From Thauera chlorobenzoica (GTDB lineage: Bacteria > Pseudomonadota > Gammaproteobacteria > Burkholderiales > Rhodocyclaceae), in assembly GCF_001922305.1 (NCBI RefSeq), contig NZ_CP018839.1, positions 2,914,001-2,978,000 of the forward strand: a DNA stretch of 64,000 bases, given 5' to 3'. Within the stretch, counting starts at the first letter, position 1, and each line of letters begins with the position of its first letter. Both the position numbers and the translations under genes were made by a program. The notes beneath the pieces were generated by a model. The model made no database searches, was not told the DNA's origin, and saw only the letters and a program-made list of their open reading frames with translations. Positions 1-64,000 of this stretch are shown here, piece by piece.

Positions 1-1537
1 CGGTGCCCCGGCCGGCAGCGATCCGGTCCATCCGGCGGCGGTTCACTGCGGTGCCGACACGGCACGGAGTGCAGAAGCCGCAGCTTTCGTGGGCAAAGAA
101 ATCGACGAAGGCGTGCGCGACTTCGAACAGGTCGCGGCCCTGGTCGAAGACCATGAAGGAGCCGCCGGTGGACACGTCCTCGAAGGCGATGCGGCGGCCG
201 AACTCGGCCGCTGCCAGGCAATGGCCGGCGGCGCCGGCGATCTGCACCGCCTGCGTCGCCCGCGCACCGCAATCGGCCAGGACCTCGGCGACGGTGACGC
301 CGAACGGATATTCGTAGATCCCCGGCCGATCGACGTCGCCCGACACCGACAGCAGCTTGGTGCCGCTCGACTGCGCGGTGCCCACGGCACGGAAGGCCTC
401 GCCGCCGTGCACCGCGACGAGACAGGCGAGGGCGAGGGTTTCGACGTTGTTCACCGTGGTCGGCTGGTCGCGATAGCCGCGGCTCACTGGAAAGGGCGGG
501 CGGATGCGCGGCCGGCCGGGGCGGCCTTCGAGCGACTCGAGCAGCGCCGATTCCTCGCCGCAGACATAGGCGCCGGCGCCGAGGTGGATCTCGATGTCGA
601 AGTCGAAGCCGCGGCCGAGGATGTCCGTGCCGAGCAGGCCCTGGCGGCGACGCTCGGCGAGCAGCGCCTCGAGCGGGGCGAGCAGGTGGCGGTATTCGCC
701 GCGCAGGTAGATGAAGCCGCGGCGCGCGCCGACGGCGTGGGCGGCGATGCCCATGCCGTCGATGACGAGCTGGGGGAAATCGCTCAGCAGCACGCGGTCC
801 TTGAACGTGCCCGGCTCGCCTTCGTCGGCGTTGCACACCACGTAGTGCGCCTCGCCGGGCGCGGCGCGGCAGGCCCGCCACTTCGCCGCCGTCGGATAAC
901 CGGCGCCGCCGCGCCCGCGCAGGCGCGAAGCTTCGATCTCGGCCAGCAGGCCCTCGGGGCTGCGGGCGAGGGCGGCGGCCAGCGCCTCGCCGGGGGCGAG
1001 GCCGGCGCCGAGCAGGGCGTCGCGGCGGCGGAGGTTGGGCTCGATGCGGAACCACTCCGCCGGCCAGTCATCGACCGCGACCCCGCGCCGGATCAGTTCG
1101 GCCATCGGCGCCACGCGCTCGGGGCACATCCGTGACAGTGCGCGCTGGTTGACGAGCAGCGCCGGCCCCTGGTCGCACAGCCCGGTGCAGGAAGTGGTGC
1201 CGACGCGGACCCGGCCGTCCCCGGCGGGCAGGCCGGGGGCCAGCCCCAGTGCCCGGCACAGGGACGCAGCCAGCGCCGGGCCGCCCTGCATGCGGTCGGT
1301 GATGTTGTCCGCGAACAGGACGTCGTAGGCGGGCGCCGGGCCGGTGCGCAGCAGGCTGTAGAAGCTCGCGGTGGCCACAACCCGGGCCAGCGGCAGGGCG
1401 AGTGCGGAGGCGATCCGTTCGAGCAGGGCCGGCGGCAGGTGTCCGGCCCGCTCCTGCGCCTGGCGCAGGATCTGCAACAGCCGCCGCGGGTCGTGGCGGT
1501 TGGCGGCGAGAATCGGCTCGAGTTCGGCGTCGCTCAT
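1..1537 (-). CDS. NuoE/NuoF-fused flavoprotein, HoxF-type diaphorase subunit (3' end beyond window)
   Basis: The protein reads as an N-terminal NuoE-like thioredoxin-fold domain (about residues 1-150) joined to a NuoF-like NADH/FMN-binding domain. The NuoF part carries GRGGAGYPTAAKW, CNADEGEPGTFKDR, GAYVCGEESALLES and the 4Fe-4S motif ESCGFCTPCR near the window edge. This build is typical of HoxF of NAD-reducing hydrogenases and of FdsB-like formate dehydrogenase subunits; which one applies cannot be told because the partner subunits lie outside. In the NuoE-like domain only one cysteine pair (TSCTGLC) is visible; the stretch where the first pair normally sits reads DNITDRMQG, so an N1a-type 2Fe-2S cluster may be absent. 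The ATG at 1537 overlaps the stop of the upstream MFS gene (ATGA), which suggests co-transcription. The gene continues past position 1. Confidence 0.8.
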   Translation of the reverse strand, partial: MSDAELEPILAANRHDPRRLLQILRQAQERAGHLPPALLERIASALALPLARVVATASFYSLLRTGPAPAYDVLFADNITDRMQGGPALAASLCRALGLAPGLPAGDGRVRVGTTSCTGLCDQGPALLVNQRALSRMCPERVAPMAELIRRGVAVDDWPAEWFRIEPNLRRRDALLGAGLAPGEALAAALARSPEGLLAEIEASRLRGRGGAGYPTAAKWRACRAAPGEAHYVVCNADEGEPGTFKDRVLLSDFPQLVIDGMGIAAHAVGARRGFIYLRGEYRHLLAPLEALLAERRRQGLLGTDILGRGFDFDIEIHLGAGAYVCGEESALLESLEGRPGRPRIRPPFPVSRGYRDQPTTVNNVETLALACLVAVHGGEAFRAVGTAQSSGTKLLSVSGDVDRPGIYEYPFGVTVAEVLADCGARATQAVQIAGAAGHCLAAAEFGRRIAFEDVSTGGSFMVFDQGRDLFEVAHAFVDFFAHESCGFCTPCRVGTAVNRRRMDRIAAGRGT

Positions 1538-2814
1538 GGCCGTGGGGGCGTGGGCAGAATCCGCTCGGCCCGGCCCGCCGCATCCTGCGGTTTGCGGATC
1601 CGCCGGGCGATCAGCGAGGCCAGCACCAGGCCGGAGAGCGAAGCGGCCCCGGTGACGGCCCAGGTCCAGTGCCAGCCCCCGCTCAGCGCCGCCACCCAGG
1701 CGATCAGCGGTGGCCCGAGGAACTGGCCAGTCGAGGACCACTGCTGCATCCAGCCTACCGTCGCCGAGACCGTCCGCTCGCTCGGCGCCACCTGGACGGC
1801 GAGCGAGAACAGGGCGCCGGGAATCAGGCCGCCGATCGCCGAGAACAGCAGCACCGCCACGTAGCGCACGGCGAACAGCCCGTCGAACGCACTTCCGAAC
1901 GCGACCACCGTCCCCAGCGCCATGGCGATGAATGCGCCGTGGAGGATCTGGCGGGCCTGGATGCCATGGTGGAGCAGGCGGCCGGCGGCGACATTGCCGA
2001 CAACGTTCACCAGGCAGACGAGTGCGGTCAGCGCGCCGCCGAGTCCGCTGTCGAGCCCGGCCTGGTCGTAGATCGAGGGGAGAAAGCCGACCACCCCCAG
2101 CCACTGGCTGGAATACATCGCAAAGCACAGGGCGACCAGCCAGGGACCGCTGCTGCCGAGGGTCAGGCGCAGGCGCTGGCGCCAGTCGTCGGTGGCGGCC
2201 GCGGCCGCTGCTGCAGGCTCGGCTGGCACGGCGGCACGACGCGAGCGGTCCGAAGGCACGCTCCGCCACAGCCACAACGCCATGCCGAGCGATGAGGCGG
2301 CGAGCAGCCACCACCAGCCTTGCCAGCCCACCGCGGCCATCACCCACGGAGCGCAGAACAGGGCGAGCGCGGTGCCGATCCCCATGTAGCCGCCCCACAT
2401 GCCCAGGTACAGCGCCAGCCGCTGCGGCGGTACCAGCGCGCGCAGCAGCGCCGGCGCGGGCAGCACCGTGAGCAGGAAGCCGAAGCCTTCGACTGCCCGC
2501 AGTCCGAGCAGCATCGGCGCATCCTGCGCCAGGCCTCCGGCCGCGCTCGCGAACGCGAGCACGCTCAGCCCGATCAACATGCTGCGCCGCAGGCCGAGCC
2601 CTTCGACGGCGATGCCGGCGAGCAGCCCCAGCGCCATCCCGGCGAACTGCACCAACGACAGCAGGAAGCCGGCCTGGAGCAAGGTGACGCCGAGCGCCTC
2701 GCGCAACACCGGAATCGCCGGCGGTAGCTTGCCGACATGCAGTGCGGCGCCGATGCCGACGAGGATCACGACGAGCGCGGGCGCCCCCTTCGGAAAAACC
2801 TGTGTTGCCTTCAT
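1534..2814 (-). CDS. Major facilitator superfamily transporter
   Basis: A 426-residue membrane protein with about twelve hydrophobic segments, the 6+6 layout of MFS permeases, and a hydrophilic central loop around residues 190-215. The ATG at 2814 (MKATQVFPKG) was chosen; a TTG eight codons upstream stays open but has no better support. It resembles CynX/NimT-like and other anion MFS carriers, but I cannot name a substrate. The stop overlaps the start of the HoxF-type gene by four bases, so transporter and oxidoreductase are probably one transcription unit, possibly importing a substrate or ligand for that enzyme (inference). The roughly 290 bp between this gene and the divergent UbiB-like gene should hold both promoters. 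Confidence 0.75.
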   Translation of the reverse strand: MKATQVFPKGAPALVVILVGIGAALHVGKLPPAIPVLREALGVTLLQAGFLLSLVQFAGMALGLLAGIAVEGLGLRRSMLIGLSVLAFASAAGGLAQDAPMLLGLRAVEGFGFLLTVLPAPALLRALVPPQRLALYLGMWGGYMGIGTALALFCAPWVMAAVGWQGWWWLLAASSLGMALWLWRSVPSDRSRRAAVPAEPAAAAAAATDDWRQRLRLTLGSSGPWLVALCFAMYSSQWLGVVGFLPSIYDQAGLDSGLGGALTALVCLVNVVGNVAAGRLLHHGIQARQILHGAFIAMALGTVVAFGSAFDGLFAVRYVAVLLFSAIGGLIPGALFSLAVQVAPSERTVSATVGWMQQWSSTGQFLGPPLIAWVAALSGGWHWTWAVTGAASLSGLVLASLIARRIRKPQDAAGRAERILPTPPRP

Positions 2815-3104
2815 TCTCGATGCGCCACGCCTGATCAACCGGGAAAGTCTAACAGTACCATCGGCACCGCCCCGGCGGCGCGCCCGAAGCTACGACGTTC
2901 GAATGATTTCGCCGGTATCGGGCAGAAAACGCAGGGACTGCAAACGCCGATCCTGTGGTCGTGACGGGAGGGGCAGTCGAGTATCATCGACCATGGGCGC
3001 AGGGCCCGGAGCCGGATCGCAGCATGGACCAGGAGGCCGAAAATGAGGTGTGACAGCAGCCCGCATGCGGGCCGGACGGACATCGCGCAGGAGCATCCCG
3101 GCTG

Positions 3105-4796
3105 ATGCTCTGGCAAGCCATCGGTGCGGCGCGCGATCTTTCCCGTGCCCATGAAATCGCTTCCGTCCTGATCCATTACGGCTTCAGCGATCTGGTGCGG
3201 CGGGTCGGCCTGGGCAAGGTCCTCGAGCGCGCAGGCCGGGTGCTGCACTGGCGCACACCCGAGGAGTTCGCCCACCTCGAGCCGCCGGAGCGGGTCCGGC
3301 GCGCGCTCGAAGAGCTCGGCCCCACCTTCATCAAGCTCGGTCAGGTGCTCGCCACCCGCGTCGATCTCTTCGCGCCGGAATGGATCGCCGAGTTCGGCAA
3401 GCTGCAGGATGCCGCGCCGGCGGCAGCGTTCGATCACATCCGCGCCCAGCTCACAGAGGACCTCGGCCAGGCGCCGGAAGCCGTGTTCGCCGAGCTCGAA
3501 GCCGAGCCCCTGGCGGCGGCCTCGCTCGCCCAGGTCCATCGGGCGCGGCTCGCCGACGGGCGCACGGTCGTGCTCAAGGTGCGCCGCCCCGGCATCCGCC
3601 CGCGGGTCGAGGCCGACCTCCACCTCCTCGCCCGCCTGGCCGAGCTCCTCGAAGCCGAAGCTTCCGAGTTGCGCCGCTACCGGCCGCGCGAAGTGGTGCG
3701 CGAATTCACCCTGTCGTTGCGCCGCGAACTGGACTTCGCCGCCGAATGCCGCAACGCCGAGCGTATCGCGGCAAATTTCGCCGGCCACCCCGAAGTCGTC
3801 ATTCCGGCGATCCACTGGAACTGGTGCGGCGAGCGCCTGAACGTCCAGGATTACGTCGCCGGCATCGCCGGGCGCAACCTCGCCGCGCTCGATGCCGCCG
3901 GCCTCGACCGCAAGCTGCTCGCCCGCCGCGGCGCCGCGGCGGTGCTCAAGATGATGCTCGAGGACGGCCTGTTCCATGCCGACCCGCACCAGGGCAACGT
4001 CTTCTACCTGGCGGGAAACCGCATCGCCTTCATCGACTTCGGCATGGTTGGGCGCCTCACCGAAGAACGCCGCCACGAAGTCGCGGTGATGCTGTTCGGG
4101 CTGGTGAGCGGCGACTCGGAAGCGGTTGCCGACGTGCTGCTCGAATGGCGTAGCGGCGACGAAGGCGACAGCGCCGCCGACCCCGAGCGCCTGCGCCGGG
4201 ACATCGACGCCTTCGTCGATCAGTACAAGGGGGTGCCGCTCAAGCGCCTCGATCTCGGCGCGATGCTCTCCGACCTGATGAGCCTGCTACGTGAGCACGG
4301 CCTCGCCTTGCCGCCGGAGCTGTCGCTGCTGGTCAAGGCCTTCATCACCCTCGAAGGCATGGGGCGCCAGCTCGACCCGGATTTCGACATCGCCGCCGAA
4401 GCCCGACCGCTGCTGCAGCAGGTCCTGCTCGCGCACCGTTCACCGGCCGCTGCCGCCCGCCGTGGCTGGCGCAGCCTGGGCGACGCACTCGGACTGCTCG
4501 CCGGTCTGCCGCAGGACCTGGGCGGCCTGCTGCGCGCCGGGCGGCGCGGCAGGCTGCGGCTGCAGATCGACGTGGTGTCGCTCGCGCAGGCGGTCGACCA
4601 GCTCGACCGTGCGATCAGCCGCATGACCATCGGCATCGTCACCGCGGCGCTGATCATCGGCACCGCGATCCTGATGACGGTGGTACGCGACCCGGCGCTG
4701 GCCGGGCTGCGCACCTTTGGCCTGCTCGGCTTCCTCGGCACCGTGTTCGGCGGACTGTGGGTGCTGCTGTCGATCTGGCGCAGCGGCCGGCGCTAA
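3105..4796 (+). CDS. UbiB/ABC1-family atypical protein kinase-like protein
   Basis: A 563-residue UbiB/ABC1/ADCK-family member. Visible hallmarks are the KxGQ-type segment FIKLGQVLATR, the invariant lysine in VVLKVRRPGI, the catalytic-loop-like HADPHQGN and the metal-binding IDFGMVG. Two transmembrane helices close the C-terminus (about residues 505-560). UbiB proteins support ubiquinone biosynthesis through ATPase/kinase-like activity at the inner membrane; this copy is not next to ubi genes, so it may be an accessory paralogue. The ATG at 3105 has a CAGGAG about 11 bases upstream. An AI-2E-type permease follows 160 bp downstream on the same strand. Confidence 0.85.
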   Translation: MLWQAIGAARDLSRAHEIASVLIHYGFSDLVRRVGLGKVLERAGRVLHWRTPEEFAHLEPPERVRRALEELGPTFIKLGQVLATRVDLFAPEWIAEFGKLQDAAPAAAFDHIRAQLTEDLGQAPEAVFAELEAEPLAAASLAQVHRARLADGRTVVLKVRRPGIRPRVEADLHLLARLAELLEAEASELRRYRPREVVREFTLSLRRELDFAAECRNAERIAANFAGHPEVVIPAIHWNWCGERLNVQDYVAGIAGRNLAALDAAGLDRKLLARRGAAAVLKMMLEDGLFHADPHQGNVFYLAGNRIAFIDFGMVGRLTEERRHEVAVMLFGLVSGDSEAVADVLLEWRSGDEGDSAADPERLRRDIDAFVDQYKGVPLKRLDLGAMLSDLMSLLREHGLALPPELSLLVKAFITLEGMGRQLDPDFDIAAEARPLLQQVLLAHRSPAAAARRGWRSLGDALGLLAGLPQDLGGLLRAGRRGRLRLQIDVVSLAQAVDQLDRAISRMTIGIVTAALIIGTAILMTVVRDPALAGLRTFGLLGFLGTVFGGLWVLLSIWRSGRR

Positions 4797-4956
4797 CCCG
4801 GACCCGCCCGGTGCGGGCTGGAGGCTCGGCCGTGGATGACAATGTGGTCGGCGTTGGGCATGATCCGGGCGATGCCGGCGCTGTCGGCGGGCAAGGTGGC
4901 GGAGGTATTGGGCAGGATTGCCGCTGCGTCCTCACGCTGCCGGGGGAGGGCAGAGC

Positions 4957-6012
4957 ATGATCGATCAGGTCGCGGAAAGGATCGCCCGCCGGGTGATTCT
5001 CGGCCTCTTGCTGGGTGGACTGCTGGCCCTGGGCTACGCGGTGCTGCATCTTTTCATCGTCCCGGTGGCCTGGGCGGTGATCATCGCCTTCGCCACCTGG
5101 CCCCCCTACCGCCGCCTGCGCGCCCGAATGCCGCTGCGCCCGGGGTTGGCCGCGCTGATCATGACCCTGCTGCTGACCGCGGCCTTCGTCCTGCCCGCCC
5201 TGTGGCTGGTGATGCTGATGCGCAGCGAGGTGGGGGTGGTGATCGCAGCGGCAACCGAGCTCCTCAAGCAGGATGCGCCCCCGTTGCCGGATTTCATCCG
5301 CACGCTGCCGTGGCTGGGCGATTTCCTCCAGGGCTTGATCGGCCAGATCGCCGGCGATCCCGAAGCCTTCCGCGGGCAGGTGAGCGAGTGGGTCAGGCAG
5401 GGGGCCGACCGGGCGGTGGCCCTGATCGGCGATGTCGGGCGCAACGCGGCCAAGTTCGGCTTTGCCCTGATCACGGTGTTTTTCCTCTATCGGGATGGCG
5501 ACCGGGTCCTGGTGCAGGTTCATCGCGTGCTGCACCGCTTCCTGGGCGTGCGCGTTGATCCCTACCTGGCGGCCGTCGGCGGGATGACGAAGGCGGTGGT
5601 GTGGGGGTTGGTGATCACTGCGCTGGCGCAGGGCCTGGTCGCCGGCCTCGGCTACTGGTGGGCCGGGCTGCAGGCGCCGGTACTGCTCGGTGCGGTCACC
5701 GCGCTGATCGCGATGGTTCCGTTCGGGGCGCCCCTGGTCTGGGGGTCGGCCAGCCTCTGGCTGCTGGCCGAGGGCGACATGCTGGGCGGGATCGGGCTGC
5801 TGCTGTGGGGCGCCCTGGTCGTGAGCTGGGTGGACAACCTGGTCCGTCCGCTCGTCATCAGCAATGCCACCCGGATTCCGTTCCTGCTGGTGATGTTTGG
5901 GGTCCTCGGCGGGCTCGCCGCCTTCGGCCTGGTCGGCCTGTTCCTCGGCCCCGTCGTTCTCGCGGTGTTGATGGCGGTATGGCGGGAATGGATCGAGGAA
6001 GCCGAGCTGTAG
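4957..6012 (+). CDS. AI-2E family (PerM-like) membrane transporter
   Basis: A 351-residue integral membrane protein with paired hydrophobic helices at the N-terminus, a soluble middle section (about residues 75-150), and a C-terminal run of helices containing PFGAPLVWG and the PLVISNATRIP segment typical of the AI-2E/PerM family. Members export or import varied small molecules; the autoinducer-2 role holds for only a few, so no substrate is assigned. The ATG at 4957 was preferred over an in-frame ATG at 4918 because it is preceded by GGGGGAGGG at good spacing and begins directly before the amphipathic N-terminus. Confidence 0.85.
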   Translation: MIDQVAERIARRVILGLLLGGLLALGYAVLHLFIVPVAWAVIIAFATWPPYRRLRARMPLRPGLAALIMTLLLTAAFVLPALWLVMLMRSEVGVVIAAATELLKQDAPPLPDFIRTLPWLGDFLQGLIGQIAGDPEAFRGQVSEWVRQGADRAVALIGDVGRNAAKFGFALITVFFLYRDGDRVLVQVHRVLHRFLGVRVDPYLAAVGGMTKAVVWGLVITALAQGLVAGLGYWWAGLQAPVLLGAVTALIAMVPFGAPLVWGSASLWLLAEGDMLGGIGLLLWGALVVSWVDNLVRPLVISNATRIPFLLVMFGVLGGLAAFGLVGLFLGPVVLAVLMAVWREWIEEAEL

Positions 6013-6156
6013 CTCGTTAAGGTGCCGTTAATATAAAGTTAAGCATATGTATATAAAAGGAAAAGTCGTCCAGGCGTAAGCCCCCTGTAAGCCTTCCGGC
6101 ATAACGTGCGCCGCACCGGGCCTTGCCCGTTCCGTTCGTCGACGCAGGAGGGAGAC
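6013..6156 (+). promoter_or_regulatory. AT-rich upstream region of the DUF485-actP operon
   Basis: A short strongly AT-rich patch (about 6027-6066) stands out against the high-GC background between a stop codon and the DUF485 gene, and is the likely promoter. The ribosome-binding site AGGAGGGA lies just before the ATG at 6157. I see no clear operator and do not assign -35/-10 boxes. Confidence 0.4.
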
Positions 6157-6465
6157 ATGAAAAACGATCTGGCGGAAAAGATTGCCGCCAACCCCAAGTA
6201 TCAAATGCTGGTCAGGACGCGGTCGCGTTTCGGCTGGACGCTCACCGCGGTGATGATGCTCGTCTATTACGGCTACATCGCCATCATCGCCTTCGACAAG
6301 GAACTGTTTGCCGCTCGACTCGGAGCGGGAGTGACGACGGTCGGCATTCCGGTTGGTCTCGGGGTGATCTTCTTCACCATCCTGATCACCGGGTTCTACG
6401 TGCGCCGGGCGAACTCCGAGTTCGACCGCCTGACCCGCGAGATCGTCCAGGAGAGCGCCAAATGA
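6157..6465 (+). CDS. DUF485 (YjcH-like) inner membrane protein
   Basis: A 102-residue protein with two transmembrane helices (about residues 24-47 and 63-84) and charged termini, matching DUF485/YjcH. In many proteobacteria this small protein is encoded directly before the acetate permease ActP, as here, where its TGA overlaps the actP ATG. The precise function is unknown; it probably works with the permease. The ATG at 6157 was chosen over an upstream in-frame ATG at 6106 because of the AGGAGGGA Shine-Dalgarno and the family-typical start. Confidence 0.85.
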
Positions 6466-8204
6466 GCGCCCGTCATCCCCTTGCGGCAGGCGCCGCGCTG
6501 CGTGCCGCGGCACTTGCGGCGACGCTCGGCCTGCTGTCCTCGGCGGTGCTCGCCGCCGGCGGCGATCTCGGCCAGGCCGAAAAGCAGGCCACCAACTGGA
6601 CGGCGATCCTGATGTTCGGCGTGTTCGTCGTGTTCACCCTGTTCATCACCAAGTGGGCGGCGGCGAAGACCAAGTCGGCGGCCGACTTCTACACCGCCGG
6701 CGGCGGCATCACCGGTTTCCAGAACGGCCTGGCGATCGCCGGCGACTACATGTCGGCGGCGTCCTTCCTCGGCATCTCCGCCGCGGTGATGATGAACGGC
6801 TACGACGGGCTGATCTACTCGATCGGCTTCCTGGTCGGCTGGCCGGTGATCACCTTCCTGATGGCCGAACGCCTGCGCAACCTGGGCAAGTTCACCTTCG
6901 CCGACGTCGCCGCCTACCGCTTCAGGCAGACCCCGATCCGCGCCTTCGCCGCCTCGGGCACGCTGGTCGTGGTCGCCTTCTACCTGATCGCGCAGATGGT
7001 CGGCGCCGGTCAGCTGATCAAGCTCTTGTTCGGCCTCGAGTACTGGATGGCGGTGGTCATCGTCGGCGCGCTGATGATGGTCTACGTCCTCTTCGGCGGC
7101 ATGACCGCGACCACCTGGGTGCAGATCATCAAGGCCTGCCTGCTGCTCGCCGGAGCAAGCTTCATGGCCTTCATGGTGCTGCTCGCCTACGGCTTCTCAC
7201 CCGAGGCGATGTTCGCCGACGCGGTGCGGATCAAGGTCGAAACCGCGATCGCCGGGGGCAAGAGCGCGGAAGACGCTGCCACCATCGGCCAGGCGATCAT
7301 GGGTCCGGGCTCCTTCATCAAGGATCCGATCTCGGCGATCTCCTTCGGCATGGCGCTGATGTTCGGCACTGCCGGCCTGCCGCACGTGCTGATGCGTTTC
7401 TTCACCGTGCCCGACGCCAAGGAAGCGCGCAAGTCGGTGTTCTGGGCGACGACCTGGATCGGCTACTTCTACATCCTGACCTTCATCATCGGCTTCGGCG
7501 CGATCGTGCTGGTGTCGACCAACCCGGACTTCCTCGATGCCAGGGGGGGGCTGATCGGCGGTGGCAACATGGCGGCGATCCACCTCGCCAACGCGGTCGG
7601 CGGCAACGTCTTCCTCGGCTTCATCTCCGCGGTCGCGTTCGCCACCATCCTCGCGGTGGTGGCCGGGCTGACCCTGTCGGGCGCCTCGGCGGTGTCGCAC
7701 GACCTCTACGCCACGGTGTTCAAGAACGGCAACGCCGACTCGGCGTCCGAGCTGCGGGTGTCGCGCATCACCACGGTGGTGCTGGGCATTGTCGCCGTGG
7801 TGCTGGGGATCGCGTTCGAGAAGCAGAACATCGCGTTCATGGTGTCGCTCGCCTTCGCCATCGCCGCTTCGGCCAACTTCCCGGTGCTGTTCATGTCGGT
7901 GCTGTGGAAGGACTGCACCACCCGCGGCGCGACCATCGGCGGCTTCATCGGCCTCGCCACCGCCGTGGCCCTGACCGTCGTCTCGCCGTCGGTGTGGGAA
8001 GCCACGCTCGGCAATCCGGCCGGCTCGGCGCTGTTCCCCTACGCTTCGCCGGCGCTGTTCTCGATGGCAGCGGGCTTCATCGGCATCTGGCTGTTCTCGG
8101 TCCTGGACCGCAGCGCCCGTGCCGCCGAAGATCGCGCCGGCTACCTGGCGCAGAAGGTGCGTTCGGAGACCGGCATCGGCGCGGCCGCCGCGTCCAGCCA
8201 CTGA
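6462..8204 (+). CDS. actP: Cation/acetate symporter ActP
   Basis: A 580-residue sodium:solute symporter (SSS) family protein. It has an N-terminal hydrophobic, signal-like segment with an AA motif near residue 25, followed by about thirteen transmembrane helices. Family landmarks include [41 protein letters not shown] and [19 protein letters not shown]. ActP drives secondary uptake of acetate and similar short monocarboxylates. It is translationally coupled to the DUF485 gene. The convergent sensor kinase/regulator pair downstream may control it, as acetate permease genes often sit beside such systems, but that link is inferred from position only. Confidence 0.92.
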
Positions 8205-8243
8205 GTGTCGCACCCGGCGCCCGGAACCGGCGCCGGCTCGATT

Positions 8244-8277
8244 CGCGGGGCGGTGGGCGAAAGCTCACCGCCCCGCG
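8244..8277. terminator. Strong GC hairpin between convergent actP and sensor kinase genes
   Basis: An inverted repeat with a stem of about 15 bp, one mismatch and a GAAA loop (arms 8244-8258 and 8263-8277). It has no T tract. The last codons and stop of the sensor kinase lie within its right arm. It probably acts as a bidirectional terminator or mRNA 3'-end stabiliser. Confidence 0.5.
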
Positions 8278-9704
8278 TCGTTCACGCGTGGCAGCCGGAC
8301 CCGGACCTGGGTACCGCGGCCGTGCACAGCGCTTTCGATGACGATGCTGCCGCGATGGCTGCGGACGATTTCGCGCGCGATCGACAGCCCCAGGCCGCTG
8401 CCGCTCGCGTGCGCGCCGGGGTGGCGGTAGAAGCGCTCGAACACCCGTTCGCGGACCGCCTCCGGAATGCCCGGGCCGTCGTCGATGACACTGAGCTCGA
8501 CTTCGTTCTCGCTGCCCGCGCAATGCAGGGTGACGCGGCCGCCGGGCGCGGTGTATTTGAGTGCGTTGTCCATCAGGTTGGCGATCAGCTCCTGCAGCAG
8601 GGTGGGGTCTCCGGCGACGACCGCCGGCCGGCGGTGGATGCCGAGGTCGATGTCGCGCTGGTCGGCGATGCGCAGCCAGTCCTCGACCATGTCGTCGATC
8701 AGGCCGTCCACCGCCACCGGGGTCGAGGTTTCGACCAGGCGGCCGCCGGCCTCGGCGCGCGCCAGTGCCAGCAACTGGTTGGCAAGGCGGGTAATACGCC
8801 GCACCGAGTGCCGCAGCCGGCTCCTCGCTTCGTCGTCGAACGGCCTCGACTCCAGCAGTTCGAGCTGCATCTGCAGCCCAGCCAGCGGCGTGCGCAGTTG
8901 ATGGGCGGCATCCTGCAGGAACTCGCGCTGCTGTGTGCTGAAGTCGCGCAGGCGACCGAAAAGGACGTTGAGGGCGGCGACGAGCTCACCGATCTCGTCG
9001 GGCACCGTGGCAGGGTCGATCGGCGACAGGTCGGAACCCGAACGCTTGCGCAGCGAGCCGGCGAGGCGCTCGAGCGGTGCCAGCCCCGACGGAATGCCAA
9101 AGCGGGCAGCGACCGCCGCGGCCAGCAGCAGCAGCACTCCGGCCGAAACGAAGCCCAGCACCAGCCGATCCATCGCCTCGCGCCGCTTGTCGAGGGTCTC
9201 ACCGACGGTGACGTAGACCCCGTGCCGTTCCAGTCTGCGATAAAGCCGCACCGCGCGCAGGGCCTGCCCGTGGTGCAGGAGGTCGCGGAAGATCGGTTTT
9301 GCCGACGGCGGGCGCGGCGCGGCCGCACCCTCGTCCTGGCCCGGCGACTGATAGGGAACGGGGAGGGCGGAAAGCTCGTCGATTTCATCGAGTTGCGGCA
9401 GGTCGGCATCGCCTCCGAGGTGGCGGCCCTGTTCGTCGCGCACGCGGAAGAAGATCTCGTCTTCGGTATCGGTGCGCAGCATCACCACCGCCTCCGGCGA
9501 CAGCCCGAGCGCGAGCCCGTCCGGCACCGGGCGGACGTGGGTCGCGACCCCGTGCGCGAGGTTCACCAGGTTCTGGTCGTAGGCGCGGTTGACGACGGTC
9601 TTGGCCGTGCCGTAGGCGATCGCGCCGGCCGCCAGCAACAGCAGCGCGGTCGGTCCGGCGAGGGTGTGCAGCAGGTTGTGGCGGAGGCTAGGCGGTGCCG
9701 TCAC
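8265..9704 (-). CDS. Sensor histidine kinase (TctE/QseC-like)
   Basis: A 479-residue two-component kinase. Transmembrane helices at about residues 12-35 and 181-203 flank a periplasmic sensing domain. A HAMP-like linker follows, then the H-box DAAHQLRTPLAG with phospho-acceptor His268, the N-box NLMDNALKY, and G-boxes DDGPGIP and GSGLGLSIAREI. The periplasmic domain resembles the 2CSK_N type of TctE-like kinases that sense carboxylates. The start codon lies inside the end of the regulator gene (17-bp overlap). Opposite orientation to actP suggests but does not prove a role in controlling acetate or organic acid uptake. Confidence 0.9.
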   Translation of the reverse strand: MTAPPSLRHNLLHTLAGPTALLLLAAGAIAYGTAKTVVNRAYDQNLVNLAHGVATHVRPVPDGLALGLSPEAVVMLRTDTEDEIFFRVRDEQGRHLGGDADLPQLDEIDELSALPVPYQSPGQDEGAAAPRPPSAKPIFRDLLHHGQALRAVRLYRRLERHGVYVTVGETLDKRREAMDRLVLGFVSAGVLLLLAAAVAARFGIPSGLAPLERLAGSLRKRSGSDLSPIDPATVPDEIGELVAALNVLFGRLRDFSTQQREFLQDAAHQLRTPLAGLQMQLELLESRPFDDEARSRLRHSVRRITRLANQLLALARAEAGGRLVETSTPVAVDGLIDDMVEDWLRIADQRDIDLGIHRRPAVVAGDPTLLQELIANLMDNALKYTAPGGRVTLHCAGSENEVELSVIDDGPGIPEAVRERVFERFYRHPGAHASGSGLGLSIAREIVRSHRGSIVIESAVHGRGTQVRVRLPRVNDAGR

Positions 9705-10356
9705 GCGGCCCCCTGGCGTGCTCGAGCCGGTAACCGAAACCGCGCACGGTGCGAATCAGCACACCGGCCGCCTCCAGCCGCGGACGCAGACGCGAGACAT
9801 AGACTTCGAGCGCGTTGCCGCTGCCTTCGCCCTGCAGGCGTTCGCGGGCGACCGTGCGGCCGTCGGCACGCACCAGGGCTTCGAGCAGCTCCCATTCGCG
9901 CCCGGTCAGCATCAGCGGCGCGCCGGCGAGCGTTGCCAGCCGGCCTTCGCCATCGAGCGCCAGAGGGCCGAAGCTCAGCCCGGCCGTCGTGGTGCTGCCG
10001 CCGCGGCGCACAACGGCGCGCATCCGCGCGGTGAGCTCGGCCAGCTCGAAAGGCTTGAGCAGATAGTCGTCGGCACCGAGGTCGAGCCCGTAGATGCGGT
10101 CGTCGAGCGCATCGCGCGCGGTGATCAGGATCACCGGCAGCGCCTGGCCGCGATCGCGGATGCGGCGTACCACCTCGTAGCCTCCGAGGCCGGGGAGGCC
10201 GACATCGACCAGGGCGAAATCGAAGCTCCGCTGCTGCAGCAGCCGGTCGGCCTGCATGCCGTCGCTCTCCAGCGTCACGCTGTCGCCCTGGCCACGCAGG
10301 AATTCGGTAATTCCGGCAGCCAGCGCGGGGTCGTCCTCGACAAGCAGGATCTGCAT
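9688..10356 (-). CDS. OmpR/PhoB-family response regulator
   Basis: A 222-residue regulator with an N-terminal receiver domain (acidic pair EDD at 7-9, phospho-acceptor Asp51 in LVDVGLPG, Lys101 in LKPF) and a C-terminal winged helix ending in SRLRPRLEAAG and TVRGFGYRLE. The ATG at 10356 (MQILLVEDD) was chosen although the frame stays open 70 codons further upstream, because receiver domains begin here. It overlaps the partner kinase gene by 17 bp, forming one operon. The target is probably local, the actP operon being the best candidate, but no operator could be identified. Confidence 0.92.
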   Translation of the reverse strand: MQILLVEDDPALAAGITEFLRGQGDSVTLESDGMQADRLLQQRSFDFALVDVGLPGLGGYEVVRRIRDRGQALPVILITARDALDDRIYGLDLGADDYLLKPFELAELTARMRAVVRRGGSTTTAGLSFGPLALDGEGRLATLAGAPLMLTGREWELLEALVRADGRTVARERLQGEGSGNALEVYVSRLRPRLEAAGVLIRTVRGFGYRLEHARGPRDGTA

Positions 10357-10570
10357 GATGTCCTCATCGGTTCTCGGTCTCGCCGCCGGCAATTTGTCTC
10401 GCGTGCGGCAGCGCAGCCGCAATCGTAGCGCGCCCCGCGGCGGGCGAACACCGCCCGCGCTGCGCGCGCCGGGACCGGTGCGGTAGCGGCCCCGCATTCC
10501 GGAAGGCGGGAGGGAAGAGGTATGATCATCCGGTGTCCACCCCCGTCCGGGGGACGCCCCGGCCAAGCGT

Positions 10571-11857
10571 ATGCCGCACGACCTCCCACTCGATATCCCG
10601 CTCGATGCCGGTCAGATCGAGGCGTTCCTGATCGCGACCGGGATCGGCCTGCTGATCGGACTCGAACGCGAGCGCGTGCCATCGGCGCGCGCCGGCTTGC
10701 GCACTTTCGCCCTGGTGGGGATGTTCGGCGCATTGACCGCGATGCTCGGCCAGCAACTGAACAGTTTCGCCCCTTTCGTGGCCGGGTTGCTGATCGTCGC
10801 ACTGATGATCATCACCGCCTATCTGCGCCATCCCGACCCGTCCGATCCCGGCACCACTTCGGTCGCCGCCCTGGTGGTGTGTTACTGCTTCGGGGCCGCA
10901 ACCTGGTTCGGCCATGCCCAGCTGGCGGTGATGCTGGCAGTGGCGACGACCGTGCTGCTGTACTTCAAGGCCCAGTTGCGCGGGATCGCGAGCCGGCTCG
11001 ACGGCCGCGACTGGATCTCGATCCTGCAGTTCGGCGTGCTGTCGCTGGTCATCCTGCCGATCCTGCCGAACGAGGAGTTCGGCCCCTACGGCGCGCTCAA
11101 TCCGCACCAGATCTGGTGGATGGTGGTCCTGATCTCCGGCGTGGGCCTGGCCGGCTACGCGGCCTTGCAACTTGTCGGCGTCCGTTACGGCTCGGTCTTC
11201 GTCGGCATTTTCGGTGGCCTGGCTTCGAGCACCGCGACGACGATGGTGTATGCCCGCCAGGCCAATGAATCACCGGCGCTGACCGCGACTGCGGCACTGG
11301 TGATCGTGGTGGCAAACCTGGTGATGGTGCTGCGGGTCGGCGTGATCGCGGCCGTGGTCGCACCCGGAGTCGTGCGTTCGCTGCTGCCGGTGGTGCTCCC
11401 CGGCCTCGTCTTCGGGGTGCTGGGCGCGGTGTGGCACTGGCGGCGGCTGCTCGAACGCGGGGAAGCGGTGCTGCCGGCGACGAACAACCCCACCGAGCTC
11501 AGGACGGCGCTGGGCTTCGGCGCACTCTATGCGCTGGTCCTGCTGTGCGCGGCCTGGCTGTCGGACTTCGCCGGCAACCGCGGGCTGTACGTGCTCGCCC
11601 TGGTGTCGGGCCTGACCGATGTCGATGCAATCACCTTGTCGAGCCTGCGGCTGTTCTCGCTGGAACGCCTCGAGCTGGTGCCGACCGTGATCGCGATCGG
11701 GATCGCGATGATCGGCAACCTCGGCTTCAAGCTTGGCATGGCGGTCGCGATCGGGGGCCGGGCCCTGGGACAGAAGGCGGCCGCCGGGATGGGGGCCGTG
11801 GCCCTGGGGCTGGGCAGCGGAATGGTCTGGGTCGGGCTGCGGGGCGCCGCGCTTTGA
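10571..11857 (+). CDS. MgtC/SapB-like membrane protein with DUF4010
   Basis: A 428-residue polytopic protein. The N-terminal third matches the MgtC/SapB fold (GIGLLIGLERER, RTFALVGMFGAL) and the remainder matches DUF4010, including the FGGLASSTATTMVYAR signature and the SGLTDVDAITLS motif. Function is unknown; MgtC-type proteins relate to magnesium stress and membrane homeostasis in other bacteria. It stands alone, divergent from the two-component operon, separated by about 215 bp. Confidence 0.8.
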   Translation: MPHDLPLDIPLDAGQIEAFLIATGIGLLIGLERERVPSARAGLRTFALVGMFGALTAMLGQQLNSFAPFVAGLLIVALMIITAYLRHPDPSDPGTTSVAALVVCYCFGAATWFGHAQLAVMLAVATTVLLYFKAQLRGIASRLDGRDWISILQFGVLSLVILPILPNEEFGPYGALNPHQIWWMVVLISGVGLAGYAALQLVGVRYGSVFVGIFGGLASSTATTMVYARQANESPALTATAALVIVVANLVMVLRVGVIAAVVAPGVVRSLLPVVLPGLVFGVLGAVWHWRRLLERGEAVLPATNNPTELRTALGFGALYALVLLCAAWLSDFAGNRGLYVLALVSGLTDVDAITLSSLRLFSLERLELVPTVIAIGIAMIGNLGFKLGMAVAIGGRALGQKAAAGMGAVALGLGSGMVWVGLRGAAL

Positions 11858-11890
11858 ATCCGCAAGCCCTGCGCCGGGGACGTGCGCGGG

Positions 11891-12160
11891 TCAGCTGCAC
11901 TCGATCAGCGCGATGACATCGCCTTCGTTGACGGGCTGGTACTCGCCGACCCGCACTTCGGTGATCACGCCCTCGTAAGGGCAGGGGATGTCGAGTGCCA
12001 CTTTGCCGGTTTCGAGCACGATCAGGGTATCGTCGCGCGCGACCCGGTCGCCCACCGCGATCAGCACGCTCTGGACGATGATGTCGCCGTTGGCGCAATT
12101 GCCGCAGCTGCTCCAGCATTCGGGATACTTCGGAACCCTGATTCCCACGGCTGAAAGCAT
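11891..12160 (-). CDS. Stand-alone lipoyl-domain protein with N-terminal CX3CX2C motif
   Basis: An 89-residue protein forming one biotinyl/lipoyl fold. The attachment loop reads ETGKVALDIP with Lys53, closer to the lipoyl ETDKA signature than to the biotin MKM signature, so lipoylation is the better guess. The N-terminus is odd: Cys15, Cys19 and Cys22 form CX3CX2C in YPECWSSCGNC, not a normal part of such domains. No dehydrogenase or carboxylase partner is adjacent. It is on the same strand 156 bp behind the aromatic-acid symporter gene and could be co-transcribed with it. Role unknown. Confidence 0.7.
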   Translation of the reverse strand: MLSAVGIRVPKYPECWSSCGNCANGDIIVQSVLIAVGDRVARDDTLIVLETGKVALDIPCPYEGVITEVRVGEYQPVNEGDVIALIECS

Positions 12161-12316
12161 CGAACGCTCCGCGGTCGTGTAAAGCGTGGACTATACGTCC
12201 GCCCACCCCGCCCGAGGAGCGTTCCCGGTTTCCGTTCGATGCTTTCCGGCCTTGCCCGGCCCGCCGTGCCGCTGCCCGAAACCCGCCTCGCAACCTGGAA
12301 AGGCGGGCAGGGGGCG

Positions 12317-13678
12317 TCAGTCCACTTCCATCTTGCCGCTTTCGGCAGCAAACGCCAGGTTCTTCTTCTCGATCGGGGCATGCCGCGCGCTGCGCCCGAC
12401 CAGCGAGATCGCCAGGCCGGCAACCACCCCGGGAACGGCGAAGGCGAGGAAGTTCATCTGCAGCGGCAGTTCCGCCGCCATCAGCATGCCGCCCAGGATC
12501 GGGCCGAGGATCGCGCCCATGCGCCCGACGCCCGAGGCCCAGCCCAGGCCGGTGGAGCGGATGTGCATGGGATAGTACTGGGCGACGTAGGCGTACAGCA
12601 GGATCTGCGTGCCGATCGTGGTCGCACCGGCGATGGCGACCACGCCATACAGCACCACGGTCGGGTTCTTGAAGCCGAGCAGGCTGATCGAGACCGCGGC
12701 GATGGCGAAGAACACCGTCAGCACGCGGCGCAGGTGCAGGCGGTCGGCGATCCAGCCGCCGCCGATGGCGCCGAAGATCGCGCCGAAGTTGAGCACCAGC
12801 AGGAAGCCCAGGCTCGAGCCCAGCGCGTAGCCGGCCGAGTTCATCAGCTTCGGCAGCCAGGAGCCGAGCGCGTACACCATCAGCAGGCAGCAGAAGAAGG
12901 CCACCCAGAAGCTCACCGTGCTCAACAGCCGGCCCTCGGTGAACAACTGCCCGAGCGAGCCTTTCTGTCCCTTCGCGGCCTCGATCACGAAGCGGTCGCC
13001 CGGCTGCGCGCGGAACGACGGCTCGACCCGGGCCAGCATCCGGCCGGCTTCATCCTCGCGTTGGTCACGGACCAGGAAGCCGACCGACTCGGGCAGGAAG
13101 CGCAGGATCACCGGCAGCAGCAAGAGCGGGATGATGGCGACGAAGAACAGCGACTGCCAGCCGAAATTCGGCAGCATGTAGATGCCAAGCCCGGCCGACA
13201 GCATGCCGCCGACCGCATAGCCGCTGAACATGATCGCCACCAGCGTGCTGCGCATCTTGCGCGGTGCGTATTCGCTCATCAGCGCGACCACGTTGGGCAT
13301 CACCCCGCCGATGCCGAGCCCGGCAAGGAAGCGGCACACGCCGAATTCGAACGGATTGCGCGCGAAGCCGTTGATGAAGGTGAAGCCGCTGAACAGGACC
13401 ACGCAGATCGCGATCGCCCTCTTGCGCCCGATGCGGTCGGACAGCGGGCCGAAGATCAGCGCTCCGAACATCATGCCGAACAGCGCGTAGCTGCCGAGGG
13501 CCCCGGCCTGCAGCGGCGGCAGCTGCCATTCCTGCATCAGCCTGGGCAGGACGACGCCATAGATCACGAGATCGTAGCCGTCGAAGATGATGATCAGTGC
13601 ACACCAGAACAGTACGGTCCAGTGGAATCGGTTGAACTTCGCTTCATCGATGATCTTGTTGACGTCTACGGCTCTCAT
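12317..13678 (-). CDS. Aromatic acid:H+ symporter (AAHS family MFS, BenK/PcaK-like)
   Basis: A 453-residue MFS protein with twelve predicted helices. The N-terminal DGYDLVIYGVVLP matches the aromatic acid/H+ symporter signature (the Asp pair in TM1), and the TM2-3 loop GPLSDRIGRKRAI is the MFS A-motif. Close relatives take up benzoate, 4-hydroxybenzoate, vanillate and similar acids. It is divergent from the corrinoid methyltransfer operon across a 529-bp gap, which makes a methoxylated aromatic acid an attractive substrate (inference). The alternative is a benzoate-type acid with no relation to the operon. Confidence 0.85.
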   Translation of the reverse strand: MRAVDVNKIIDEAKFNRFHWTVLFWCALIIIFDGYDLVIYGVVLPRLMQEWQLPPLQAGALGSYALFGMMFGALIFGPLSDRIGRKRAIAICVVLFSGFTFINGFARNPFEFGVCRFLAGLGIGGVMPNVVALMSEYAPRKMRSTLVAIMFSGYAVGGMLSAGLGIYMLPNFGWQSLFFVAIIPLLLLPVILRFLPESVGFLVRDQREDEAGRMLARVEPSFRAQPGDRFVIEAAKGQKGSLGQLFTEGRLLSTVSFWVAFFCCLLMVYALGSWLPKLMNSAGYALGSSLGFLLVLNFGAIFGAIGGGWIADRLHLRRVLTVFFAIAAVSISLLGFKNPTVVLYGVVAIAGATTIGTQILLYAYVAQYYPMHIRSTGLGWASGVGRMGAILGPILGGMLMAAELPLQMNFLAFAVPGVVAGLAISLVGRSARHAPIEKKNLAFAAESGKMEVD

Positions 13679-13958
13679 GCGAACTCCGGGTTCTGTTTTC
13701 GAGATGTGGCCGAGGCGGGGGTATCACGGAAACAAATACCGCCTCATTCGGAAGTTGAATGCTCGTTCATTAGATATGGGGTGTCAATGAAGGTATCAGT
13801 AATTTTTTTATATAACGATCAACAAATAAATAAATAACAAGCCCTGAAAAGCCTCTCTGCATCGACTTCTCTTTCTGTCCGGACTGAATTCGGTCGACAA
13901 CACCCGTTTTTTCGAGGCACCTTGAAAATATAGTTGGAAATCAATCAATCCTGTTTAT

Positions 13959-13967
13959 TTGTATACA
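13959..13967. promoter_or_regulatory. TGTATACA operator-like palindrome, site 1
   Basis: TTGTATACA with a perfect TGTATACA core, followed closely by a second partial half-site ATAC at 13971. It recurs twice downstream in the same intergenic region. Candidate binding site for a GntR-type regulator; no regulator gene lies in this stretch. Confidence 0.4.
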
Positions 13968-14106
13968 TGAATACAGATAAATTTTGCGAATTGTTTGGTG
14001 TCGAACGATTTTTCGGCTTTTTTATGGCGTTCTTTTGATAAATATCAACCTGTTGTGAAGATTGGCAAAACTTCCGGTAGCGGTGATTGACCGCCATTCT
14101 GTCGAG

Positions 14107-14116
14107 TTGTATACAT
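14107..14116. promoter_or_regulatory. TGTATACA operator-like palindrome, site 2
   Basis: TTGTATACAT, 148 bp from site 1 and about 93 bp upstream of the related TGTATAC that abuts the metVF start codon. Its position suits repression of the methyltransfer operon. Confidence 0.4.
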
Positions 14117-14207
14117 CTACCTGTCGGAGCCGGTCGGCGCCTGGCGCTTCAAAAGCCGTATCGACGGCTTTCCGGTCGCAATCACTCTCAGCGGGAGTCT
14201 GTATACG

Positions 14208-15668
14208 ATGTACTCGGTGCGTCTCTGGTCGGTTCGCAATGCTCGCGCGCTGCATCGGCTGTATGCCTTCTTCTCGCGCCTGGCACCCCGGCTCGCGCCG
14301 CTGGTGCGACGCATCGGCGTGCAGCATGTCGAAACCGTGCTGCGCCCCCTCGAACAGGGGGCGAAAAACGTCTTTTTCGACTGCCGGATGTGCGGCCAGT
14401 GCGTGCTGTCCTCGACCGGCATGGCCTGTCCGATGAACTGCGCCAAGCAGATGCGCAACGGCCCGTGCGGCGGGGTGCGCGCCGACGGCCACTGTGAAGT
14501 CGAGCCCGGGATGCGCTGCGTCTGGGTGGAGGCGACCGAAGGCACGAAGCGCATCGCCGCGGACCACCTCGCCCATCCGACGCCGCTGCTGCCGGCAATC
14601 GACCAGCGCCGCCGGGGACGTTCGACCTGGCTCGAAGTCGTCCATGGGCGCCCGGCGCCGGTGTTCCAGCCCCCGGTGGGCGAGCGCATCACCCCCGAGG
14701 GCGAGCAGAGCCAGTTCGAGCGCAGCTGCGCTTCGGGACGCCCCGTGGTGACGGTCGAGATCGCCCCGCCGGATTCGGCCGATCCGGCCGCGCTGCTGGC
14801 GCGCGCCGAACTGTTCCGCGGCCTCGTCGATGCGATGAACATCACCGACGGTGCCGGCGGCAACTGCCACATGTCGAGCGTGGCGGCCTCGGCGATCCTT
14901 GCCACCCACGGCTTCGAGCCGGTCTATCAGATCGCCTGCCGCGACCGCAACCGGATCGCGATCCAGGGCGACCTGCTCGGCGCCGCCGCGCTCGGCGTGA
15001 AGAACATCCTGTGCCTGACCGGCGACGACGTCAGCCGCGGCGACCATCCGCAGGCCAAGCCGGTGTTCGACCTCGACGCTGTGTCGCTGCTGCATGTGGC
15101 GCGCGGCATGTGCGACCGCGGCGAATTTGCTTCCGGACGCAAGCTCGAACAGGCGCCCGACCTTTTCATCGGCGCCACCGTCAATCCCTTCGTGCCCCCT
15201 TATGTGGACCGGGTCGCCAATCTCGAAAAGAAGATCCGCGCCGGGGCACGCTTCATCCAGACCCAGTTCTGCTTCGACGTCGAGCGTTTTGCCGACTTCA
15301 TGACCGAGGTACGCCGCCGCGGCCTGCACCGCCAGGCGCACATCCTCGTCGGCGTGGGCACGCTCGGTTCGGCGAAGGCCTTGCGCTGGATGGCGAACAA
15401 CGTCCCCGGGGTGTGCATCCCGGAAGCCTTGCTCGCCCGCATCGAGGCCGCGCCCGACCAGAAGGCCGAAGCGAAACAGGTGTGCATCGAGATCATCCGC
15501 GCGGTGACCGCGATCGAAGGCGTGGCCGGGGTCCATCTGATGGGCCACCGCAACGAAGCGGTGCTCGCCCGCATCATCGTCGATGCCGGCCTGCGCGCGC
15601 CGCCGCCCACCATGGATGAGGCCGATCCTGCCGCCGCCCCGGCGACGTCGCGGCGGGCTGCAGCGTGA
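14208..15668 (+). CDS. MetV-MetF fusion: methylenetetrahydrofolate reductase with N-terminal iron-sulfur/MetV domain
   Basis: A 486-residue protein with two parts. Residues about 40-110 match the MetV (MTHFR C-terminal-type) domain, with eight cysteines at 59, 62, 65, 74, 78, 87, 96 and 104 in the pattern CRMCGQC, CPMNC, NGPCGG, GHCEVEP, likely holding iron-sulfur clusters. Residues about 175-470 are a MetF TIM barrel with TVEIAPPDSADP, NITDGAGGN, IACRDRNR and the GATVNPF and FIQTQFCFD segments. In acetogens MetF and MetV are usually separate subunits. In this operon the enzyme would interconvert methyl- and methylene-THF, probably oxidising methyl-THF made by the methyltransferases. The ATG at 14208 has GGGAG about 10 bases upstream. 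Confidence 0.85.
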   Translation: MYSVRLWSVRNARALHRLYAFFSRLAPRLAPLVRRIGVQHVETVLRPLEQGAKNVFFDCRMCGQCVLSSTGMACPMNCAKQMRNGPCGGVRADGHCEVEPGMRCVWVEATEGTKRIAADHLAHPTPLLPAIDQRRRGRSTWLEVVHGRPAPVFQPPVGERITPEGEQSQFERSCASGRPVVTVEIAPPDSADPAALLARAELFRGLVDAMNITDGAGGNCHMSSVAASAILATHGFEPVYQIACRDRNRIAIQGDLLGAAALGVKNILCLTGDDVSRGDHPQAKPVFDLDAVSLLHVARGMCDRGEFASGRKLEQAPDLFIGATVNPFVPPYVDRVANLEKKIRAGARFIQTQFCFDVERFADFMTEVRRRGLHRQAHILVGVGTLGSAKALRWMANNVPGVCIPEALLARIEAAPDQKAEAKQVCIEIIRAVTAIEGVAGVHLMGHRNEAVLARIIVDAGLRAPPPTMDEADPAAAPATSRRAAA

Positions 15669-15704
15669 CACTTGAATGACCGACAAACCGAAGGAGGAGA
15701 CACC

Positions 15705-16385
15705 ATGAGTGAACAGGACATTTTGAACGCCCTGGAAGGCGAAGAGCGCGAGCTGGTCGAGTGGCTGGCCGACATGAACGAGGACGACGCCCTGGCGCTG
15801 GCCAGGCGCATGCTGCTCGAAGACAGGAAGAGTCCGCTGCGCGTGCTCGAACTGTGCCGGATGGCGATGGATATCGTCGGCAAGCGCTTCGAGGAAGGTG
15901 AATACTTCCTCCCCGAGCTGGTGCTCGCCGGCGAGATGCTCGAACTGGTGGGGGGCATCGCCAAGCCGCTGCTGGTCGACGGCGAGGGCGAAGGCACGAA
16001 GAAGCTCGGCCGCGTGCTGGTGGGCACCGTGCAGGGCGATCTCCACGACATCGGCAAGAACATCGTCAGCTTCATGCTCGACATCAACGGCTACGAGGTC
16101 AAGGACATCGGCATCGACGTGCCGGTCGCTACCTTCGTCGACGAGGTGCGCAGCTTCAAGCCCGACGTGGTGGCGCTGTCCGGCTTCCTGACCCTGGCGT
16201 TCGATTCGATGAAGGAGACGGTCGAAGCGTTCGAGAAGGAAGGGCTGCGCGACCAGTTCAAGATCATGGTCGGCGGCGGCCAGATCGACGAGACCGTGCG
16301 CGCCTACACCGGCGCCGACGGCTTCGGCGTCAATGCGGTGGAGGCGGTCAACCTGTGCAACCGCTGGCTGGGGGTGGCGGCATGA
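15705..16385 (+). CDS. Corrinoid (cobalamin-binding) protein of a methyltransferase system
   Basis: A 226-residue two-domain corrinoid protein of the MtaC/MtvC/MtbC type. An N-terminal four-helix cap (about residues 1-95) precedes a Rossmann B12-binding domain with the DXHXXG signature GDLHDIGKN (Asp112, His114 as lower axial ligand, Gly117) and the later VALSGFLTLAF and VGGGQID segments. It shuttles the methyl group between the substrate methyltransferase and the pterin methyltransferase. A strong AAGGAGGAGA ribosome-binding site precedes the ATG, in keeping with a protein needed in quantity. Its stop overlaps the next gene (ATGA). Confidence 0.92.
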   Translation: MSEQDILNALEGEERELVEWLADMNEDDALALARRMLLEDRKSPLRVLELCRMAMDIVGKRFEEGEYFLPELVLAGEMLELVGGIAKPLLVDGEGEGTKKLGRVLVGTVQGDLHDIGKNIVSFMLDINGYEVKDIGIDVPVATFVDEVRSFKPDVVALSGFLTLAFDSMKETVEAFEKEGLRDQFKIMVGGGQIDETVRAYTGADGFGVNAVEAVNLCNRWLGVAA

Positions 16386-17650
16386 ACGCGCCGATCGAAC
16401 CGAGCGCCGCCGCCCAGGTGGCCTACGACGAACGCTGGCAGCGCATCCTCGACTGCGTCGCGCTGAAGCAGCCCGACCGCATGCCGACCGCGTTCTACGC
16501 CACCTTCTGGCTCGCCAAGAAATACGGCGGCATCAGCTGCAAGGAGCTGATGTACGACTACGAACAGACCAAGGAACTGGCCGAGCGCGCGGTGCTCGAA
16601 TTCGAGCCCGACGCCTGCGCGCCGATCGTCGCCGCAGTGGCCTCGGGACGCTCGCTCGAGGCGATCGGCTTCAAGCAGCTGCAGTGGCCCGGCCACGGCG
16701 TCGACGAGAACCAGCCGTTCCAGTACCTCGACCGCGAGTACATGCTGGCCGACGAGTACGACGAGTTCCTGTTCGATCCCACCGGCTTCTACCTGCACAA
16801 ATACCTGCCGCGGGTGGCGAGCGCCTTCGAAGGCATCGACCAGCTGCCGATCTTCCCCGGACTGCATTACTTCCGTCTCATCAACGGCATCCGCCCGTTC
16901 GCCAAGCCCGAGCTGCGCGCCAGCCTGGAGCGCATCATCCGTGCCGCCGAGGAGGTGGAGACCTTCGCCGCCCACGGCGCCGACTTCAACGCCCGCATCA
17001 AGGCCCACGGCTTCCCGCTGATCAACGGCGTCAATGCGGTGTCGCCCTACGACTTCATTGCCGACTACTTCCGCGGTGCCACCGGCATGATGAAGGACCT
17101 CTACCGCAACAAGGACAAGCTGCTCGCGCTCCTCGACAAGGCCTCGATCTTCCTCACCCGGCAGACCATCACCACCGCCCAGGCCTCCGGCCACCCGATC
17201 GTGATGATCCCGATCCACTGGGCACCGGACGCCTTCATGTCGGACAAGCAGTTCCAGACCTTCTGGTGGCCGCCGTTCCGCAAGATGCTGATCGGCCTGA
17301 TCGACGCCGGCCTGATCCCGATGCCGCTGTGGGAAGCCGACTGCACCAAGCGCCTGGAGACGATCCGCGACGTGCCCGCGGGCAAGTGCATCTACTGGTT
17401 CGAGCGCACCGACATGGTCAAGGCCTTCGAGGTGCTCGGCGACGTGGTCGCGCTGCGCGGCAACCTGTCGCCGTCGCTGCTGACCACCGGGCGGCCGGAA
17501 GAAGTCGATGCCGCGGTCAAGCATCTGGTGGACAACGTCTGGAACAAGGGCGGCAAGCTGATCCTCGACGCCGCCTTCGGCATTCCCGACGAGACCCCGG
17601 TCGACAACGTGCGCGCGATGTACGCCGCCGCGCGCAAGTACGCCGGCTGA
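16382..17650 (+). CDS. Uroporphyrinogen-decarboxylase-family methyltransferase (substrate:corrinoid, MtI-like)
   Basis: A 422-residue protein of the UroD/MtaA/CmuA methyltransferase superfamily (ILDCVALKQPDRMP start, typical TIM-barrel segments, and IDAGLIPMPLWEADC in the zinc/active-site area). It lies directly after the corrinoid protein with overlapping start and stop, the normal place for the substrate-specific methyltransferase that moves a methyl group from a methyl donor to cob(I)alamin. The true substrate cannot be read from sequence. Methoxylated aromatics fit the aromatic-acid symporter next door; methylated amines, sulfides or halides remain possible. A genuine haem-pathway HemE is unlikely given length, divergence and context. 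Confidence 0.85.
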   Translation: MNAPIEPSAAAQVAYDERWQRILDCVALKQPDRMPTAFYATFWLAKKYGGISCKELMYDYEQTKELAERAVLEFEPDACAPIVAAVASGRSLEAIGFKQLQWPGHGVDENQPFQYLDREYMLADEYDEFLFDPTGFYLHKYLPRVASAFEGIDQLPIFPGLHYFRLINGIRPFAKPELRASLERIIRAAEEVETFAAHGADFNARIKAHGFPLINGVNAVSPYDFIADYFRGATGMMKDLYRNKDKLLALLDKASIFLTRQTITTAQASGHPIVMIPIHWAPDAFMSDKQFQTFWWPPFRKMLIGLIDAGLIPMPLWEADCTKRLETIRDVPAGKCIYWFERTDMVKAFEVLGDVVALRGNLSPSLLTTGRPEEVDAAVKHLVDNVWNKGGKLILDAAFGIPDETPVDNVRAMYAAARKYAG

Positions 17651-17678
17651 AGCACGCGCGCGCCTGGAGTCCGCCACC

Positions 17679-18353
17679 ATGTCCGCCCCGAGCTGCGCGA
17701 GCCTGCTGCGCCAGCTGCCCCCGCCGGCGCCCGACGAGCGCCCCGGAGCGCAGCGCCGGCGCGCGGCGGCGCTCGACGAAGTGTGCGCCGAGGCGCTCGT
17801 CGAGCCCGCCTGGCGCGCCCGCATCGTCGCCCTCGACGCTCCGCCGGGGGCGACCCTGCGCGCCGGCGGCCAGTGCCTGCATGCCCCGCGCCTGGTGCCG
17901 GCCGCGGGCCGGCTCACCGCCCTCGGGGCGGTCGCATGCACGCTCGGGCCGCGCCTGGAAGCGCGCGTGCGGGCCCATTTCGCCGCCCGCCGCCCGGCCG
18001 CCGCGCTCGCCCTCGACGAGCTGGGCACCGCGCTGCTGTTCGCGCTCATGCGCCACGCCCAGGACCGCCTGGTGGCGCAGGCCGCCCGTCGCGGCCTGAG
18101 CGTGGCCGGCGAGCTCGCCGCGGGCGACCCCGGCCTCGCGCTCGATGCCCAGGCCACCGTGCTGCAGCTTGCCGACGGCGCCGCGATCGGGATGCACGCC
18201 AGTGCCGCGGGCGCGCTGCATCCGCTCAAGTCGTGCACCAGCGTGCACGGGGTCGGCATCGCGCTCCCCGCCAGCGCCTGGTCGCGCTGCGACGACTGCC
18301 CCTCGGCGCCGCGGTGCACGATCGCGCGCCGGCGCAAGGAGATCCCCGCATGA
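17679..18353 (+). CDS. MetH-reactivation-domain-like protein of the corrinoid operon
   Basis: A 224-residue alanine-rich soluble protein without membrane segments. The middle (ALGAVACTLGPRLEARV, ALDELGTALLFALM) and the HPLKSCTSVHGVG segment resemble the vitamin-B12-dependent methionine synthase activation domain found as a stand-alone protein beside corrinoid systems of acetogens. The C-terminus is cysteine-rich (CDDCPSAPRC), which might bind a metal. It probably helps reactivate or hold the corrinoid protein, between the methyltransferase and the activator gene. The identification is moderate; it could be a chaperone of different fold. Its stop overlaps the next start. Confidence 0.6.
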   Translation: MSAPSCASLLRQLPPPAPDERPGAQRRRAAALDEVCAEALVEPAWRARIVALDAPPGATLRAGGQCLHAPRLVPAAGRLTALGAVACTLGPRLEARVRAHFAARRPAAALALDELGTALLFALMRHAQDRLVAQAARRGLSVAGELAAGDPGLALDAQATVLQLADGAAIGMHASAAGALHPLKSCTSVHGVGIALPASAWSRCDDCPSAPRCTIARRRKEIPA

Positions 18354-20446
18354 ACCGCAGCCAGGAGCACGCCCCCGCCGCGGACGCGGCGCCCGGGTCA
18401 AACCTCCCCGCGGACGCGGCGCCCGAGTCCGGCCGTCCCGCCGACTCCGGCGCCCCCGACGCGCCCAACGCGTCCTACCGCCTGTATTTCCCCCAGCTCG
18501 AACGCGAGATCGCCTGCGCAGCGGGCGAGAGCCTGTTTCACGCCGCCCGCCGCCACGGCGTGCGCATCGTCGGCGCCTGCGGCGGGCGCGGCACCTGCGC
18601 GAGCTGCATGGTGCGGGTCAGCGCAGGCGCGCTGCGCCCGCTCGAAGGGCGCGGCGCGCCTGCGTTCGAGATCGAGCTCGACGAAGCCGGGCACCCGCTC
18701 AACCCGCGGCGCTGGATGCGCGCCTGCCGCATCGGCGCGCGCAGCGACTGCACCGTCGAGATCGGCGCACGTTCGCTGGCGCCGGTGGTGCGCGCCGAGG
18801 AAGAAAGCGCGCTCGCCGACGAAGACGCCGGTTTTACCCTCACTCTCGACCCCGCCGTCCGGGCGCACGAGCTCGACCTCCCCACGCCCAGCCTCGCCGA
18901 CGATCGCGCCGATGCCGACCGCGTGCTCGAGGCCTGCCTCGAGCATGAAGCGCACGCAGCCGGGCAGCGGACGACTCCGGCTGCGCAAGACGCCGCCACC
19001 CCCGCAGCGCCCCCGCACGCGCTCACCGTCGCCCCCGCCGCCACCGCCGAGCTCGCCGCGGTGCTGCGCGCCGGCAGCGGCCCCCGTTGCCGCCTGCGCG
19101 CCTGGCAGCGGGGCGGGGCGCTGATCGCATTCGCCCCGAGCGGGCGGCGCAGCCTGGGGCTCGCGGTCGATCTGGGCACCACCAACCTCGCCGCCTTCCT
19201 CGTCGATCTGGACGACGGCCGCACGCTCGCCCGCCTCGGCGTGGAGAACCCGCAGACCGCCTGGGGCGCCGACCTGGTGAGCCGCATCGACCATGCGGGC
19301 AGCGATCCGAAGGTCGCCGAAGCCCTGCGCGCTGCCGCACTTGAGGCGATCGATGCGCTCGCCCACGACCTGTGCGCCAGCATCGGCCAGCGCCCGCAGG
19401 ACATCGTCGATGTCGCCGTGTGCGGCAACACCGCCATGCACCACCTGCTGCTCGGCCTGCCGGTGCGCCAGCTCGGGCGCGCGCCCTTCGTCGCCGCGCT
19501 GCGCGACAGCGTCGACCTGAGCGCGCGCGAGCTCGGGCTCGCCGTCGCCCCCGGCGCCTGGGTCCATGTCGCCCCCAACATCGGCGGCTTCATCGGCGGC
19601 GACCACGTCAGCGCGCTGCTCGCCACCGCCTCGCGCTGGCGCGAGCATGGATGCGCGCTGGTGATGGACATCGGCACCAACACCGAGATCAGCCTCATCC
19701 ACCACGGCCGCCTGTGGTCGGCGTCCTCGCCCTCGGGGCCGGCGCTCGAAGGCGGGCACATCGGCTGCGGCATGCGCGCGGCCGAAGGCGCGATCGAGAA
19801 GGTCACCGTCGACGGCGGGCGTCTGGCGGTGCGCACCATCGGCGGCGGTGAGGCGGTCGGGCTGTGCGGCTCGGGCGTGCTCGACACCGTGGCCGCGCTG
19901 CGCCGCGGCGGCCTGCTCGATGCCCGCGGCCGGCTGTGCGCCACCCACCCGGACATCGTCACCGCTGAAGGCGGCCAGCGTGCCGCCCGGCTCGCCCCCG
20001 ACGTGCTGTTCACCCAGGCCGACGTGCGCGCGGTGCAACTGGCCAAGGCCGCGATCCGCAGCGCGACCGAGCTGCTGCTGGCCGAAGCCGGGCTCGCCGA
20101 GGACGCGATCGAGTGCTTCATCCTCGCCGGCGCCTTCGGCGCCTACCTCGACATCGACAGCGGCATCGACATCGGCCTGTTCCCGCCGCTGCCGCGCAGC
20201 CGCTTCGTCCAGGTCGGCAACGCCGCCGGGCAGGGCGTGCGCCGCCTGCTGCGGTCGTGCGCCGAGCGCGACCGCGCGCGCGAACTGGCGCGCACCACGC
20301 AGGCGTGCGCGCTCAACGCGCGTGCCGATTTCCAGCGCAGCTTCCTCCGCCACATCGGCTTTGCCGTGCCCCCCGAACCCTCCGAGGCCGCCGCAACGAC
20401 GGCCTGCGCCATCCCCAGCACCGTCACTGAAGAGAGTCCGTCATGA
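18350..20446 (+). CDS. Reductive activator of corrinoid enzymes (ferredoxin + ASKHA/DUF4445 domain, RACE)
   Basis: A 698-residue protein. After a proline/alanine-rich leader of about 42 residues with near-repeats of ADAAPxS, a plant-type ferredoxin domain has Cys77-x5-Cys83-x2-Cys86 and Cys126. A linker follows (about 150-260), then the large ASKHA/DUF4445 part with VDLGTTNLAAFLVDL, CGNTAMHHLLLG, APNIGGFIGGDH, DIGTNTEI and AGAFGAYLD. RACE proteins use ATP binding and the Fe-S cluster to reduce inactive Co(II) corrinoid back to Co(I). Its presence is the strongest sign that this operon is a working corrinoid methyltransfer system and not a folate side pathway. ATGA overlaps on both sides. Confidence 0.9.
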   Translation: MNRSQEHAPAADAAPGSNLPADAAPESGRPADSGAPDAPNASYRLYFPQLEREIACAAGESLFHAARRHGVRIVGACGGRGTCASCMVRVSAGALRPLEGRGAPAFEIELDEAGHPLNPRRWMRACRIGARSDCTVEIGARSLAPVVRAEEESALADEDAGFTLTLDPAVRAHELDLPTPSLADDRADADRVLEACLEHEAHAAGQRTTPAAQDAATPAAPPHALTVAPAATAELAAVLRAGSGPRCRLRAWQRGGALIAFAPSGRRSLGLAVDLGTTNLAAFLVDLDDGRTLARLGVENPQTAWGADLVSRIDHAGSDPKVAEALRAAALEAIDALAHDLCASIGQRPQDIVDVAVCGNTAMHHLLLGLPVRQLGRAPFVAALRDSVDLSARELGLAVAPGAWVHVAPNIGGFIGGDHVSALLATASRWREHGCALVMDIGTNTEISLIHHGRLWSASSPSGPALEGGHIGCGMRAAEGAIEKVTVDGGRLAVRTIGGGEAVGLCGSGVLDTVAALRRGGLLDARGRLCATHPDIVTAEGGQRAARLAPDVLFTQADVRAVQLAKAAIRSATELLLAEAGLAEDAIECFILAGAFGAYLDIDSGIDIGLFPPLPRSRFVQVGNAAGQGVRRLLRSCAERDRARELARTTQACALNARADFQRSFLRHIGFAVPPEPSEAAATTACAIPSTVTEESPS

Positions 20447-21345
20447 CTGAAAGCACCATCAGCGAAACCAACCGCTTCGGCATCCGCATCATCGGCGAGC
20501 GCATCAACCCCGGCTTCAAGAGCACGCGCGCGATGTTCGAGGACAAGGACCTCGCCGCCATCCAGGCGCTCGCGCTCAAGCAGGTCGAGGCCGGCGCCTT
20601 CGCCCTCAACGTCAACATCGGCCCGCAGGCGATGACCGACCGCGCCTTCCTGGTCGACGTGATCCGCGCCATCCAGGACGTGGTCGCGGTGCCGCTGTCG
20701 TTCGACGTGCCCACCGCCGAGCTCTTCGCGCTGTGCCTCACCACCTACGACCGTACCCGCACCGGCGGCGAGCTGGCGATCGTCAACTCGATCACCGAAC
20801 ACCGCTGGGAAGCGATGCAGCTCTACCGCGACCTGCCGTTCCGGGTCATGGTGATGGCCTCCGAGCGCGTCACCGACGGCGTGGCGAAGAACAACAAGAC
20901 CGCCGAGGACATCGCCGCCACCGCGCGCCGTGCGGCGCTGCGCCTGCGCGACGAGTACGGCATGGCGCTCGATCACGTCTTCGTCGACCTGTCGGTGAGC
21001 GCGATCATCGCCGACACCGAGGGCCTGAACCGCGCCACCCTCGACGCGGTGCGCCTGATCGGCGCCGACCCGGAGCTCAAAGGCCTGCACATGATGGGCG
21101 GACTGTCCAACATCGGCCAGCAGCTCCCGCCCAAGGCCGCCGACGGTTCGGACCTCAAGCACGGGCTGGAGAACGCCTTCCTCACCCTGGCGGTGCCGCA
21201 CGGCTTCGACACTGTGCTCGGCACCCCGTGGCGCGGCTATGCGCCGCTGGCCGAGGACGACTACGTGCTCACCGCCTACCGCAACTTCCTCGACACCACC
21301 GGCAGCAACGCGCTGCGCGCGGTGCGCAAGCTCTACAAGGCCTGA
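20443..21345 (+). CDS. Methyltetrahydrofolate:corrinoid methyltransfer protein (pterin-binding, AcsE/MtvA-like, MtII)
   Basis: A 300-residue pterin-binding TIM barrel of the DHPS/AcsE family. Landmarks are IIGERINPGF at the N-terminus, FALNVNIGP, the PLSFDVPT strand, AIVNSIT and GGLSNIGQQLP near the end. In acetogen O-demethylase systems this component (MtvA) transfers the methyl group from methylated corrinoid to tetrahydrofolate. Folate biosynthetic FolP is unlikely because the classic FolP signatures differ and the context is corrinoid. It overlaps the activator gene (ATGA) and is followed two bases later by the amidohydrolase. Confidence 0.88.
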   Translation: MTESTISETNRFGIRIIGERINPGFKSTRAMFEDKDLAAIQALALKQVEAGAFALNVNIGPQAMTDRAFLVDVIRAIQDVVAVPLSFDVPTAELFALCLTTYDRTRTGGELAIVNSITEHRWEAMQLYRDLPFRVMVMASERVTDGVAKNNKTAEDIAATARRAALRLRDEYGMALDHVFVDLSVSAIIADTEGLNRATLDAVRLIGADPELKGLHMMGGLSNIGQQLPPKAADGSDLKHGLENAFLTLAVPHGFDTVLGTPWRGYAPLAEDDYVLTAYRNFLDTTGSNALRAVRKLYKA

Positions 21346-21347
21346 CC

Positions 21348-22559
21348 ATGACCCCGACCGATCGCTTCGCCGTCGTCGCCGACGGCTGGTTCGACGGCGA
21401 GCGCCTGCACGCGCACGGCCCGTTCACCTTCCGCATCGAGGAGGGGCGCATCGCCGACATCGCCGCCGGCGACTTCGGCGCCACCCTCGCCACCCAGGGG
21501 ATGGAGGTCGTGCGTGGCGGCTTTCTGATGCCCGGGCTGGTCGATGCCCACGTGCACCTGTTCCTCGACGGCGCCCCGACCGACGGCGCCCAGCGCGCCG
21601 CCCACCTCAAGAAACCGGTCGAGGACCTGGTCGACGCCGCCCGCGCCAGCGCCCGCCAGGCGCTCGCCTGCGGCGTGACCCTGGTGCGCGACGCGGGCGA
21701 TCGTCACGGCATCAACCACCGCCTCCGCGACGAAGCCGCCCACACCCCGGGCCTTGCCCAGGTGCGCTCGGCCGGGCTCGGGGTCAAGCGCCCCAAGCGC
21801 TACGGCGCCTTCATGGCGCGCGACGTCGCCGACGACGCCGCGATCCGCGACTCGGTGCGCGAATTGGCCCGCGACAGCGACGAGATCAAGCTGATCCTGA
21901 CCGGGATCATCGACTTCGACGCCGGCGCAGTCACCGACGAGCCGCAGTTCGATCTCGCCGCGGCACGCCTGGTGGTCGACACCGCGCGCGCCTGCGGGCG
22001 CACCACGATGGTCCACTGCAGCGGCGCGGCCGGACTGGAGATCGCCGCCCGCGCCGGAGTCGGCTCGATCGAGCACGGCTTCTTCATGCGCCGCGACCTG
22101 CTTGCGCTGATGGCCGAGCACGACGTCGCATGGACGCCGACCTTCTGCCCGGTGCATTTCCAGTGGGCGCAGCCCGCGGCGGTGGGCTGGTCGGCACAAA
22201 CCGTGGGCAACCTGCGCCGCATCCTCGACGAACATGCGCGCCACCTGCTGATCGCCCGCGAGCTGGGGGTGCGCCTGCTGCTTGGCACCGACGCCGGCAG
22301 CATGGGAGTCGAGCACGGCCACGCGGTGCACGAGGAGATCGCGCGCTACCTCGAGGCGGGCCTGACCACCGCCGAGGTGCTGCAGGCCGCCACCGCCACC
22401 GCCCGCCGCCACTTCGGCCATCCCCATCCGCGCCTCGAACGCGGCGCGCCCTTCGATGCGCTGCTGCTCGAACGCTCGCCGTTCGAGGACATCGGCGCGC
22501 TGCGCACGCCCTTGCACGCGTGGGCGGCGACGGCAGGCGCGGGGATCGGGGTGACATGA
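21348..22559 (+). CDS. Amidohydrolase-family metal-dependent hydrolase
   Basis: A 403-residue amidohydrolase (imidazolonepropionase-like). It has PGLVDAHVHLF near residue 60 (first metal His pair), a metal-site HCSGAAGLEIAA segment, SIEHGFFM, and LLLGTDAGSMGVEHG (Asp) in the right order. The lysine in DEIKLILTG could be the bridging ligand. It is the last gene of the operon, two bases after the pterin methyltransferase. It might hydrolyse an amide, lactam or ester form of the methylated substrate before or after demethylation, which is inference. No terminator hairpin was identified directly after it. Confidence 0.75.
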   Translation: MTPTDRFAVVADGWFDGERLHAHGPFTFRIEEGRIADIAAGDFGATLATQGMEVVRGGFLMPGLVDAHVHLFLDGAPTDGAQRAAHLKKPVEDLVDAARASARQALACGVTLVRDAGDRHGINHRLRDEAAHTPGLAQVRSAGLGVKRPKRYGAFMARDVADDAAIRDSVRELARDSDEIKLILTGIIDFDAGAVTDEPQFDLAAARLVVDTARACGRTTMVHCSGAAGLEIAARAGVGSIEHGFFMRRDLLALMAEHDVAWTPTFCPVHFQWAQPAAVGWSAQTVGNLRRILDEHARHLLIARELGVRLLLGTDAGSMGVEHGHAVHEEIARYLEAGLTTAEVLQAATATARRHFGHPHPRLERGAPFDALLLERSPFEDIGALRTPLHAWAATAGAGIGVT

Positions 22560-22739
22560 GATGCGCATGGCGGCATGACCCGGGCGGGGGCGAGCGCAGC
22601 CGCTGCCGCAAACGGAGGCGAAACGTGTGCCGGATGCAGGAAGGGGGCTGCCGAGGCTCATGCGTTGCTCTGTCGGCTGGCTGTTGGCTGGCTTGACGGG
22701 TCGGTGCCGGCCTTCTAGAATGCGCGCTCTTTGTCGGAA

Positions 22740-22814
22740 GGGCGGTTAGCTCAGCGGTAGAGCACTGCCTTCACACGGCAGGGGTCACTGGTTCGATCCC
22801 AGTACCGCCCACCA
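22740..22814 (+). tRNA. tRNA-Val (anticodon CAC)
   Basis: 75-nt cloverleaf including encoded CCA. The acceptor stem GGGCGGT pairs with ACCGCCC, the anticodon stem is CTGCC/GGCAG with loop TTCACAC, and the T-arm contains GGTTCGATCCC. The anticodon CAC reads GTG valine codons. Confidence 0.95.
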
Positions 22815-22884
22815 GTAAACTCAATTACTTACTGAGCCTTCCGCAAAGCCGCACGGGAACCATACGGAAAAGGTTTTCCACAAG

Positions 22885-22959
22885 GGGCGATTAACTCAGC
22901 GGTAGAGTGCCACCTTCACACGGTGGAAGTCAGTGGTTCGATCCCACTATCGCCCACCA
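22885..22959 (+). tRNA. tRNA-Val (anticodon CAC), second copy
   Basis: 75-nt cloverleaf with encoded CCA. The acceptor stem GGGCGAT pairs with ATCGCCC, and the anticodon stem CCACC/GGTGG encloses TTCACAC. Same anticodon as the tRNA 70 bp upstream, but acceptor and anticodon stems differ, with compensating changes that keep pairing. Confidence 0.95.
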
Positions 22960-22969
22960 GAACACCTGC

Positions 22970-22999
22970 AAAAAGCCAGTTCTTGCGAACTGGCTTTTT
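22970..22999 (+). terminator. Rho-independent terminator after the tRNA-Val pair
   Basis: An 8-bp stem GCCAGTTC/GAACTGGC with a TTGC loop, extended by A5/T5 tracts. It follows the second tRNA by about 11 bases and can also serve the convergent PIN toxin gene on the other strand. Confidence 0.9.
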
Positions 23000-23047
23000 G
23001 CTTTTCAAGCCGAACTTTGGCCTGCCGGGAGATCACCCCGGTGATAC

Positions 23048-23464
23048 TCAGGCTTTCAACACTTCGGTACAGAACACGGCCGGCGTCAGGATGCGGGTGC
23101 GGCCCAAGTGGCCGCGCTGCAGCAGGCCAGCCCGGCGATCGCCGGTCACCAGATAGTCCGCGTTGCCCACGCCGGCCATGGCCAACAAGAAAGCATCGTC
23201 TGGGTCGTCCGCCTCGAAATGGTGCGGCAACTGCTCCAGCACGAGGGCCCGCTGCAGGTTGTTGATCATCACCCCCACCTTGACAGGTTGCAGCACCGCC
23301 TGCAGCTTGGGGTAACGGCTGGCGCGGCGGATTTCCTCAAGTTGCGCGCGGGAGGTTACGAGCTCGAAGCGCGCGCTGCGCCAGGCACGGTAAATCGCAT
23401 CTGGTGCCCCGTGTGGCGAAATCAGCGCACTGAACAGGATGTTGGTGTCGAGCACCACCCGCAT
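23048..23464 (-). CDS. PIN-domain toxin of a type II toxin-antitoxin pair
   Basis: A 138-residue PIN-fold protein. The first acidic residue sits in VVLDTNILFSAL, a central Glu in LEEIRRASRY, and the later acidic pair in EADDPDDAFLLAMA with GDRRAG near the end. PIN toxins are Mg-dependent RNases. The start overlaps the antitoxin stop by one base, the usual order with antitoxin first. All expected acidic residues appear present, so it is probably intact. Confidence 0.88.
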   Translation of the reverse strand: MRVVLDTNILFSALISPHGAPDAIYRAWRSARFELVTSRAQLEEIRRASRYPKLQAVLQPVKVGVMINNLQRALVLEQLPHHFEADDPDDAFLLAMAGVGNADYLVTGDRRAGLLQRGHLGRTRILTPAVFCTEVLKA

Positions 23465-23703
23465 TACTGCGCCCTGGCCCAGTCAAGCGCCTCGTCAACC
23501 ATCGCGGCAAGATCCGCCTCGCTTACGCCAGCGCTGGCGGCCTTGGCTTCCTCTACGCTCAGTTCCAGAATGTGCGCCCGCACCGCTTCTTCGATGAAGC
23601 GCGACAGATCGCCCTTGCGCCCGCCGCCCTGGCTTGCTAGAAACATCCGCAATGCCTGGTCGGTTTCGGTGGAGACCGCCACGTTCCAACGTGTGCTTGC
23701 CAT
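23464..23703 (-). CDS. Ribbon-helix-helix-type antitoxin of the PIN pair
   Basis: A 79-residue protein: NVAVSTETDQALRMFLA fits the beta strand plus first helix of an RHH/CopG-like DNA-binding domain, and an acidic C-terminal tail (LSVEEAKAASAG, LAAMVDEALDWA) would wrap and neutralise the toxin. It directly precedes the PIN gene and probably autoregulates the operon. Confidence 0.75.
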   Translation of the reverse strand: MASTRWNVAVSTETDQALRMFLASQGGGRKGDLSRFIEEAVRAHILELSVEEAKAASAGVSEADLAAMVDEALDWARAQ

Positions 23704-23826
23704 CTTTGACTCCTGAGATCGGTGTTTATGCGTTCAATTGTGCCACGATACCAGCCTCTCGTCACTGCGCACCTCGTCCTGCAGGCGCTAACATCCTCCA
23801 CCACCGTTACCGATCAAGGAGTGAGC

Positions 23827-25029
23827 GTGACCGATCCCGCTGGAACCGAGCGCAGCCCGTGGGCTGTCTTTCTGATCTTTCTTCGGCTGGGGCTGACTTC
23901 TTTCGGCGGCCCGGTTGCCCACCTGGGCTACTTCCGCGACGAATTCGTCACCCGGCGGCAGTGGCTGAGCGAGCGCAGCTACGCGGATCTGGTTGCCCTC
24001 TGCCAGTTCCTGCCGGGGCCGGCCAGTAGCCAGGTGGGGATCGCGCTCGGGCTGTGCCGCTCCGGTTATGCCGGAGCCTTGGCCGCGTGGGCGGGGTTCA
24101 CCTTGCCGTCGGCGATTGCCCTGATCCTGTTCGCGCTGGGCATCGCCGGTTACGGCGAGGCGGTGCCGTCCGGCGTGCTGCACGGCTTGAAGGTGGTGGC
24201 CGTGGCCGTCGTCGCCCAGGCGGTATGGGGCATGGCCCGCAATCTCTGCCCGGACGCGCCGCGCATCACCCTCATGGCGGCCGCGACCTGCGTCGTTCTG
24301 CTGCTGCCGTCGGCCTGGGGGCAGGTGGGCGTGATGGCGGTCGCGGCGCTCGTCGGCCTCGTGCTGTTCAAGCCGCAGCAGGGTTTGGCGCATGACGCAC
24401 TGCCGACCGTGGTCGGGCACCAGGCGGGCCTGTTCTGGCTGACGCTGTTCCTTGCCTTGTTGATCGGATTGCCGCTGCTGTCGGCCTTGTTCCCGAGTCG
24501 GGCGCTGTCGCTGGTGGATGCCTTCTACCGCGCCGGGTCGCTGGTGTTCGGTGGCGGGCATGTCGTGCTGCCGCTGCTGCAAGCCGAAGTCGTGCCGGGC
24601 GGCTGGGTCGGCAACGAGTCCTTTCTGGCGGGCTATGGCGCGGCGCAGGCCGTCCCGGGGCCGCTGTTTACCTTCGCCGCGTTTCTCGGCGCCTCGATGA
24701 ACGATTCCCCCTCCGGCTGGCTGGGCGGGGTGATCTGCCTGCTGGCGATCTTCGCGCCATCCTTCCTCCTGGTCGTGGGCGCATTGCCGTTCTGGGAGCG
24801 CCTGCGGCGCAACGTCCGCACCCAGGCCGCACTCTCGGGGATCAATGCGGCGGTGGCCGGCCTGCTGCTGGCGGCGCTCTACCAGCCGGTATGGACCAGC
24901 GCGATTCACGCACCACAAGACTTCGGCCTGGCGCTGGTGGCGCTGGTCGCGCTGATGTTCTGGAAACTGCCGCCGTGGCTGGTCGTGATCGGCAGCGGGG
25001 CCGCGGGATGGTTGCTGAGCGCGGCGTAG
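23827..25029 (+). CDS. chrA: Chromate transporter ChrA (two-domain CHR family)
   Basis: A 400-residue membrane protein with two homologous CHR halves. The first carries LTSFGGPVAHLGYFRDEFV and QFLPGPASSQVG. The second carries AGSLVFGGGHVVLPLLQ and AAQAVPGPLFTFAAFLG. These glycine/proline motifs are diagnostic. The protein exports chromate, giving resistance. I chose the GTG at 23827 (VTDPAGTERSPW) because AAGGA sits six bases upstream; another GTG lies at 23821. No chrB regulator is adjacent. Confidence 0.9.
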   Translation: MTDPAGTERSPWAVFLIFLRLGLTSFGGPVAHLGYFRDEFVTRRQWLSERSYADLVALCQFLPGPASSQVGIALGLCRSGYAGALAAWAGFTLPSAIALILFALGIAGYGEAVPSGVLHGLKVVAVAVVAQAVWGMARNLCPDAPRITLMAAATCVVLLLPSAWGQVGVMAVAALVGLVLFKPQQGLAHDALPTVVGHQAGLFWLTLFLALLIGLPLLSALFPSRALSLVDAFYRAGSLVFGGGHVVLPLLQAEVVPGGWVGNESFLAGYGAAQAVPGPLFTFAAFLGASMNDSPSGWLGGVICLLAIFAPSFLLVVGALPFWERLRRNVRTQAALSGINAAVAGLLLAALYQPVWTSAIHAPQDFGLALVALVALMFWKLPPWLVVIGSGAAGWLLSAA

Positions 25030-25063
25030 GTCGAGCCATTGCGGCTCGAGCTCGATCCGCCGC

Positions 25064-25678
25064 TCAAACGCCGGGAAGCAGTCCGTGCAGCCGTGGCAGG
25101 TCGGCGGGCAGATCGACGTCGTGGACGGATGGAAACGACGCCACCGTCCACCCGAGACGGCCGATCCGACGCAGCGTCTCGCGTGCGACGACGTCGGTGC
25201 TCCAGGGCATGGCGGTGAACAGCAGGGGATGAAAGCGCCGGATCGCCAGCAACGCGTAGCCGCCATCGGCGCTCGGCACAAGGGCGGCATCGTGCTCGTG
25301 CAGCGCCGCGGCGGCGGCCTGCAGATGCGTCGGGGTCAATTCGGGGCAATCCGTGCCGATCAGTATCGCCGTCTCGCCTGCCGCAATCGTGCGTTGCGCT
25401 GCACGCGCCAGGCGGGCGCCGAGATCGCCTTCGCCCTGTTCACTCCAGTCGAGTCCGGCGGGAAGATCGAGCGTCGGCCAAACCGGGTGCTCGGGCGCCG
25501 GGGTGACACAGAGCTCGACCGCGCCCAGCCGGGCCTCGAGCGCCGTCCGCACGGTGCGTTCGAGCAGGCGCCGGGCGAGCCGGGCGGCCCCATCGGCGCC
25601 GAGCGCCGGAATCAGCCGGGTCTTGGCGAAGCCCGCGATCGGCGCTTTGACGATGATGACGATGCGGGCCGGGCTCAT
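25064..25678 (-). CDS. DUF2064 glycosyltransferase-like protein (rSAM/selenodomain-associated transferase 1 type)
   Basis: A 204-residue nucleotidyl/glycosyl-transferase-fold protein: IVIIVKAPIAGFAKTRLIP at the N-terminus, ILIGTDCPELTP in the middle and VPSADGGYALLAI further on. This matches the family named for co-occurrence with the ArsS-type radical SAM protein, linked by others to arsenosugar biosynthesis. It is the last gene of a five-gene minus-strand run starting at 30107 and overlaps its upstream neighbour by ATGA. Its substrate is unknown. Confidence 0.82.
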   Translation of the reverse strand: MSPARIVIIVKAPIAGFAKTRLIPALGADGAARLARRLLERTVRTALEARLGAVELCVTPAPEHPVWPTLDLPAGLDWSEQGEGDLGARLARAAQRTIAAGETAILIGTDCPELTPTHLQAAAAALHEHDAALVPSADGGYALLAIRRFHPLLFTAMPWSTDVVARETLRRIGRLGWTVASFPSVHDVDLPADLPRLHGLLPGV

Positions 25679-26349
25679 CGCCGGTAGGCCCGCGCCAGTT
25701 CGCTCGCCGGCCGTCCCCGCCAATAGGCCCAGCGCAGCCGCCACATCAGGAAGATGGTTCGCCAGACGCCGTGCGTTTCCCAGCGCCGGCCCAAAGTCGT
25801 GACCTTGCTCGTGCTGCAGGCGGGGGGCGATTGCGCACGCAGGCGCCGGGACATCTCGATATCCTCCATCAGCGCCAGATCGGGAAAGCCGCCGGCGGTG
25901 CGATAGGCTTCGCGGGTCATGAACATGGCCTGGTCGCCGGTGGCGATTCCAGTCAACCGCGAGCGCCAGTTGATCATCGAGGCAACGACCTTCAGCATCG
26001 CCGGGCGCCCGGCAATCCGCACGTCGAAGCGCCCCCATACCCGGCCAGCATGGAGGCACGAGCCGATCCGGGAGATCGCGTCCGCCGGCAAGGTGGTATC
26101 CGCATGGAGGAACAGCAGGACTTCGCCGGAGGTGTGTGCCGCGCCTGCGTTCATCTGCCGGGCACGGCCTGGTTCAGCCGTGATCGACGGCAAGCCCGCG
26201 AGCCGCGCCAGTGCAGGCGTGCCGTCCACGCTGCCGCCATCGACGATCAGCACTTCCACCCCCTGGCGCATAAGCGGGGCGAGATGCGCGCCCAGGGCGG
26301 CGATTGTCCGTGCCTCGTTCAGCGCGGGAACGACGATCGAAATCTTCAT
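25675..26349 (-). CDS. Family 2 glycosyltransferase (rSAM/selenodomain-associated transferase 2 type)
   Basis: A 224-residue GT-A protein: SIVVPALNEARTIAAL, VLIVDGGSVDGT, LFLHADTTLP (DXD-like) and a TGDQAMFM segment, with MEDIEMSRRLR as the catalytic-side acidic motif. It pairs with the transferase-1-type gene and a radical SAM gene in many genomes. The ATG at 26349 (MKISIVV) was chosen since the AAGGAG lies at normal distance; an in-frame ATG three codons upstream sits almost on top of the ribosome-binding site. ATGA overlaps with both neighbours. Confidence 0.85.
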   Translation of the reverse strand: MKISIVVPALNEARTIAALGAHLAPLMRQGVEVLIVDGGSVDGTPALARLAGLPSITAEPGRARQMNAGAAHTSGEVLLFLHADTTLPADAISRIGSCLHAGRVWGRFDVRIAGRPAMLKVVASMINWRSRLTGIATGDQAMFMTREAYRTAGGFPDLALMEDIEMSRRLRAQSPPACSTSKVTTLGRRWETHGVWRTIFLMWRLRWAYWRGRPASELARAYRR

Positions 26350-28526
26350 CGCGGCCATTCTCCTTGCCGATCCCGGCGCGGCTTGTTCAAGCGCCATTGG
26401 TGGAAACGCCCCACCCATTGCAGCAGCTTTTGCGGCGCGTGGGCGCGTTTCCATTCGCCGGCGGCATATTTGTTGGCTTCGGCGAGCGTCGGATAAACGT
26501 GGATGGTCGCGAGGATCTTGTTCAGGCCCAGCCCGTGGCGCATGGCGAGGACGTATTCGGCGAGGAGGTCGCCCGCATGTTCGCCGACAATGGTAACGCC
26601 GAGGATCCTGTCCTTGCCCGGCACGGTGAGGATCTTGACGAAACCGTGCGCCTCGCCATCGGTGATCGCGCGGTCGAGATCCTCGATGCCGAAGCGGGTG
26701 ACTTCGAACGGGATGCCGCGCTTGCCGGCCTCCTGCTCGTTGAGGCCGACGCGCGCCACTTCCGGATCGACGAAGGTGGCCCACGGCACCGCCGAGTAGT
26801 CGACACGGAACGTCCTGAACGGCGCGAACAGCGCATTCACCGCCGCATACCAGGCCTGGTGGGCGGCGGTATGCGTGAACTGATACGGGCCGGCGACGTC
26901 GCCGGCGGCGTAGATGTTGGGGTAACGGGTCTGCAGGTAGTCGTTGACCGCCACCGTATGCCCGGTCGGGATGCCCAGTTCTTCCAGGCCATAGCCCTCG
27001 AGGCAGGCCGCGCGGCCGACGGCGACGAGCAGTACGTCGAAGGGGATGCGGACCTCCTGGCCCCGGTGTTCGGCGACCAGGATCTTCTCGCCCGCGGCGA
27101 CGATGAAGCGTTTCGCCGCATGTCCGGTGCACAGCACGAGCCCTTCGGCGCGAAACCGTTGCATGACGATTTCCGACACCTCCACGTCCTCGCGCGGCAG
27201 GATGCGCTCGCCCCGCAGCAGCATCGTCACGCTGGCACCGAAGCGGGCGAAGGTCTGCGCCAGCTCCGCGCCGATCGGTCCGCCGCCGAGCACGAGCAAC
27301 CGGCGGGGCAGTTCGCGCAGGTTCCAGATCGTGTCCGAGGTGAAGTAGCCGACGTCGTCGATGCCGGGGATGGGCGGCACCGAGGGGCGCGCCCCGGCGG
27401 CGATGATGATGCTGCGCGTGGTCAGCGTCTCGCAGCCGCCGTCGCGGCGGGTGATCTCGACGGCCCAGGGCGAGACGATCTTCGCCCGGCCTTCGATCAC
27501 CTCGACGCCGAGGCCGGTGTAGCGCTCGATCGAGTCGTGCGGCTCGACGGTCTTGATGATCGACTGCACGCGCGCCATCACCTCGGCGAAGTCGAACTCC
27601 GCGCGCGCGTCGCGAATGCCGAACTCGTTGGCGCGCCGGATGTGCGACAGCAGCTTCGCCGAGCGGATCAGCGCCTTCGAGGGCACGCAGCCGGTATTGA
27701 GGCAGTCGCCGCCCAGCTTGTGTTTTTCGACCAGCGTCACCCTGGCCTTCACCGCCGCGGCGATGTAGCTGCTCACCAGCCCCGCCGCGCCGGCGCCGAT
27801 CACGACCAGGTTGCGGTCGAAAGTCGCCGGTTTCTTCCATCCGGCATAGACCTTGCGCGCCTTGACGAAGGCGACGAGCTTCTTCGCCAGCAGCGGGAAA
27901 ACCCCGAGCAGGGCGAAGGAGGCCAGCAGGGCGGGGGACAGGATGGCGCCGGCCGAGTCGATCTGCGCGAGCTGAGTGCCGGCGTTCACATAGACGATGG
28001 TGCCGGCGAGCATGCCGAGCTGGCTCACCCAGCAAAAGGTCCAGCTGCGGATCGGCGTCAGCCCCATCACCAGGTTGATGACGAAGAAGGGGAACAGCGG
28101 CACCAGACGCAGCGTGAACAGGTAGAAGCCGCCGTCCTGGTCGATGCCCGCGTTGATCGCACGCAGGCGTTCGCCGAAGCGGGCTTGCACCGCGTCGCGC
28201 AGCACGAAGCGGGCGGCGAGAAAGGCCAGCGTCGCGCCGATCGTGGAGGCGAAGGACACGATCAGCACGCCCCAGCCGAGGCCGAAGATCGCGCCTGCCG
28301 CGAGCGTCATGATCGCCGCGCCGGGCAGCGACAGCCCGGTGACGGCGACGTAGAGGGTGAAGAAGAGCAGCGCCGCGGCGAGCGGGTGCGCCTCACGCCA
28401 GGCCTCGATGGCGCCCTGCTGCGCCTTGAAGAAATCGAGACTGAAGTAGCGCCCGAGATCGAAGGCGAAGAAAAGGACGATCGCAAGGACGAGCGCGGCG
28501 AGCAGTACAAGTCGGCTGTGCTTCAT
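26346..28526 (-). CDS. TVP38/TMEM64 membrane domain fused to mercuric-reductase-like FAD oxidoreductase
   Basis: A 726-residue fusion. Residues 1-220 are a TVP38/DedA-like membrane domain (GLSLPGAAIMTLAAGAIFG, FLAARFVLRD, RLVPLFPFFVINLVMG). Residues 235-700 are a class I pyridine nucleotide-disulfide oxidoreductase with FAD motif GAGAAG (244-249), redox-active cysteines 275 and 280 in GGDCLNTGCVPSK, NAD motif GGGPIGAELAQ, and YAAGDVAGPYQFTH. The C-terminal dimer domain has HVYPTLAEA but no C-terminal cysteine pair like MerA. It probably passes electrons from NAD(P)H to a membrane-linked disulfide or metalloid substrate. Its stop overlaps the glycosyltransferase start. Confidence 0.88.
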   Translation of the reverse strand: MKHSRLVLLAALVLAIVLFFAFDLGRYFSLDFFKAQQGAIEAWREAHPLAAALLFFTLYVAVTGLSLPGAAIMTLAAGAIFGLGWGVLIVSFASTIGATLAFLAARFVLRDAVQARFGERLRAINAGIDQDGGFYLFTLRLVPLFPFFVINLVMGLTPIRSWTFCWVSQLGMLAGTIVYVNAGTQLAQIDSAGAILSPALLASFALLGVFPLLAKKLVAFVKARKVYAGWKKPATFDRNLVVIGAGAAGLVSSYIAAAVKARVTLVEKHKLGGDCLNTGCVPSKALIRSAKLLSHIRRANEFGIRDARAEFDFAEVMARVQSIIKTVEPHDSIERYTGLGVEVIEGRAKIVSPWAVEITRRDGGCETLTTRSIIIAAGARPSVPPIPGIDDVGYFTSDTIWNLRELPRRLLVLGGGPIGAELAQTFARFGASVTMLLRGERILPREDVEVSEIVMQRFRAEGLVLCTGHAAKRFIVAAGEKILVAEHRGQEVRIPFDVLLVAVGRAACLEGYGLEELGIPTGHTVAVNDYLQTRYPNIYAAGDVAGPYQFTHTAAHQAWYAAVNALFAPFRTFRVDYSAVPWATFVDPEVARVGLNEQEAGKRGIPFEVTRFGIEDLDRAITDGEAHGFVKILTVPGKDRILGVTIVGEHAGDLLAEYVLAMRHGLGLNKILATIHVYPTLAEANKYAAGEWKRAHAPQKLLQWVGRFHQWRLNKPRRDRQGEWPR

Positions 28527-28599
28527 GCTGTGGGCCCGGTCGGTTCATGGCTGGCGCAAGCGCCGCGGATGGCTTGGTCGTGCGCCCGATCACACATCA

Positions 28600-29787
28600 T
28601 CACCGCCTTGCGTTCGCCGGCAGCGCCTCGCGCCACTCGAAGAGCACGTATTCCGAGGCCTCGGCGTCGGCGAGGGCCTGGCGCATCATCCCGGGGTCGG
28701 CGGGGAGGCCGTTGCCGCTCAGCACGCCGCGATAAAAGTCGGCGTAGAAAGCATCGGGTTCGACGCGCACGCGATAGACGAGTGCGACCGCCTCGCGGCG
28801 CAGGGGCGCGTCGTAGCCCAGAACGGCTTCGGCTCCCGGCAACAGGCGGGTATCGGACAGCTCCGCGGCGAGATCCGGGCTCACTTCGCGGGCGATGCGC
28901 TGGCTGCGCAGGGTGCCGGCGAGCGGGCGGGCGCGGGCATCGACCTGGAACGCTTCCATCGTCACCCGCGGCGTGACGTAGGTCGGGAAGGCGTGGCCGG
29001 TGCCGGTATTGACGACGCGCAGCCGCCCGCCGAGACGTCCGGCGCGCGCTTGCGCCGGCTCCGCTTCGATCGTGACCCCCGCGGCCGTCATCTGCGGGTC
29101 GTGGATGCCGCGCCACAGATGGCGCCGATCCGGCATGTGGCACGATTGGCAGCTGCGTCCCTCGCGCGCGGCGGGGCTGGCGCGCCACTCGGCGTAGGTG
29201 TTCTCGAGCAGCTTGCCGTTGAGGGCGTAGCCGTCCTCCTCGAACTGGTGACAGGCGGCGCAGAAGCGGCTGTCGGCAAAGGCAGAGGTCGCCCGCCAGC
29301 CGTCGTGCGGCAGGCCGGCCCCGACAGGCGCAACCGAGCCGTCCCGGCGCGGCGGGCCATAACGGACGTGCCCGCGCACATGGCAGCCGGCGCAGGTCAG
29401 TCCCTGTTCGTGCCCCCGGCCGCCCGGCTGCTTGCGGATCGCGGCGACCAGCGACGAGGCCTGCTCGGCGAGCGGTGCGTGGCAGCGCAGGCAGGACTGG
29501 TGTTCGTGGTCCGCCTCGGGGGCCATCGCGAGGAGCTGGCCGAGCACGCCGGGCCCCATCGCCCGGGCGTGGTAACTCGTGCGCCAGTCGTCGAATTGCA
29601 CCGCATGGCAGCTCCCGCAGGCGGCCGGATCGAGCGTGGCCTCCTGCGGGGAAAACCGCGCGGGTGCTTCGCCCTGTGGCGCGAGGGGGCGCTGCCAATG
29701 GCGGGCGAGAAACCCCCCGCTGTCGGCGACCGCCAGGCCCGGCAGGAGCGCCAGCAAGGCGATGAGGAACCCGTGCCGGCTCCGCAT
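28600..29787 (-). CDS. Secreted pentahaem cytochrome c
   Basis: A 395-residue protein with signal peptide (residues about 1-21, ending AVA) and five CXXCH haem sites at 57-61, 99-103, 132-136, 176-180 and 213-217, all in the N-terminal 220 residues. The remaining part (RLRVVNTGTGHAFPTYVTPR onward) lacks haem sites and may form a beta-rich binding domain. It looks like the multihaem cytochrome c554/NapC-fold-associated class, but I do not recognise a named enzyme. It lies between the NPCAAK repeat peptide and the TVP38-FAD oxidoreductase, so a periplasmic electron-transfer role within the same operon is likely. Confidence 0.85.
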   Translation of the reverse strand: MRSRHGFLIALLALLPGLAVADSGGFLARHWQRPLAPQGEAPARFSPQEATLDPAACGSCHAVQFDDWRTSYHARAMGPGVLGQLLAMAPEADHEHQSCLRCHAPLAEQASSLVAAIRKQPGGRGHEQGLTCAGCHVRGHVRYGPPRRDGSVAPVGAGLPHDGWRATSAFADSRFCAACHQFEEDGYALNGKLLENTYAEWRASPAAREGRSCQSCHMPDRRHLWRGIHDPQMTAAGVTIEAEPAQARAGRLGGRLRVVNTGTGHAFPTYVTPRVTMEAFQVDARARPLAGTLRSQRIAREVSPDLAAELSDTRLLPGAEAVLGYDAPLRREAVALVYRVRVEPDAFYADFYRGVLSGNGLPADPGMMRQALADAEASEYVLFEWREALPANARR

Positions 29788-29825
29788 TTACGCAGCCACC
29801 CGCGGCACGTCCGCTCCAGCCCCCA

Positions 29826-30107
29826 TCACTTCTTCGCCGCGCAGGGGTTCATCGCTGCGCAGGGGTTTTTCGCCGCGCAAGGATTCTTCGCTGCGCAAGG
29901 GTTCTTCGCTGCGCAAGGGTTTTTTGCGGCGCAGGGGTTCGCGGCGGCACAAGGATTCGTACCGGTAGCGACGAGCATGGGCATGGCTTTCGAGGGCGCG
30001 ATGCCATCCGGCGCCGCCTGCACGGCGGCAGGCATGCCGAGCGCGGCGCTCAGGACGGCGGCGGAGAACAGCGTGCTCAATGTCTGACGGGGGTGGCTCG
30101 TTTTCAT
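29826..30107 (-). CDS. Secreted NPCAAK-repeat peptide
   Basis: A 93-residue protein. A signal peptide (residues about 1-31, SAALGMPAAVQA) is followed by a 19-residue spacer and then seven tandem hexapeptides NPCAA(A/K/M) from residue 51 to 92. Every repeat has one cysteine, so the mature protein carries seven regularly spaced thiols. A clear AGAGGA ribosome-binding site precedes the ATG. It is first in an operon with the pentahaem cytochrome, downstream of an ECF-type promoter motif. A second NPCAAK protein with a similar signal peptide is encoded at 34278-34883. Function unknown; metal binding or post-translational modification of the repeats is plausible. Confidence 0.75.
   Translation of the reverse strand: MKTSHPRQTLSTLFSAAVLSAALGMPAAVQAAPDGIAPSKAMPMLVATGTNPCAAANPCAAKNPCAAKNPCAAKNPCAAKNPCAAMNPCAAKK
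29832..29957 (-). repeat. Seven 18-bp tandem repeats encoding NPCAA(K/A/M)
   Basis: Imperfect 18-bp tandem units, coding on the minus strand and differing mainly at third positions, so the protein repeat is conserved better than the DNA. Related units occur at the two ends of the gene at 34278-34883. Confidence 0.9.
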
Positions 30108-30167
30108 GGTCGGATCCTCTTTGTCGATGGGCGTGACCGTGGACGGTTCCGGTGGTCACAGCACTTG

Positions 30168-30192
30168 GTCGTCGGGAGGGGGCGAATCCTTA
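30168..30192 (-). promoter_or_regulatory. ECF sigma promoter motif for the NPCAAK peptide-cytochrome operon
   Basis: Reading on the minus strand: TAAGG, a 16-bp spacer, then CGACCAA. The same pattern recurs four more times in this island, each upstream of a gene start. It lies about 60 bp before the ATG of the repeat peptide. Confidence 0.6.
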
Positions 30193-30546
30193 CGCCGGCA
30201 TGCACTCAGCGTGGATCGCTCCCGCGGCGTGCGGGAGAGGTGGTTCGAGTAGTTGCTCAGCGTCTTCATAGCATTTCATTCTCCTTCTGGTTGATCATGT
30301 CGTGCGTCCGTCGGGCAGCGCTGCAAGTATCTGCGAGAGCGGGGCACGGGCGGCGGCGTCCTGCACGACCCGCGCTCCTCCTCGATTCGCCGCCCGGGCC
30401 ACGGCAGAAGCGACAAAGGAAAACGAGGGGCAGATCTGCGATGGCTCCCGATGGAGGTAGGCATGCGACACCGTCTTCTTCGCCTTGCCGGCGCGATCTG
30501 CGCATTCATTCGTGGCGATGGTCGCGAGGATTCTGGCAGGCCGGTG

Positions 30547-30572
30547 TAAGGTTTGCCCCGTCCGTCCGACTA
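30547..30572 (+). promoter_or_regulatory. ECF sigma promoter motif for arsS
   Basis: TAAGG, a 15-bp spacer, then CGACTA, 41 bp upstream of the arsS start codon. It shares the extended TGTAAGG context with the copies at 34982, 35328 and 35449. Confidence 0.6.
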
Positions 30573-30612
30573 GTCACACGAATCCACCAGACGCTTGCGC
30601 AAGGAGCCCTCG

Positions 30613-31611
30613 ATGCACCCCACCTTTCCGCTGCTCGCGGCGACGGACTTCCCCCGCATCCGTCGCGGCCGGATCGAAACCCTGCAGGTGAACCTCGGCT
30701 ACCGCTGCAACCAGTGTTGCGTGCATTGCCACGTCGATGCCGGGCCGAAGCGCACCGAGGAGATGTCGGGGGCGACCGTCGACGCGGTGATCGACTTCAT
30801 CGACGCCAGCCCGACGCTGGCGACGTTCGACCTGACCGGCGGCGCGCCGGAGCTGAACGCGCACTTTCGCCGCCTCGTGCGGGCGGCGCGGGGGCGCGGG
30901 CTGCGCGTCATCGACCGCTGCAATCTGACCATCCTCGAGGAGTCCGGCCAGGAAGATCTGGCGACCTTCCTGGCCGCACAGGGGGTGGAGATCGTCGCCT
31001 CGCTGCCCTGCTATCTGGCGGACAACGTCGACCGCCAGCGGGGCAAGGGCGTCTTCGGGACGAGCATCCGTGCGCTGCAAAGACTCAACGCCCTGGGCTA
31101 CGGCGAGGACGGCAGCGGGCTGACCCTGAACCTCGTCTACAACCCGCAGGGGCCGGTGTTGCCGCCACCGCAGGCGTCGCTCGAGCGCGCGTACCGGGAA
31201 CACCTCGGCGCCGGGTTCGGCATTCGCTTCAACCAGCTGTTCGCACTCGCCAACATGCCGATCAAGCGCTTCGGCAGCACGCTGGTGTCGAAGGGGCAGT
31301 TTGCCGGCTACATGAGGATGCTGCGCGACGCGCACCGCGCCGACAACCTCGCCGCGGTGATGTGCCGCAGCCTCATCAGCGTCGACTGGCAGGGCTATCT
31401 GTACGACTGCGACTTCAACCAGCAGCTCGAACTGCCGATCGCGGCCGTCGGCCATCCGCGCCTGCACCTCCGCGACGCGACCGCCGCGACGCTCACCGGC
31501 GGCGCCATCCGGGTGGCCGACCACTGCTACGGCTGCACGGCGGGGAACGGCTCGAGCTGTGGCGGGGCGCTGGCCGACGGCCGCGCCGATGCCGCGGTTC
31601 GCGCCGCGTGA
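30613..31611 (+). CDS. arsS: Radical SAM/Cys-rich protein of the ArsS type
   Basis: A 332-residue radical SAM enzyme. The 4Fe-4S motif CX3CX2C is at Cys32, Cys36 and Cys39 in GYRCNQCCVHCHVDAG, and DLTGGAPELN follows as the SAM-binding GGE-like strand. The C-terminal Cys-rich domain has CDFNQQLELP and DHCYGCTAGNGSSCGGAL. It matches the family named arsenosugar biosynthesis radical SAM protein ArsS, also known for association with the selenodomain transferases found at 25-26 kb. The ATG at 30613 is chosen because AAGGAG lies just upstream; an in-frame ATG at 30595 lies before that site. A truncated methyltransferase follows. Confidence 0.85.
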   Translation: MHPTFPLLAATDFPRIRRGRIETLQVNLGYRCNQCCVHCHVDAGPKRTEEMSGATVDAVIDFIDASPTLATFDLTGGAPELNAHFRRLVRAARGRGLRVIDRCNLTILEESGQEDLATFLAAQGVEIVASLPCYLADNVDRQRGKGVFGTSIRALQRLNALGYGEDGSGLTLNLVYNPQGPVLPPPQASLERAYREHLGAGFGIRFNQLFALANMPIKRFGSTLVSKGQFAGYMRMLRDAHRADNLAAVMCRSLISVDWQGYLYDCDFNQQLELPIAAVGHPRLHLRDATAATLTGGAIRVADHCYGCTAGNGSSCGGALADGRADAAVRAA

Positions 31612-31658
31612 CGGCTGGGCTCGACGATGCCCGCCCTCCGACACAGGGGAAGCACGCC

Positions 31659-31961
31659 ATGCATGACATCGTGAAGGACTACTACGGCAAAGAGCTGCAA
31701 GGCAGCACCGACCTGCGCACCACCGCCTGCTGCGATGCGAGCCAGATGCCGGCGTGGCTCAAGCCGCTGCTGGCGAAGGTCCATCCCGAGGTGCTGTCGC
31801 GCTACTACGGCTGTGGCCTGGTGTGCCCGCCGCTGCTCGAGGGCTGCCGCGTGCTGGACCTGGGCAGCGGCGCGGGGCGCGACGTGTATGTGCTGGCTCA
31901 GCTGCGCGTGATAGTCGAAACCATGCGCCAGTGCGGGCTTGACGACCTCGAAGTAGGGTGA
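31659..31961 (+). pseudogene. Truncated ArsM-like SAM methyltransferase
   Basis: The first 82 or so residues read as the start of an ArsM-like methyltransferase (MHDIVKDYYG, then CCDAS, YYGCGLVCPP and the SAM motif I VLDLGSGAGRD). The sequence then loses similarity at about residue 82 and ends 18 codons later after crossing into the antisense of a YiiX-like gene. A normal family member is several hundred residues long, so most of the catalytic domain is missing. It sits directly after arsS, where a partner arsenic methyltransferase is expected. The deletion junction is near 31898-31910. Confidence 0.7.
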
Positions 31962-32642
31962 AACGTCGAAATCGCGCGGTGCGAACAGGCTGTGGTGGCG
32001 GATGTGCAGGATCTCTTCCATGCAGTCCGGGCACATCGGGTCGCCCGTGGAACGTTGTGTCACGATGGGCAGGATCGGATAGCGCACGGACTGAAAAGCC
32101 TGCGCGATCAGCGTCGAGCAGATCGCGCGCGTCGGGTCCGCGCTGCCCAGAGCGATCATCCGCCGCCGGAATCGCTGCGGCACCGGTGGGGTCGGCAGCA
32201 GGTAGCGTGCGAGGTCGATCACATTGCGCAAGTCGTACTGGTGGCCGATCCGCTCGGTGACATAGCAGATAACGCGGCGGCAGTCTTCTTCGCTCAGGCC
32301 TCGGGGACGGCAGATGCGGCTGTGAAGCCCGGCGAATTCGCCGACATCGACGCTGCGCACGCCCTCGACGACATCGGCTTCGACGAAGCAGTGCCCGTCA
32401 GGCGCCCGCCCGTGCAGGGCGTCGCCGACGAAAAGCGCCGCGTGCGACCAGGTCGATTGGGTCAGGTATTTCACCGCGGTGCTGATCCGCGAGTGGCCTT
32501 CGACCAGGAGCACGTCGCCCGGGCGCAGGCAGGCGAGAAGTTCGTCCGGTGGGGTGGGGCGGGATGTGCCGTGAACATGCACCGGGCGGCTGAGCGTGCG
32601 CCCGAGCCAGTGGCCGATGCGGTTGAATATCGGTCCCATCAT
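31908..32642 (-). pseudogene. YiiX-like permuted papain-fold hydrolase, 3' end replaced
   Basis: About 245 residues match YiiX/YebB-like permuted NlpC/P60 proteins: PGDVLLVEGHSRIS, the catalytic His67 in WSHAALFVGD, and Cys175 in RAICSTLIAQAF. After residue 245 the open frame runs on to 31527 only by reading the antisense of the truncated methyltransferase and arsS, so those last 125 or so codons are not genuine. The core looks nearly complete and may still fold. It is the last gene of the sigma factor operon. Confidence 0.65.
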
Positions 32643-32669
32643 GCTGTTCCCGGAGATGGGCCGCCAGGC

Positions 32670-32861
32670 TCAGCGCCCTTCGTCGGCGCCGCCTTCGCGC
32701 CGCCGCCGCGTCGCCTTGCGCAGGAAGACCATGTGCTTGCCGTAGTTGGTGCAACCCAGGCACATCATGGTGTGCACCTTGAGCGTGAACCGCTCGCGCA
32801 GCGTCAGCGTGCGCTCGAACCCTTCGGACATGAGGCGGGTCACCTCCTTGCAGCTGATCAT
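32670..32861 (-). CDS. Small zinc-finger (zf-HC2-like) putative anti-sigma factor
   Basis: A 63-residue protein starting MISCKEVTRLMSEGFE and carrying MMCLGCTNYGKH, a His/Cys pattern (Cys4, His30, Cys34, Cys37) that fits a short zf-HC2 zinc-binding anti-sigma domain. There is no transmembrane segment. The gene overlaps the sigma factor stop by ATGA, the usual sigma/anti-sigma arrangement. The zinc-thiol site could sense oxidants or thiophilic metals, as ZAS-type anti-sigma factors do (inference). Confidence 0.75.
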   Translation of the reverse strand: MISCKEVTRLMSEGFERTLTLRERFTLKVHTMMCLGCTNYGKHMVFLRKATRRRREGGADEGR

Positions 32862-33469
32862 TGGATGGCCTCCCCCTGGAACCAGCGATTTTCAAGACAT
32901 TCGCGCAAGCCGAGGCGGGCGCGGTGGAGGATCACCCAGCAGTTGCTGCGGGTGATCCCCAGTTGCTGGCAGATCTCCCCCGTTTCCAACTCGAGAAACT
33001 CGCGCATCATATAGACGCGGGCGATCTGCGCGGGCAGGTTGTCGAGGCAGGCGTCGAACACCGCCCAGAACTCTTTCTGCACAAAGGATGCATCCGGGTC
33101 GGACCAGGTGGCGGGGCGGTCGTCCGGGTTCCAGAAGCCGCGCTCGTCGAAGAGCGCGTCGAAGTCTTTCAGGTCGGCATCACCGCGGCTGTCGACGAGA
33201 TCGGCGCCGCAGACTTCGCGCGACGAGGCGCGGATGTGATCGACGATCTTGTTGCGCAGGATCGCGAACATCCAGGTCTTGAAGCTCGCACGACCGGCAA
33301 AGCTCCGCGCGCTGTTCATCGCCGCGATGAGGGCTTCCTGCACCATGTCCTCGGCCGCGCCCGAATCGCGCAGCTGGAGCTGCGCAAAACGCAGCATGTC
33401 GCGCCGGATGGCGATGAGAAATGGATCGTCCCAGGATATTTCCGCGGGGCGGGTGCCCTCATGCTTCAT
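32858..33469 (-). CDS. ECF-type RNA polymerase sigma factor
   Basis: A 203-residue sigma-70 family group IV protein. Region 2 spans about residues 15-85 (LQLRDSGAAEDMVQEALIAA, FKTWMFAILRNKIVDHIR) and region 4 about 140-195 (LDNLPAQIARVYMMREFLELETGEICQQLGITRSNCWVILHRAR, shown by its helix-turn-helix). The ATG at 33469 overlaps the preceding stop (ATGA). A TAAGG-CGAC motif upstream of its own operon and four similar motifs nearby suggest it activates itself and the whole island. Confidence 0.88.
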   Translation of the reverse strand: MKHEGTRPAEISWDDPFLIAIRRDMLRFAQLQLRDSGAAEDMVQEALIAAMNSARSFAGRASFKTWMFAILRNKIVDHIRASSREVCGADLVDSRGDADLKDFDALFDERGFWNPDDRPATWSDPDASFVQKEFWAVFDACLDNLPAQIARVYMMREFLELETGEICQQLGITRSNCWVILHRARLGLRECLENRWFQGEAIQ

Positions 33470-34281
33470 CGATCGCTCCTCCCGGACGGCGGTTGATATT
33501 CCTCCCCGCCTTCCACGAGGGCGGCGAGAAACCGATCGACCGACAGCGGCAGGTAGCCGGTGATCTCGAGCGTACGATCTTCGAACACGTCCTGCTCCGG
33601 GTGCGCGCGCAAGTGTGCGCCGATGACCGCATCCCGGTGCCGGAGCAGGCCTTCGATCCATGGTCGGTACAAGCGCAGCATCGCTCCCAGCCAGCGGTTC
33701 GCCGGCCAGGAAGGCCAGGCGTGATCGATCTCGAAGCGCCCGAGCATCCGGATGACGTCCGCTGCGGGGTACCAGGTTTCACCGGTGACCCAGCGATTGC
33801 AGGAGAACAGGCCGATCGGCTCGCCCCAGGCGTCCATCGAGATGGCGACCAGATGGCTGATCGCATCGTCCCCCGTCGGCCGGATTCCGCCCGCCTGGGC
33901 GAAGGCCTGTGGCGCCACCCCCGCAGGCATGCCCCCGGCACGGAGGAAGGTGTGGAAGTGCCCGTGCTCGATGCTGCCGCGGTGGGCGTGATAGTAGTAC
34001 TGGGCGTGCGTCTCGGCGTCGAAGACGTCGTCGCGTGGATAGTGCTCCATCTCGACGAACTCGCCCTGGCCGCGCAGGACTTCGCCGACCACATTGAGCC
34101 CGGCCTTGGCGAGCACCCGGCGGCACTCGAGCACTTCCTGCCCGGCCGCAAGCAGTGCGTGGCGGGTGGTCGGACCGAGATCCTCCAGTCCGGGCAGGAA
34201 ACCGGCCAGCTCCGGCTCCCGCACGGCCGCACCGCCCGGTGAGCGGGCGACCGTAGCAGCAGAGGAAGGCGTGGCATTCAT
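33466..34281 (-). CDS. Conserved-looking protein of unknown function, His-rich centre
   Basis: A 271-residue soluble protein that I do not recognise. It begins with a low-complexity leader (residues 1-22), then a helical part (RHALLAAGQEVLECRRVLAKAG), followed by a striking aromatic/histidine stretch YYYHAHRGSIEHGHFHTF about residues 94-111 that could bind metal. Later it has SMDAWGEPIGLFSCNRWVTGE. The start overlaps the stop of the NPCAAK cytochrome and the stop overlaps the sigma factor start, both by ATGA, so its amount is tied to both. A modifying or handling partner of the NPCAAK protein is possible, by position only. Confidence 0.7.
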   Translation of the reverse strand: MNATPSSAATVARSPGGAAVREPELAGFLPGLEDLGPTTRHALLAAGQEVLECRRVLAKAGLNVVGEVLRGQGEFVEMEHYPRDDVFDAETHAQYYYHAHRGSIEHGHFHTFLRAGGMPAGVAPQAFAQAGGIRPTGDDAISHLVAISMDAWGEPIGLFSCNRWVTGETWYPAADVIRMLGRFEIDHAWPSWPANRWLGAMLRLYRPWIEGLLRHRDAVIGAHLRAHPEQDVFEDRTLEITGYLPLSVDRFLAALVEGGEEYQPPSGRSDR

Positions 34282-34883
34282 CGCTTCGCTGCGCAAGGAT
34301 TCTTCGCCGCGCAGGGATTCTTCACCGCACAAGGATTCTTCGCCGCGCTCGGGGTTTTTGCCAGATGCGCCTTGAAACCTTTCTGTTCCTCTTCCATGTA
34401 GGCCACCAGCGCGGCGAGATCCTTCGATTTCCAGTCCAGCGCCTTGCCTGCCATCGGCGTGACGATGCACAACTGGACCATCTCGTCGAGATGGATCTGC
34501 TTCATGCCGTACATTCCGGAAGCCATCTCCACCTTGTGCGGGTAGGGCTGGGCGAAGCTTTCGTTGTAGGCGGCATAGCCGGTGTGGCAGCTCGCGCAGG
34601 AGAGCTGGTTCGTCGACAGGCGGGTGTCGGAAAAGAGCTTCTCGCCGGCGGCGACCAGTTCGGCACGGGCGCCCTGGTACGGTTTGTAGCCGGCGGGGCG
34701 CTGGCTCGCCTTGGCCGCACAGGGGTTCTTCGCCGCGCACGGGTTGGCGGCGCTCGATGCCGGGGTGCCTGCCGCACATGGGTTTGCCTGCGCGAGTGCC
34801 GCGAGCGGCATCCCCAGTGCGGCGCTCACCAGCCCGGCGGAAACCGTTGCGATGGCGGTACGGCTCGTGTTGACGTATTTCAT
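34278..34883 (-). CDS. Secreted monohaem cytochrome c with terminal NPCAAK repeats
   Basis: A 201-residue protein. A signal peptide (about residues 1-32, with SAALGMP as in the repeat peptide at 29826) is followed by three NPCAA units around residues 34-58. Then comes a cytochrome c domain with CXXCH at 96-100 (CASCH), possible Met ligands around 120-127, and a C-terminal extension with three more NPCA units ending NPCAAKR. The same hexapeptide in two proteins of one island points to a shared partner. The ATG at 34883 has GGAGG upstream; an ATG seven codons earlier was rejected. It heads the operon with the unknown protein, sigma, anti-sigma and YiiX-like genes. Confidence 0.82.
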   Translation of the reverse strand: MKYVNTSRTAIATVSAGLVSAALGMPLAALAQANPCAAGTPASSAANPCAAKNPCAAKASQRPAGYKPYQGARAELVAAGEKLFSDTRLSTNQLSCASCHTGYAAYNESFAQPYPHKVEMASGMYGMKQIHLDEMVQLCIVTPMAGKALDWKSKDLAALVAYMEEEQKGFKAHLAKTPSAAKNPCAVKNPCAAKNPCAAKR

Positions 34884-34958
34884 GGACTGCCCCTCCGTTG
34901 TCATGTGGAACTGTCTGGCACGACAGACCGTCCGCTGATGCGGATGGTCAGGGGATTG

Positions 34959-34982
34959 GTCGTACGGCTTGGCGGAACCTTA
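34959..34982 (-). promoter_or_regulatory. ECF sigma promoter motif for the sigma factor operon
   Basis: Minus strand: TAAGG, a 15-bp spacer, then CGACCAAT, about 75 bp before the cytochrome start. Because this operon encodes the sigma factor, the motif implies autoregulation. Confidence 0.6.
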
Positions 34983-34995
34983 CATGGGCTCGATC

Positions 34996-35023
34996 GAAAA
35001 GCGGCCCGGCTTGCACCGGGCCG
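34996..35023 (-). terminator. Rho-independent terminator after the small secreted protein gene
   Basis: On the minus strand an 8-bp GC stem CGGCCCGG/CCGGGCCG with a 6-base loop, followed by CTTTT. It separates the 35064-35252 gene from the next promoter motif. Confidence 0.75.
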
Positions 35024-35063
35024 ACCGGAGTCGCAGCGTTGCCGCCGGGATCCGCCCCCGAGC

Positions 35064-35252
35064 TCAAGGACCATACATCTCGAGCAGACGGCTCTGCCCG
35101 TCGAACGCCGATTTCTGCACCTGGGACTTCGCCGCGCTGGCGGATGCCGTGGTGTTCTGCGGGCAGTCGCCGGCATGGGCCGGCATCGCTGCGATCGCGG
35201 CGAATGCAAAAAGCATTGCGACGGCGGCAAGCTTGTAGGTCGTGGCTTTCAT
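35064..35252 (-). CDS. Small secreted protein of unknown function
   Basis: A 62-residue protein with a clear signal peptide (MKATTYKLAAVAMLF to about Ala27, AHA cleavage) and a mature part of about 35 residues starting GDCPQNTTASAS, with one cysteine and the end SRLLEMYGP. AAGGAG lies at good spacing before the ATG. It has its own upstream ECF-type motif (35305-35328) and its own downstream terminator, so it is a monocistronic member of the same regulon. It has no NPCAAK repeats. Not recognised. Confidence 0.7.
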   Translation of the reverse strand: MKATTYKLAAVAMLFAFAAIAAMPAHAGDCPQNTTASASAAKSQVQKSAFDGQSRLLEMYGP

Positions 35253-35304
35253 GGCTGTCTCCTTTGTCAGGGGCGAGCGGCTTGTGCGCCTCTCTGATGA
35301 ATGA

Positions 35305-35328
35305 GTCGTATGGCGCGCAGCAGCCTTA
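35305..35328 (-). promoter_or_regulatory. ECF sigma promoter motif for the small secreted protein
   Basis: Minus strand: TAAGG, a 15-bp spacer, then CGACTCA, about 50 bp before the start codon at 35252. Confidence 0.55.
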
Positions 35329-35448
35329 CACGCCCGACGCCCATTCTTCCTCCTGCCCCCTTCAACTCAGCGTCGGATTCAATGTAGTTCATCCTCCGCC
35401 CAGAAACGAAGGGGGTGATGAGCAAGGTGCAAAACCGTTCAGGTCGTG

Positions 35449-35472
35449 TAAGGATTACCCGGTTCGTCCGAT
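35449..35472 (+). promoter_or_regulatory. ECF sigma promoter motif for the deleted arsS copy
   Basis: TAAGG, a 15-bp spacer, then CGATTA, 47 bp before the ATG at 35520. It has the same layout as the motif before the intact arsS at 30613. Confidence 0.55.
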
Positions 35473-35519
35473 TATCGAAAGACCGCAATACGATAACGAC
35501 CGCTCGCGAGGACTCCCGG

Positions 35520-35834
35520 ATGCACCCGACCTTTCCGCTGCCCGCCGTCACCGACTTTCCCAGGATCCGCCGTGGGACGATCGATACAACCCTGCAGGTC
35601 AATCTCGGCTACCGCTTCAACCAGCTGTTCACGATCGCCAATATGCCGATCAAGCGCTTCGCCAGCGCGCTGGTATCGAAAGGGCAGTTCGCCGGCTACC
35701 TGAAGACCCTGCACGAGGCGCACCGCGTCGACAAGCTCGCGGCGGTGATGTGCCGCAACTTGGTCAGCGTCGACGGGTGGGGGGCCACGACGGGCGGACC
35801 AGCGCGGCGCGGGGTGGCGGGAGCAGGGCGGTGA
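35520..35834 (+). pseudogene. Internally deleted and 3'-truncated arsS copy
   Basis: The first 31 or so codons (MHPTFPLPAVTDFPRIRRG, LQVNLGYR) match the N-terminus of the intact radical SAM gene at 30613. The sequence then jumps directly to FNQLFTIANMPIKRF, which in the intact protein lies near residue 210. The removed part contains all three cluster-binding cysteines and the SAM-binding strand. Similarity ends again at NLVSVD, after which a short unrelated tail overlaps the egtD start. The product cannot be a radical SAM enzyme. The promoter motif is retained. Confidence 0.85.
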
Positions 35835-36781
35835 GTTCCCCCCGCTGCGTGCAGTTCGCACCCGAAGCCCCGGCGCGGATCCGGGCCGAACTGCTCGCCG
35901 GCCTGAGCGCGCCGGTGGCGACGATCGCGCCGAAATACCTGTACGACGCGCTCGGCGCGCGGCTCTTCGCGGCGATCACCGTACTGCCCGAGTACTACCC
36001 GACACGCACCGAGGCGGCGATCTTCGCTCGATACCTGTCGGAAATGGCCGCACTCCTCGGCCCCGCCGCAACCCTGGTCGACCTCGGCGCGGGCAACTGC
36101 GAGAAGGCCGAACGCCTGTTCGCGGCCTTGGGCGTGCGTCGCTACGTCGCCGTCGATATCTCGGTGGACTACCTGCATGCGTCGCTGGAACGGCTTCAGC
36201 GCCATCATCCGGCGATCGCAATGCTGGGCGTGGGGCTCGATTTCACCCGTTCGCTGTGCCTGCCACCGGAGGCCGGCGACGGCCCGCGCACGTTGTTCTA
36301 CCCGGGCTCGAGCATCGGCAACTTCACCCCCGGTGAGGCTCTGGCCCTGCTGCGCCAGGTGCATGCCGAATGCCGCGGTGGGGCCTTGCTGATCGGCGTC
36401 GATCTGGTCAAGGCGCGCGACCTCCTCGAAGCGGCCTACGACGACCCGCTCGGCGTCACCGCCGCGTTCAACCGCAACCTGCTGCGCCATGTCAACCGGC
36501 TGGCGGGGACCGACTTCGACCTCGCCGACTGGCGCCATGTCGCCTTCTTCAACGCGCAGCGGTCGCGCATCGAAATGCACCTGGAAGCGCTGCACGACAC
36601 GACCGTGCGCTGGGCCGAAGGCGAGCGCCGCTTTGCCGCCTCCGCCCGCATCCACACCGAGAACTCGTACAAATGGCGCGTCGACGACTTCGCCGCACTG
36701 CTCGCCGCGGCGGGGTTTTCGGCGTCGCGCCACTGGTGCGATGCGCGCGGCTGGTTCGCGGTGTTCGCCGCCCATGGCTGA
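35831..36781 (+). CDS. egtD: L-histidine N-alpha-methyltransferase EgtD
   Basis: A 316-residue EgtD-family methyltransferase: KYLYDALGARLFAAITVLPEYYPTRTE near residues 35-61, SAM motif VDLGAGNCEKAERL (83-96), FYPGSSIGNFTP, and the C-terminal IHTENSYKW. It trimethylates histidine to hercynine, the scaffold for ergothioneine or selenoneine. The start is taken as GTG at 35831; it overlaps the end of the arsS remnant, so the original upstream context may have been lost. The convergent senA and nearby senB place it in a selenoneine pathway. The missing partner is a selenophosphate synthetase (SenC/SelD), not in this window. Confidence 0.9.
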   Translation: MSSPRCVQFAPEAPARIRAELLAGLSAPVATIAPKYLYDALGARLFAAITVLPEYYPTRTEAAIFARYLSEMAALLGPAATLVDLGAGNCEKAERLFAALGVRRYVAVDISVDYLHASLERLQRHHPAIAMLGVGLDFTRSLCLPPEAGDGPRTLFYPGSSIGNFTPGEALALLRQVHAECRGGALLIGVDLVKARDLLEAAYDDPLGVTAAFNRNLLRHVNRLAGTDFDLADWRHVAFFNAQRSRIEMHLEALHDTTVRWAEGERRFAASARIHTENSYKWRVDDFAALLAAAGFSASRHWCDARGWFAVFAAHG

Positions 36782-36803
36782 AACCGCAATGCGATCTCCG
36801 GCG

Positions 36804-37982
36804 CTAGAGCGCGCAGCTGCGAAAGCCGCTGTAGAGGTCGTTGCGCTCGGGAGTGAAGTAGTTGCGGTAGCGCGGATGCGCCATGCGCGGGCTGGTCGCC
36901 CGGCTCGCGCCGCGCAGCACGTAGCGCTCGCCGAACCACGGCGCCGAGTAATCGCGGTAGGGGTGGGGGGCGAAGCCGGGGTAGGGGGCGAAGCGGCTGG
37001 CGGTCCATTCCCAGACCTGGCCCCAGCGAAACCCCGGCTGGGTCAGCGCGGCGAGTTCCCACTCGGCTTCGCTCGGCAGGCGGCGCCCCGCCCAGCGGCA
37101 CCAGGCGTCGGCTTCGTCCCAGCGCAGATGCACGGCCGGGGCGTCGAGCGCCAGCGCCTCCCAGCGGCCGAACACGCAGCACTGCCAGCTCCCATTCTGG
37201 CGGCGCAGATAGCGCGGCGGCGCGGCACCGGTCTGGTCGACGAAAGCCAGGTAGCGGCGCCAGCTCACCACCTCGGCATCGATCTCGAAGGCCGGCAGCG
37301 CGACTTCGTGCGCGGCGAGCTCGTTGTCGAAGGCAAAGCCGTCGCCGTGCCAGCCGAGTGTCCAGCGCTGTGCCGGGACGCTCAGTGCGCGGGGCTCCGG
37401 CACGCCACCCGCCGGCCCGGACAGCGTCTCGGGCCACGCACCGGACAACGTCCCGGGCAGCGGAATATCGAGCGCCTGCGCCATGTAGATTCCGGCTTCG
37501 CCGTGCATGTCCTCGTGAAACAGCGCGAGGCGGAAAAAATACAGCGCCGCATCGATCTCCGGGGTGGCGGCGAGCAGGGCCAGCGTCTGCACCAGGCCCG
37601 CGGCCAGATAAGCGCGGGTCGCGGCCAGATCGGGCAGCTCGAGCTGCCAGCGGGTCGCATGTGCAACCGTGCTCGAGTCGTACAGCGCATCGGCCCCGGG
37701 CAGCCGCCCGGCGGGGCGCTGATGGTCGGGGTCGCAGGCGATGCCCATCGCGCGCTGCCGGTTGCGCGCGATCCAGTAGTCCTGGAACCAGCCGACATGC
37801 CCGGCTTCCCAGCGTGGCGGGTTGAGCTGGGGCGAATACGGAATCGTCAGCCCTTCGCCGAGGGCGGCGGCGTAGGCGTCGAGCAGCGCCAGGGTGCGTG
37901 CGCGGCTGTCGGCAAGCGCGGCGGCGAGGAGGCGGCGGCCACCGCGGCGGGCGGCTTCGGAGCGGGCAGGGGCGAGGTTCAT
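36804..37982 (-). CDS. senA: Selenoneine synthase SenA (EgtB-like non-haem iron enzyme)
   Basis: A 392-residue protein with an N-terminal DinB-like domain and a C-terminal formylglycine-generating-enzyme-type domain (RLPSEAEWELAA, WGQVWEWTAS, VLRGASRAT, RNYFTPERNDLYSGFR). The iron ligands appear as His62 (AGHVGWFQ), His156 and His160 (FHEDMHGE). EgtB-family enzymes join a thiol to hercynine. The SenA branch uses a selenosugar, and the assignment to SenA instead of EgtB rests mainly on the divergent senB next door. Its start codon is only 17 bp from that of senB. Confidence 0.8.
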   Translation of the reverse strand: MNLAPARSEAARRGGRRLLAAALADSRARTLALLDAYAAALGEGLTIPYSPQLNPPRWEAGHVGWFQDYWIARNRQRAMGIACDPDHQRPAGRLPGADALYDSSTVAHATRWQLELPDLAATRAYLAAGLVQTLALLAATPEIDAALYFFRLALFHEDMHGEAGIYMAQALDIPLPGTLSGAWPETLSGPAGGVPEPRALSVPAQRWTLGWHGDGFAFDNELAAHEVALPAFEIDAEVVSWRRYLAFVDQTGAAPPRYLRRQNGSWQCCVFGRWEALALDAPAVHLRWDEADAWCRWAGRRLPSEAEWELAALTQPGFRWGQVWEWTASRFAPYPGFAPHPYRDYSAPWFGERYVLRGASRATSPRMAHPRYRNYFTPERNDLYSGFRSCAL

Positions 37983-37999
37983 GGCGGGAGCGGGGGGCG

Positions 38000-39007
38000 A
38001 TGACCGGTGCCCCGAGTATGCCGCAACTGGTGATCGTCAGTCCGGCACTGCGCGATGCCAACAACGGCAACTGGCAGACGGCGCGGCGCTGGCAGCGCCA
38101 CCTTGCCGGCGTCTGCCGCGTGCGCATCGTCAAGGCCTGGCCCGATGCGCTCGCTGCCGGCGACGCTGCGATGATCGCGCTCCATGCGCGGCGTTCGGCC
38201 GAAGCGATCGCGGCCTGGGCCGGCGCCCACCCGGGCAAGGGCCTCGCGGTGGTGCTCACCGGCACCGACCTGTATCGCGACATCGCTGCCGACGCCGCGG
38301 CGCGGCATTCGCTCGATCTCGCCCAGGCGCTCGTCGTGCTGCAGGAACGCGCACCGCTGGCGCTGCCGGATGCGGTGCGCGCCAAGGCCCGGGTGATTTT
38401 CCAGTCCACCACGGCGCGCAAGGTGCTGGCGAAGTCATCGCACCATCTGCGGGCGGTGATGGTCGGCCACCTGCGCGAGGAAAAGTCGCCGCAGACCCTG
38501 TTCACCGCCGCACGGCTGCTCGCCGGGCGGGACGACCTCTTCATCGACCACATCGGCGCTGCACTCGATCCGGCGCTCGGCGAGGCCGCGCGGGCGACGA
38601 TGGCGGCGGCGCCGAACTACCGCTGGCTCGGGGGCCGGCCGCACGAGGCGGTGCGCCGCCACATCCAGCGCGCGCATCTGCTGATCCACGCCAGCTGCAT
38701 GGAAGGTGGCGCGCACGTCGTGATGGAGGCGGTCGCGAGCGGCACGCCGGTGCTCGCGTCGCGCATCGACGGCAACGTTGGCATGCTCGGCGCCGATTAC
38801 GCCGGCTACTTTCCCTGGGGCGATGCCGAAGCGCTGGCGACGCTGCTGCTGCGCTGTCGCGAATCGGTCGCAGGGGAGGGTGGCGGACTGATGGCGCAAC
38901 TGGCCGCACAGTGCCGCCAGCGTGCGCCGCTGTTTGCACCGGAGCGCGAGCGCGCCGCGCTGCACCGGCTGCTCGGCGCGCTGCTGCAAGCTGCGGGAAA
39001 GGCGTGA
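38000..39007 (+). CDS. senB: Selenosugar synthase SenB (glycosyltransferase)
   Basis: A 335-residue GT-B glycosyltransferase: IVSPALRDANNGNWQTARRWQ at the N-terminus, VLTGTDLYRDI, VGHLREEKSPQTL and HASCMEGGAHVVMEAVASGTPV (nucleotide-sugar site). This matches the family that makes selenoglucose/seleno-GlcNAc from UDP-sugar and selenophosphate for selenoneine. Two possible ATGs (38000 and 38018) are both near a G-rich Shine-Dalgarno. The next gene downstream is the substrate-binding protein of a putative selenium importer, 164 bp away. Confidence 0.85.
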   Translation: MTGAPSMPQLVIVSPALRDANNGNWQTARRWQRHLAGVCRVRIVKAWPDALAAGDAAMIALHARRSAEAIAAWAGAHPGKGLAVVLTGTDLYRDIAADAAARHSLDLAQALVVLQERAPLALPDAVRAKARVIFQSTTARKVLAKSSHHLRAVMVGHLREEKSPQTLFTAARLLAGRDDLFIDHIGAALDPALGEAARATMAAAPNYRWLGGRPHEAVRRHIQRAHLLIHASCMEGGAHVVMEAVASGTPVLASRIDGNVGMLGADYAGYFPWGDAEALATLLLRCRESVAGEGGGLMAQLAAQCRQRAPLFAPERERAALHRLLGALLQAAGKA

Positions 39008-39171
39008 ATGCAAACCGCGAGGACGAACACCGCGGGCACCGCCGCCGGGACCGACGCCGCACCCCGGCGGGGCGCTCGAACCGGTTCGGCTTCTGTTATA
39101 ACGACAGCCCCCCGGCGGCGTGCCGCATCCTTGCGCCCCTGCGGAACCGTAACCGGAAAATGGAGAGCCCG

Positions 39172-40035
39172 ATGATTCCGATGTCCCGCCTGATGTCCCG
39201 CTGCGCGCTCGCGCTTTCGCTGATGCTCGGCGCCGCTGCCGCCCACGCCCAGGTTTTGCGCGTGTCGGCGATCCCCGACGAGGCGCCGACCGAGCTGCAG
39301 CGCAAGTTCAAGCCGCTCGGCGACTATCTGGAGAAGGAGACCGGTCTCAAGGTGGTGTTCACTCCGGTCAGCGACTACGCCGCGGTCGTCGAAGGCCTGG
39401 CGGCAAAGAAGATCGACCTCGCCTGGCTTGGCGGCTTCACCTACGTGCAGGCCAGGCTGCGCACCCAGGGCGAGGCGCTGCCGATCGTCCAGCGTGCCGA
39501 AGACGAAGTGTTCACCAGCAAGTTCATCGTCCCCGCCGACAGCCCGGTCAAATCGCTTTCCGAGCTCAAAGGCAAGACCTTCGCCTTCGGCTCGCCGTCG
39601 TCGACCTCCGGGCACCTGATGCCGCGCTTCTTCCTCCTCGAGGACGGCATCGACCCCGACAAGGATTTCACCCGCATCGCCTTCTCCGGTGCGCACGACG
39701 CCACCGTCGCCTTCGTCGCCTCCGGCCGTGCCGAAGCCGGCGTGCTCAACGCCTCGGTGATGGACAAGCTGCTCGAGAAGGGCGACGCCAACGCCAGCCG
39801 GGTCCGGGTCATCGCCACCACGCCGCCGTACTACGACTACAACTGGACGGTGCGCCCGGGGCTCGATCCGGCGCTGCGCGAGAAGATCGCCAACGCCTTC
39901 CTCAAGCTCGACCCGGCCGACCCAGCGCACAAAGAGCTGATGGCGTTGCAGCGCGCCTCGAAGTTCGTGCCCACCACCAGCGCCAATTACGACGGCATCG
40001 AGCGCGCGGCGCGCAGTGCCGGGCTGATCAAGTAG
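39172..40035 (+). CDS. PhnD-like periplasmic binding protein (putative selenate/oxyanion ABC importer)
   Basis: A 287-residue periplasmic binding protein with signal peptide (about 1-24, AAAHA). Mature segments [50 protein letters not shown] and [17 protein letters not shown] place it in the PhnD/phosphonate-binding superfamily, in the branch I recall being annotated as putative selenate-binding because it lies beside selenium genes. Phosphonate or phosphite are alternatives. The ATG at 39172 was chosen for the GGAG six bases upstream. Confidence 0.82.
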
Positions 40036-40054
40036 GCGCCCGCGGAGCACAGGC

Positions 40055-40897
40055 ATGGGATTCGAGCTCGAGGGCGTCGGCCTGACCCACGGCAACGGTT
40101 TTCGCGCGCTGCAGCGGATCTCGCTGCGCGCCGTCCGCGGCGAGCGGGTCGCGGTGATCGGCCCCTCGGGCGCGGGCAAGACCAGCCTGATCCGGCTCCT
40201 CGGCACCGCGCTGCGCCCCTCCGAAGGACGCCTTGAGGTCCTCGGCGCCAACCCCTGGCGCTTGTCGGCCGGCGCGCTGCGGCGCTTGCGCGCGCGCATC
40301 GGCACGATCCACCAGAGCCCGCCGATCCCGCCGCGGCTGCGCGTCGTCACCGCAATCCACGCCGGCCGGCTCGGCCGCTGGCCGGCGTGGAAGGGCCTGC
40401 TGTCGCTGCTCTATCCGGTCGACATCGGCGGGGCGCAGGCGGCGCTGGCGCGCGTCGACCTCGCCGACCGCCTGTTCGAGCGCTGCGACCGGCTCTCGGG
40501 CGGCCAGCTGCAGCGCGTCGGCATCGCCCGCGTGCTCTATCAGCAGCCCGACCTGATCCTCGCCGACGAGCCGGTTTCCGCGCTCGACCCCGCGCTTGCC
40601 GACGCCGCGCTCGGCGAGCTGGTCGCTGCATCCGGGCACAGCGGCGCCAGCCTGTTCGCCTCGTTGCACGCAGTGGACCTGGCACTGAAGTGGTTTCCGC
40701 GCATCGTCGGCTTGCGCGGCGGCGAGGTCGTGTTCGATCTGCCAACCGCCCGCATCACCGATTCGATGCTGCACGAACTCTACGCCACCGAGGGCGAGCT
40801 GCTGCCGCTGCAAGCGAGGGATGCCCCGGCCCGCGCCACCGCCGATGCCGATGCACAGCCGGCGCCTGTGCGCCTGGACAACTGCCGCGGACGTTGA
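40055..40897 (+). CDS. PhnC-like ABC transporter ATPase
   Basis: A 280-residue ATPase: Walker [10 protein letters not shown] (about residue 35), Q-loop near [13 protein letters not shown], signature [15 protein letters not shown], Walker [13 protein letters not shown] and an H-loop SLHAVDLAL. It energises the importer with the binding protein 19 bp upstream and the two permeases downstream. The C-terminal 30 residues are a variable tail. Confidence 0.88.
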
Positions 40898-40898
40898 C

Positions 40899-41741
40899 AT
40901 GAGCGCACCGGCCAAAACGCTTCCGCCGCCCGATCGCGACCCCGCCGCACGCGCGCGCCTGGGGTGGACGCTGGTCGCGCTGGTGCTGCTGTGGCCGCTG
41001 CTGGTGCTCGCCGAGTTCCGTCCCTGGGTGCTGTTCGAGCCCGGCAATCTGCATGTCATGGGCCGTTTTGTCGGCGGCTTCCTGCCCCCGGCAAGCTCGG
41101 CCGAATTCCTCGGCTACCTCCTCGAGGCGACGCTGGAGACGATGGCGATCGCCACCGCCGGCATCGCGCTCGCGCTGCTGCTGGCGGTGCCGCTGTCGAT
41201 CCTGAGCACCCGCGCGCTGGCGGTGGCGGCGATCGGTCCGGGGCCGGGGCGGCTCGGCGGCAGCATGCTGCGTGCCACCGGGCGGGCGGTGCTGACTTTC
41301 CTGCGCGCGGTTCCCGAGATCGTCTGGGCGTTGATGTTCGTGCGCGTGCTCGGGCTCGGGCCGGCGGCCGGCGTACTCGCGCTGGCGATCACCTACGGCG
41401 GCATGCTCGGCAAGGTCTACACCGAAATTCTCGAGTCGACCGACACGCGCCCGGCGCGGGCGATCCTCGAAGCCGGCGGCGGGCGCTTTGCCGCCCTCGC
41501 TTACGGGCTGCTGCCCAACGCCGCGCAGGAGCTGACTTCGTACACCGTGTATCGCTGGGAATGCGCGGTGCGCGCCTCGGTGATCATGGGTTTCGTCGGC
41601 GCCGGCGGGCTCGGGCAGCTGATGGACCAGTCGATGAAGATGCTCAACGGCGGCGAAGCGGCGACGATCCTGCTCGTCTTCCTCGTCCTGGTGCTGTTCG
41701 CCGACGCCCTGAGCGCGGCCCTGCGCCGGGCGCTCGCATGA
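40899..41741 (+). CDS. PhnE-like ABC transporter permease 1
   Basis: A 280-residue permease with about six helices and the cytoplasmic EAA loop EAGGGRFAALAYGLLPNAAQE. The FLRAVPEIVWALMFVRVLG stretch is typical of PhnE-type permeases. The ATG at 40899 follows the ATPase stop by one base; a longer upstream reading lies inside the ATPase gene and was not used. Confidence 0.85.
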   Translation: MSAPAKTLPPPDRDPAARARLGWTLVALVLLWPLLVLAEFRPWVLFEPGNLHVMGRFVGGFLPPASSAEFLGYLLEATLETMAIATAGIALALLLAVPLSILSTRALAVAAIGPGPGRLGGSMLRATGRAVLTFLRAVPEIVWALMFVRVLGLGPAAGVLALAITYGGMLGKVYTEILESTDTRPARAILEAGGGRFAALAYGLLPNAAQELTSYTVYRWECAVRASVIMGFVGAGGLGQLMDQSMKMLNGGEAATILLVFLVLVLFADALSAALRRALA

Positions 41742-41811
41742 ACACGCCAGCACGCGGCACGGGCATCCGGGCATTCCCGGCGAGGCCGGGGCCGGGCGGC
41801 GAGGGCGGGCG

Positions 41812-42618
41812 ATGAACGGGACGCGCGAGCCCTGCGCGCCGCCGCGCGGCGCAGCCGACTTCTGCCTGAGCTGCGTGCTCACTACGGCCCTGGTCGTGGC
41901 CGCGGTGGCGGGGAGCTTCGCCTATCTCGGGATCGACTTCGCCGCGTTCTTTTCGGCCGGCGCGGCGGCCGACATGGGGCGCTTCGCGGCCTCGTTCTTC
42001 CCCCCCGACCTGGAACCGGAGTTCCTGCGCAAGACCGCCTATGGCGCCATCCAGACCTTCGCCGTGGCCTTGATCGGCACGCTGCTCGCCGCCGCCGCTG
42101 GACTGCTCATCGCACTGCCGGCGGCGGGGCGCCACGGCACCGCCGCCGGCCGGCTGGCGCGCTTCGCCCTCAATCTGCTGCGCAGCGTGCCCGAGCTGGT
42201 GTGGGCGACGCTGATGGTGCTGGCCGCCGGGCTCGGCCCTTTCGCCGGCGTGCTGGCGCTGGCACTGCACACCACCGGCGTGCTCGGCCGGCTGTTCGCC
42301 GAGGCGATCGAGAACGCGCCGCCGCAGCCCGAGCAGAGCCTCCGGGAAGCCGGCAGCGGCGGCGTGGCGGCCTTCGTCTACGGCACGCTGCCGCTGGTGT
42401 GGGCGCAAGCCGTAGCCTACGGACTCTACCGCCTGGAGATGAACATCCGCATGGCTGCGGTGCTCGGCTTCGTCGGCGCCGGCGGCCTCGGCCAGATGCT
42501 GTACTTCCACCTGTCGATCTTCCAGCAGGCGCAGGCCGCGACGGTGCTGATCGCAATGCTGGCGCTGGTGCTCGCGGTCGATACGCTGAGCGACCGCCTG
42601 CGCGGGTGGATGGGGTAG
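41812..42618 (+). CDS. PhnE-like ABC transporter permease 2
   Basis: A 268-residue permease homologous to its neighbour, with LLRSVPELVWATLMVLAAG and the EAA loop REAGSGGVAAFVYGTLPLVWAQ. Two different permeases imply a heterodimeric channel, unlike systems with one PhnE. It starts 70 bp after permease 1 and is the last gene before the IS element. Confidence 0.85.
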   Translation: MNGTREPCAPPRGAADFCLSCVLTTALVVAAVAGSFAYLGIDFAAFFSAGAAADMGRFAASFFPPDLEPEFLRKTAYGAIQTFAVALIGTLLAAAAGLLIALPAAGRHGTAAGRLARFALNLLRSVPELVWATLMVLAAGLGPFAGVLALALHTTGVLGRLFAEAIENAPPQPEQSLREAGSGGVAAFVYGTLPLVWAQAVAYGLYRLEMNIRMAAVLGFVGAGGLGQMLYFHLSIFQQAQAATVLIAMLALVLAVDTLSDRLRGWMG

Positions 42619-42686
42619 ACCCAACACGATAAGTGCATACGATTATTGCATGTATGTCGGAAACCATTTGTTTAGCGACAATTGCC

Positions 42687-44081
42687 TTAACAGGGTGTTG
42701 AAAATCTCGGGTTCACCTTCGGTTTCCAGTCCCCGGGGAAAAATCGACTTTGAAAATCGCCCGCTTTCCCCGTGATCATGCCGATTCAAGCTGACTTTTC
42801 CGTCGATTGTGCTACCGCAAATCAGCAGCGCTCCTGTCGCCGCAAAGACATGGTTTTTCGACTACAACGTTTCCCATCCGCAGGGCGCCAGGGCGCCCGC
42901 GAATTACGGCGCCAGCAGATTGCCCAATCTCGTCAGGTTATAAGCCGAGAAATTGAGCAACGCATGCGCACGGATTCGATCCAGCCCACGCGCCATCGCA
43001 TGGCGCAGCGTGCCGATATCCTTCGCCCAGCCAAAGGCCTCTTCGATCATCTTGCGTCGGCGCAGGCTGACCGCGTAACCGGGGGACGACTTCACCTCAT
43101 TGGGCACGGCGCTGCCCTTGACCTTGGCCGCGACATGCGGGGCAATGCCCAGCGGCTCGAGCGCGGCGATGAACTCGGCGGTGTCGTACCCCCGGTCGGC
43201 CGCCAGCGTCGGCTTGTGCGCCGAATTGCCGGGCTTGATGCTGCGCCTGGCCATCACCAACGCCGCCTCACGCTCAGCGGTTCCGGTGGCGGTCGTAGTG
43301 TGGACATCGACGATCAGACCGTGACGATTCTCGGCCAACGCATGCGTGGTGTAGCTCAGGTACGCCACGCCGCCGCCCTTGCTGGCGAGCAGGGCCTGCG
43401 GGTCGGTGCGCGAGACGTGCGTCTTGTTCGAGCGCTTCTTGCCGCGAAAGTCCACCTCGGGGTTGCGTCCCTGATCCGGTCCGGGCGGCTCGTCGGAGCC
43501 GTCCCGGGCCATCATGCTCTTGTGCGAGGCCCACGCCCGCAACAGCGAGCCGTCGACACTGAAATGCTCGTCCGACACCAGCTCGGCCCATTCGGCGATC
43601 GCCACCACGCCACCGAAGAACTCGCGCATCACGCTCTCCTTGAGGAGCCGCTCGCGATTGGCGCTGAACGTCGAGTGATCCCAGACCGGCTCGTCCAGCG
43701 TCATGCCGACGAACCACCGGAACATCATGTTGAAATCGATATGCTCGACCAGCGCACGCTCCGAGCGAATCGAAAACAGACATTGCAACAGCGACGCCCG
43801 CAACAAGCGTTCCGGTGCAATCGACGGGCGGCCACCATCGGCATACAACGCATCGAATTGCGGCGACATCGTGCGCAGAACCATATCGGCCAGCGTTTTG
43901 ATCCGGCGCAACGGATGATCCCGGTCAATGCGGTCTTCGATATTGACGTAGCTGAACAGGGCGTTCTGTTTATGGTCGATGCCGCGCATGAGAATAATCA
44001 GTTTCTTAATGCAGATGTAATTATATCAGCCTCACAACCCGCATGGATGCTGGAAAACCTATTAAATCAACATCCTGTTAA
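42687..44081. mobile_element. IS5-type insertion sequence
   Basis: The element is bounded by imperfect inverted repeats CAGGGTGTTGA (42691-42701) and its counterpart TCAACATCCTG (44067-44077), each flanked outward by TTAA, which may be a 4-bp YTAR-type target duplication. It carries one transposase gene on the minus strand. It sits between the importer operon and a damaged toxin gene. Length inside the repeats is about 1.39 kb. Confidence 0.8.
42904..43989 (-). CDS. IS5-family (IS1182-like) transposase
   Basis: A 361-residue DDE transposase. It has HPLRRIKTLAD and RPSIAPERLLRA N-terminal segments, the first catalytic Asp in FSVDGSLLRAWASHKS, the second in LAADRGYDTAEF, and the Glu in MIEEAFGWAKDIGTLR. 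The frame is uninterrupted and the inverted repeats are present, so the element may be active. Confidence 0.9.
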   Translation of the reverse strand: MRGIDHKQNALFSYVNIEDRIDRDHPLRRIKTLADMVLRTMSPQFDALYADGGRPSIAPERLLRASLLQCLFSIRSERALVEHIDFNMMFRWFVGMTLDEPVWDHSTFSANRERLLKESVMREFFGGVVAIAEWAELVSDEHFSVDGSLLRAWASHKSMMARDGSDEPPGPDQGRNPEVDFRGKKRSNKTHVSRTDPQALLASKGGGVAYLSYTTHALAENRHGLIVDVHTTTATGTAEREAALVMARRSIKPGNSAHKPTLAADRGYDTAEFIAALEPLGIAPHVAAKVKGSAVPNEVKSSPGYAVSLRRRKMIEEAFGWAKDIGTLRHAMARGLDRIRAHALLNFSAYNLTRLGNLLAP

Positions 44082-44127
44082 ATCATCCGCGCTTGTGGAT
44101 TTACCTGAACAGGTATAAATTACCACC

Positions 44128-44211
44128 ATGGTCAACGAAGAAAGACCGCTCGAATGGATCGCGAGCAGCTACAAGGATCTGATGGCGTTGCCGCCCGACG
44201 TGCGTCGGCGT
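44128..44211 (+). pseudogene. Remnant of a RelE/HigB (Gp49-like) toxin gene
   Basis: About 28 codons (PLEWIASSYKDLMALPPDVRRR) match the start of phage-derived Gp49-like/HigB toxins, normally about 100 residues. The similarity then stops and the frame enters the antitoxin leader. The catalytic C-terminal part is missing. It lies 47 bp from the IS end, so IS-related damage is plausible. Confidence 0.6.
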
Positions 44212-44228
44212 GACACAGGAGCTACGAG

Positions 44229-44564
44229 ATGGAAAAACGAATCATTGAAGGCGTCGAGGTTCAGCGCAGCTCGGGCAACGTCTTCGCCGACCTTGGACTT
44301 CCCGACGCCGAGAAACTGAAGATCAAGACCGGCCTGGTGCTCGAGATCAGGAAGGCGATGCGTGCTCTCGGGCTGACGCAACAGGCGGCGGCCAAGCGCA
44401 TGGGCATCCCGCAACCGAAGGTGTCGGGCATGATGCGCGGCGACTTCACCAACTTGTCCGAGCGCAAGCTGATGGATTGCTTGAATCGCCTCGGCTATGA
44501 CATCGAGATCAAGGTGCGGCCGGCGTCCGAGCCGGTCGGACATCTGACGCTCGCAACCACCTGA
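44229..44564 (+). CDS. XRE-family antitoxin (HigA-like), partner lost
   Basis: A 111-residue protein with a helix-turn-helix at about residues 40-85 (LTQQAAAKRMGIPQPKVSGMMRGDF) in the family usually encoded after Gp49/HigB toxins. The ribosome-binding site AGGAG lies upstream of the ATG. The toxin gene directly before it is truncated, so it is now an orphan antitoxin that may still repress its promoter. Confidence 0.85.
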   Translation: MEKRIIEGVEVQRSSGNVFADLGLPDAEKLKIKTGLVLEIRKAMRALGLTQQAAAKRMGIPQPKVSGMMRGDFTNLSERKLMDCLNRLGYDIEIKVRPASEPVGHLTLATT

Positions 44565-44576
44565 CCGGAGCGCCCG

Positions 44577-44687
44577 ATGGCTGCCCGCATCACCGACGCA
44601 GAATGGGACAAGCGGTCCTCCGAGAATTTCGAGACGCATTCGCTGCTGCGCGCGGTCGATGCCATGGACGTGCTGCGCGACGACTGA
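44577..44687 (+). CDS. Short possible protein after the antitoxin
   Basis: A 36-codon frame (MAARITDAEWDKRSSENF) starting 12 bp after the antitoxin stop, acidic and helix-prone, ending VLRDD. It may be a genuine small gene or the remnant of a longer one. No recognised family. About 260 bp without any clear feature follow before the tRNA. Confidence 0.3.
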   Translation: MAARITDAEWDKRSSENFETHSLLRAVDAMDVLRDD

Positions 44688-44948
44688 TTGCGGCGGGTGT
44701 CTGTCCTTTCCAGCTACATGCAGTGTGCCGGGTGCTTAGGCGTCCGCAGTGCGAGGTGGCCGTAAACCGTATGCAGCGTGTATTGCAGTTCGAGCCCGAC
44801 GAATCAGCCGTCGAAGCCTAACTTTACATAATGCACATTATCGCGCTTTTCTGGGGGCGCATACGACGCGCCCTAGCGGCAGCGCTGGCCGACAACCGGA
44901 GTGCACGGGCTGTGTATAATGCGCTCCGCTTTTGCATCGGCCAGCTAT

Positions 44949-45033
44949 GCGGGGATGGCGGAATTGGTAGACGCACTGGATTTAGGTTCCAGCGCCGCAA
45001 GGCGTGAGAGTTCGAGTCTCTTTCCCCGCACCA
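44949..45033 (+). tRNA. tRNA-Leu (anticodon TAG)
   Basis: 85-nt class II tRNA with encoded CCA. The acceptor stem GCGGGGA pairs with TCCCCGC, the anticodon stem CTGGA/TCCAG encloses TTTAGGT, a long variable arm CGCCGCAAGGCG is present, and the T-arm has GTTCGAGTC. Confidence 0.96.
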
Positions 45034-45119
45034 CACCCTGAACGGCTGCACCTTGCCTGCCGCGGCTCCTGGATTTCGCCGGAGCGTTCTCCGGCAGGCA
45101 ATTCCGATCTCCGGGCCGG

Positions 45120-46040
45120 TCAGCCCAGAATTTCGCGCAGCATTCTTTCCACGCCCTGCCGCCAGTCCGGCAGGTGCAGTCCGAACGCCGCGCGCAGGTG
45201 CCGGGTGTCGAGCCGCGAGTTGAGCGGCCGGGCGGCGGCGACCGGATAGTCGGCGCTGGCGATCGGCGCGATTTCTTCCACTTTCAATGCGACGCCAAGG
45301 CGGCGCGCCTGCTCGATGACGAACCCGGCGTAGCCATGCCAGCTGGTCTCGCCGCCGGCGGCCAGGTGGTAGGTGCCGGTGAGCACGGGGTTGCGCAGCA
45401 CGGCGCGGATTGCATGCGCGCTGACATCGGCGATCAGTTCGGCGCCGGTGGGGGCGCCGATCTGGTCGGCGATCACGGTCAGGCGTTCGCGCTCGGCGGC
45501 CAGGCGCAGCATGGTGCGGGCAAAGTTGCCGCCGCGCGCAGCATGGACCCAGGAAGTGCGGAAGATCAGGCGGCGGCAGCCGCTGGCGCGGATCGCCTCC
45601 TCGCCTTCGAGCTTGGTCCGGCCATAGACCGACAGCGGGGCGGTGGGCGAATCTTCCTGCCAGGGCTGCTCGCCGCTGCCGTCGAACACGTAGTCGGTCG
45701 AGTAATGCACCAGCAGCGCATCGTTACGGGCCGCCGCCCGGGCGAGCACGTCGACCGCGGCGGCGTTGATCGTGTACGCGAGCGCCGGCTCGGCTTCGGC
45801 CTTGTCGACCGCGGTGTAGGCCGCAGCGTTGACGATGACGCCGGGCGCGAGCCGGTCCACGGTGGCGGCGAGCCCGTCGAGATCGGTGAGATCGCCGCAC
45901 AGCCGAGCGCCCTCCCCCGGCCTCATCCCCTCCTCCACGGCGCCGTGGCGATCGAGCGCGATCAGCTCGCCGAGCGGTGCCAGCGCACGCTGCAGTTCCC
46001 AGCCGAGTTGGCCGTTCTTCCCCAGCAGCAGGATCGTCAT
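45120..46040 (-). CDS. rfbD: dTDP-4-dehydrorhamnose reductase RfbD
   Basis: A 306-residue short-chain reductase: [14 protein letters not shown] (NAD(P) loop), [12 protein letters not shown], the catalytic STDYVFDG and YGRTKLEGE (Tyr/Lys). It reduces dTDP-4-keto-L-rhamnose to dTDP-L-rhamnose for surface polysaccharides. It follows rfbB with a four-base overlap. rfbA and rfbC are not in the window. Confidence 0.93.
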
Positions 46041-47107
46041 TGCCGCGCCTCGCGCGCCGCGTAGTTGCGCGCCACCCAGTCACGGTAGGCGCCGCTTTGC
46101 ACGTTGGCCACCCAGCGCGGGTTGTCCAGATACCACTGCACCGTCTTGCGGATGCCGGTGGCGAAGGTCTGCGCCGGTTTCCAGCCCAGCTCGCGCCCGA
46201 TCTTGCGCGCATCGATGGCGTAGCGGCGGTCGTGTCCGGGGCGGTCGGTGACGTGGGTGATCAGGCGCGCGTAGCCGCCGGCGGCGTCCGGGCGCAACTC
46301 GTCGAGCAGCGTGCACAGGCTGTGGACGATGTCGAGGTTGGCGATCTCGTTCCAGCCGCCGACGTTGTAGGTCTCGCCCACCCGGCCGCGCGCGAGCACC
46401 GCGCGGATCGCGCTACAGTGGTCGCCGACGTACAGCCAGTCGCGCACGTTGAGGCCGTCGCCGTAGACCGGCAGCGGCTTGCCGGCGAGGGCGTTGACAA
46501 TCATCAGCGGAATCAGCTTTTCCGGGAACTGGAAGGGGCCGTAGTTGTTCGAGCAGTTGGTGGTCAGCACCGGCAGGCCGTAGGTGTGATGCCAGGCGCG
46601 CACCAGGTGATCGCTCGCGGCCTTGCTCGCCGAATACGGGCTGTTGGGCTCGTAGGTCTTGGTCTCGGTAAACGCTGGGTCGTCCGGGCCGAGCGAGCCG
46701 TACACCTCGTCGGTGCTCACGTGCAGGAAGCGGAAGGTTTCGCGCTCGTCTTGCGGCAAGGCGGACCAGTAGGCGCGTGTTGCTTCGAGCAGGGTGAACG
46801 TACCTTCGACGTTGGTGCGGACGAACGCGGCCGGGCCGTGGATCGAGCGGTCGACGTGGCTTTCGGCGGCGAAATGCACAACTGCCCGGGGACGGTGCGC
46901 GGCGAACAGGCGCTCGAGCAGCGTGCGATCGCAGATGTCACCATGGACGAAGCGATGCCCGGGATCACCCTCCACGCCCGCCAGGGTCTCGAGGTTGCCG
47001 GCATAGGTCAGCGCGTCGAGGTTGAGCACCGGCTCGCCGCCGCCGGCGAGCCAGTCGAGCACGAAATTTGCACCGATGAAGCCGGCGCCACCGGTCACGA
47101 GGATCAC
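46037..47107 (-). CDS. rfbB: dTDP-glucose 4,6-dehydratase RfbB
   Basis: A 356-residue extended [31 protein letters not shown], the active-site [12 protein letters not shown] and [12 protein letters not shown], then [17 protein letters not shown]. It converts dTDP-glucose to dTDP-4-keto-6-deoxyglucose. The start is a GTG at 47107 with AGGAG upstream. Length is normal for the family. Confidence 0.94.
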
Positions 47108-47207
47108 GATCTTGCTCCTGCGCTGATTGGAAAGGGCGGGATTATCGCACCGCGAATGAAGGACGTCATGCAGGCAGGATCGGTGCTGTCACCAGCAACG
47201 GCCAGCG

Positions 47208-48455
47208 CTACATCCCCAGGCGCTCGGCGTAGCCGGTCATCTCCAGGTAGCCTTCGCCGATCTCCACCTCCACGCCCTGCGCTTCGACCTGGTACAGGCG
47301 CACCGCGCCTTCCCAGTAGATCGCTCCGGTCGACGCCTGGCTGTCGAGTTCCTGGTCGTCCATCAGCGGGCGCAGCAGCAGGCGGCGGCCGTCGTCCAGA
47401 TCGAGCGCCCACTCGACCGGATACTCGGTCCCGGTCCGCGGCGAGCGCCAGCGCCGCAGCGGGGTGAAGCGCAGCGCGCCGGGGGCGAAGGTACGCCGTT
47501 CGCCCCCGGCGCCGGTCTCGGTGCCGGCGTGCCACAGTGCGCCACCGGCGTGGTCGCGCATCTGGAACGCCATCAGCGCGCCGCCATCGTGCAGGTTGAT
47601 CCCGATCCAGTCCCAGCCGCGTGCGCCGGCGGGCAGGATCTCGCTCGACCACTCGTGATCGAGCCAGGCATGGCCGCTCACCGCGAACGCCGCCCCGTCC
47701 AGGCGCAGGCTGCCGCGGACCGCGAGCTGCGGCCGGCTGTAGTAGTAGCTGGCGTTGCGCGGATCGGGGGCCTTCTGGCTGAAGCCGTGCTCGCCGTTTG
47801 CCACCGGCGCCCGCGCCGCGGCGAACTCGAGCTCGAAGGCGAAGTCCTCGGCGCTGATCCGGCTGCGATAGACGGTCGGCCAGCCTGGCCCTGCCTGCTG
47901 GCCGGGGGGCGGCGCATCCGCAGCGTCGCCCGGGTCGATCGCAGCGCCCTTCCGTGCAGCGGCTGCATCCACCCCCTGCCCTGCGCCGGCGACACTCAGG
48001 AACCAGTCGTCGAGCTGCACCCCGGTGTGTCCTTCGCGCGCTTCGACCAGCCCGGGATAGGCGCGTGCCGCCCGTTCGGCATGGCGCAGGCGGCCGCTCG
48101 CCGGGTCGGCGACGGCGGCGTGGGCGAGGATCAGCTGGCGCGGCGCGAAGCGGCTGGGGTTGTCCTCGCCGATGCGGGTGCGCACGCGGAAGAAAGTGAG
48201 CTGAAAGCCGCGCTCGGTCCCGGCGGCATCGCGCAGCCAGCCGGTGATGTACCACCATTCGGTGCGGTACTCGGGATGGGCGCCGAAGTCGTGGGGAAAG
48301 GACAGCGCACCGCCACGGACGACCGCTGGATAGGCCGCCGCAGGCGCTGCCTGCGCCGCTTCGGCGCGCGCCGCGCCCGGCGCCAGCGCCCAGAGCACGA
48401 TCCAGAGCAGTACGCTCGATGCGCCGGGCAGAATGCGCAATAACCGCTTCATCAC
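47208..48455 (-). CDS. AttH/CrtC-like lipocalin-type protein of an attEFGH ABC system
   Basis: A 415-residue exported protein (hydrophobic signal about residues 8-32). Its FPHDFGAHPEYRTEWWYITGW start and HAWLDHEWSSEILP match the AttH/CrtC (hydroxyneurosporene synthase-like) lipocalin fold. It follows the FtsX-like permease gene by 30 bp. Such genes accompany attEFG transporters, probably handling a hydrophobic or lipoprotein-linked cargo. A carotenoid function is unlikely, since no carotenoid genes are present. Confidence 0.82.
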   Translation of the reverse strand: MMKRLLRILPGASSVLLWIVLWALAPGAARAEAAQAAPAAAYPAVVRGGALSFPHDFGAHPEYRTEWWYITGWLRDAAGTERGFQLTFFRVRTRIGEDNPSRFAPRQLILAHAAVADPASGRLRHAERAARAYPGLVEAREGHTGVQLDDWFLSVAGAGQGVDAAAARKGAAIDPGDAADAPPPGQQAGPGWPTVYRSRISAEDFAFELEFAAARAPVANGEHGFSQKAPDPRNASYYYSRPQLAVRGSLRLDGAAFAVSGHAWLDHEWSSEILPAGARGWDWIGINLHDGGALMAFQMRDHAGGALWHAGTETGAGGERRTFAPGALRFTPLRRWRSPRTGTEYPVEWALDLDDGRRLLLRPLMDDQELDSQASTGAIYWEGAVRLYQVEAQGVEVEIGEGYLEMTGYAERLGM

Positions 48456-48485
48456 TTTTTCCGCTCCATCACCCTTGCGACTCGC

Positions 48486-51055
48486 TCACCAGTCCGCCTT
48501 CACCGCCAGCACCGCCGAGCGCTGCATCGCCTGCCGCCCGGCAAGGCGGGCGACGACCGCGGCGAGCCCGACCAGGCTCGCGCTGAAGACCCCCAGCGCG
48601 GCCCACGGCACGGCCAGCTCCATGCTCCAGTGAAAGCTCTGACGGTTGATGACCTCGACCAGCACCCAGGCGATCGCCCCGCCGCCGATCAGCCCGGCGA
48701 GCACGCCCAGGCCGGCAGTCAGTGCGCCTTCGGCAGCGATCAGGCGGCCGATCTCGGTTCGCGTCAGGCCGAGGTGGCGCAGCATGCCGAACTCGCCCTG
48801 GCGGGTGGTGGCGAGCGCGGCGAAGGTGGTGGCGATGCCGAACAGGCCGATCAGCACCGCCACCGCTTCCATCAGGTAGGTGATCAGGAAGGTGCGGTCG
48901 AAGATCCGCAGGCTCACCGCGCGGATCTCGCCGGGCAAGGCGATGGCGAGATGCCCGGCGCCGAAAAGGGTGCGCAGGGTCTCGGCAACGGCTTGCGGAT
49001 CGATGCCGGGATCGAGGCGGATCGCGGCGTCGTTGGCCCGGGTGTCGCCGGTCAGGACGGCGTAATCACGGCTGTCGATCAGCGCCGCGCCATGCTGGCG
49101 GGCATAGTCGCGCCAGATCCCGGCAACGGTGAAGCGCTGCAGGCGGCCGCCCAGCGGCAGCTCGAAGATCGCCCCGGGCCGCAGCGCATGACGGTCGGCC
49201 GCCGCTTCCGAAACCCACACCGGCGGCAGCTCGCTGGCCGCGGGCGGATCCAGCGACCCCGCGACCAGCGGCAGCCCCCAGTTGCCGCGGGCCGGACGAG
49301 CGAGGACGCTGAACAGCGGCTCCGATTCGGACAGGCGCAGATTGATCAGGCGGGTGGTATCGACGCTGGCGACGCCGGCGATCGAGCCGATCCGGGCCAG
49401 CACCTGCGGATCGAGGTAGCCGCTGCTGCCCGAGGACGACGCGCGCACGTACAGGTCGGCCGGCAGCACCTGGGTCAGCCATTCATCGACCGACACCCGG
49501 AAGGAGCTGACCATGATCGCCATCGACACCGCCAGCGCGACGCTGGCCACTACCCCGGCGCCCGCCACCACCGCCTGGCCGGGAGAGGCGCTCAGGCGCG
49601 CATGGGCCAGGCGCCACAGCGCGCCCCGCCCCCGCCCCAGCAAAGGCAGCACGGCGCGGGCCAGTGCCGGCAGGGCCGTCACCGCTGCCGCCAGGGCGAA
49701 GGCCACCGCGCCATAGCCGCCCAGCGGAATGCCGCCGACCGGCGGCAGCAGGCAGGCCAGCGCCCCCAGCGCCGCCAGCACGGCGACGCGGACCCCGTGC
49801 CCCCGGCCCGGCGCCAGGCCGGCGCGCACGCTCTCCTCTGCACGCAGCGCGCGCGCCGGCGCCACGCGCCCGGCCTCGCGCGCCGGCAGCCAGGTTCCGG
49901 CCGCCCCGGCGAGCACCCCCAGCAGCAAATAGCCCAGGCTCAACACCGGATCGAAGCTCGACTCGGGGGCCAGGCCGCGAAAGAAGCCTGCCCCCAGGTC
50001 GCCGCCGACCAGGCGGAACGCGCCTGCCGCCAGGGCATGGCCGAGGGCGACGCCGAGCCCGCCGCCGATCAGTCCGAGCACCACGCCTTCGGCGAGCAGG
50101 CCGCGCATCAGCTGGCGCCGCTCCAGGCCGAGGGCGCGCAGCAGGGCAAACTCGCGCCGCCGCCGGGCCACCGACAGCAGCTGGGTGGAGAACACCAGGA
50201 AGCCGCCGGTGAGCAGCGCGATCGCGGCGAGCAGGGTCAGATTGACCCGATAGGCGCGCGACAGCGTGCCGACCTCGCCGGCCGCGGCTTCCGGCACGCG
50301 CAGTGCGAGCCCGGGCGGGAGCAGCGGCGACAGCGAACCGATCGCCGCCTGCGGTGTCACTCCCGCGGCCAATGTCAGGTCGATGCGGCTGAGCACGCCG
50401 ATGCGCTCGAAGTGCTGCTGCGCCCCGGCGATGTCCATCACCCCCAGCACTCCGCCCGCGCCCGGCACCCGGCCGGCCAGTCGCAGGCGAAGCGGGCGCA
50501 GCCCGGACTGGGTGAGCAGGAGGCCGTCGACGATCGCCGGCGGCTGCAGCGCGCCGGTCGCTGCGGGCAAGGCCTGCGACAGCCGCGTGTATGCCTCGTC
50601 GGTGAGGAACAGCGCATCGGGCTGGAGCGCGGCCAGGCGGCGCCCTGCCCCGGCGTCGCGCTCTTCGTCAGCTCGTGGCAACAACCCGGGCTGCACCCGG
50701 GCGAGGCGAAACAGGTCGACGCCGAGGATCCGCAGGTTGTCGCTGCGCCCCGGCAGGCGGGCCTCGATTTCGAGCACCGGGCTGGCGGCGGCGACTTCGG
50801 CCCGCAGCGCCAGCACCGGATAGATCGCCTCGTCGAAACCTTCGCGCGGGCCGACCAGTTGCAGATCGGCCTCGCCCGCGAGCAGCCGCATGCCACGCCC
50901 GAACTCGTCCAGCGCCGCACTGTGAATGAGCTGCACCGCCAGTCCCAGGGCCACCCCGAGTGCGATCGCAAGCAAGGACAGCGCGGTCGCCAGCCGCCGG
51001 CGCAGCAGGCTGGCGAGGAACACGCGCTGCAGGCGGGGGGCGAGTGCCATCCCGG

Positions 51056-51059
<4 letters not shown>
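48486..51059 (-). CDS. FtsX-like ABC transporter permease (fused AttF/AttG type)
   Basis: An 857-residue protein with duplicated MacB/FtsX architecture. A first helix (about 15-40) and periplasmic domain precede helices near 265-420, then a second block with helix near 505-530, a second periplasmic domain and C-terminal helices at about 720-850. Duplicated permeases of this type work as monomers with a LolD-like ATPase. Its start overlaps the ATPase stop (ATGA). Confidence 0.85.
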
Positions 51060-51742
<683 letters not shown>

Positions 51743-51892
51743 GCGTCGATCCTCGTCTGGGTGCGGACGCTGCCATTCCAGCAGAATCATCGCCGCAGGT
51801 ACAGGATGGAGGCCGGAATGTCGACATCGGGGACAAGCCCGGCCAGCCGCAGCTCTTGACTTTGCCGAGGCGCAACCTACACTCGCGCTCCA

Positions 51893-52000
51893 TCAAGGGG
51901 AGTAGCTTTTCACGCTGCAGCGTCGTCATCACGGCAGGATTGTCGCCAGACAATCGCCCGGTGCTGCAGGCAACGATTTCGTTGCAAGCGAGACCTTGCC
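51893..52000 (+). ncRNA. yybP-ykoY (manganese) riboswitch aptamer
   Basis: The leader has the conserved landmarks of this class in order: GGGGAGTAGC (51897-51906), a GTCATCACGG region, internal hairpin segments, and GCAAGCGAGACCTTGCC (51984-52000). It is upstream of a TerC/Alx protein gene, the classical target of this Mn2+-sensing riboswitch. A terminator follows at 52034, so control is probably at transcription termination. Confidence 0.85.
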
Positions 52001-52033
52001 CAAGGGCAAGGTCCGTGCACGCAAGCCAGATGC

Positions 52034-52071
52034 AAGGGTCTGTGTCCTTCGGGAACAGGCCCTTTTGTTTT
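52034..52071 (+). terminator. Intrinsic terminator of the manganese riboswitch expression platform
   Basis: A 10-bp stem AAGGGTCTGT/ACAGGCCCTT with one G-T wobble, followed by TTTTGTTTT, between the aptamer and the start codon at 52086. Its place before the gene marks it as a conditional attenuator. Confidence 0.8.
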
Positions 52072-52085
52072 GAGCGGAGCACGCA

Positions 52086-53048
52086 ATGGAATCGATCGGA
52101 ACGTGGTGGATGTGGGCGGCCTTTGCCGCCATCGTGGTGACGATGCTGCTGGTGGATCTGTTTGCCTTCGGCGGCGGCAGGCAGCACCGGGTGTCGTTGA
52201 AGGAAGCGGCGGGCTGGTCGCTCGCCTGGGTGACGGTCTCGCTGCTGTTCGCCGGCGGGCTGTGGTGGTATCTCGACCACACGCTGGGACGCACCATCGC
52301 CAACGAGAAGGCGCTCGCCTTCGTCACCGGCTACCTGGTCGAGAAGTCGCTCGCGGTGGACAACGTCTTCGTCTGGATGATGATCTTCAGCTTTTTCGCG
52401 GTGCCGCTCGAGTTGCAGCGCCGCGTGCTGCTGTACGGCATCGTCGGCGCGATCGCGCTGCGCACGATCATGATCTTCGCCGGCAGCTGGCTGATCACCG
52501 AGTTCCACTGGATCCTCTACCTCTTCGGCGCTTTCCTCGTCGTCACCGGGATCAAGATGGCGTGGTTTTCCGAGCACGATCCCGATCTCGAGAAGAACCC
52601 CTTCATCCGCTGGATCCGCAACCATTACCCGGTCACCGAGAAGCTCGAAGGCGAGCGCTTCTTCGTGATGCGCGACGGCGTGCGGATGATGACGCCGCTG
52701 TTCCTCGCCCTGGTGCTGGTCGAGATCTCCGACGTGATCTTCGCCGTCGACAGCATCCCGGCGATCTTCGCGATCACCACCGACCCCTTCATCGTGCTGA
52801 CCTCGAACCTGTTCGCGATCCTCGGCCTGCGCGCGATGTACTTCCTCCTCGCCGACCTCGGCGACCGCTTCGAACTGCTCAAGTACGGCCTCGCCGCAAT
52901 CCTGGTCTTCATCGGCACCAAGATGCTGATCGTCGAGTGGGTGAAGATTCCGGTGCCGGTGTCGCTCGCGGTGGTCGCCACGATCCTCGCGTGTGCGGTG
53001 GCCGCGAGCCTGTGGTACGCCGCGCGCAAGGCGAAAACACTGCGCTGA
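52086..53048 (+). CDS. TerC/Alx-family manganese exporter-like membrane protein
   Basis: A 320-residue polytopic protein with the TerC motifs EKSLAVDNVFVWMMIF and LALVLVEISDVIFAVDSIPAIF (acidic residues in membrane helices). In E. coli, Alx is under a yybP-ykoY riboswitch and is linked to manganese homeostasis. The same element is present here, so manganese efflux is the favoured role. GGAG lies before the ATG. It is monocistronic. Confidence 0.9.
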   Translation: MESIGTWWMWAAFAAIVVTMLLVDLFAFGGGRQHRVSLKEAAGWSLAWVTVSLLFAGGLWWYLDHTLGRTIANEKALAFVTGYLVEKSLAVDNVFVWMMIFSFFAVPLELQRRVLLYGIVGAIALRTIMIFAGSWLITEFHWILYLFGAFLVVTGIKMAWFSEHDPDLEKNPFIRWIRNHYPVTEKLEGERFFVMRDGVRMMTPLFLALVLVEISDVIFAVDSIPAIFAITTDPFIVLTSNLFAILGLRAMYFLLADLGDRFELLKYGLAAILVFIGTKMLIVEWVKIPVPVSLAVVATILACAVAASLWYAARKAKTLR

Positions 53049-53210
53049 AGCGAGTCGGATCGCCGCCCCGGCGAGGGGGGCACCTGAACGCCGGCCGGGC
53101 CGCAGGCGTGCGGTGCGGCTCATGCGGTACGGTATACTCCGCGGCCTTGTCTCCCCCTCCTCCTCATCCGTTCTTCACCGGCCTGCGGTGAGCCTTCCCC
53201 CTTCCACCCG

Positions 53211-54080
53211 ATGCCGGTCGAGCACTACGAGAACTTCCCCGTCGCCTCCCTGTTGCTGCCGGCCCGCTTGCGCGAGCCGGTGGAGGCGATCTATGCCTTC
53301 GCGCGCAGCGCCGACGACATCGCCGACGAAGGCGACGCGCCCGGCGTGGCGCGCCTGGCGCGGCTGCACGACTACCGCCTCGCGCTCGAAGCCTGCGCTC
53401 ACGGCATCGCGGTGAAGGACGCCGCGCTGGCGCCGATGTTCGAGCGCCTGGGGCGCGCGATCCGCGCTCACAAGCTGCCGCTGCAGCACTTTCGCCACCT
53501 TCTCGACGCCTTTTCCCAGGATGTCGGCAAAACCCGCTACCGCGACTTCGACGAGCTGCTCGACTACTGCCGGCGCTCGGCCAACCCGGTCGGCCGCCTG
53601 ATGCTGTGCCTGTACGGCGAAGCCACGCCGGACAAGCTGCGCCACTCGGATGCGATCTGCACCAGCCTGCAGCTGATCAACTTCTGCCAGGACGTCGCCA
53701 TCGACCTCGCCAAAGGCCGGATCTACCTGCCGCAGGACGACATGGCGCGCTTCGGGGTCGACGAAGCCCGCCTCGCGGAGCTGGCGCATGACGCCCGCCG
53801 GGCGCCCGCCGCCCGATCGCGCGCGGACAGGGACTGGCGGGCGCTGATGGCCTTCGAAGTGCACCGCGCACGCACGATGATGCTCGACGGCGCCGCGCTC
53901 GCGGGCGGACTGCCCGGGCGCATCGGCTGGGAGCTGCGCCTGGTGGTGGTGGGCGGGCTGCGCATCCTCGAACGCATCGAGGCGGTTGATTACGACGTTT
54001 TCCGGCGGCGCCCGAAGCTGGGGGCCGGCGACTGGCCGCGGCTGGGCTGGCGTGCCCTCCATTACGGACGACTCACATGA
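53211..54080 (+). CDS. hpnC: Squalene synthase-like HpnC
   Basis: A 289-residue trans-isoprenyl diphosphate synthase-fold protein with Asp-rich motifs RSADDIADEGD (about residue 35) and FCQDVAIDLAKGR (about 158). It is the first of hpnC-hpnD-hpnE, which turn farnesyl diphosphate into squalene by the HpnCDE route: HpnC releases hydroxysqualene from presqualene diphosphate. ATGA overlap with hpnD. Squalene-hopene cyclase is not in the window. Confidence 0.92.
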   Translation: MPVEHYENFPVASLLLPARLREPVEAIYAFARSADDIADEGDAPGVARLARLHDYRLALEACAHGIAVKDAALAPMFERLGRAIRAHKLPLQHFRHLLDAFSQDVGKTRYRDFDELLDYCRRSANPVGRLMLCLYGEATPDKLRHSDAICTSLQLINFCQDVAIDLAKGRIYLPQDDMARFGVDEARLAELAHDARRAPAARSRADRDWRALMAFEVHRARTMMLDGAALAGGLPGRIGWELRLVVVGGLRILERIEAVDYDVFRRRPKLGAGDWPRLGWRALHYGRLT

Positions 54081-54910
54081 ACCCGCACGACTACTGCCAG
54101 GACAAGGCCGCCCAGAGCGGCTCCAGCTTCTACTACAGCTTCATGTTCCTGCCCGCCGAGCGGCGCCGGGCGATCACCGCCCTGTACGCCTTCTGCCGCG
54201 AGGTCGACGACGTCGTCGACGAATGCCACGACCCCGCACTCGCGCAGAGCACGCTCGAGTGGTGGCGGCAGGAAGTCGACCGCATCTACGCCGGCACCCC
54301 CACCCATCCGGTCGGCCAGGCACTGCAGGACGTGCTCGGCCGCTTCCAGCTGCCGCGCGAGCAGCTGCTCGAGATCATCGACGGCATGGCGATGGACCTG
54401 ACGCAGACGCGCTATGCCGACTTCAAGGCCCTGCAGCTCTACTGCTACCGGGTGGCGAGCGTGGTCGGCCTGCTCGCGGCGGAAATCTTCGGCTACCAGG
54501 ACCGCCGGACGCTGAAGTACGCCCACGATCTCGGCATGGCCTTCCAGCTCACCAACATCATCCGCGACGTCGGCGAGGACGCCCGCCGCGGCCGCATCTA
54601 CCTGCCGGTCGAGGATCTGCAGCGCTTCGGTGTGCCGGCGAAGGATCTGCTCGAGGCCCGCCACTCGGACGCCTTCCGTGAGCTGATGGCATTCCAGGCC
54701 GGGCGCGCCGAGCATTTCTACGATCAGGCCTTCGCCCAGCTGCCCAAAATCGACCGCAAGGCCCAGCGCCCCGGGCTGGTGATGGCGGCGATCTACCGCA
54801 CCCTGCTGCGCGAGATCGCCGCCGACGGCTTCCAGGTCCTCGATCGCCGCACTTCGCTGACGCCGCTACGCAAGGTGTGGCTGGCCGGCACCACCTGGTT
54901 CAAGGGCTGA
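54077..54910 (+). CDS. hpnD: Presqualene diphosphate synthase HpnD
   Basis: A 277-residue paralogue of HpnC with FCREVDDVVDECHD and NIIRDVGEDARRGRIYLP, and the FYYSFMFLP entry motif. It condenses two farnesyl diphosphates to presqualene diphosphate. It overlaps hpnC by four bases and lies 5 bp before hpnE. Confidence 0.93.
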   Translation: MNPHDYCQDKAAQSGSSFYYSFMFLPAERRRAITALYAFCREVDDVVDECHDPALAQSTLEWWRQEVDRIYAGTPTHPVGQALQDVLGRFQLPREQLLEIIDGMAMDLTQTRYADFKALQLYCYRVASVVGLLAAEIFGYQDRRTLKYAHDLGMAFQLTNIIRDVGEDARRGRIYLPVEDLQRFGVPAKDLLEARHSDAFRELMAFQAGRAEHFYDQAFAQLPKIDRKAQRPGLVMAAIYRTLLREIAADGFQVLDRRTSLTPLRKVWLAGTTWFKG

Positions 54911-54915
54911 GGCCG

Positions 54916-56238
54916 ATGCCCGCGGTCGCCGTCATCGGCGCCGGCTACGCCGGGCTGGCGTGCGCGGTGGAACTGGCGCGCGCCGGCGTGCAGGTGACGG
55001 TGTTCGAGCGCTCGCACACCCTCGGCGGGCGCGCGCGCGTGGTGCACAAGGACCACCACTGGCGGGTCGACAACGGCCAGCACATCCTGCTCGGCGCCTA
55101 CTCCGAGCTCACCCGCCTGCTGCGCCTGTGCGGGGTGTCGCCGAAGCAGCTCGCCCACCTGCCGCTGACCCTGCACGTGCCCGGCCGCCTGCGCCTGCAG
55201 GCGGCGGCGCTGCCTGCCCCGCTGCACCTGGCGGTCGGCCTGCTGCGGGCGAAAGGGCTGAGCTGGGCCGACCGGCTGGCGATGCTGCGCCTGATGCACT
55301 GGCTCAAGCGCCACGCCTTTCGCGTGCCGCCGGGCATGACCGTCGCCGGCCTGCTGCGCGAAACCCGGCAGACACCGCTGCTCGATACCCTGGTGTGGGA
55401 GCCCTTGTGCGTGGCGGCGCTGAACACGCCGGTCGCCGAAGCCGACGCCCAGGTCTTCGCCAACGTGCTGCGCGACAGTCTCGCCGCCGGCGCGGCGGCA
55501 AGCGAGCTGCTGCTTCCGCGCACCGATCTGTCCGAGTTGTTTCCGGTGCCGGCGGCGCGTTACCTCGCCACCCGGCGCGGCCGGCTGCGCACCGGCAACG
55601 CGATCGAGGCGATCCGCCCGGTCGAAGGCGGATTCCGCCTCGACGGCGACCCCGGCGGCCAGCCCTGGCCCCAGGTCGTGCTCGCCACCGCGCCCTACCA
55701 CGCCGGCGCCCTGCTCGCCTCCACCGGCGCCTGCGACCGCCTCGCCGCACAGATCGACGCCCTCCCGCACGAGCCGATCGTCACCGTCTATCTCGCCCTG
55801 GGCAAGGGACAGCGCCTGCCCGAACCGATGATCGGCCTGGTCGGCGGCACCGCCGCCGAACCGGCGCAATGGGCCTTCGACCGCGGCCAGCTCGGCGGCC
55901 CCGAAGGGCTCATCGCCTGCGTCATCAGCGCCCACGGCGCGCACGAGGCGCTGCCCCGCGACGAACTGATCCTCGCCGCCCATGCCCAGCTCGAGCGCCA
56001 GCTCGGCCGCCGCCTGCCGGCGCCCGAATGGTCGCAGCTCATCATCGAAAAGCGCGCCACCCTCGCCTGCCGCCCGGGCATCATCCGCCCCGCCATCCGC
56101 ACTCCGCTGCCCGGGCTGTGGCTGGCCGGCGACTACATCGACTCGGACTACCCGGCAACACTGGAGTCGGCGGTGCGCTCGGGCGTGGCCTGCGCCGCCG
56201 CCATCCTCGCAAGAATCCGCAACGGCAGCGGAGGGTGA
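54916..56238 (+). CDS. hpnE: Hydroxysqualene dehydroxylase HpnE
   Basis: A 440-residue FAD amine-oxidase-fold protein: IGAGYAGLACAVELARAG (FAD loop), RVDNGQHILLGAY, and the C-terminal LWLAGDYIDSDYPATLESAVRSG (FAD contact). It reduces hydroxysqualene to squalene, the last step of the HpnCDE route. The start at 54916 follows the hpnD stop by five bases; a longer frame from 54877 lies inside hpnD. Confidence 0.92.
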   Translation: MPAVAVIGAGYAGLACAVELARAGVQVTVFERSHTLGGRARVVHKDHHWRVDNGQHILLGAYSELTRLLRLCGVSPKQLAHLPLTLHVPGRLRLQAAALPAPLHLAVGLLRAKGLSWADRLAMLRLMHWLKRHAFRVPPGMTVAGLLRETRQTPLLDTLVWEPLCVAALNTPVAEADAQVFANVLRDSLAAGAAASELLLPRTDLSELFPVPAARYLATRRGRLRTGNAIEAIRPVEGGFRLDGDPGGQPWPQVVLATAPYHAGALLASTGACDRLAAQIDALPHEPIVTVYLALGKGQRLPEPMIGLVGGTAAEPAQWAFDRGQLGGPEGLIACVISAHGAHEALPRDELILAAHAQLERQLGRRLPAPEWSQLIIEKRATLACRPGIIRPAIRTPLPGLWLAGDYIDSDYPATLESAVRSGVACAAAILARIRNGSGG

Positions 56239-56364
56239 TCACCGGATTCGGTATTGCGATGGCCAAACCCGGTCAGGGGGAAGCGCCACTTTAACGCCGG
56301 CCCACCCTTCTGCCCGGGCGCGAAGTTGCCTGCGCTCCGGACGGGTCATCGCCAGGCAGAGAGG

Positions 56365-56820
56365 CTACCTCTGCATCCAATCCTGCTCGCTGGCAGCGAT
56401 CAACGCGTTCCAGTCGTCGGGTGGATTGCCCCGCCCCAGCATCTTCTCGAAGACCGCATGCGGGTCGGACTTGCTACCCGCCGATCGCAGGGTCTGCTCA
56501 TCGTTCACCCAGGCGTAGACGATCACCTTGGCCTTCGAGTCATAGCGGAAGAACAGACGGAACCGCCGTCCGATCTTCGCGCGCCGCCAGTGCCGATAGG
56601 CAGGACCCAAGGTGTTGCCCTGACGGAACTCGTCGCGCGCCGGATCGCTCGGCACGGCATCGATGATCAACTGGCTCAGCGCGCGGAACAACTTGACGTT
56701 GGCGTTGCCAGCGCCCCCCTGTGGGTCATTCCGCTCCGCTCGCTGCGCCGCCGCGTGCAGTTTGCGCAGCTGCCCGGCCACCCCTTCGTGGAACAGCAGT
56801 GTCCAGCCGTGGCGCTCCAT
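56365..56820 (-). CDS. yhaV: YhaV-type toxin (RelE-like RNase)
   Basis: A 151-residue protein matching YhaV: GWTLLFHEGVAGQLRKL at the N-terminus, DEFRQGNTLGPAYRHWRRAKIG in the centre and RFRLFFRYDSKAKVIVYAWVND towards the active-site side. It is a ribosome-associated RNase, neutralised by PrlF. The start overlaps the antitoxin stop by one base. Confidence 0.92.
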   Translation of the reverse strand: MERHGWTLLFHEGVAGQLRKLHAAAQRAERNDPQGGAGNANVKLFRALSQLIIDAVPSDPARDEFRQGNTLGPAYRHWRRAKIGRRFRLFFRYDSKAKVIVYAWVNDEQTLRSAGSKSDPHAVFEKMLGRGNPPDDWNALIAASEQDWMQR

Positions 56821-57137
56821 CAGAGCGCCACGTCGCCGTCGATCTCTTCATCAAGGTTCACGGCATGGCCGGCATTGGCCAACATCGCGCGGGCGAGATC
56901 GTCCGGCAAGGACTGCAGGTGCCTTCCGGCGCGGATGTCGGCTTCCAACAGCCCAAGGAGCGCACCGATTGCCGGGTCTTCATGCGCGCTCTCGGCGCGC
57001 GTGACGACGACTTCGCCGCCGCGCAGTTCGAATGCCACCTTGCCGCCGGTATCAACCCCCAGCGCCTGCCGGATCGACTTGGGCAGGGTGATCTGTCCCT
57101 TCGACGTGAGCGTGGCGAGTTCGTGGATGCTGGACAT
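56820..57137 (-). CDS. prlF: PrlF-type antitoxin (AbrB/SpoVT fold)
   Basis: A 105-residue protein with the swapped-hairpin DNA-binding domain LATLTSKGQITLPKSIRQALG, followed by an acidic C-terminal region (EEIDGDVAL) that should bind YhaV. The two genes form a standard PrlF-YhaV operon. An AT-richer patch at about 57165-57195 upstream is the likely autoregulated promoter. Confidence 0.92.
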   Translation of the reverse strand: MSSIHELATLTSKGQITLPKSIRQALGVDTGGKVAFELRGGEVVVTRAESAHEDPAIGALLGLLEADIRAGRHLQSLPDDLARAMLANAGHAVNLDEEIDGDVAL

Positions 57138-57380
57138 GACCAGGCTCCTCTTCTCTATGGTGACGCCCTAAAGTAAGGATTATTCCTTACCCTGTCAATC
57201 GGCGAACGTTTGGCCACATCCTGATTCAACGCATCGAGCCTGAAATGATGTGGGTTGGATGGATGTGAGCTTGTCCCCGTTTGATGAACGCCATCAGGGG
57301 CACGGCGGCCCAAGGTCCGCCCGTCGAACCGGTATGCGTATCGGCCTATACTTGCGCCTCCCCACGCCCCTCCGACACCG

Positions 57381-60300
57381 ATGAGAATTCTCACCTACTC
57401 CGGACTCGACACCAGCCGCGTCCGCACCGCCTACGACAAGGTCTGCGCCGCCATCGCCAGGGGTGATTTCCGCGCCGCCCAGGTGAAGAAGCTGCGACAC
57501 GGTTCCGCGCATGGTGCCTACTACCGCGCACGCCTGAACGATGCCGACCGCCTGCTGTTCACCCTGCTGCGCCACGGCGACGAAGTCTGCGCCCTGATGC
57601 TGGAGGTGATCGCCCACCACGCCTATGACAAGTCGCGCTTCCTGCGTGGCGCCGCCATCGACCTCGATCAGCTCGACGAGGGCGAGGACGCGCTCGCCGA
57701 GGCCGAGCTCGCCGCCGTGCGCACGGCACCGCCAATCCGCTACCTGCACCCCGGGCACGGCACCGTCCATCTGCTCGACAAGCCCCTGTCCTTCGACGAC
57801 GCTCAGGAAGCCGTCTATCGCCGCCCGCCACCGCTGATCGTGGTCGGCAGCGCAGGCAGCGGCAAGACCGCACTCACGCTGGAAAAGCTCAAGCATACCG
57901 AAGGCGAGGTGCTCTATGTCACCCACTCCGCCTATCTCGCGCAGAGCGCGCGCGACCTCTACTACGCCCACGGCTTCGAGCATCCGGGGCAGGATGCGGT
58001 GTTCCTGTCGTACCGCGAGTTCGTCGAGTCGATCCACGTCCCGGGCGGGCGCGAGGCCCGCTGGCGCGACTTCGCCGCCTGGTTCGCGCGCATGCGGCAG
58101 GCCTTTCGCGACCTCGATGCCCACCAGGTGTTCGAGGAGATCCGCGGCGTCATCACCGCGGCGGCGAGCGGCGTGCTCGGGCGCGACGAGTACCTCACGC
58201 TCGGCGTGCGCCAGTCGATCTTTCCCGCCGGCGAGCGCGGACGGCTCTACGACCTGTTCGAAAAATACCGTGCCTGGCTCGGCGAGGCCGGCCTCTACGA
58301 TCTGAACCTCGTCGCCCACGCCAGCCGCACGCTGGCCGCGCCGCGCTACGACTTCGTCGTCGTGGACGAGGTCCAGGACCTCACCCCGGCCCAGCTCGCG
58401 CTGGTGCTCGCCACGCTGAAGAAGCCGGGCCATTTCCTGCTGTGCGGTGATTCGAACCAGATCGTCCATCCCAACTTCTTCTCCTGGAGCCAGGTCAAAA
58501 CGCTGTTCTGGCGCGACGCCGAGCGCGCCCGCAGCCAGGAGCTTGCGGTCCTCACCGCCAACTTCCGCAACGGCCGCGAGGCGACGCGGGTCGCCAACAC
58601 CCTGCTCAAGATCAAGCACCGGCGCTTCGGCTCGATCGACCGCGAGAGCAACTTCCTCGTCGACGCGGTCGGCGGTGAGGCTGGCAAGGTCGCGCTGGTG
58701 GCGGACAAGGACGCCGCGGTGCGCGAGCTCGACCGCAGCAGCCGCCAATCGACCCGCTTCGCCGTGCTGGTCATGCGCGACGAGGACAAGGCCGCCGCCC
58801 GCGCCCGCTTCGCCACCCCGCTGCTGTTCTCGATCCACGAGGCCAAGGGCCTCGAGTACGAGAACATCGTGCTCTACCGCTTCGTCTCCGACAACCGGCG
58901 CGAGTTCGACGACATCGCCGCCGGCGTCGACCGTTCCGATCTCGCCGCCGACACCCTCGAGTACCGCCGCGCCCGCGACAAGGACGACAAGTCGCTGGAG
59001 GTCTACAAGTTCTTCGTGAATGCCCTCTACGTGGCACTGACCCGCGCCACCCGCAACCTCTATCTGGTCGAGTCGGATACCGCACACCCCCTGTTCGGCC
59101 TGCTGGCGCTCGCCAGTGGCGCCGCGCCCAAGGTCGATGCGGTCAAGTCGTCGCTGGAAGACTGGCAGAAGGAAGCGCGCAAGCTCGAGCTGCAGGGCAA
59201 GCAGGAGCAGGCCGACGCCATCCGCCGCGACATCCTGCGCCAGACGCCGGTGCCCTGGCCGGTGATGGACGAGGCGCGCCTGCGCGAACTGCTGCAGAAG
59301 ACCTTCGTCGACAAGGCGCCCGGCGGCAAGCACAAGCAGCAGCTCCACGAATATGCCGTGTGTTTTGAAGAGCCCGAGCTCGCGCTGCATCTCGTCAACG
59401 ACGCCCGCTTCGACGCCGCGGCCAAGTACGCGCAGCAGCTCACCACCCTCGGGCGCAAGAGCTGGGTGGGCTATTTTCAGCGCAACTTCAAGGACATCCT
59501 GCGCCAGTGCGACCAGCACGGGGTCGAGCATCGCCTGCCGATGAACCAGACGCCGCTGATGGCGGCCGCCGCCGCCGGCAACGTCGCCCTCGTCGACGCC
59601 CTGCTCGAGCGCGGCGCGAGCCTCTCGGCCGCCGATCACTACGGCTGGAACGCGCTCCATTGGGCGCTGCGCGAGGCCTTCCGCGACCCCGCCTACGCGC
59701 GCGGGCCCTTCGCTGCCGTGTACGAGCGCGTCGCCCCGTCCACCTTCGACGTCAACACCGGCGAGCGCCTGGTGCGCCTCGACCGCCATCACGCCGAATA
59801 CCTGCTCTTCCACACCCTGTGGACGCTGTTCCGCAGCCGCTTCACCACGATGCTGCGCAAGCCGAACAAGGCCGCCTTCGAGACCGCCGACATCCTCGAG
59901 GCCTGGCAGCACCTGCCCGCCGCGGTGCTGCGCCCGGAGCGCAACAAGCGCGCGCATCTGTCCAGCGTGCTGTCGCGCAACGAGGTCGCGCGCGACTACG
60001 CCTACAACCGCAAGCTGTTCCGGCGCATCGCCCAAGGCTGGTACCAGCTCAACCCGCAGCTGCTGGTGCGTCGCGACACACGCGAAGGGGACGGCGAAGC
60101 CTGGCAGCCGGTCTTCGGCGCGCTCAACCTGCCCTTGATCGGCGACTTCGTCCGCATGGACGCCTACCGCCCGCTCCAGGCGCTGGCCCAGGCCGCGGGG
60201 GTCGCTGTGGCGGAGCTGCCCCTGCTCAAGGCCGGACGTATCCTTCAGGCCCGCGAGGCCTTGCAAGCCCAGGAGGAGGCCATGCGCCGGCGCGAGGCCG

Positions 60301-60455
60301 AACGCCAGGCCCCCGCCGCGGCCTCGCAACACACCGCCGCCCGCCCCGTCGCCCCCGCGCCGTGGGGCACGCCCCGGGCCCGGGCGCAGGAGATCGAGCG
60401 CATCCGCGCCGAGATCGCCGCACGCCATGCGCCCAAACCGACAGAGAAGAAATAA
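57381..60455 (+). CDS. RelE-like domain/SF1 helicase/ankyrin-repeat protein
   Basis: A 1024-residue multidomain protein. Residues 1-90 resemble a RelE/ParE-type fold (ADRLLFTLLRHGDEVCALML, HHAYDKSRFL). Then comes a UvrD/Rep-type helicase with Walker A VVGSAGSGKTALTL (about 154-167), Walker B VVDEVQDLTPAQ, motif III-like LLCGDSNQIVHPNF, ANFRNGREATRVAN, and motifs V-VI IHEAKGLEYENIVLYR and NALYVALTRATRNLYL. Two or so ankyrin repeats follow near 715-770 (NQTPLMAAAAAGNVALVDALLERGA), then a helical tail. No known named protein comes to mind. It stands alone beside the YhaV/PrlF pair, a combination suggestive of defence, but this is inference. Confidence 0.8.
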   Translation: MRILTYSGLDTSRVRTAYDKVCAAIARGDFRAAQVKKLRHGSAHGAYYRARLNDADRLLFTLLRHGDEVCALMLEVIAHHAYDKSRFLRGAAIDLDQLDEGEDALAEAELAAVRTAPPIRYLHPGHGTVHLLDKPLSFDDAQEAVYRRPPPLIVVGSAGSGKTALTLEKLKHTEGEVLYVTHSAYLAQSARDLYYAHGFEHPGQDAVFLSYREFVESIHVPGGREARWRDFAAWFARMRQAFRDLDAHQVFEEIRGVITAAASGVLGRDEYLTLGVRQSIFPAGERGRLYDLFEKYRAWLGEAGLYDLNLVAHASRTLAAPRYDFVVVDEVQDLTPAQLALVLATLKKPGHFLLCGDSNQIVHPNFFSWSQVKTLFWRDAERARSQELAVLTANFRNGREATRVANTLLKIKHRRFGSIDRESNFLVDAVGGEAGKVALVADKDAAVRELDRSSRQSTRFAVLVMRDEDKAAARARFATPLLFSIHEAKGLEYENIVLYRFVSDNRREFDDIAAGVDRSDLAADTLEYRRARDKDDKSLEVYKFFVNALYVALTRATRNLYLVESDTAHPLFGLLALASGAAPKVDAVKSSLEDWQKEARKLELQGKQEQADAIRRDILRQTPVPWPVMDEARLRELLQKTFVDKAPGGKHKQQLHEYAVCFEEPELALHLVNDARFDAAAKYAQQLTTLGRKSWVGYFQRNFKDILRQCDQHGVEHRLPMNQTPLMAAAAAGNVALVDALLERGASLSAADHYGWNALHWALREAFRDPAYARGPFAAVYERVAPSTFDVNTGERLVRLDRHHAEYLLFHTLWTLFRSRFTTMLRKPNKAAFETADILEAWQHLPAAVLRPERNKRAHLSSVLSRNEVARDYAYNRKLFRRIAQGWYQLNPQLLVRRDTREGDGEAWQPVFGALNLPLIGDFVRMDAYRPLQALAQAAGVAVAELPLLKAGRILQAREALQAQEEAMRRREAERQAPAAASQHTAARPVAPAPWGTPRARAQEIERIRAEIAARHAPKPTEKK

Positions 60456-60458
60456 CCG

Positions 60459-61634
60459 TCATCCCGGGTCGACGCCCACCACGACCGGCCGCGCCGGGGC
60501 GGGCGGGGCCAGGTGGTGGAGGATCGGGACGAGCATCGCCGCCCCCAGGCGTTTGCTGCGCGCGCCGTCCCAGCCGACCTCGCCGTCGGGCAGCAGCGCG
60601 TTGTCCTTGAACGGCATTTCCAGCGTCAGCGACACGCAGCCGAAGCGGTGTGCGACCCACTTGCTCGCCAGGCTCAGCAGTTCATCGCCGAAGCGTCCCG
60701 GCCGGTAGCCTTCGAGGGTCTGGAAGTCGGGACTCGCGGCGGCGAAGGCTTCGACGAAGCGGGCCTGGGCGGCCGCCATCGCGGCGGAAAAACCGGGGAC
60801 TTCCTCCGCGGTGGAAAAGAATACGTAGGGCAGCGCCTCATCGCCGTGGATGTCGAGGAACAACACGCAGCCGGTGCGCTCCATTTCCGCGCGCACGGCG
60901 AACACTTCCGGGCTGGCGGCGGGGTCGGGCGCACGCCATTCGCGGTTCAGGTTGCGCCCCGCGGCGTTGGTGCGCAGGTTGCCGCGCACCGCGCCGTCCG
61001 GGTTCATGTTGGGCACGATGTAGAGCACGGCCTGCTCCCGCACCCGCCGCGCTACCGGGTCGGCGCGCTCGAGCAGACGCTCGAGCAGGCCCTCGGCGAA
61101 CCATTCGGCCATCGTCTCGCCCGGATGCTGGCGGGCGATGATCCACACCGGCACGCGCCCGGGGGCGGGGCGGCCGACCACGACGACGTCGAGGTCGCGC
61201 CCGTCCACCGTATTCCCCAGGTTGCGCACGCAGGCATGGGGCGAGTGCTCGACCCGGCCGAGGAGCTCGAGATGGCGCTCATGCGAGTAGGGTTCGAAGT
61301 AGGCGTAGTAGATGCTGTCGCGTTCGGGCGTGTGCTCGACGATCAGCGTGCCGTCCTCGTAGCGGGTGGTGGGGATGCGGAACCAGTGGCGGCGGTCGTA
61401 GGAGGCCACGCAGCGATAGCCCGGCCAGCCGTCCGGGTAGGCGGCGTCGGCGGCGTTGTCGAACACCATGCGCAGCGGCGTGCCGGCGGCACCGGAGAGG
61501 CGGAAATGGAACCACTGGCGGAAATCGGCGGCATTGTCCTGGCGCAGGCGCAGGTGGATGTCCTGTGGATCGTCGAGGCGGACGACCTCGATCGCACCGG
61601 AATCGAAGCATGAGCTGATCTTCATCGGCCTCAT
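60459..61634 (-). CDS. M14-family zinc carboxypeptidase (cytosolic CPase-like)
   Basis: A 391-residue protein with an N-terminal beta domain (about 1-130, as in cytosolic carboxypeptidases) and an M14 catalytic domain: zinc ligands in [13 protein letters not shown] (His, Glu) and LFLDIHGDE (His), substrate-binding [21 protein letters not shown], and the catalytic-Glu segment [11 protein letters not shown]. There is no signal peptide, so it acts in the cytoplasm. Its start overlaps the yaaA stop on the same strand. Confidence 0.88.
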
Positions 61635-62416
61635 TCCTCGCGGCGGCGGAACACCAGGGTGTCGGCGTCCGACGCCGCGGCGGCGAAAGCGTAGCCTTCG
61701 CTGGCGAAGCCTTTCAGCGCCTCGACCTCGTCGATGCGCTGGCGGATCACGAAGCGGCTCATCAGGCCGCGCGCGCGCTTGGCGTAGAAGCTGATGATCT
61801 TGTAGCGCCCGCCCTTCCAGTCCTCGAACACCGGGGTCACGATCCGGCCGGCGAGTTTCTTGCGCTGCACCGACTTGAAGTATTCGTCGGAGGCGAGATT
61901 GAGCAGGACGCGCTCGCGCCCGGCCGCTTCCTCGCCGGCGAGCAGGCGGTCGAGCGCGGCGGTGATGCGCTCGCCCCAGAACGCGTACAGGTTGCGGCCG
62001 CGGGCGGTGGCAAGCTTCGTCCCCATTTCCAGACGGTAGGCCTGCATCAGGTCGAGCGGGCGGAGCACGCCATACAGCCCGGAGAGGATGCGCAGATGGT
62101 CCTGTGCCCAGGCCAGGTCCGCCTCCGACAGGCTGGCGGCATCGAGGCCTTCATAGACATCGCCGTTGAAGGCGAGCACCGCCTGCTTGGCGTTGTCCGG
62201 GGTGAAGGGGCGCGACCAGCTCGCATAGCGGGCGACGTTGAGGCTGGCGAGCGCATCGGAGAGCGACATCAGCTCGGCGACCTGGGCCGGCGAGCGCTCG
62301 CGCAGCACCTCGATCAGTTCGGCGGCATCATCGAGGAAATCGGGCTGGGTAAAGCACGCCGTCGTCGGCGGGGTCTGGTAGTCGAGTGCCTTGGCGGGAG
62401 AGAGGACGAGGATCAT
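61631..62416 (-). CDS. yaaA: Peroxide stress protein YaaA
   Basis: A 261-residue DUF328/YaaA protein: [13 protein letters not shown] at the start, [46 protein letters not shown], and [10 protein letters not shown] near the end. YaaA lowers free iron and DNA damage during hydrogen peroxide stress. Its stop overlaps the carboxypeptidase start (ATGA), and it lies 135 bp beyond the GNAT-like gene on the same strand. Confidence 0.94.
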
Positions 62417-62550
62417 GGGTTCCGTGGCGAAGGGAAAGGCAGCGAGAAAGGGCAGTGGATACGGGCGGCGGCAATGTGGAAGACGGCAATGCGGACGACG
62501 GTAATGTTAACGCGAATCGCGCACGGCCCCCTGCGCGCACGCCCCGGCGC

Positions 62551-63699
62551 TCACCCGGCGCGGCGGAACGGCAGATGGCGTGCCGCATCGTCGCGGTAGG
62601 CGGCGACGCCGGCCGCCTGGCGGGCGAGGTGGGGGGCGACGATGCGCCGGATCGCGGGGTCCGGAATCCAGTGCGCGGAGCGCACCCGCTGCGGCACGAA
62701 GCCGCGGGCGATCTTGTGCTCGCCGCCGGCGCCGGGCTCGAAACGCACGAGCCCCTCGCGCAGGCAGTAGTCGATGCCGCGATAGAAGCACAGCTCGAAG
62801 TGCAGGCTGTCGACCGCGCGGCTCGCCCCCCAGTAACGGCCGAACAGGGTGTCGGCGCTGCGAAAGCACAGCGACAGCGCGACCGGAACCTCGCCGTCGG
62901 CGGCGGTAAACACCACCATCCGCTCGTCCAGCGCCGCGGCCAGGGCCGCCAGGCATTCGGCGCTGAACGCGGCGTGGTTGCCGAAGCGCTCGAACGTCGA
63001 CCGGTACAGCGCATGCAGCGCCGGCCACTCGTCGGCGCGGATCTCACCGCCGTGGCGCACCTCGATGCGCAGCCCGGACTGGGCCGCACGCCGCCGCTCG
63101 GCGCGCACCTTGCGGCGCTTCTCGGCGGAGAAGGACTGGAGGAAACCGTCGAAATCGCCGAAGCCGGCATCCGCCCAGTGGAACTGCACGTCGTGCGACA
63201 CGAGCAGGCCGGCCGCTTCGAGGGTGGCGACATCGTCCGCTGCGGCGAGGGCGACGTGCCAGCTCGACCAGCCCTGCCCGGCAACCAGCGCCTGCGCCGC
63301 GCGGATCAGCGCGCGGCGCACCGCACCGGCGTCGGCACTGCGCGGCGCAACCAGCAGCCTCGGCCCCGCGACCGGCGTGTATGGCACCCCGGAGATCAGG
63401 CGCGGGTAGTAGTCCCGCCCGAAGCTCTCCCATACCGGACGCCAGCTCCAGTCGTAGATGAAGTCGCCGTGCGAATGCGATTTCAGGTACAGCGGCAGCA
63501 GGCCGACGACCCGGTTGTCCTCGGTCGCAAGCAGGTGGAGCGGCTGCCAGCCCGTCTCCGGGGCGACCACGCCGCTGGCTTCGAGGATGCGCAGGAAGTC
63601 GGCATTCAGGAACGGGTCGCCGGGCGCGGCGAGCTCGCCCCAGGCCTCGGCAGGAATCCCGGCGGCGCTGCCGGCGATGCGGACGTTCGGTTCGGTCAT
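62551..63699 (-). CDS. GNAT-fold protein (COG3146/DUF482-like)
   Basis: A 382-residue protein with two GNAT-like halves, including PLHLLATEDNRVVGLLPLYLKSHS and SFSAEKRRKVRAERRRA in the linker, then ALSLCFRSADTLFGRYWG, LHFELCFYRGIDYCLREG and HKIARGFVPQRVRSAHW. This matches the COG3146/DUF482 family of putative N-acyl/aminoacyl transferases, distantly like FemAB. Substrate unknown. The ATG at 63699 is preferred over upstream in-frame starts. Confidence 0.85.
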   Translation of the reverse strand: MTEPNVRIAGSAAGIPAEAWGELAAPGDPFLNADFLRILEASGVVAPETGWQPLHLLATEDNRVVGLLPLYLKSHSHGDFIYDWSWRPVWESFGRDYYPRLISGVPYTPVAGPRLLVAPRSADAGAVRRALIRAAQALVAGQGWSSWHVALAAADDVATLEAAGLLVSHDVQFHWADAGFGDFDGFLQSFSAEKRRKVRAERRRAAQSGLRIEVRHGGEIRADEWPALHALYRSTFERFGNHAAFSAECLAALAAALDERMVVFTAADGEVPVALSLCFRSADTLFGRYWGASRAVDSLHFELCFYRGIDYCLREGLVRFEPGAGGEHKIARGFVPQRVRSAHWIPDPAIRRIVAPHLARQAAGVAAYRDDAARHLPFRRAG

Positions 63700-63896
63700 G
63701 GGCCTCAAAGGGTGCGGCGGAGCGGTGGCCCGATTGGACCGCACAGCGGCGAAACGTTCCAGCCCCGCCCGGCAAGGCCCGGCAGCGATTCCCGGGCCGG
63801 ATGCGCGGTGTCCGCTGCGGATGGTCCGATTTGACACCTTTTCCCCGATTGCCCAACATGGATGCCCCTCGTTCCCGGCATCGCGCTTTTCCCCTC

Positions 63897-64000
63897 ATGC
63901 TCCGCTCCGACGATCTGCTGGCCCGCTCGCTCGCCGCCGTCTGGCACCCGTGCACGCAGATGAAGCACCACGAGGCCCTGCCCCTGGTGCCGATCGTCGG
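63897..64000 (+). CDS. bioA: Adenosylmethionine-8-amino-7-oxononanoate aminotransferase BioA (5' end only)
   Basis: The first 34 codons (LLARSLAAVWHPCTQMKHHE) show the BioA N-terminal WHPCTQM signature. The enzyme makes 7,8-diaminopelargonate in biotin synthesis. The gene runs off the window. It is divergent from the GNAT-fold gene, with about 197 bp between starts for both promoters. Confidence 0.85.
   Translation, partial: MLRSDDLLARSLAAVWHPCTQMKHHEALPLVPIV

Follow-up and report, generated by a model that had tools for sequence, protein, structure and literature searches.

A sigma/anti-sigma/promoter class like the one considered here has already been described in Neisseria (sigmaE/MseR; PMC2893595, PMC3240639). 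As those sources describe it, the sigma operon is autoregulated, the sigma gene adjoins the gene for a small zinc-type (ZAS) anti-sigma, MseR, with ligands Cys4, His30, Cys34 and Cys37 (PMC2893595), the promoter reads GTMAGBWTT-12/13-CGTCTAAH, and besides its own operon the sigma controls msrA/msrB and few other genes. A comparable arrangement is seen in the ECF16 group (SigF/NrsF of Caulobacter and Azospira, BcrS/AbcS of Brucella), where an ECF sigma factor is reported to drive a repetitive exported peptide and redox enzymes; in Brucella and Azospira, MsrPQ/YedYZ is paired with a methionine-rich peptide (PMC8315932, PMC4623255). Bufferin/HvfA RiPP metallophores are exported cysteine-containing small proteins, some reportedly clustered with sigma genes (PMC12452194).

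The window (the whole stretch analysed, 64,000 nt) appears to hold a stress switch of the known type rewired onto arsenosugar-type genes and NPCAAK proteins, so that the target set appears new while the regulator class is known. Its ECF sigma factor scores 250 bits against TIGR02943 (cut-off 162) and 282.5 against PRK12532 (cut-off 276), and is the only TIGR02943 sigma above the family cut-off in the genome. The anti-sigma gene overlaps the sigma stop codon, and its product has the same four ligands at the same positions as MseR (counted on the 63-aa translation). The candidate promoter, GTAAGG(N3)-12/13-CGACYAA, is like that of Neisseria in its -35 element and spacing and differs in the -10 element, CGAC here and CGTC there; both -10 forms are found in relatives. 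Ligand positions and promoter together suggest that the pair is of the sigmaE/MseR kind. The class would then reach beyond Neisseria into many Rhodocyclales/Burkholderiales genomes and gain a promoter consensus of practical use. Membership of ECF16 is ruled out by the anti-sigma family, which is described there as a six-transmembrane DUF1109/NrsF protein and is here a 63-aa zf-HC2/NF052368 protein; the peptide repeats are Met-based there and Cys-based here, and the Brucella promoters are given as TGTAACC...GCGAA.

We consider it likely that five sites in the window are promoters of the sigma factor encoded at 32858-33469 and define one small regulon (Table 1). All five were named by a first-pass annotation and are present on the strands it gave; for the arsS site, claimed as 30547-30572, the start and strand hold and the end does not (the core match is 30547-30570). 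As it stated, four of the five have a spacer of 15 and TGTAAGG, the exception at 30168 having a spacer of 16 and CGTAAGG, and the gaps between CGAY and the start codon (42, 47, 52, 60 and 75 nt) fall within the 40-80 bp proposed. CGACCAA is found in full at only two of the five. The 5' region of arsS is duplicated, which makes paralogues of the sites at 30547 and 35449 and leaves four separate promoters and one duplicate.

Table 1. Genes and candidate promoter sites of the putative regulon (window coordinates)
Position	Strand	Feature	Evidence or context
25064..25681	-	TIGR04282 arsenosugar-type glycosyltransferase	family match
25675..26361	-	TIGR04283 arsenosugar-type glycosyltransferase	family match
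26346..28526	-	VTT (TVP38) domain fused to MerA/lipoamide dehydrogenase-like flavoprotein	
28600..29787	-	multihaem cytochrome c	family match
29826..30107	-	93-aa secreted NPCAAK-repeat peptide	
30168..30194	-	candidate promoter CGTAAGG-N16-CGAC(CAA)	NPCAAK peptide operon
30545..30570	+	candidate promoter TGTAAGG-N15-CGAC	arsS
30613..31611	+	ArsS, radical SAM/DUF3641	TIGR04167 445 bits, cut-off 300
31659..31961	+	arsM remnant	ArsM similarity ends at residue 82 of 100-aa frame
31908..32642	-	C92 (YaeF/YiiX) permuted papain-like protein	last gene of sigma operon
32670..32861	-	63-aa zinc-type (ZAS) anti-sigma	NF052368 antisigmaE 68 bits, cut-off 50
32858..33469	-	ECF sigma factor, TIGR02943 / PRK12532 type	profile matches
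33466..34281	-	DUF6969 protein	family match
34278..34889	-	secreted protein, SoxA/TsdA-type cytochrome c domain between NPCAAK-type repeats	
34959..34984	-	candidate promoter TGTAAGG-N15-CGAC(CAA)	cytochrome / DUF6969 / sigma / anti-sigma operon
35064..35252	-	62-aa secreted protein	no family
35305..35330	-	candidate promoter TGTAAGG-N15-CGAC	62-aa secreted protein
35447..35472	+	candidate promoter TGTAAGG-N15-CGAT	arsS copy with internal deletion, then egtD
35520..35834	+	internally deleted arsS copy, 104 aa	
35831..36781	+	EgtD, histidine N-alpha-methyltransferase	TIGR03438 366 bits, cut-off 291

These promoters would drive five operons: the NPCAAK peptide, multihaem cytochrome, VTT-flavoprotein and two arsenosugar-type glycosyltransferases; arsS with the arsM remnant; the NPCAAK cytochrome, DUF6969, sigma, anti-sigma and C92 genes; the small secreted protein; and the arsS remnant with egtD, which is probably under the same promoter because it overlaps the remnant's stop codon. 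The 3' limit of the C92 gene, 31908, was inferred from 735-nt matches in relatives, the frame itself running on to 31527. Since the sigma gene lies inside an operon with its own site upstream (34959-34984), it would, judged by sequence, be autoregulated, as in Neisseria. We infer transcription of these operons, and likewise the release mechanism, inducer and biochemical role: sigma would be held by the MseR-type zinc-finger anti-sigma until a cytoplasmic thiol-reactive signal (perhaps an oxidant, or an arsenic(III), copper or selenium species) attacked the Cys/Zn site and freed it, and the regulon would then yield exported proteins rich in cysteine, redox cytochromes and enzymes that handle arsenic or selenium, with NPCAAK proteins in place of the cysteine peptide of relatives. 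A periplasmic thiol/metalloid response, as proposed at first, is plausible, yet to judge by its sequence the anti-sigma is a cytoplasmic protein.

The gene identities first proposed were borne out wherever a family exists; the NPCAAK peptide (searched in Pfam and NCBIfam) and the 62-aa protein match none, and the latter has no orthologue among 50 sigma loci. ArsS and ArsM belong to the arsenosugar pathway. ArsS and both glycosyltransferase families are present here, but the ArsM of the cluster is truncated, which makes it doubtful that the cluster can carry arsenosugar synthesis to completion. NPCAAK-repeat proteins have hundreds of relatives in public data, and arsS was found in 8/9 genomes with clear NPCAAK repeats versus 24/112 others (P 8.5e-5, genomes taken as independent). 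The regulon would tie arsenosugar-type genes to this undescribed group of cysteine-repeat proteins and put them under a regulator that can be named and tested, with a promoter conserved in many members of the family. The literature searches made found no report of ECF control of arsenosugar genes; the claim that the unit had not been described thus stands for the arsS/NPCAAK combination, not found in print, and falls for the regulator class, given what is reported of Neisseria (PMC2893595).

Unlike those of Neisseria, the apparent targets here are arsS, NPCAAK proteins, arsenosugar-type glycosyltransferases and probably egtD. It is quite possible, though short of probable, that the regulon is mainly a response to oxidants (methionine/cysteine oxidation, chlorine species), in which case arsS and NPCAAK genes would be accessory targets that have nothing to do with metalloids. 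Among relatives, genes behind the promoter encode Msr enzymes (MsrA, MsrB, MsrP), thioredoxins, an AhpC/TSA protein and, in one case (L166), an OvoA-type ovothiol synthase, and both the msrA/msrB control by Neisseria sigmaE and the pairing of MsrPQ/YedYZ with a methionine-rich peptide in ECF16 would fit. On the other hand, none of the six sites examined in this genome precedes an Msr gene, and meningococcal sigmaE expression is reported to be unchanged by the oxidative stimuli described (PMC2893595). Overall, a plausible gene lay, by our judgement, behind 34 of 40 inspected sites, which were hand-picked from 138, mostly in sigma-bearing genomes; the remaining six are L168, L169, L181, L194, L196 and L199.

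The same promoter also precedes bufferin (BufA2/DUF2282) and HvfA-type precursors in relatives, and this genome has NPCAAK repeats yet no MNIO enzyme gene (PF05114, 0 matches in the whole genome). These observations would suit a copper- or metal-buffering regulon in which NPCAAK proteins are bufferin-like periplasmic chelators without MNIO modification, a reading that is possible but less than probable; the NPCAAK peptide lacks a BufA/HvfA precursor signature (Pfam, NCBIfam), matches no bufferin family and is a putative chelator at most. Membership of the MNIO/bufferin group proper is ruled out, as the genome has no MNIO gene. More speculatively, and in our view improbably, NPCAAK proteins may form a class of their own among exported cysteine peptides, replacing bufferins under the same sigma. 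Their repeat thiols would be loaded or modified by ArsS together with the VTT-flavoprotein, glycosyltransferases and cytochromes, whether or not these enzymes also make free arsenosugars; the co-occurrence of NPCAAK and arsS would fit this.

Whatever the inducer, the assignment of the five sites to one sigma regulon can be set against motif frequencies. TGTAAGG-N15/16-CGAY was observed four times in the window, whereas 100 shuffles averaged 0.04 and never reached four; TAAGG-N14-17-CGAY was observed five times, against an average of 0.90 and no shuffle with five. Genome-wide, TAAGG-N15/16-CGAY gave 18 matches and its reversed control 75, so the short core motif is not enriched and isolated matches mean little; at the same time, five of the 18 lie within 5.3 kb (Poisson P 1.8e-11, rate from the other 13), and it is this clustering that is unusual. 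A genome search for TGTAAGG-N15/16-CGAY returned five matches, four of them in the window (control, four). GTAAG-N16/17-CGWCYAA returned three (control, one): the 34959 and 30168 sites and one outside the window (G000:C1, about 686626), which precedes genes for a secreted protein and then a secreted AhpC/TlpA-type (thioredoxin-like) protein. The regulon is thus not strictly self-contained, as the first-pass annotation had called it.

Conservation in relatives strengthened the case for an ECF regulon with matching promoters. Six Aromatoleum/Azoarcus loci contain the core motif 31 times and the reversed control 0 times, the sites recurring before orthologous genes although spacer bases differ; the orthologous cytochrome gene, for example, is also preceded by a site in L039, L040, L041, L043 and L088. 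Among the 50 sigma loci used (of 63; the 13 with weak or partial sigma matches, L089-L101, were dropped), exact TAAGG-N15/16-CGAY was absent from the stretches covered in 34, including three from Aromatoleum whose sigmas are more distant (L065, L071, L074). Upstream of arsS, a promoter scoring at least 12 of 14 was found in 17/30 family loci (shuffles, 0.33%): in 14/19 from genomes with a TIGR02943-like sigma of at least 51% identity, the other five scoring below 12, in 0/3 with a diverged sigma (38-42% identity), and in 3/8 without a detected TIGR02943-like sigma (G009, G037, G049). The 30 omit G041 and G023 of the 32 arsS genomes, and G041 has an exact site before arsS (L220). NPCAAK genes had such an upstream score in 7/9 family genomes, counting the nine clear ones and leaving out the four weaker of 13.

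Motif, gene order and family membership can be read directly from the sequences, as can conservation and coupling to sigma. Across 121 genomes scanned, 42/45 extended-motif sites outside sigma genes fall in the 60 sigma-bearing genomes, compared with 8/15 control matches (Fisher P 0.0013; such P values are indicative only, because related genomes, sites or genes are treated as independent), and 20/45 lie within 12 kb of sigma. Sigma-bearing here means 60 genomes with 62 genes, read from the match table as near-full-length matches of at least 38% identity, without the partial matches in G005, G015 and G040; sigma-internal matches (15/60 extended-motif, 2/29 sigma-near) are omitted from the regulon counts. 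This coupling, together with the almost identical consensus reported for Neisseria sigmaE, makes it very unlikely that the motif belongs to a different regulator encoded elsewhere, with the nearby sigma as a passenger, as the arsS promoters in the three genomes without a detected sigma might suggest; in those, another sigma probably can use the promoter, or the assemblies lack the gene. Chance matching is ruled out by clustering in the window, conservation before orthologous genes and coupling to sigma, despite the commoner reversed pattern genome-wide, and chance or housekeeping-promoter resemblance together is an extremely improbable account of the five sites.

In 15 of the 62 family sigma genes, the promoter motif is also found within the sigma gene itself, in the region-4.2 codons just upstream of the anti-sigma gene. 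Its position suggests a feedback layout, of which a limited literature search found no report, and the codon choices at the site may reflect selection.

Reading frames and family scans resolved the region into five apparent transcription units with one [T/C]GTAAGG-N15/16-CGA[C/T] site each. The first-pass annotation had described an ECF sigma regulon with five matching promoters shortly before gene starts; start codons indeed lie 42-75 nt after each of the five sites, and the motif positions were correct throughout save for one end, which falls at 30570 rather than 30572. The family scans identified the TIGR04283 and TIGR04282 products of unit 1 as members of arsenosugar-associated glycosyltransferase families, and the two arsS promoters are duplicates of each other. 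Separately, the DNA seems to have been rearranged at about 31905, joining the arsM remnant (+) to the C92 gene (-) at the latter's 3' end; the C92 frame continues antisense to arsM (window 31659-32642).

Features of the sigma region (window positions)
Feature	Position	Strand	Basis or remark
Unit 1: NPCAAK-repeat secreted peptide, multihaem cytochrome, VTT-domain/MerA-like flavoprotein, TIGR04283 and TIGR04282 glycosyltransferases	30107-25064	-	frames, family scans
Unit 2: arsS, then arsM remnant	arsS 30613-31611	+	frames, family scans
Unit 3: cytochrome c (NPCAAK-type repeats at both ends), DUF6969, ECF sigma, 63-aa anti-sigma, C92 protein	34889 to about 31908	-	
Unit 4: 62-aa secreted protein		-	
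Unit 5: internally deleted arsS copy overlapping egtD		+	
SenA	within 36804-39007	-	NF041186 486 bits, cut-off 420
SenB	within 36804-39007	+	divergent from SenA; TIGR04348 447 bits, cut-off 300

In the window, the strict motif TGTAAGG-N15/16-CGAY occurs four times versus 0.04 expected from shuffles, and the looser TAAGG motif five times versus 0.90. Over the whole genome (3,735,506 bases) the looser motif has 18 matches versus 75 for its reversed control, and as the forward pattern is the rarer one, single matches are no evidence; five of the 18 nevertheless fall within 5.3 kb (Poisson P 1.8e-11, with the rate taken from the other 13). Extending the -10 element to CGWCYAA leaves three genomic matches versus one for the control, two of them in the window and the third at 686626. 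This last site (G000:C1:686625-686654, locus L001) is the sole match to the extended motif beyond the island. The gene that starts 63 nt downstream of it encodes a secreted protein of 137 aa with no family assignment, and the next gene a secreted AhpC/TlpA-type protein.

With the sigma as query we obtained 63 loci, of which 50 were taken into the analysis. Six Aromatoleum/Azoarcus loci (L039-L043 and L088; sigma identity 77-84%, for L088 measured over no more than a part of the gene) hold 31 sites and no reversed-pattern matches, while the remaining 44 hold 10 sites (three inside sigma genes, L085-L087) versus 22 reversed matches; 34 of the 50 have no site at all, including three Aromatoleum loci with sigma identity of 54-57%. 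In the relatives, where both promoter elements are kept and the intervening bases vary, the sites precede orthologues of the window genes for the NPCAAK peptide, NPCAAK cytochrome, VTT-flavoprotein, TIGR04283 transferase and arsS, with further sites before genes for DUF3179-like, HD-domain and small secreted proteins. The arsS gene lies within the 10-kb flanks of sigma at 13 of the 50 loci. Four relatives carry CGTAAGG-N16-CGACGAA with a diverged spacer only 20-22 nt before an HD-domain gene (L039 8780, L040 8773, L041 8780, L043 8750), which sits between DUF6969 and sigma and is NosR-like in L039, where its score of 107 bits stays under the cut-off of 400.

Across 121 family genomes, TIGR04167 (arsS) exceeds its cut-off in 32, and 30 arsS loci from these were read. 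Scored against TGTAAGG/CGWCYAA (maximum 14), 17 of the 30 reach at least 12 at 23-62 nt upstream of the arsS start, compared with 0.33% of shuffled upstream sequences. Such a promoter is present in 14 of 19 loci with a TIGR02943-like sigma (at least 51% identity), in three of eight without one and in none of three with a diverged one. In three genomes (G018, G067 and G115) the site precedes an arsS that is far from the sigma gene, which points to action of sigma on arsS in trans. The motif TGTAAGG-N15/16-CGWCYAA has 60 matches in the 121 genomes versus 15 for the reversed control. When the 15 matches inside sigma genes are set aside, 42 of the other 45 are in the 60 sigma-bearing genomes (here including those with a diverged sigma) versus eight of the 15 controls, and 20 of the 45 lie within 12 kb of sigma. 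For TGTAAGG-N15/16-CGAC the reversed control is commoner than the forward pattern in most genomes, so that the evidence lies in the position of sites and not in their number: 29 of 138 are within 12 kb of sigma, 27 of them outside sigma genes, with about 0.5 expected as estimated by area.

The sigma protein exceeds the cut-offs of TIGR02943 and PRK12532, and the anti-sigma that of NF052368. The Cys4, His30, Cys34 and Cys37 of the anti-sigma are at positions identical to those of MseR, the anti-sigma of meningococcal sigmaE, for whose activity the MseR report describes the cysteines as important or essential and His30 as not (PMC2893595). In the neisserial consensus given there, GTMAGBWTT and CGTCTAAH are separated by 12-13 nt, and transcripts begin six bases further on (PMC2893595). 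The layout of the window sites is the same if the three bases after GTAAGG are counted as part of the -35 element, but the neisserial promoter has CGTC where the window sites have CGAC (once CGAT). Because ligand positions and promoter layout match, the regulator is assigned, on these published features, to the sigmaE/MseR class, and the target set appears to be the new part. The literature searched excluded most subscription journals, so absence of reports is weak evidence of novelty; within it, no relevant paper joined TGTAAGG with an ECF sigma, none joined arsenosugar with an ECF sigma factor, and none joined arsenosugar, radical SAM, selenoprotein and glycosyltransferase.

Behind 40 sites hand-picked from the 138 TGTAAGG-N15/16-CGAC matches, we read a plausible downstream gene in 34 cases. 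Family scans identified MsrA, MsrB, MsrP (four genes), BufA2, DUF2282, HvfA-type precursors and thioredoxin-like proteins, as well as DUF3179, DUF1223, DUF3047, an OvoA-type ovothiol synthase and the anti-sigma itself. An order-level set of 30 loci, taken without hand-picking, gave 34 sites, 15 of them inside sigma genes; 13 of the other 19 precede a plausible gene and six do not. Among these 13, MsrP (2), MsrA, MsrB, BufA2 (2), DoxX, thioredoxins (2), ArsS and a SoxA/TsdA-type cytochrome with NPC repeats were identified by scan and the rest judged by eye. Envelope sulphur groups, their repair and their protection, form the common theme of the targets, together with cysteine metallophores.

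The Thauera chlorobenzoica genome has no MNIO enzyme and the bufferin arm is therefore missing; the NPCAAK proteins occupy a similar slot. The protein collection holds 245 matches for the NPCAAK peptide, which matched no Pfam or NCBIfam family, and 700 for the cytochrome; the string NPCAAK was not found in the literature searched. NPCAAK repeats occur in 13 of the 121 family genomes, and arsS in eight of the nine clear cases (two of which share one genus) versus 24 of the 112 others (P 8.5e-5), with an upstream promoter score of at least 12 in seven of the nine. DUF6969 is above cut-off in 14 of the 121.

Of the 62 sigma genes collected from the family genomes, 15 (L019, L020, L034, L038, L237, L238, L247-L251, L253, L255, L258 and L261) contain TGTAAGG-N15-CGWCYAA within their region 4.2 codons, with the anti-sigma start 75-101 nt further downstream. 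The motif coincides exactly with a protein reading of the CKE(L/T)xxS/TxS/TN-like kind; the window's own sigma gene has no such embedded promoter. Sigma genes without the motif have about equal spacing to the anti-sigma start, so distance alone proves nothing. In the 21 genes that encode Cys-Lys at this place, the motif cysteine is TGT in 19, compared with four of 21 for the cysteine ten codons on and 16 of 66 for cysteines elsewhere in the same genes. Similarly, TCC or TCT encodes 14 of 18 serines at the -10 position versus 41 of 175 elsewhere in these genes, and the corresponding serine of other sigma genes is AGC in 16 of 17. The sites inside sigma genes thus do not look like noise, and the codon choice points to selection on the DNA. 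At the same time, the presence of TGTAAGG at the site (18 genes) needs four changes on the tree, indicating a trait retained by a few lineages rather than gained many times independently, and shared ancestry accordingly accounts for part of the codon pattern. Ten of the 15 embedded order-level sites have a recognisable anti-sigma start downstream; these loci were picked by the exact pattern and are no independent test. A literature search turned up no report of a promoter embedded in a sigma gene.

The promoter class, likely operons, sigma/anti-sigma pair and conservation can be read from the sequences. Mechanistically, the apparently cytoplasmic zinc-type anti-sigma would free sigma once its cysteines are oxidised or bound to a thiophilic metal or metalloid, and the regulon products may serve as exported thiols, as electron carriers or in arsenic or selenium handling. 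Meningococcal sigmaE expression was reportedly unchanged by oxidative stimuli (PMC2893595).

In unit 5, the arsS 5' region and promoter are duplicated and, after a large internal deletion, run straight into egtD with a 4-base overlap (window 35447-36781), so that egtD may be controlled by the ECF promoter via the arsS remnant. As egtD lies behind this remnant and is adjoined by senA and a senB-type gene, the arrangement suggests that the ECF promoter has captured a histidine-betaine gene, with putative read-through of the remnant. A selenoneine-type cluster sits beside egtD. A parallel is seen at L166 (G030:C58), where TGTAAGG-N16-CGAC at position 82 lies 113 nt before a gene whose product is a 5-histidylcysteine sulfoxide synthase of OvoA type (TIGR04344 683 bits, cut-off 400), which connects the motif with ovothiol in a genome other than this one. 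As in the window, genes for SenA and EgtD neighbour sigma in a Rhodoferax MAG (L060), there at a distance of about 4-6 kb.
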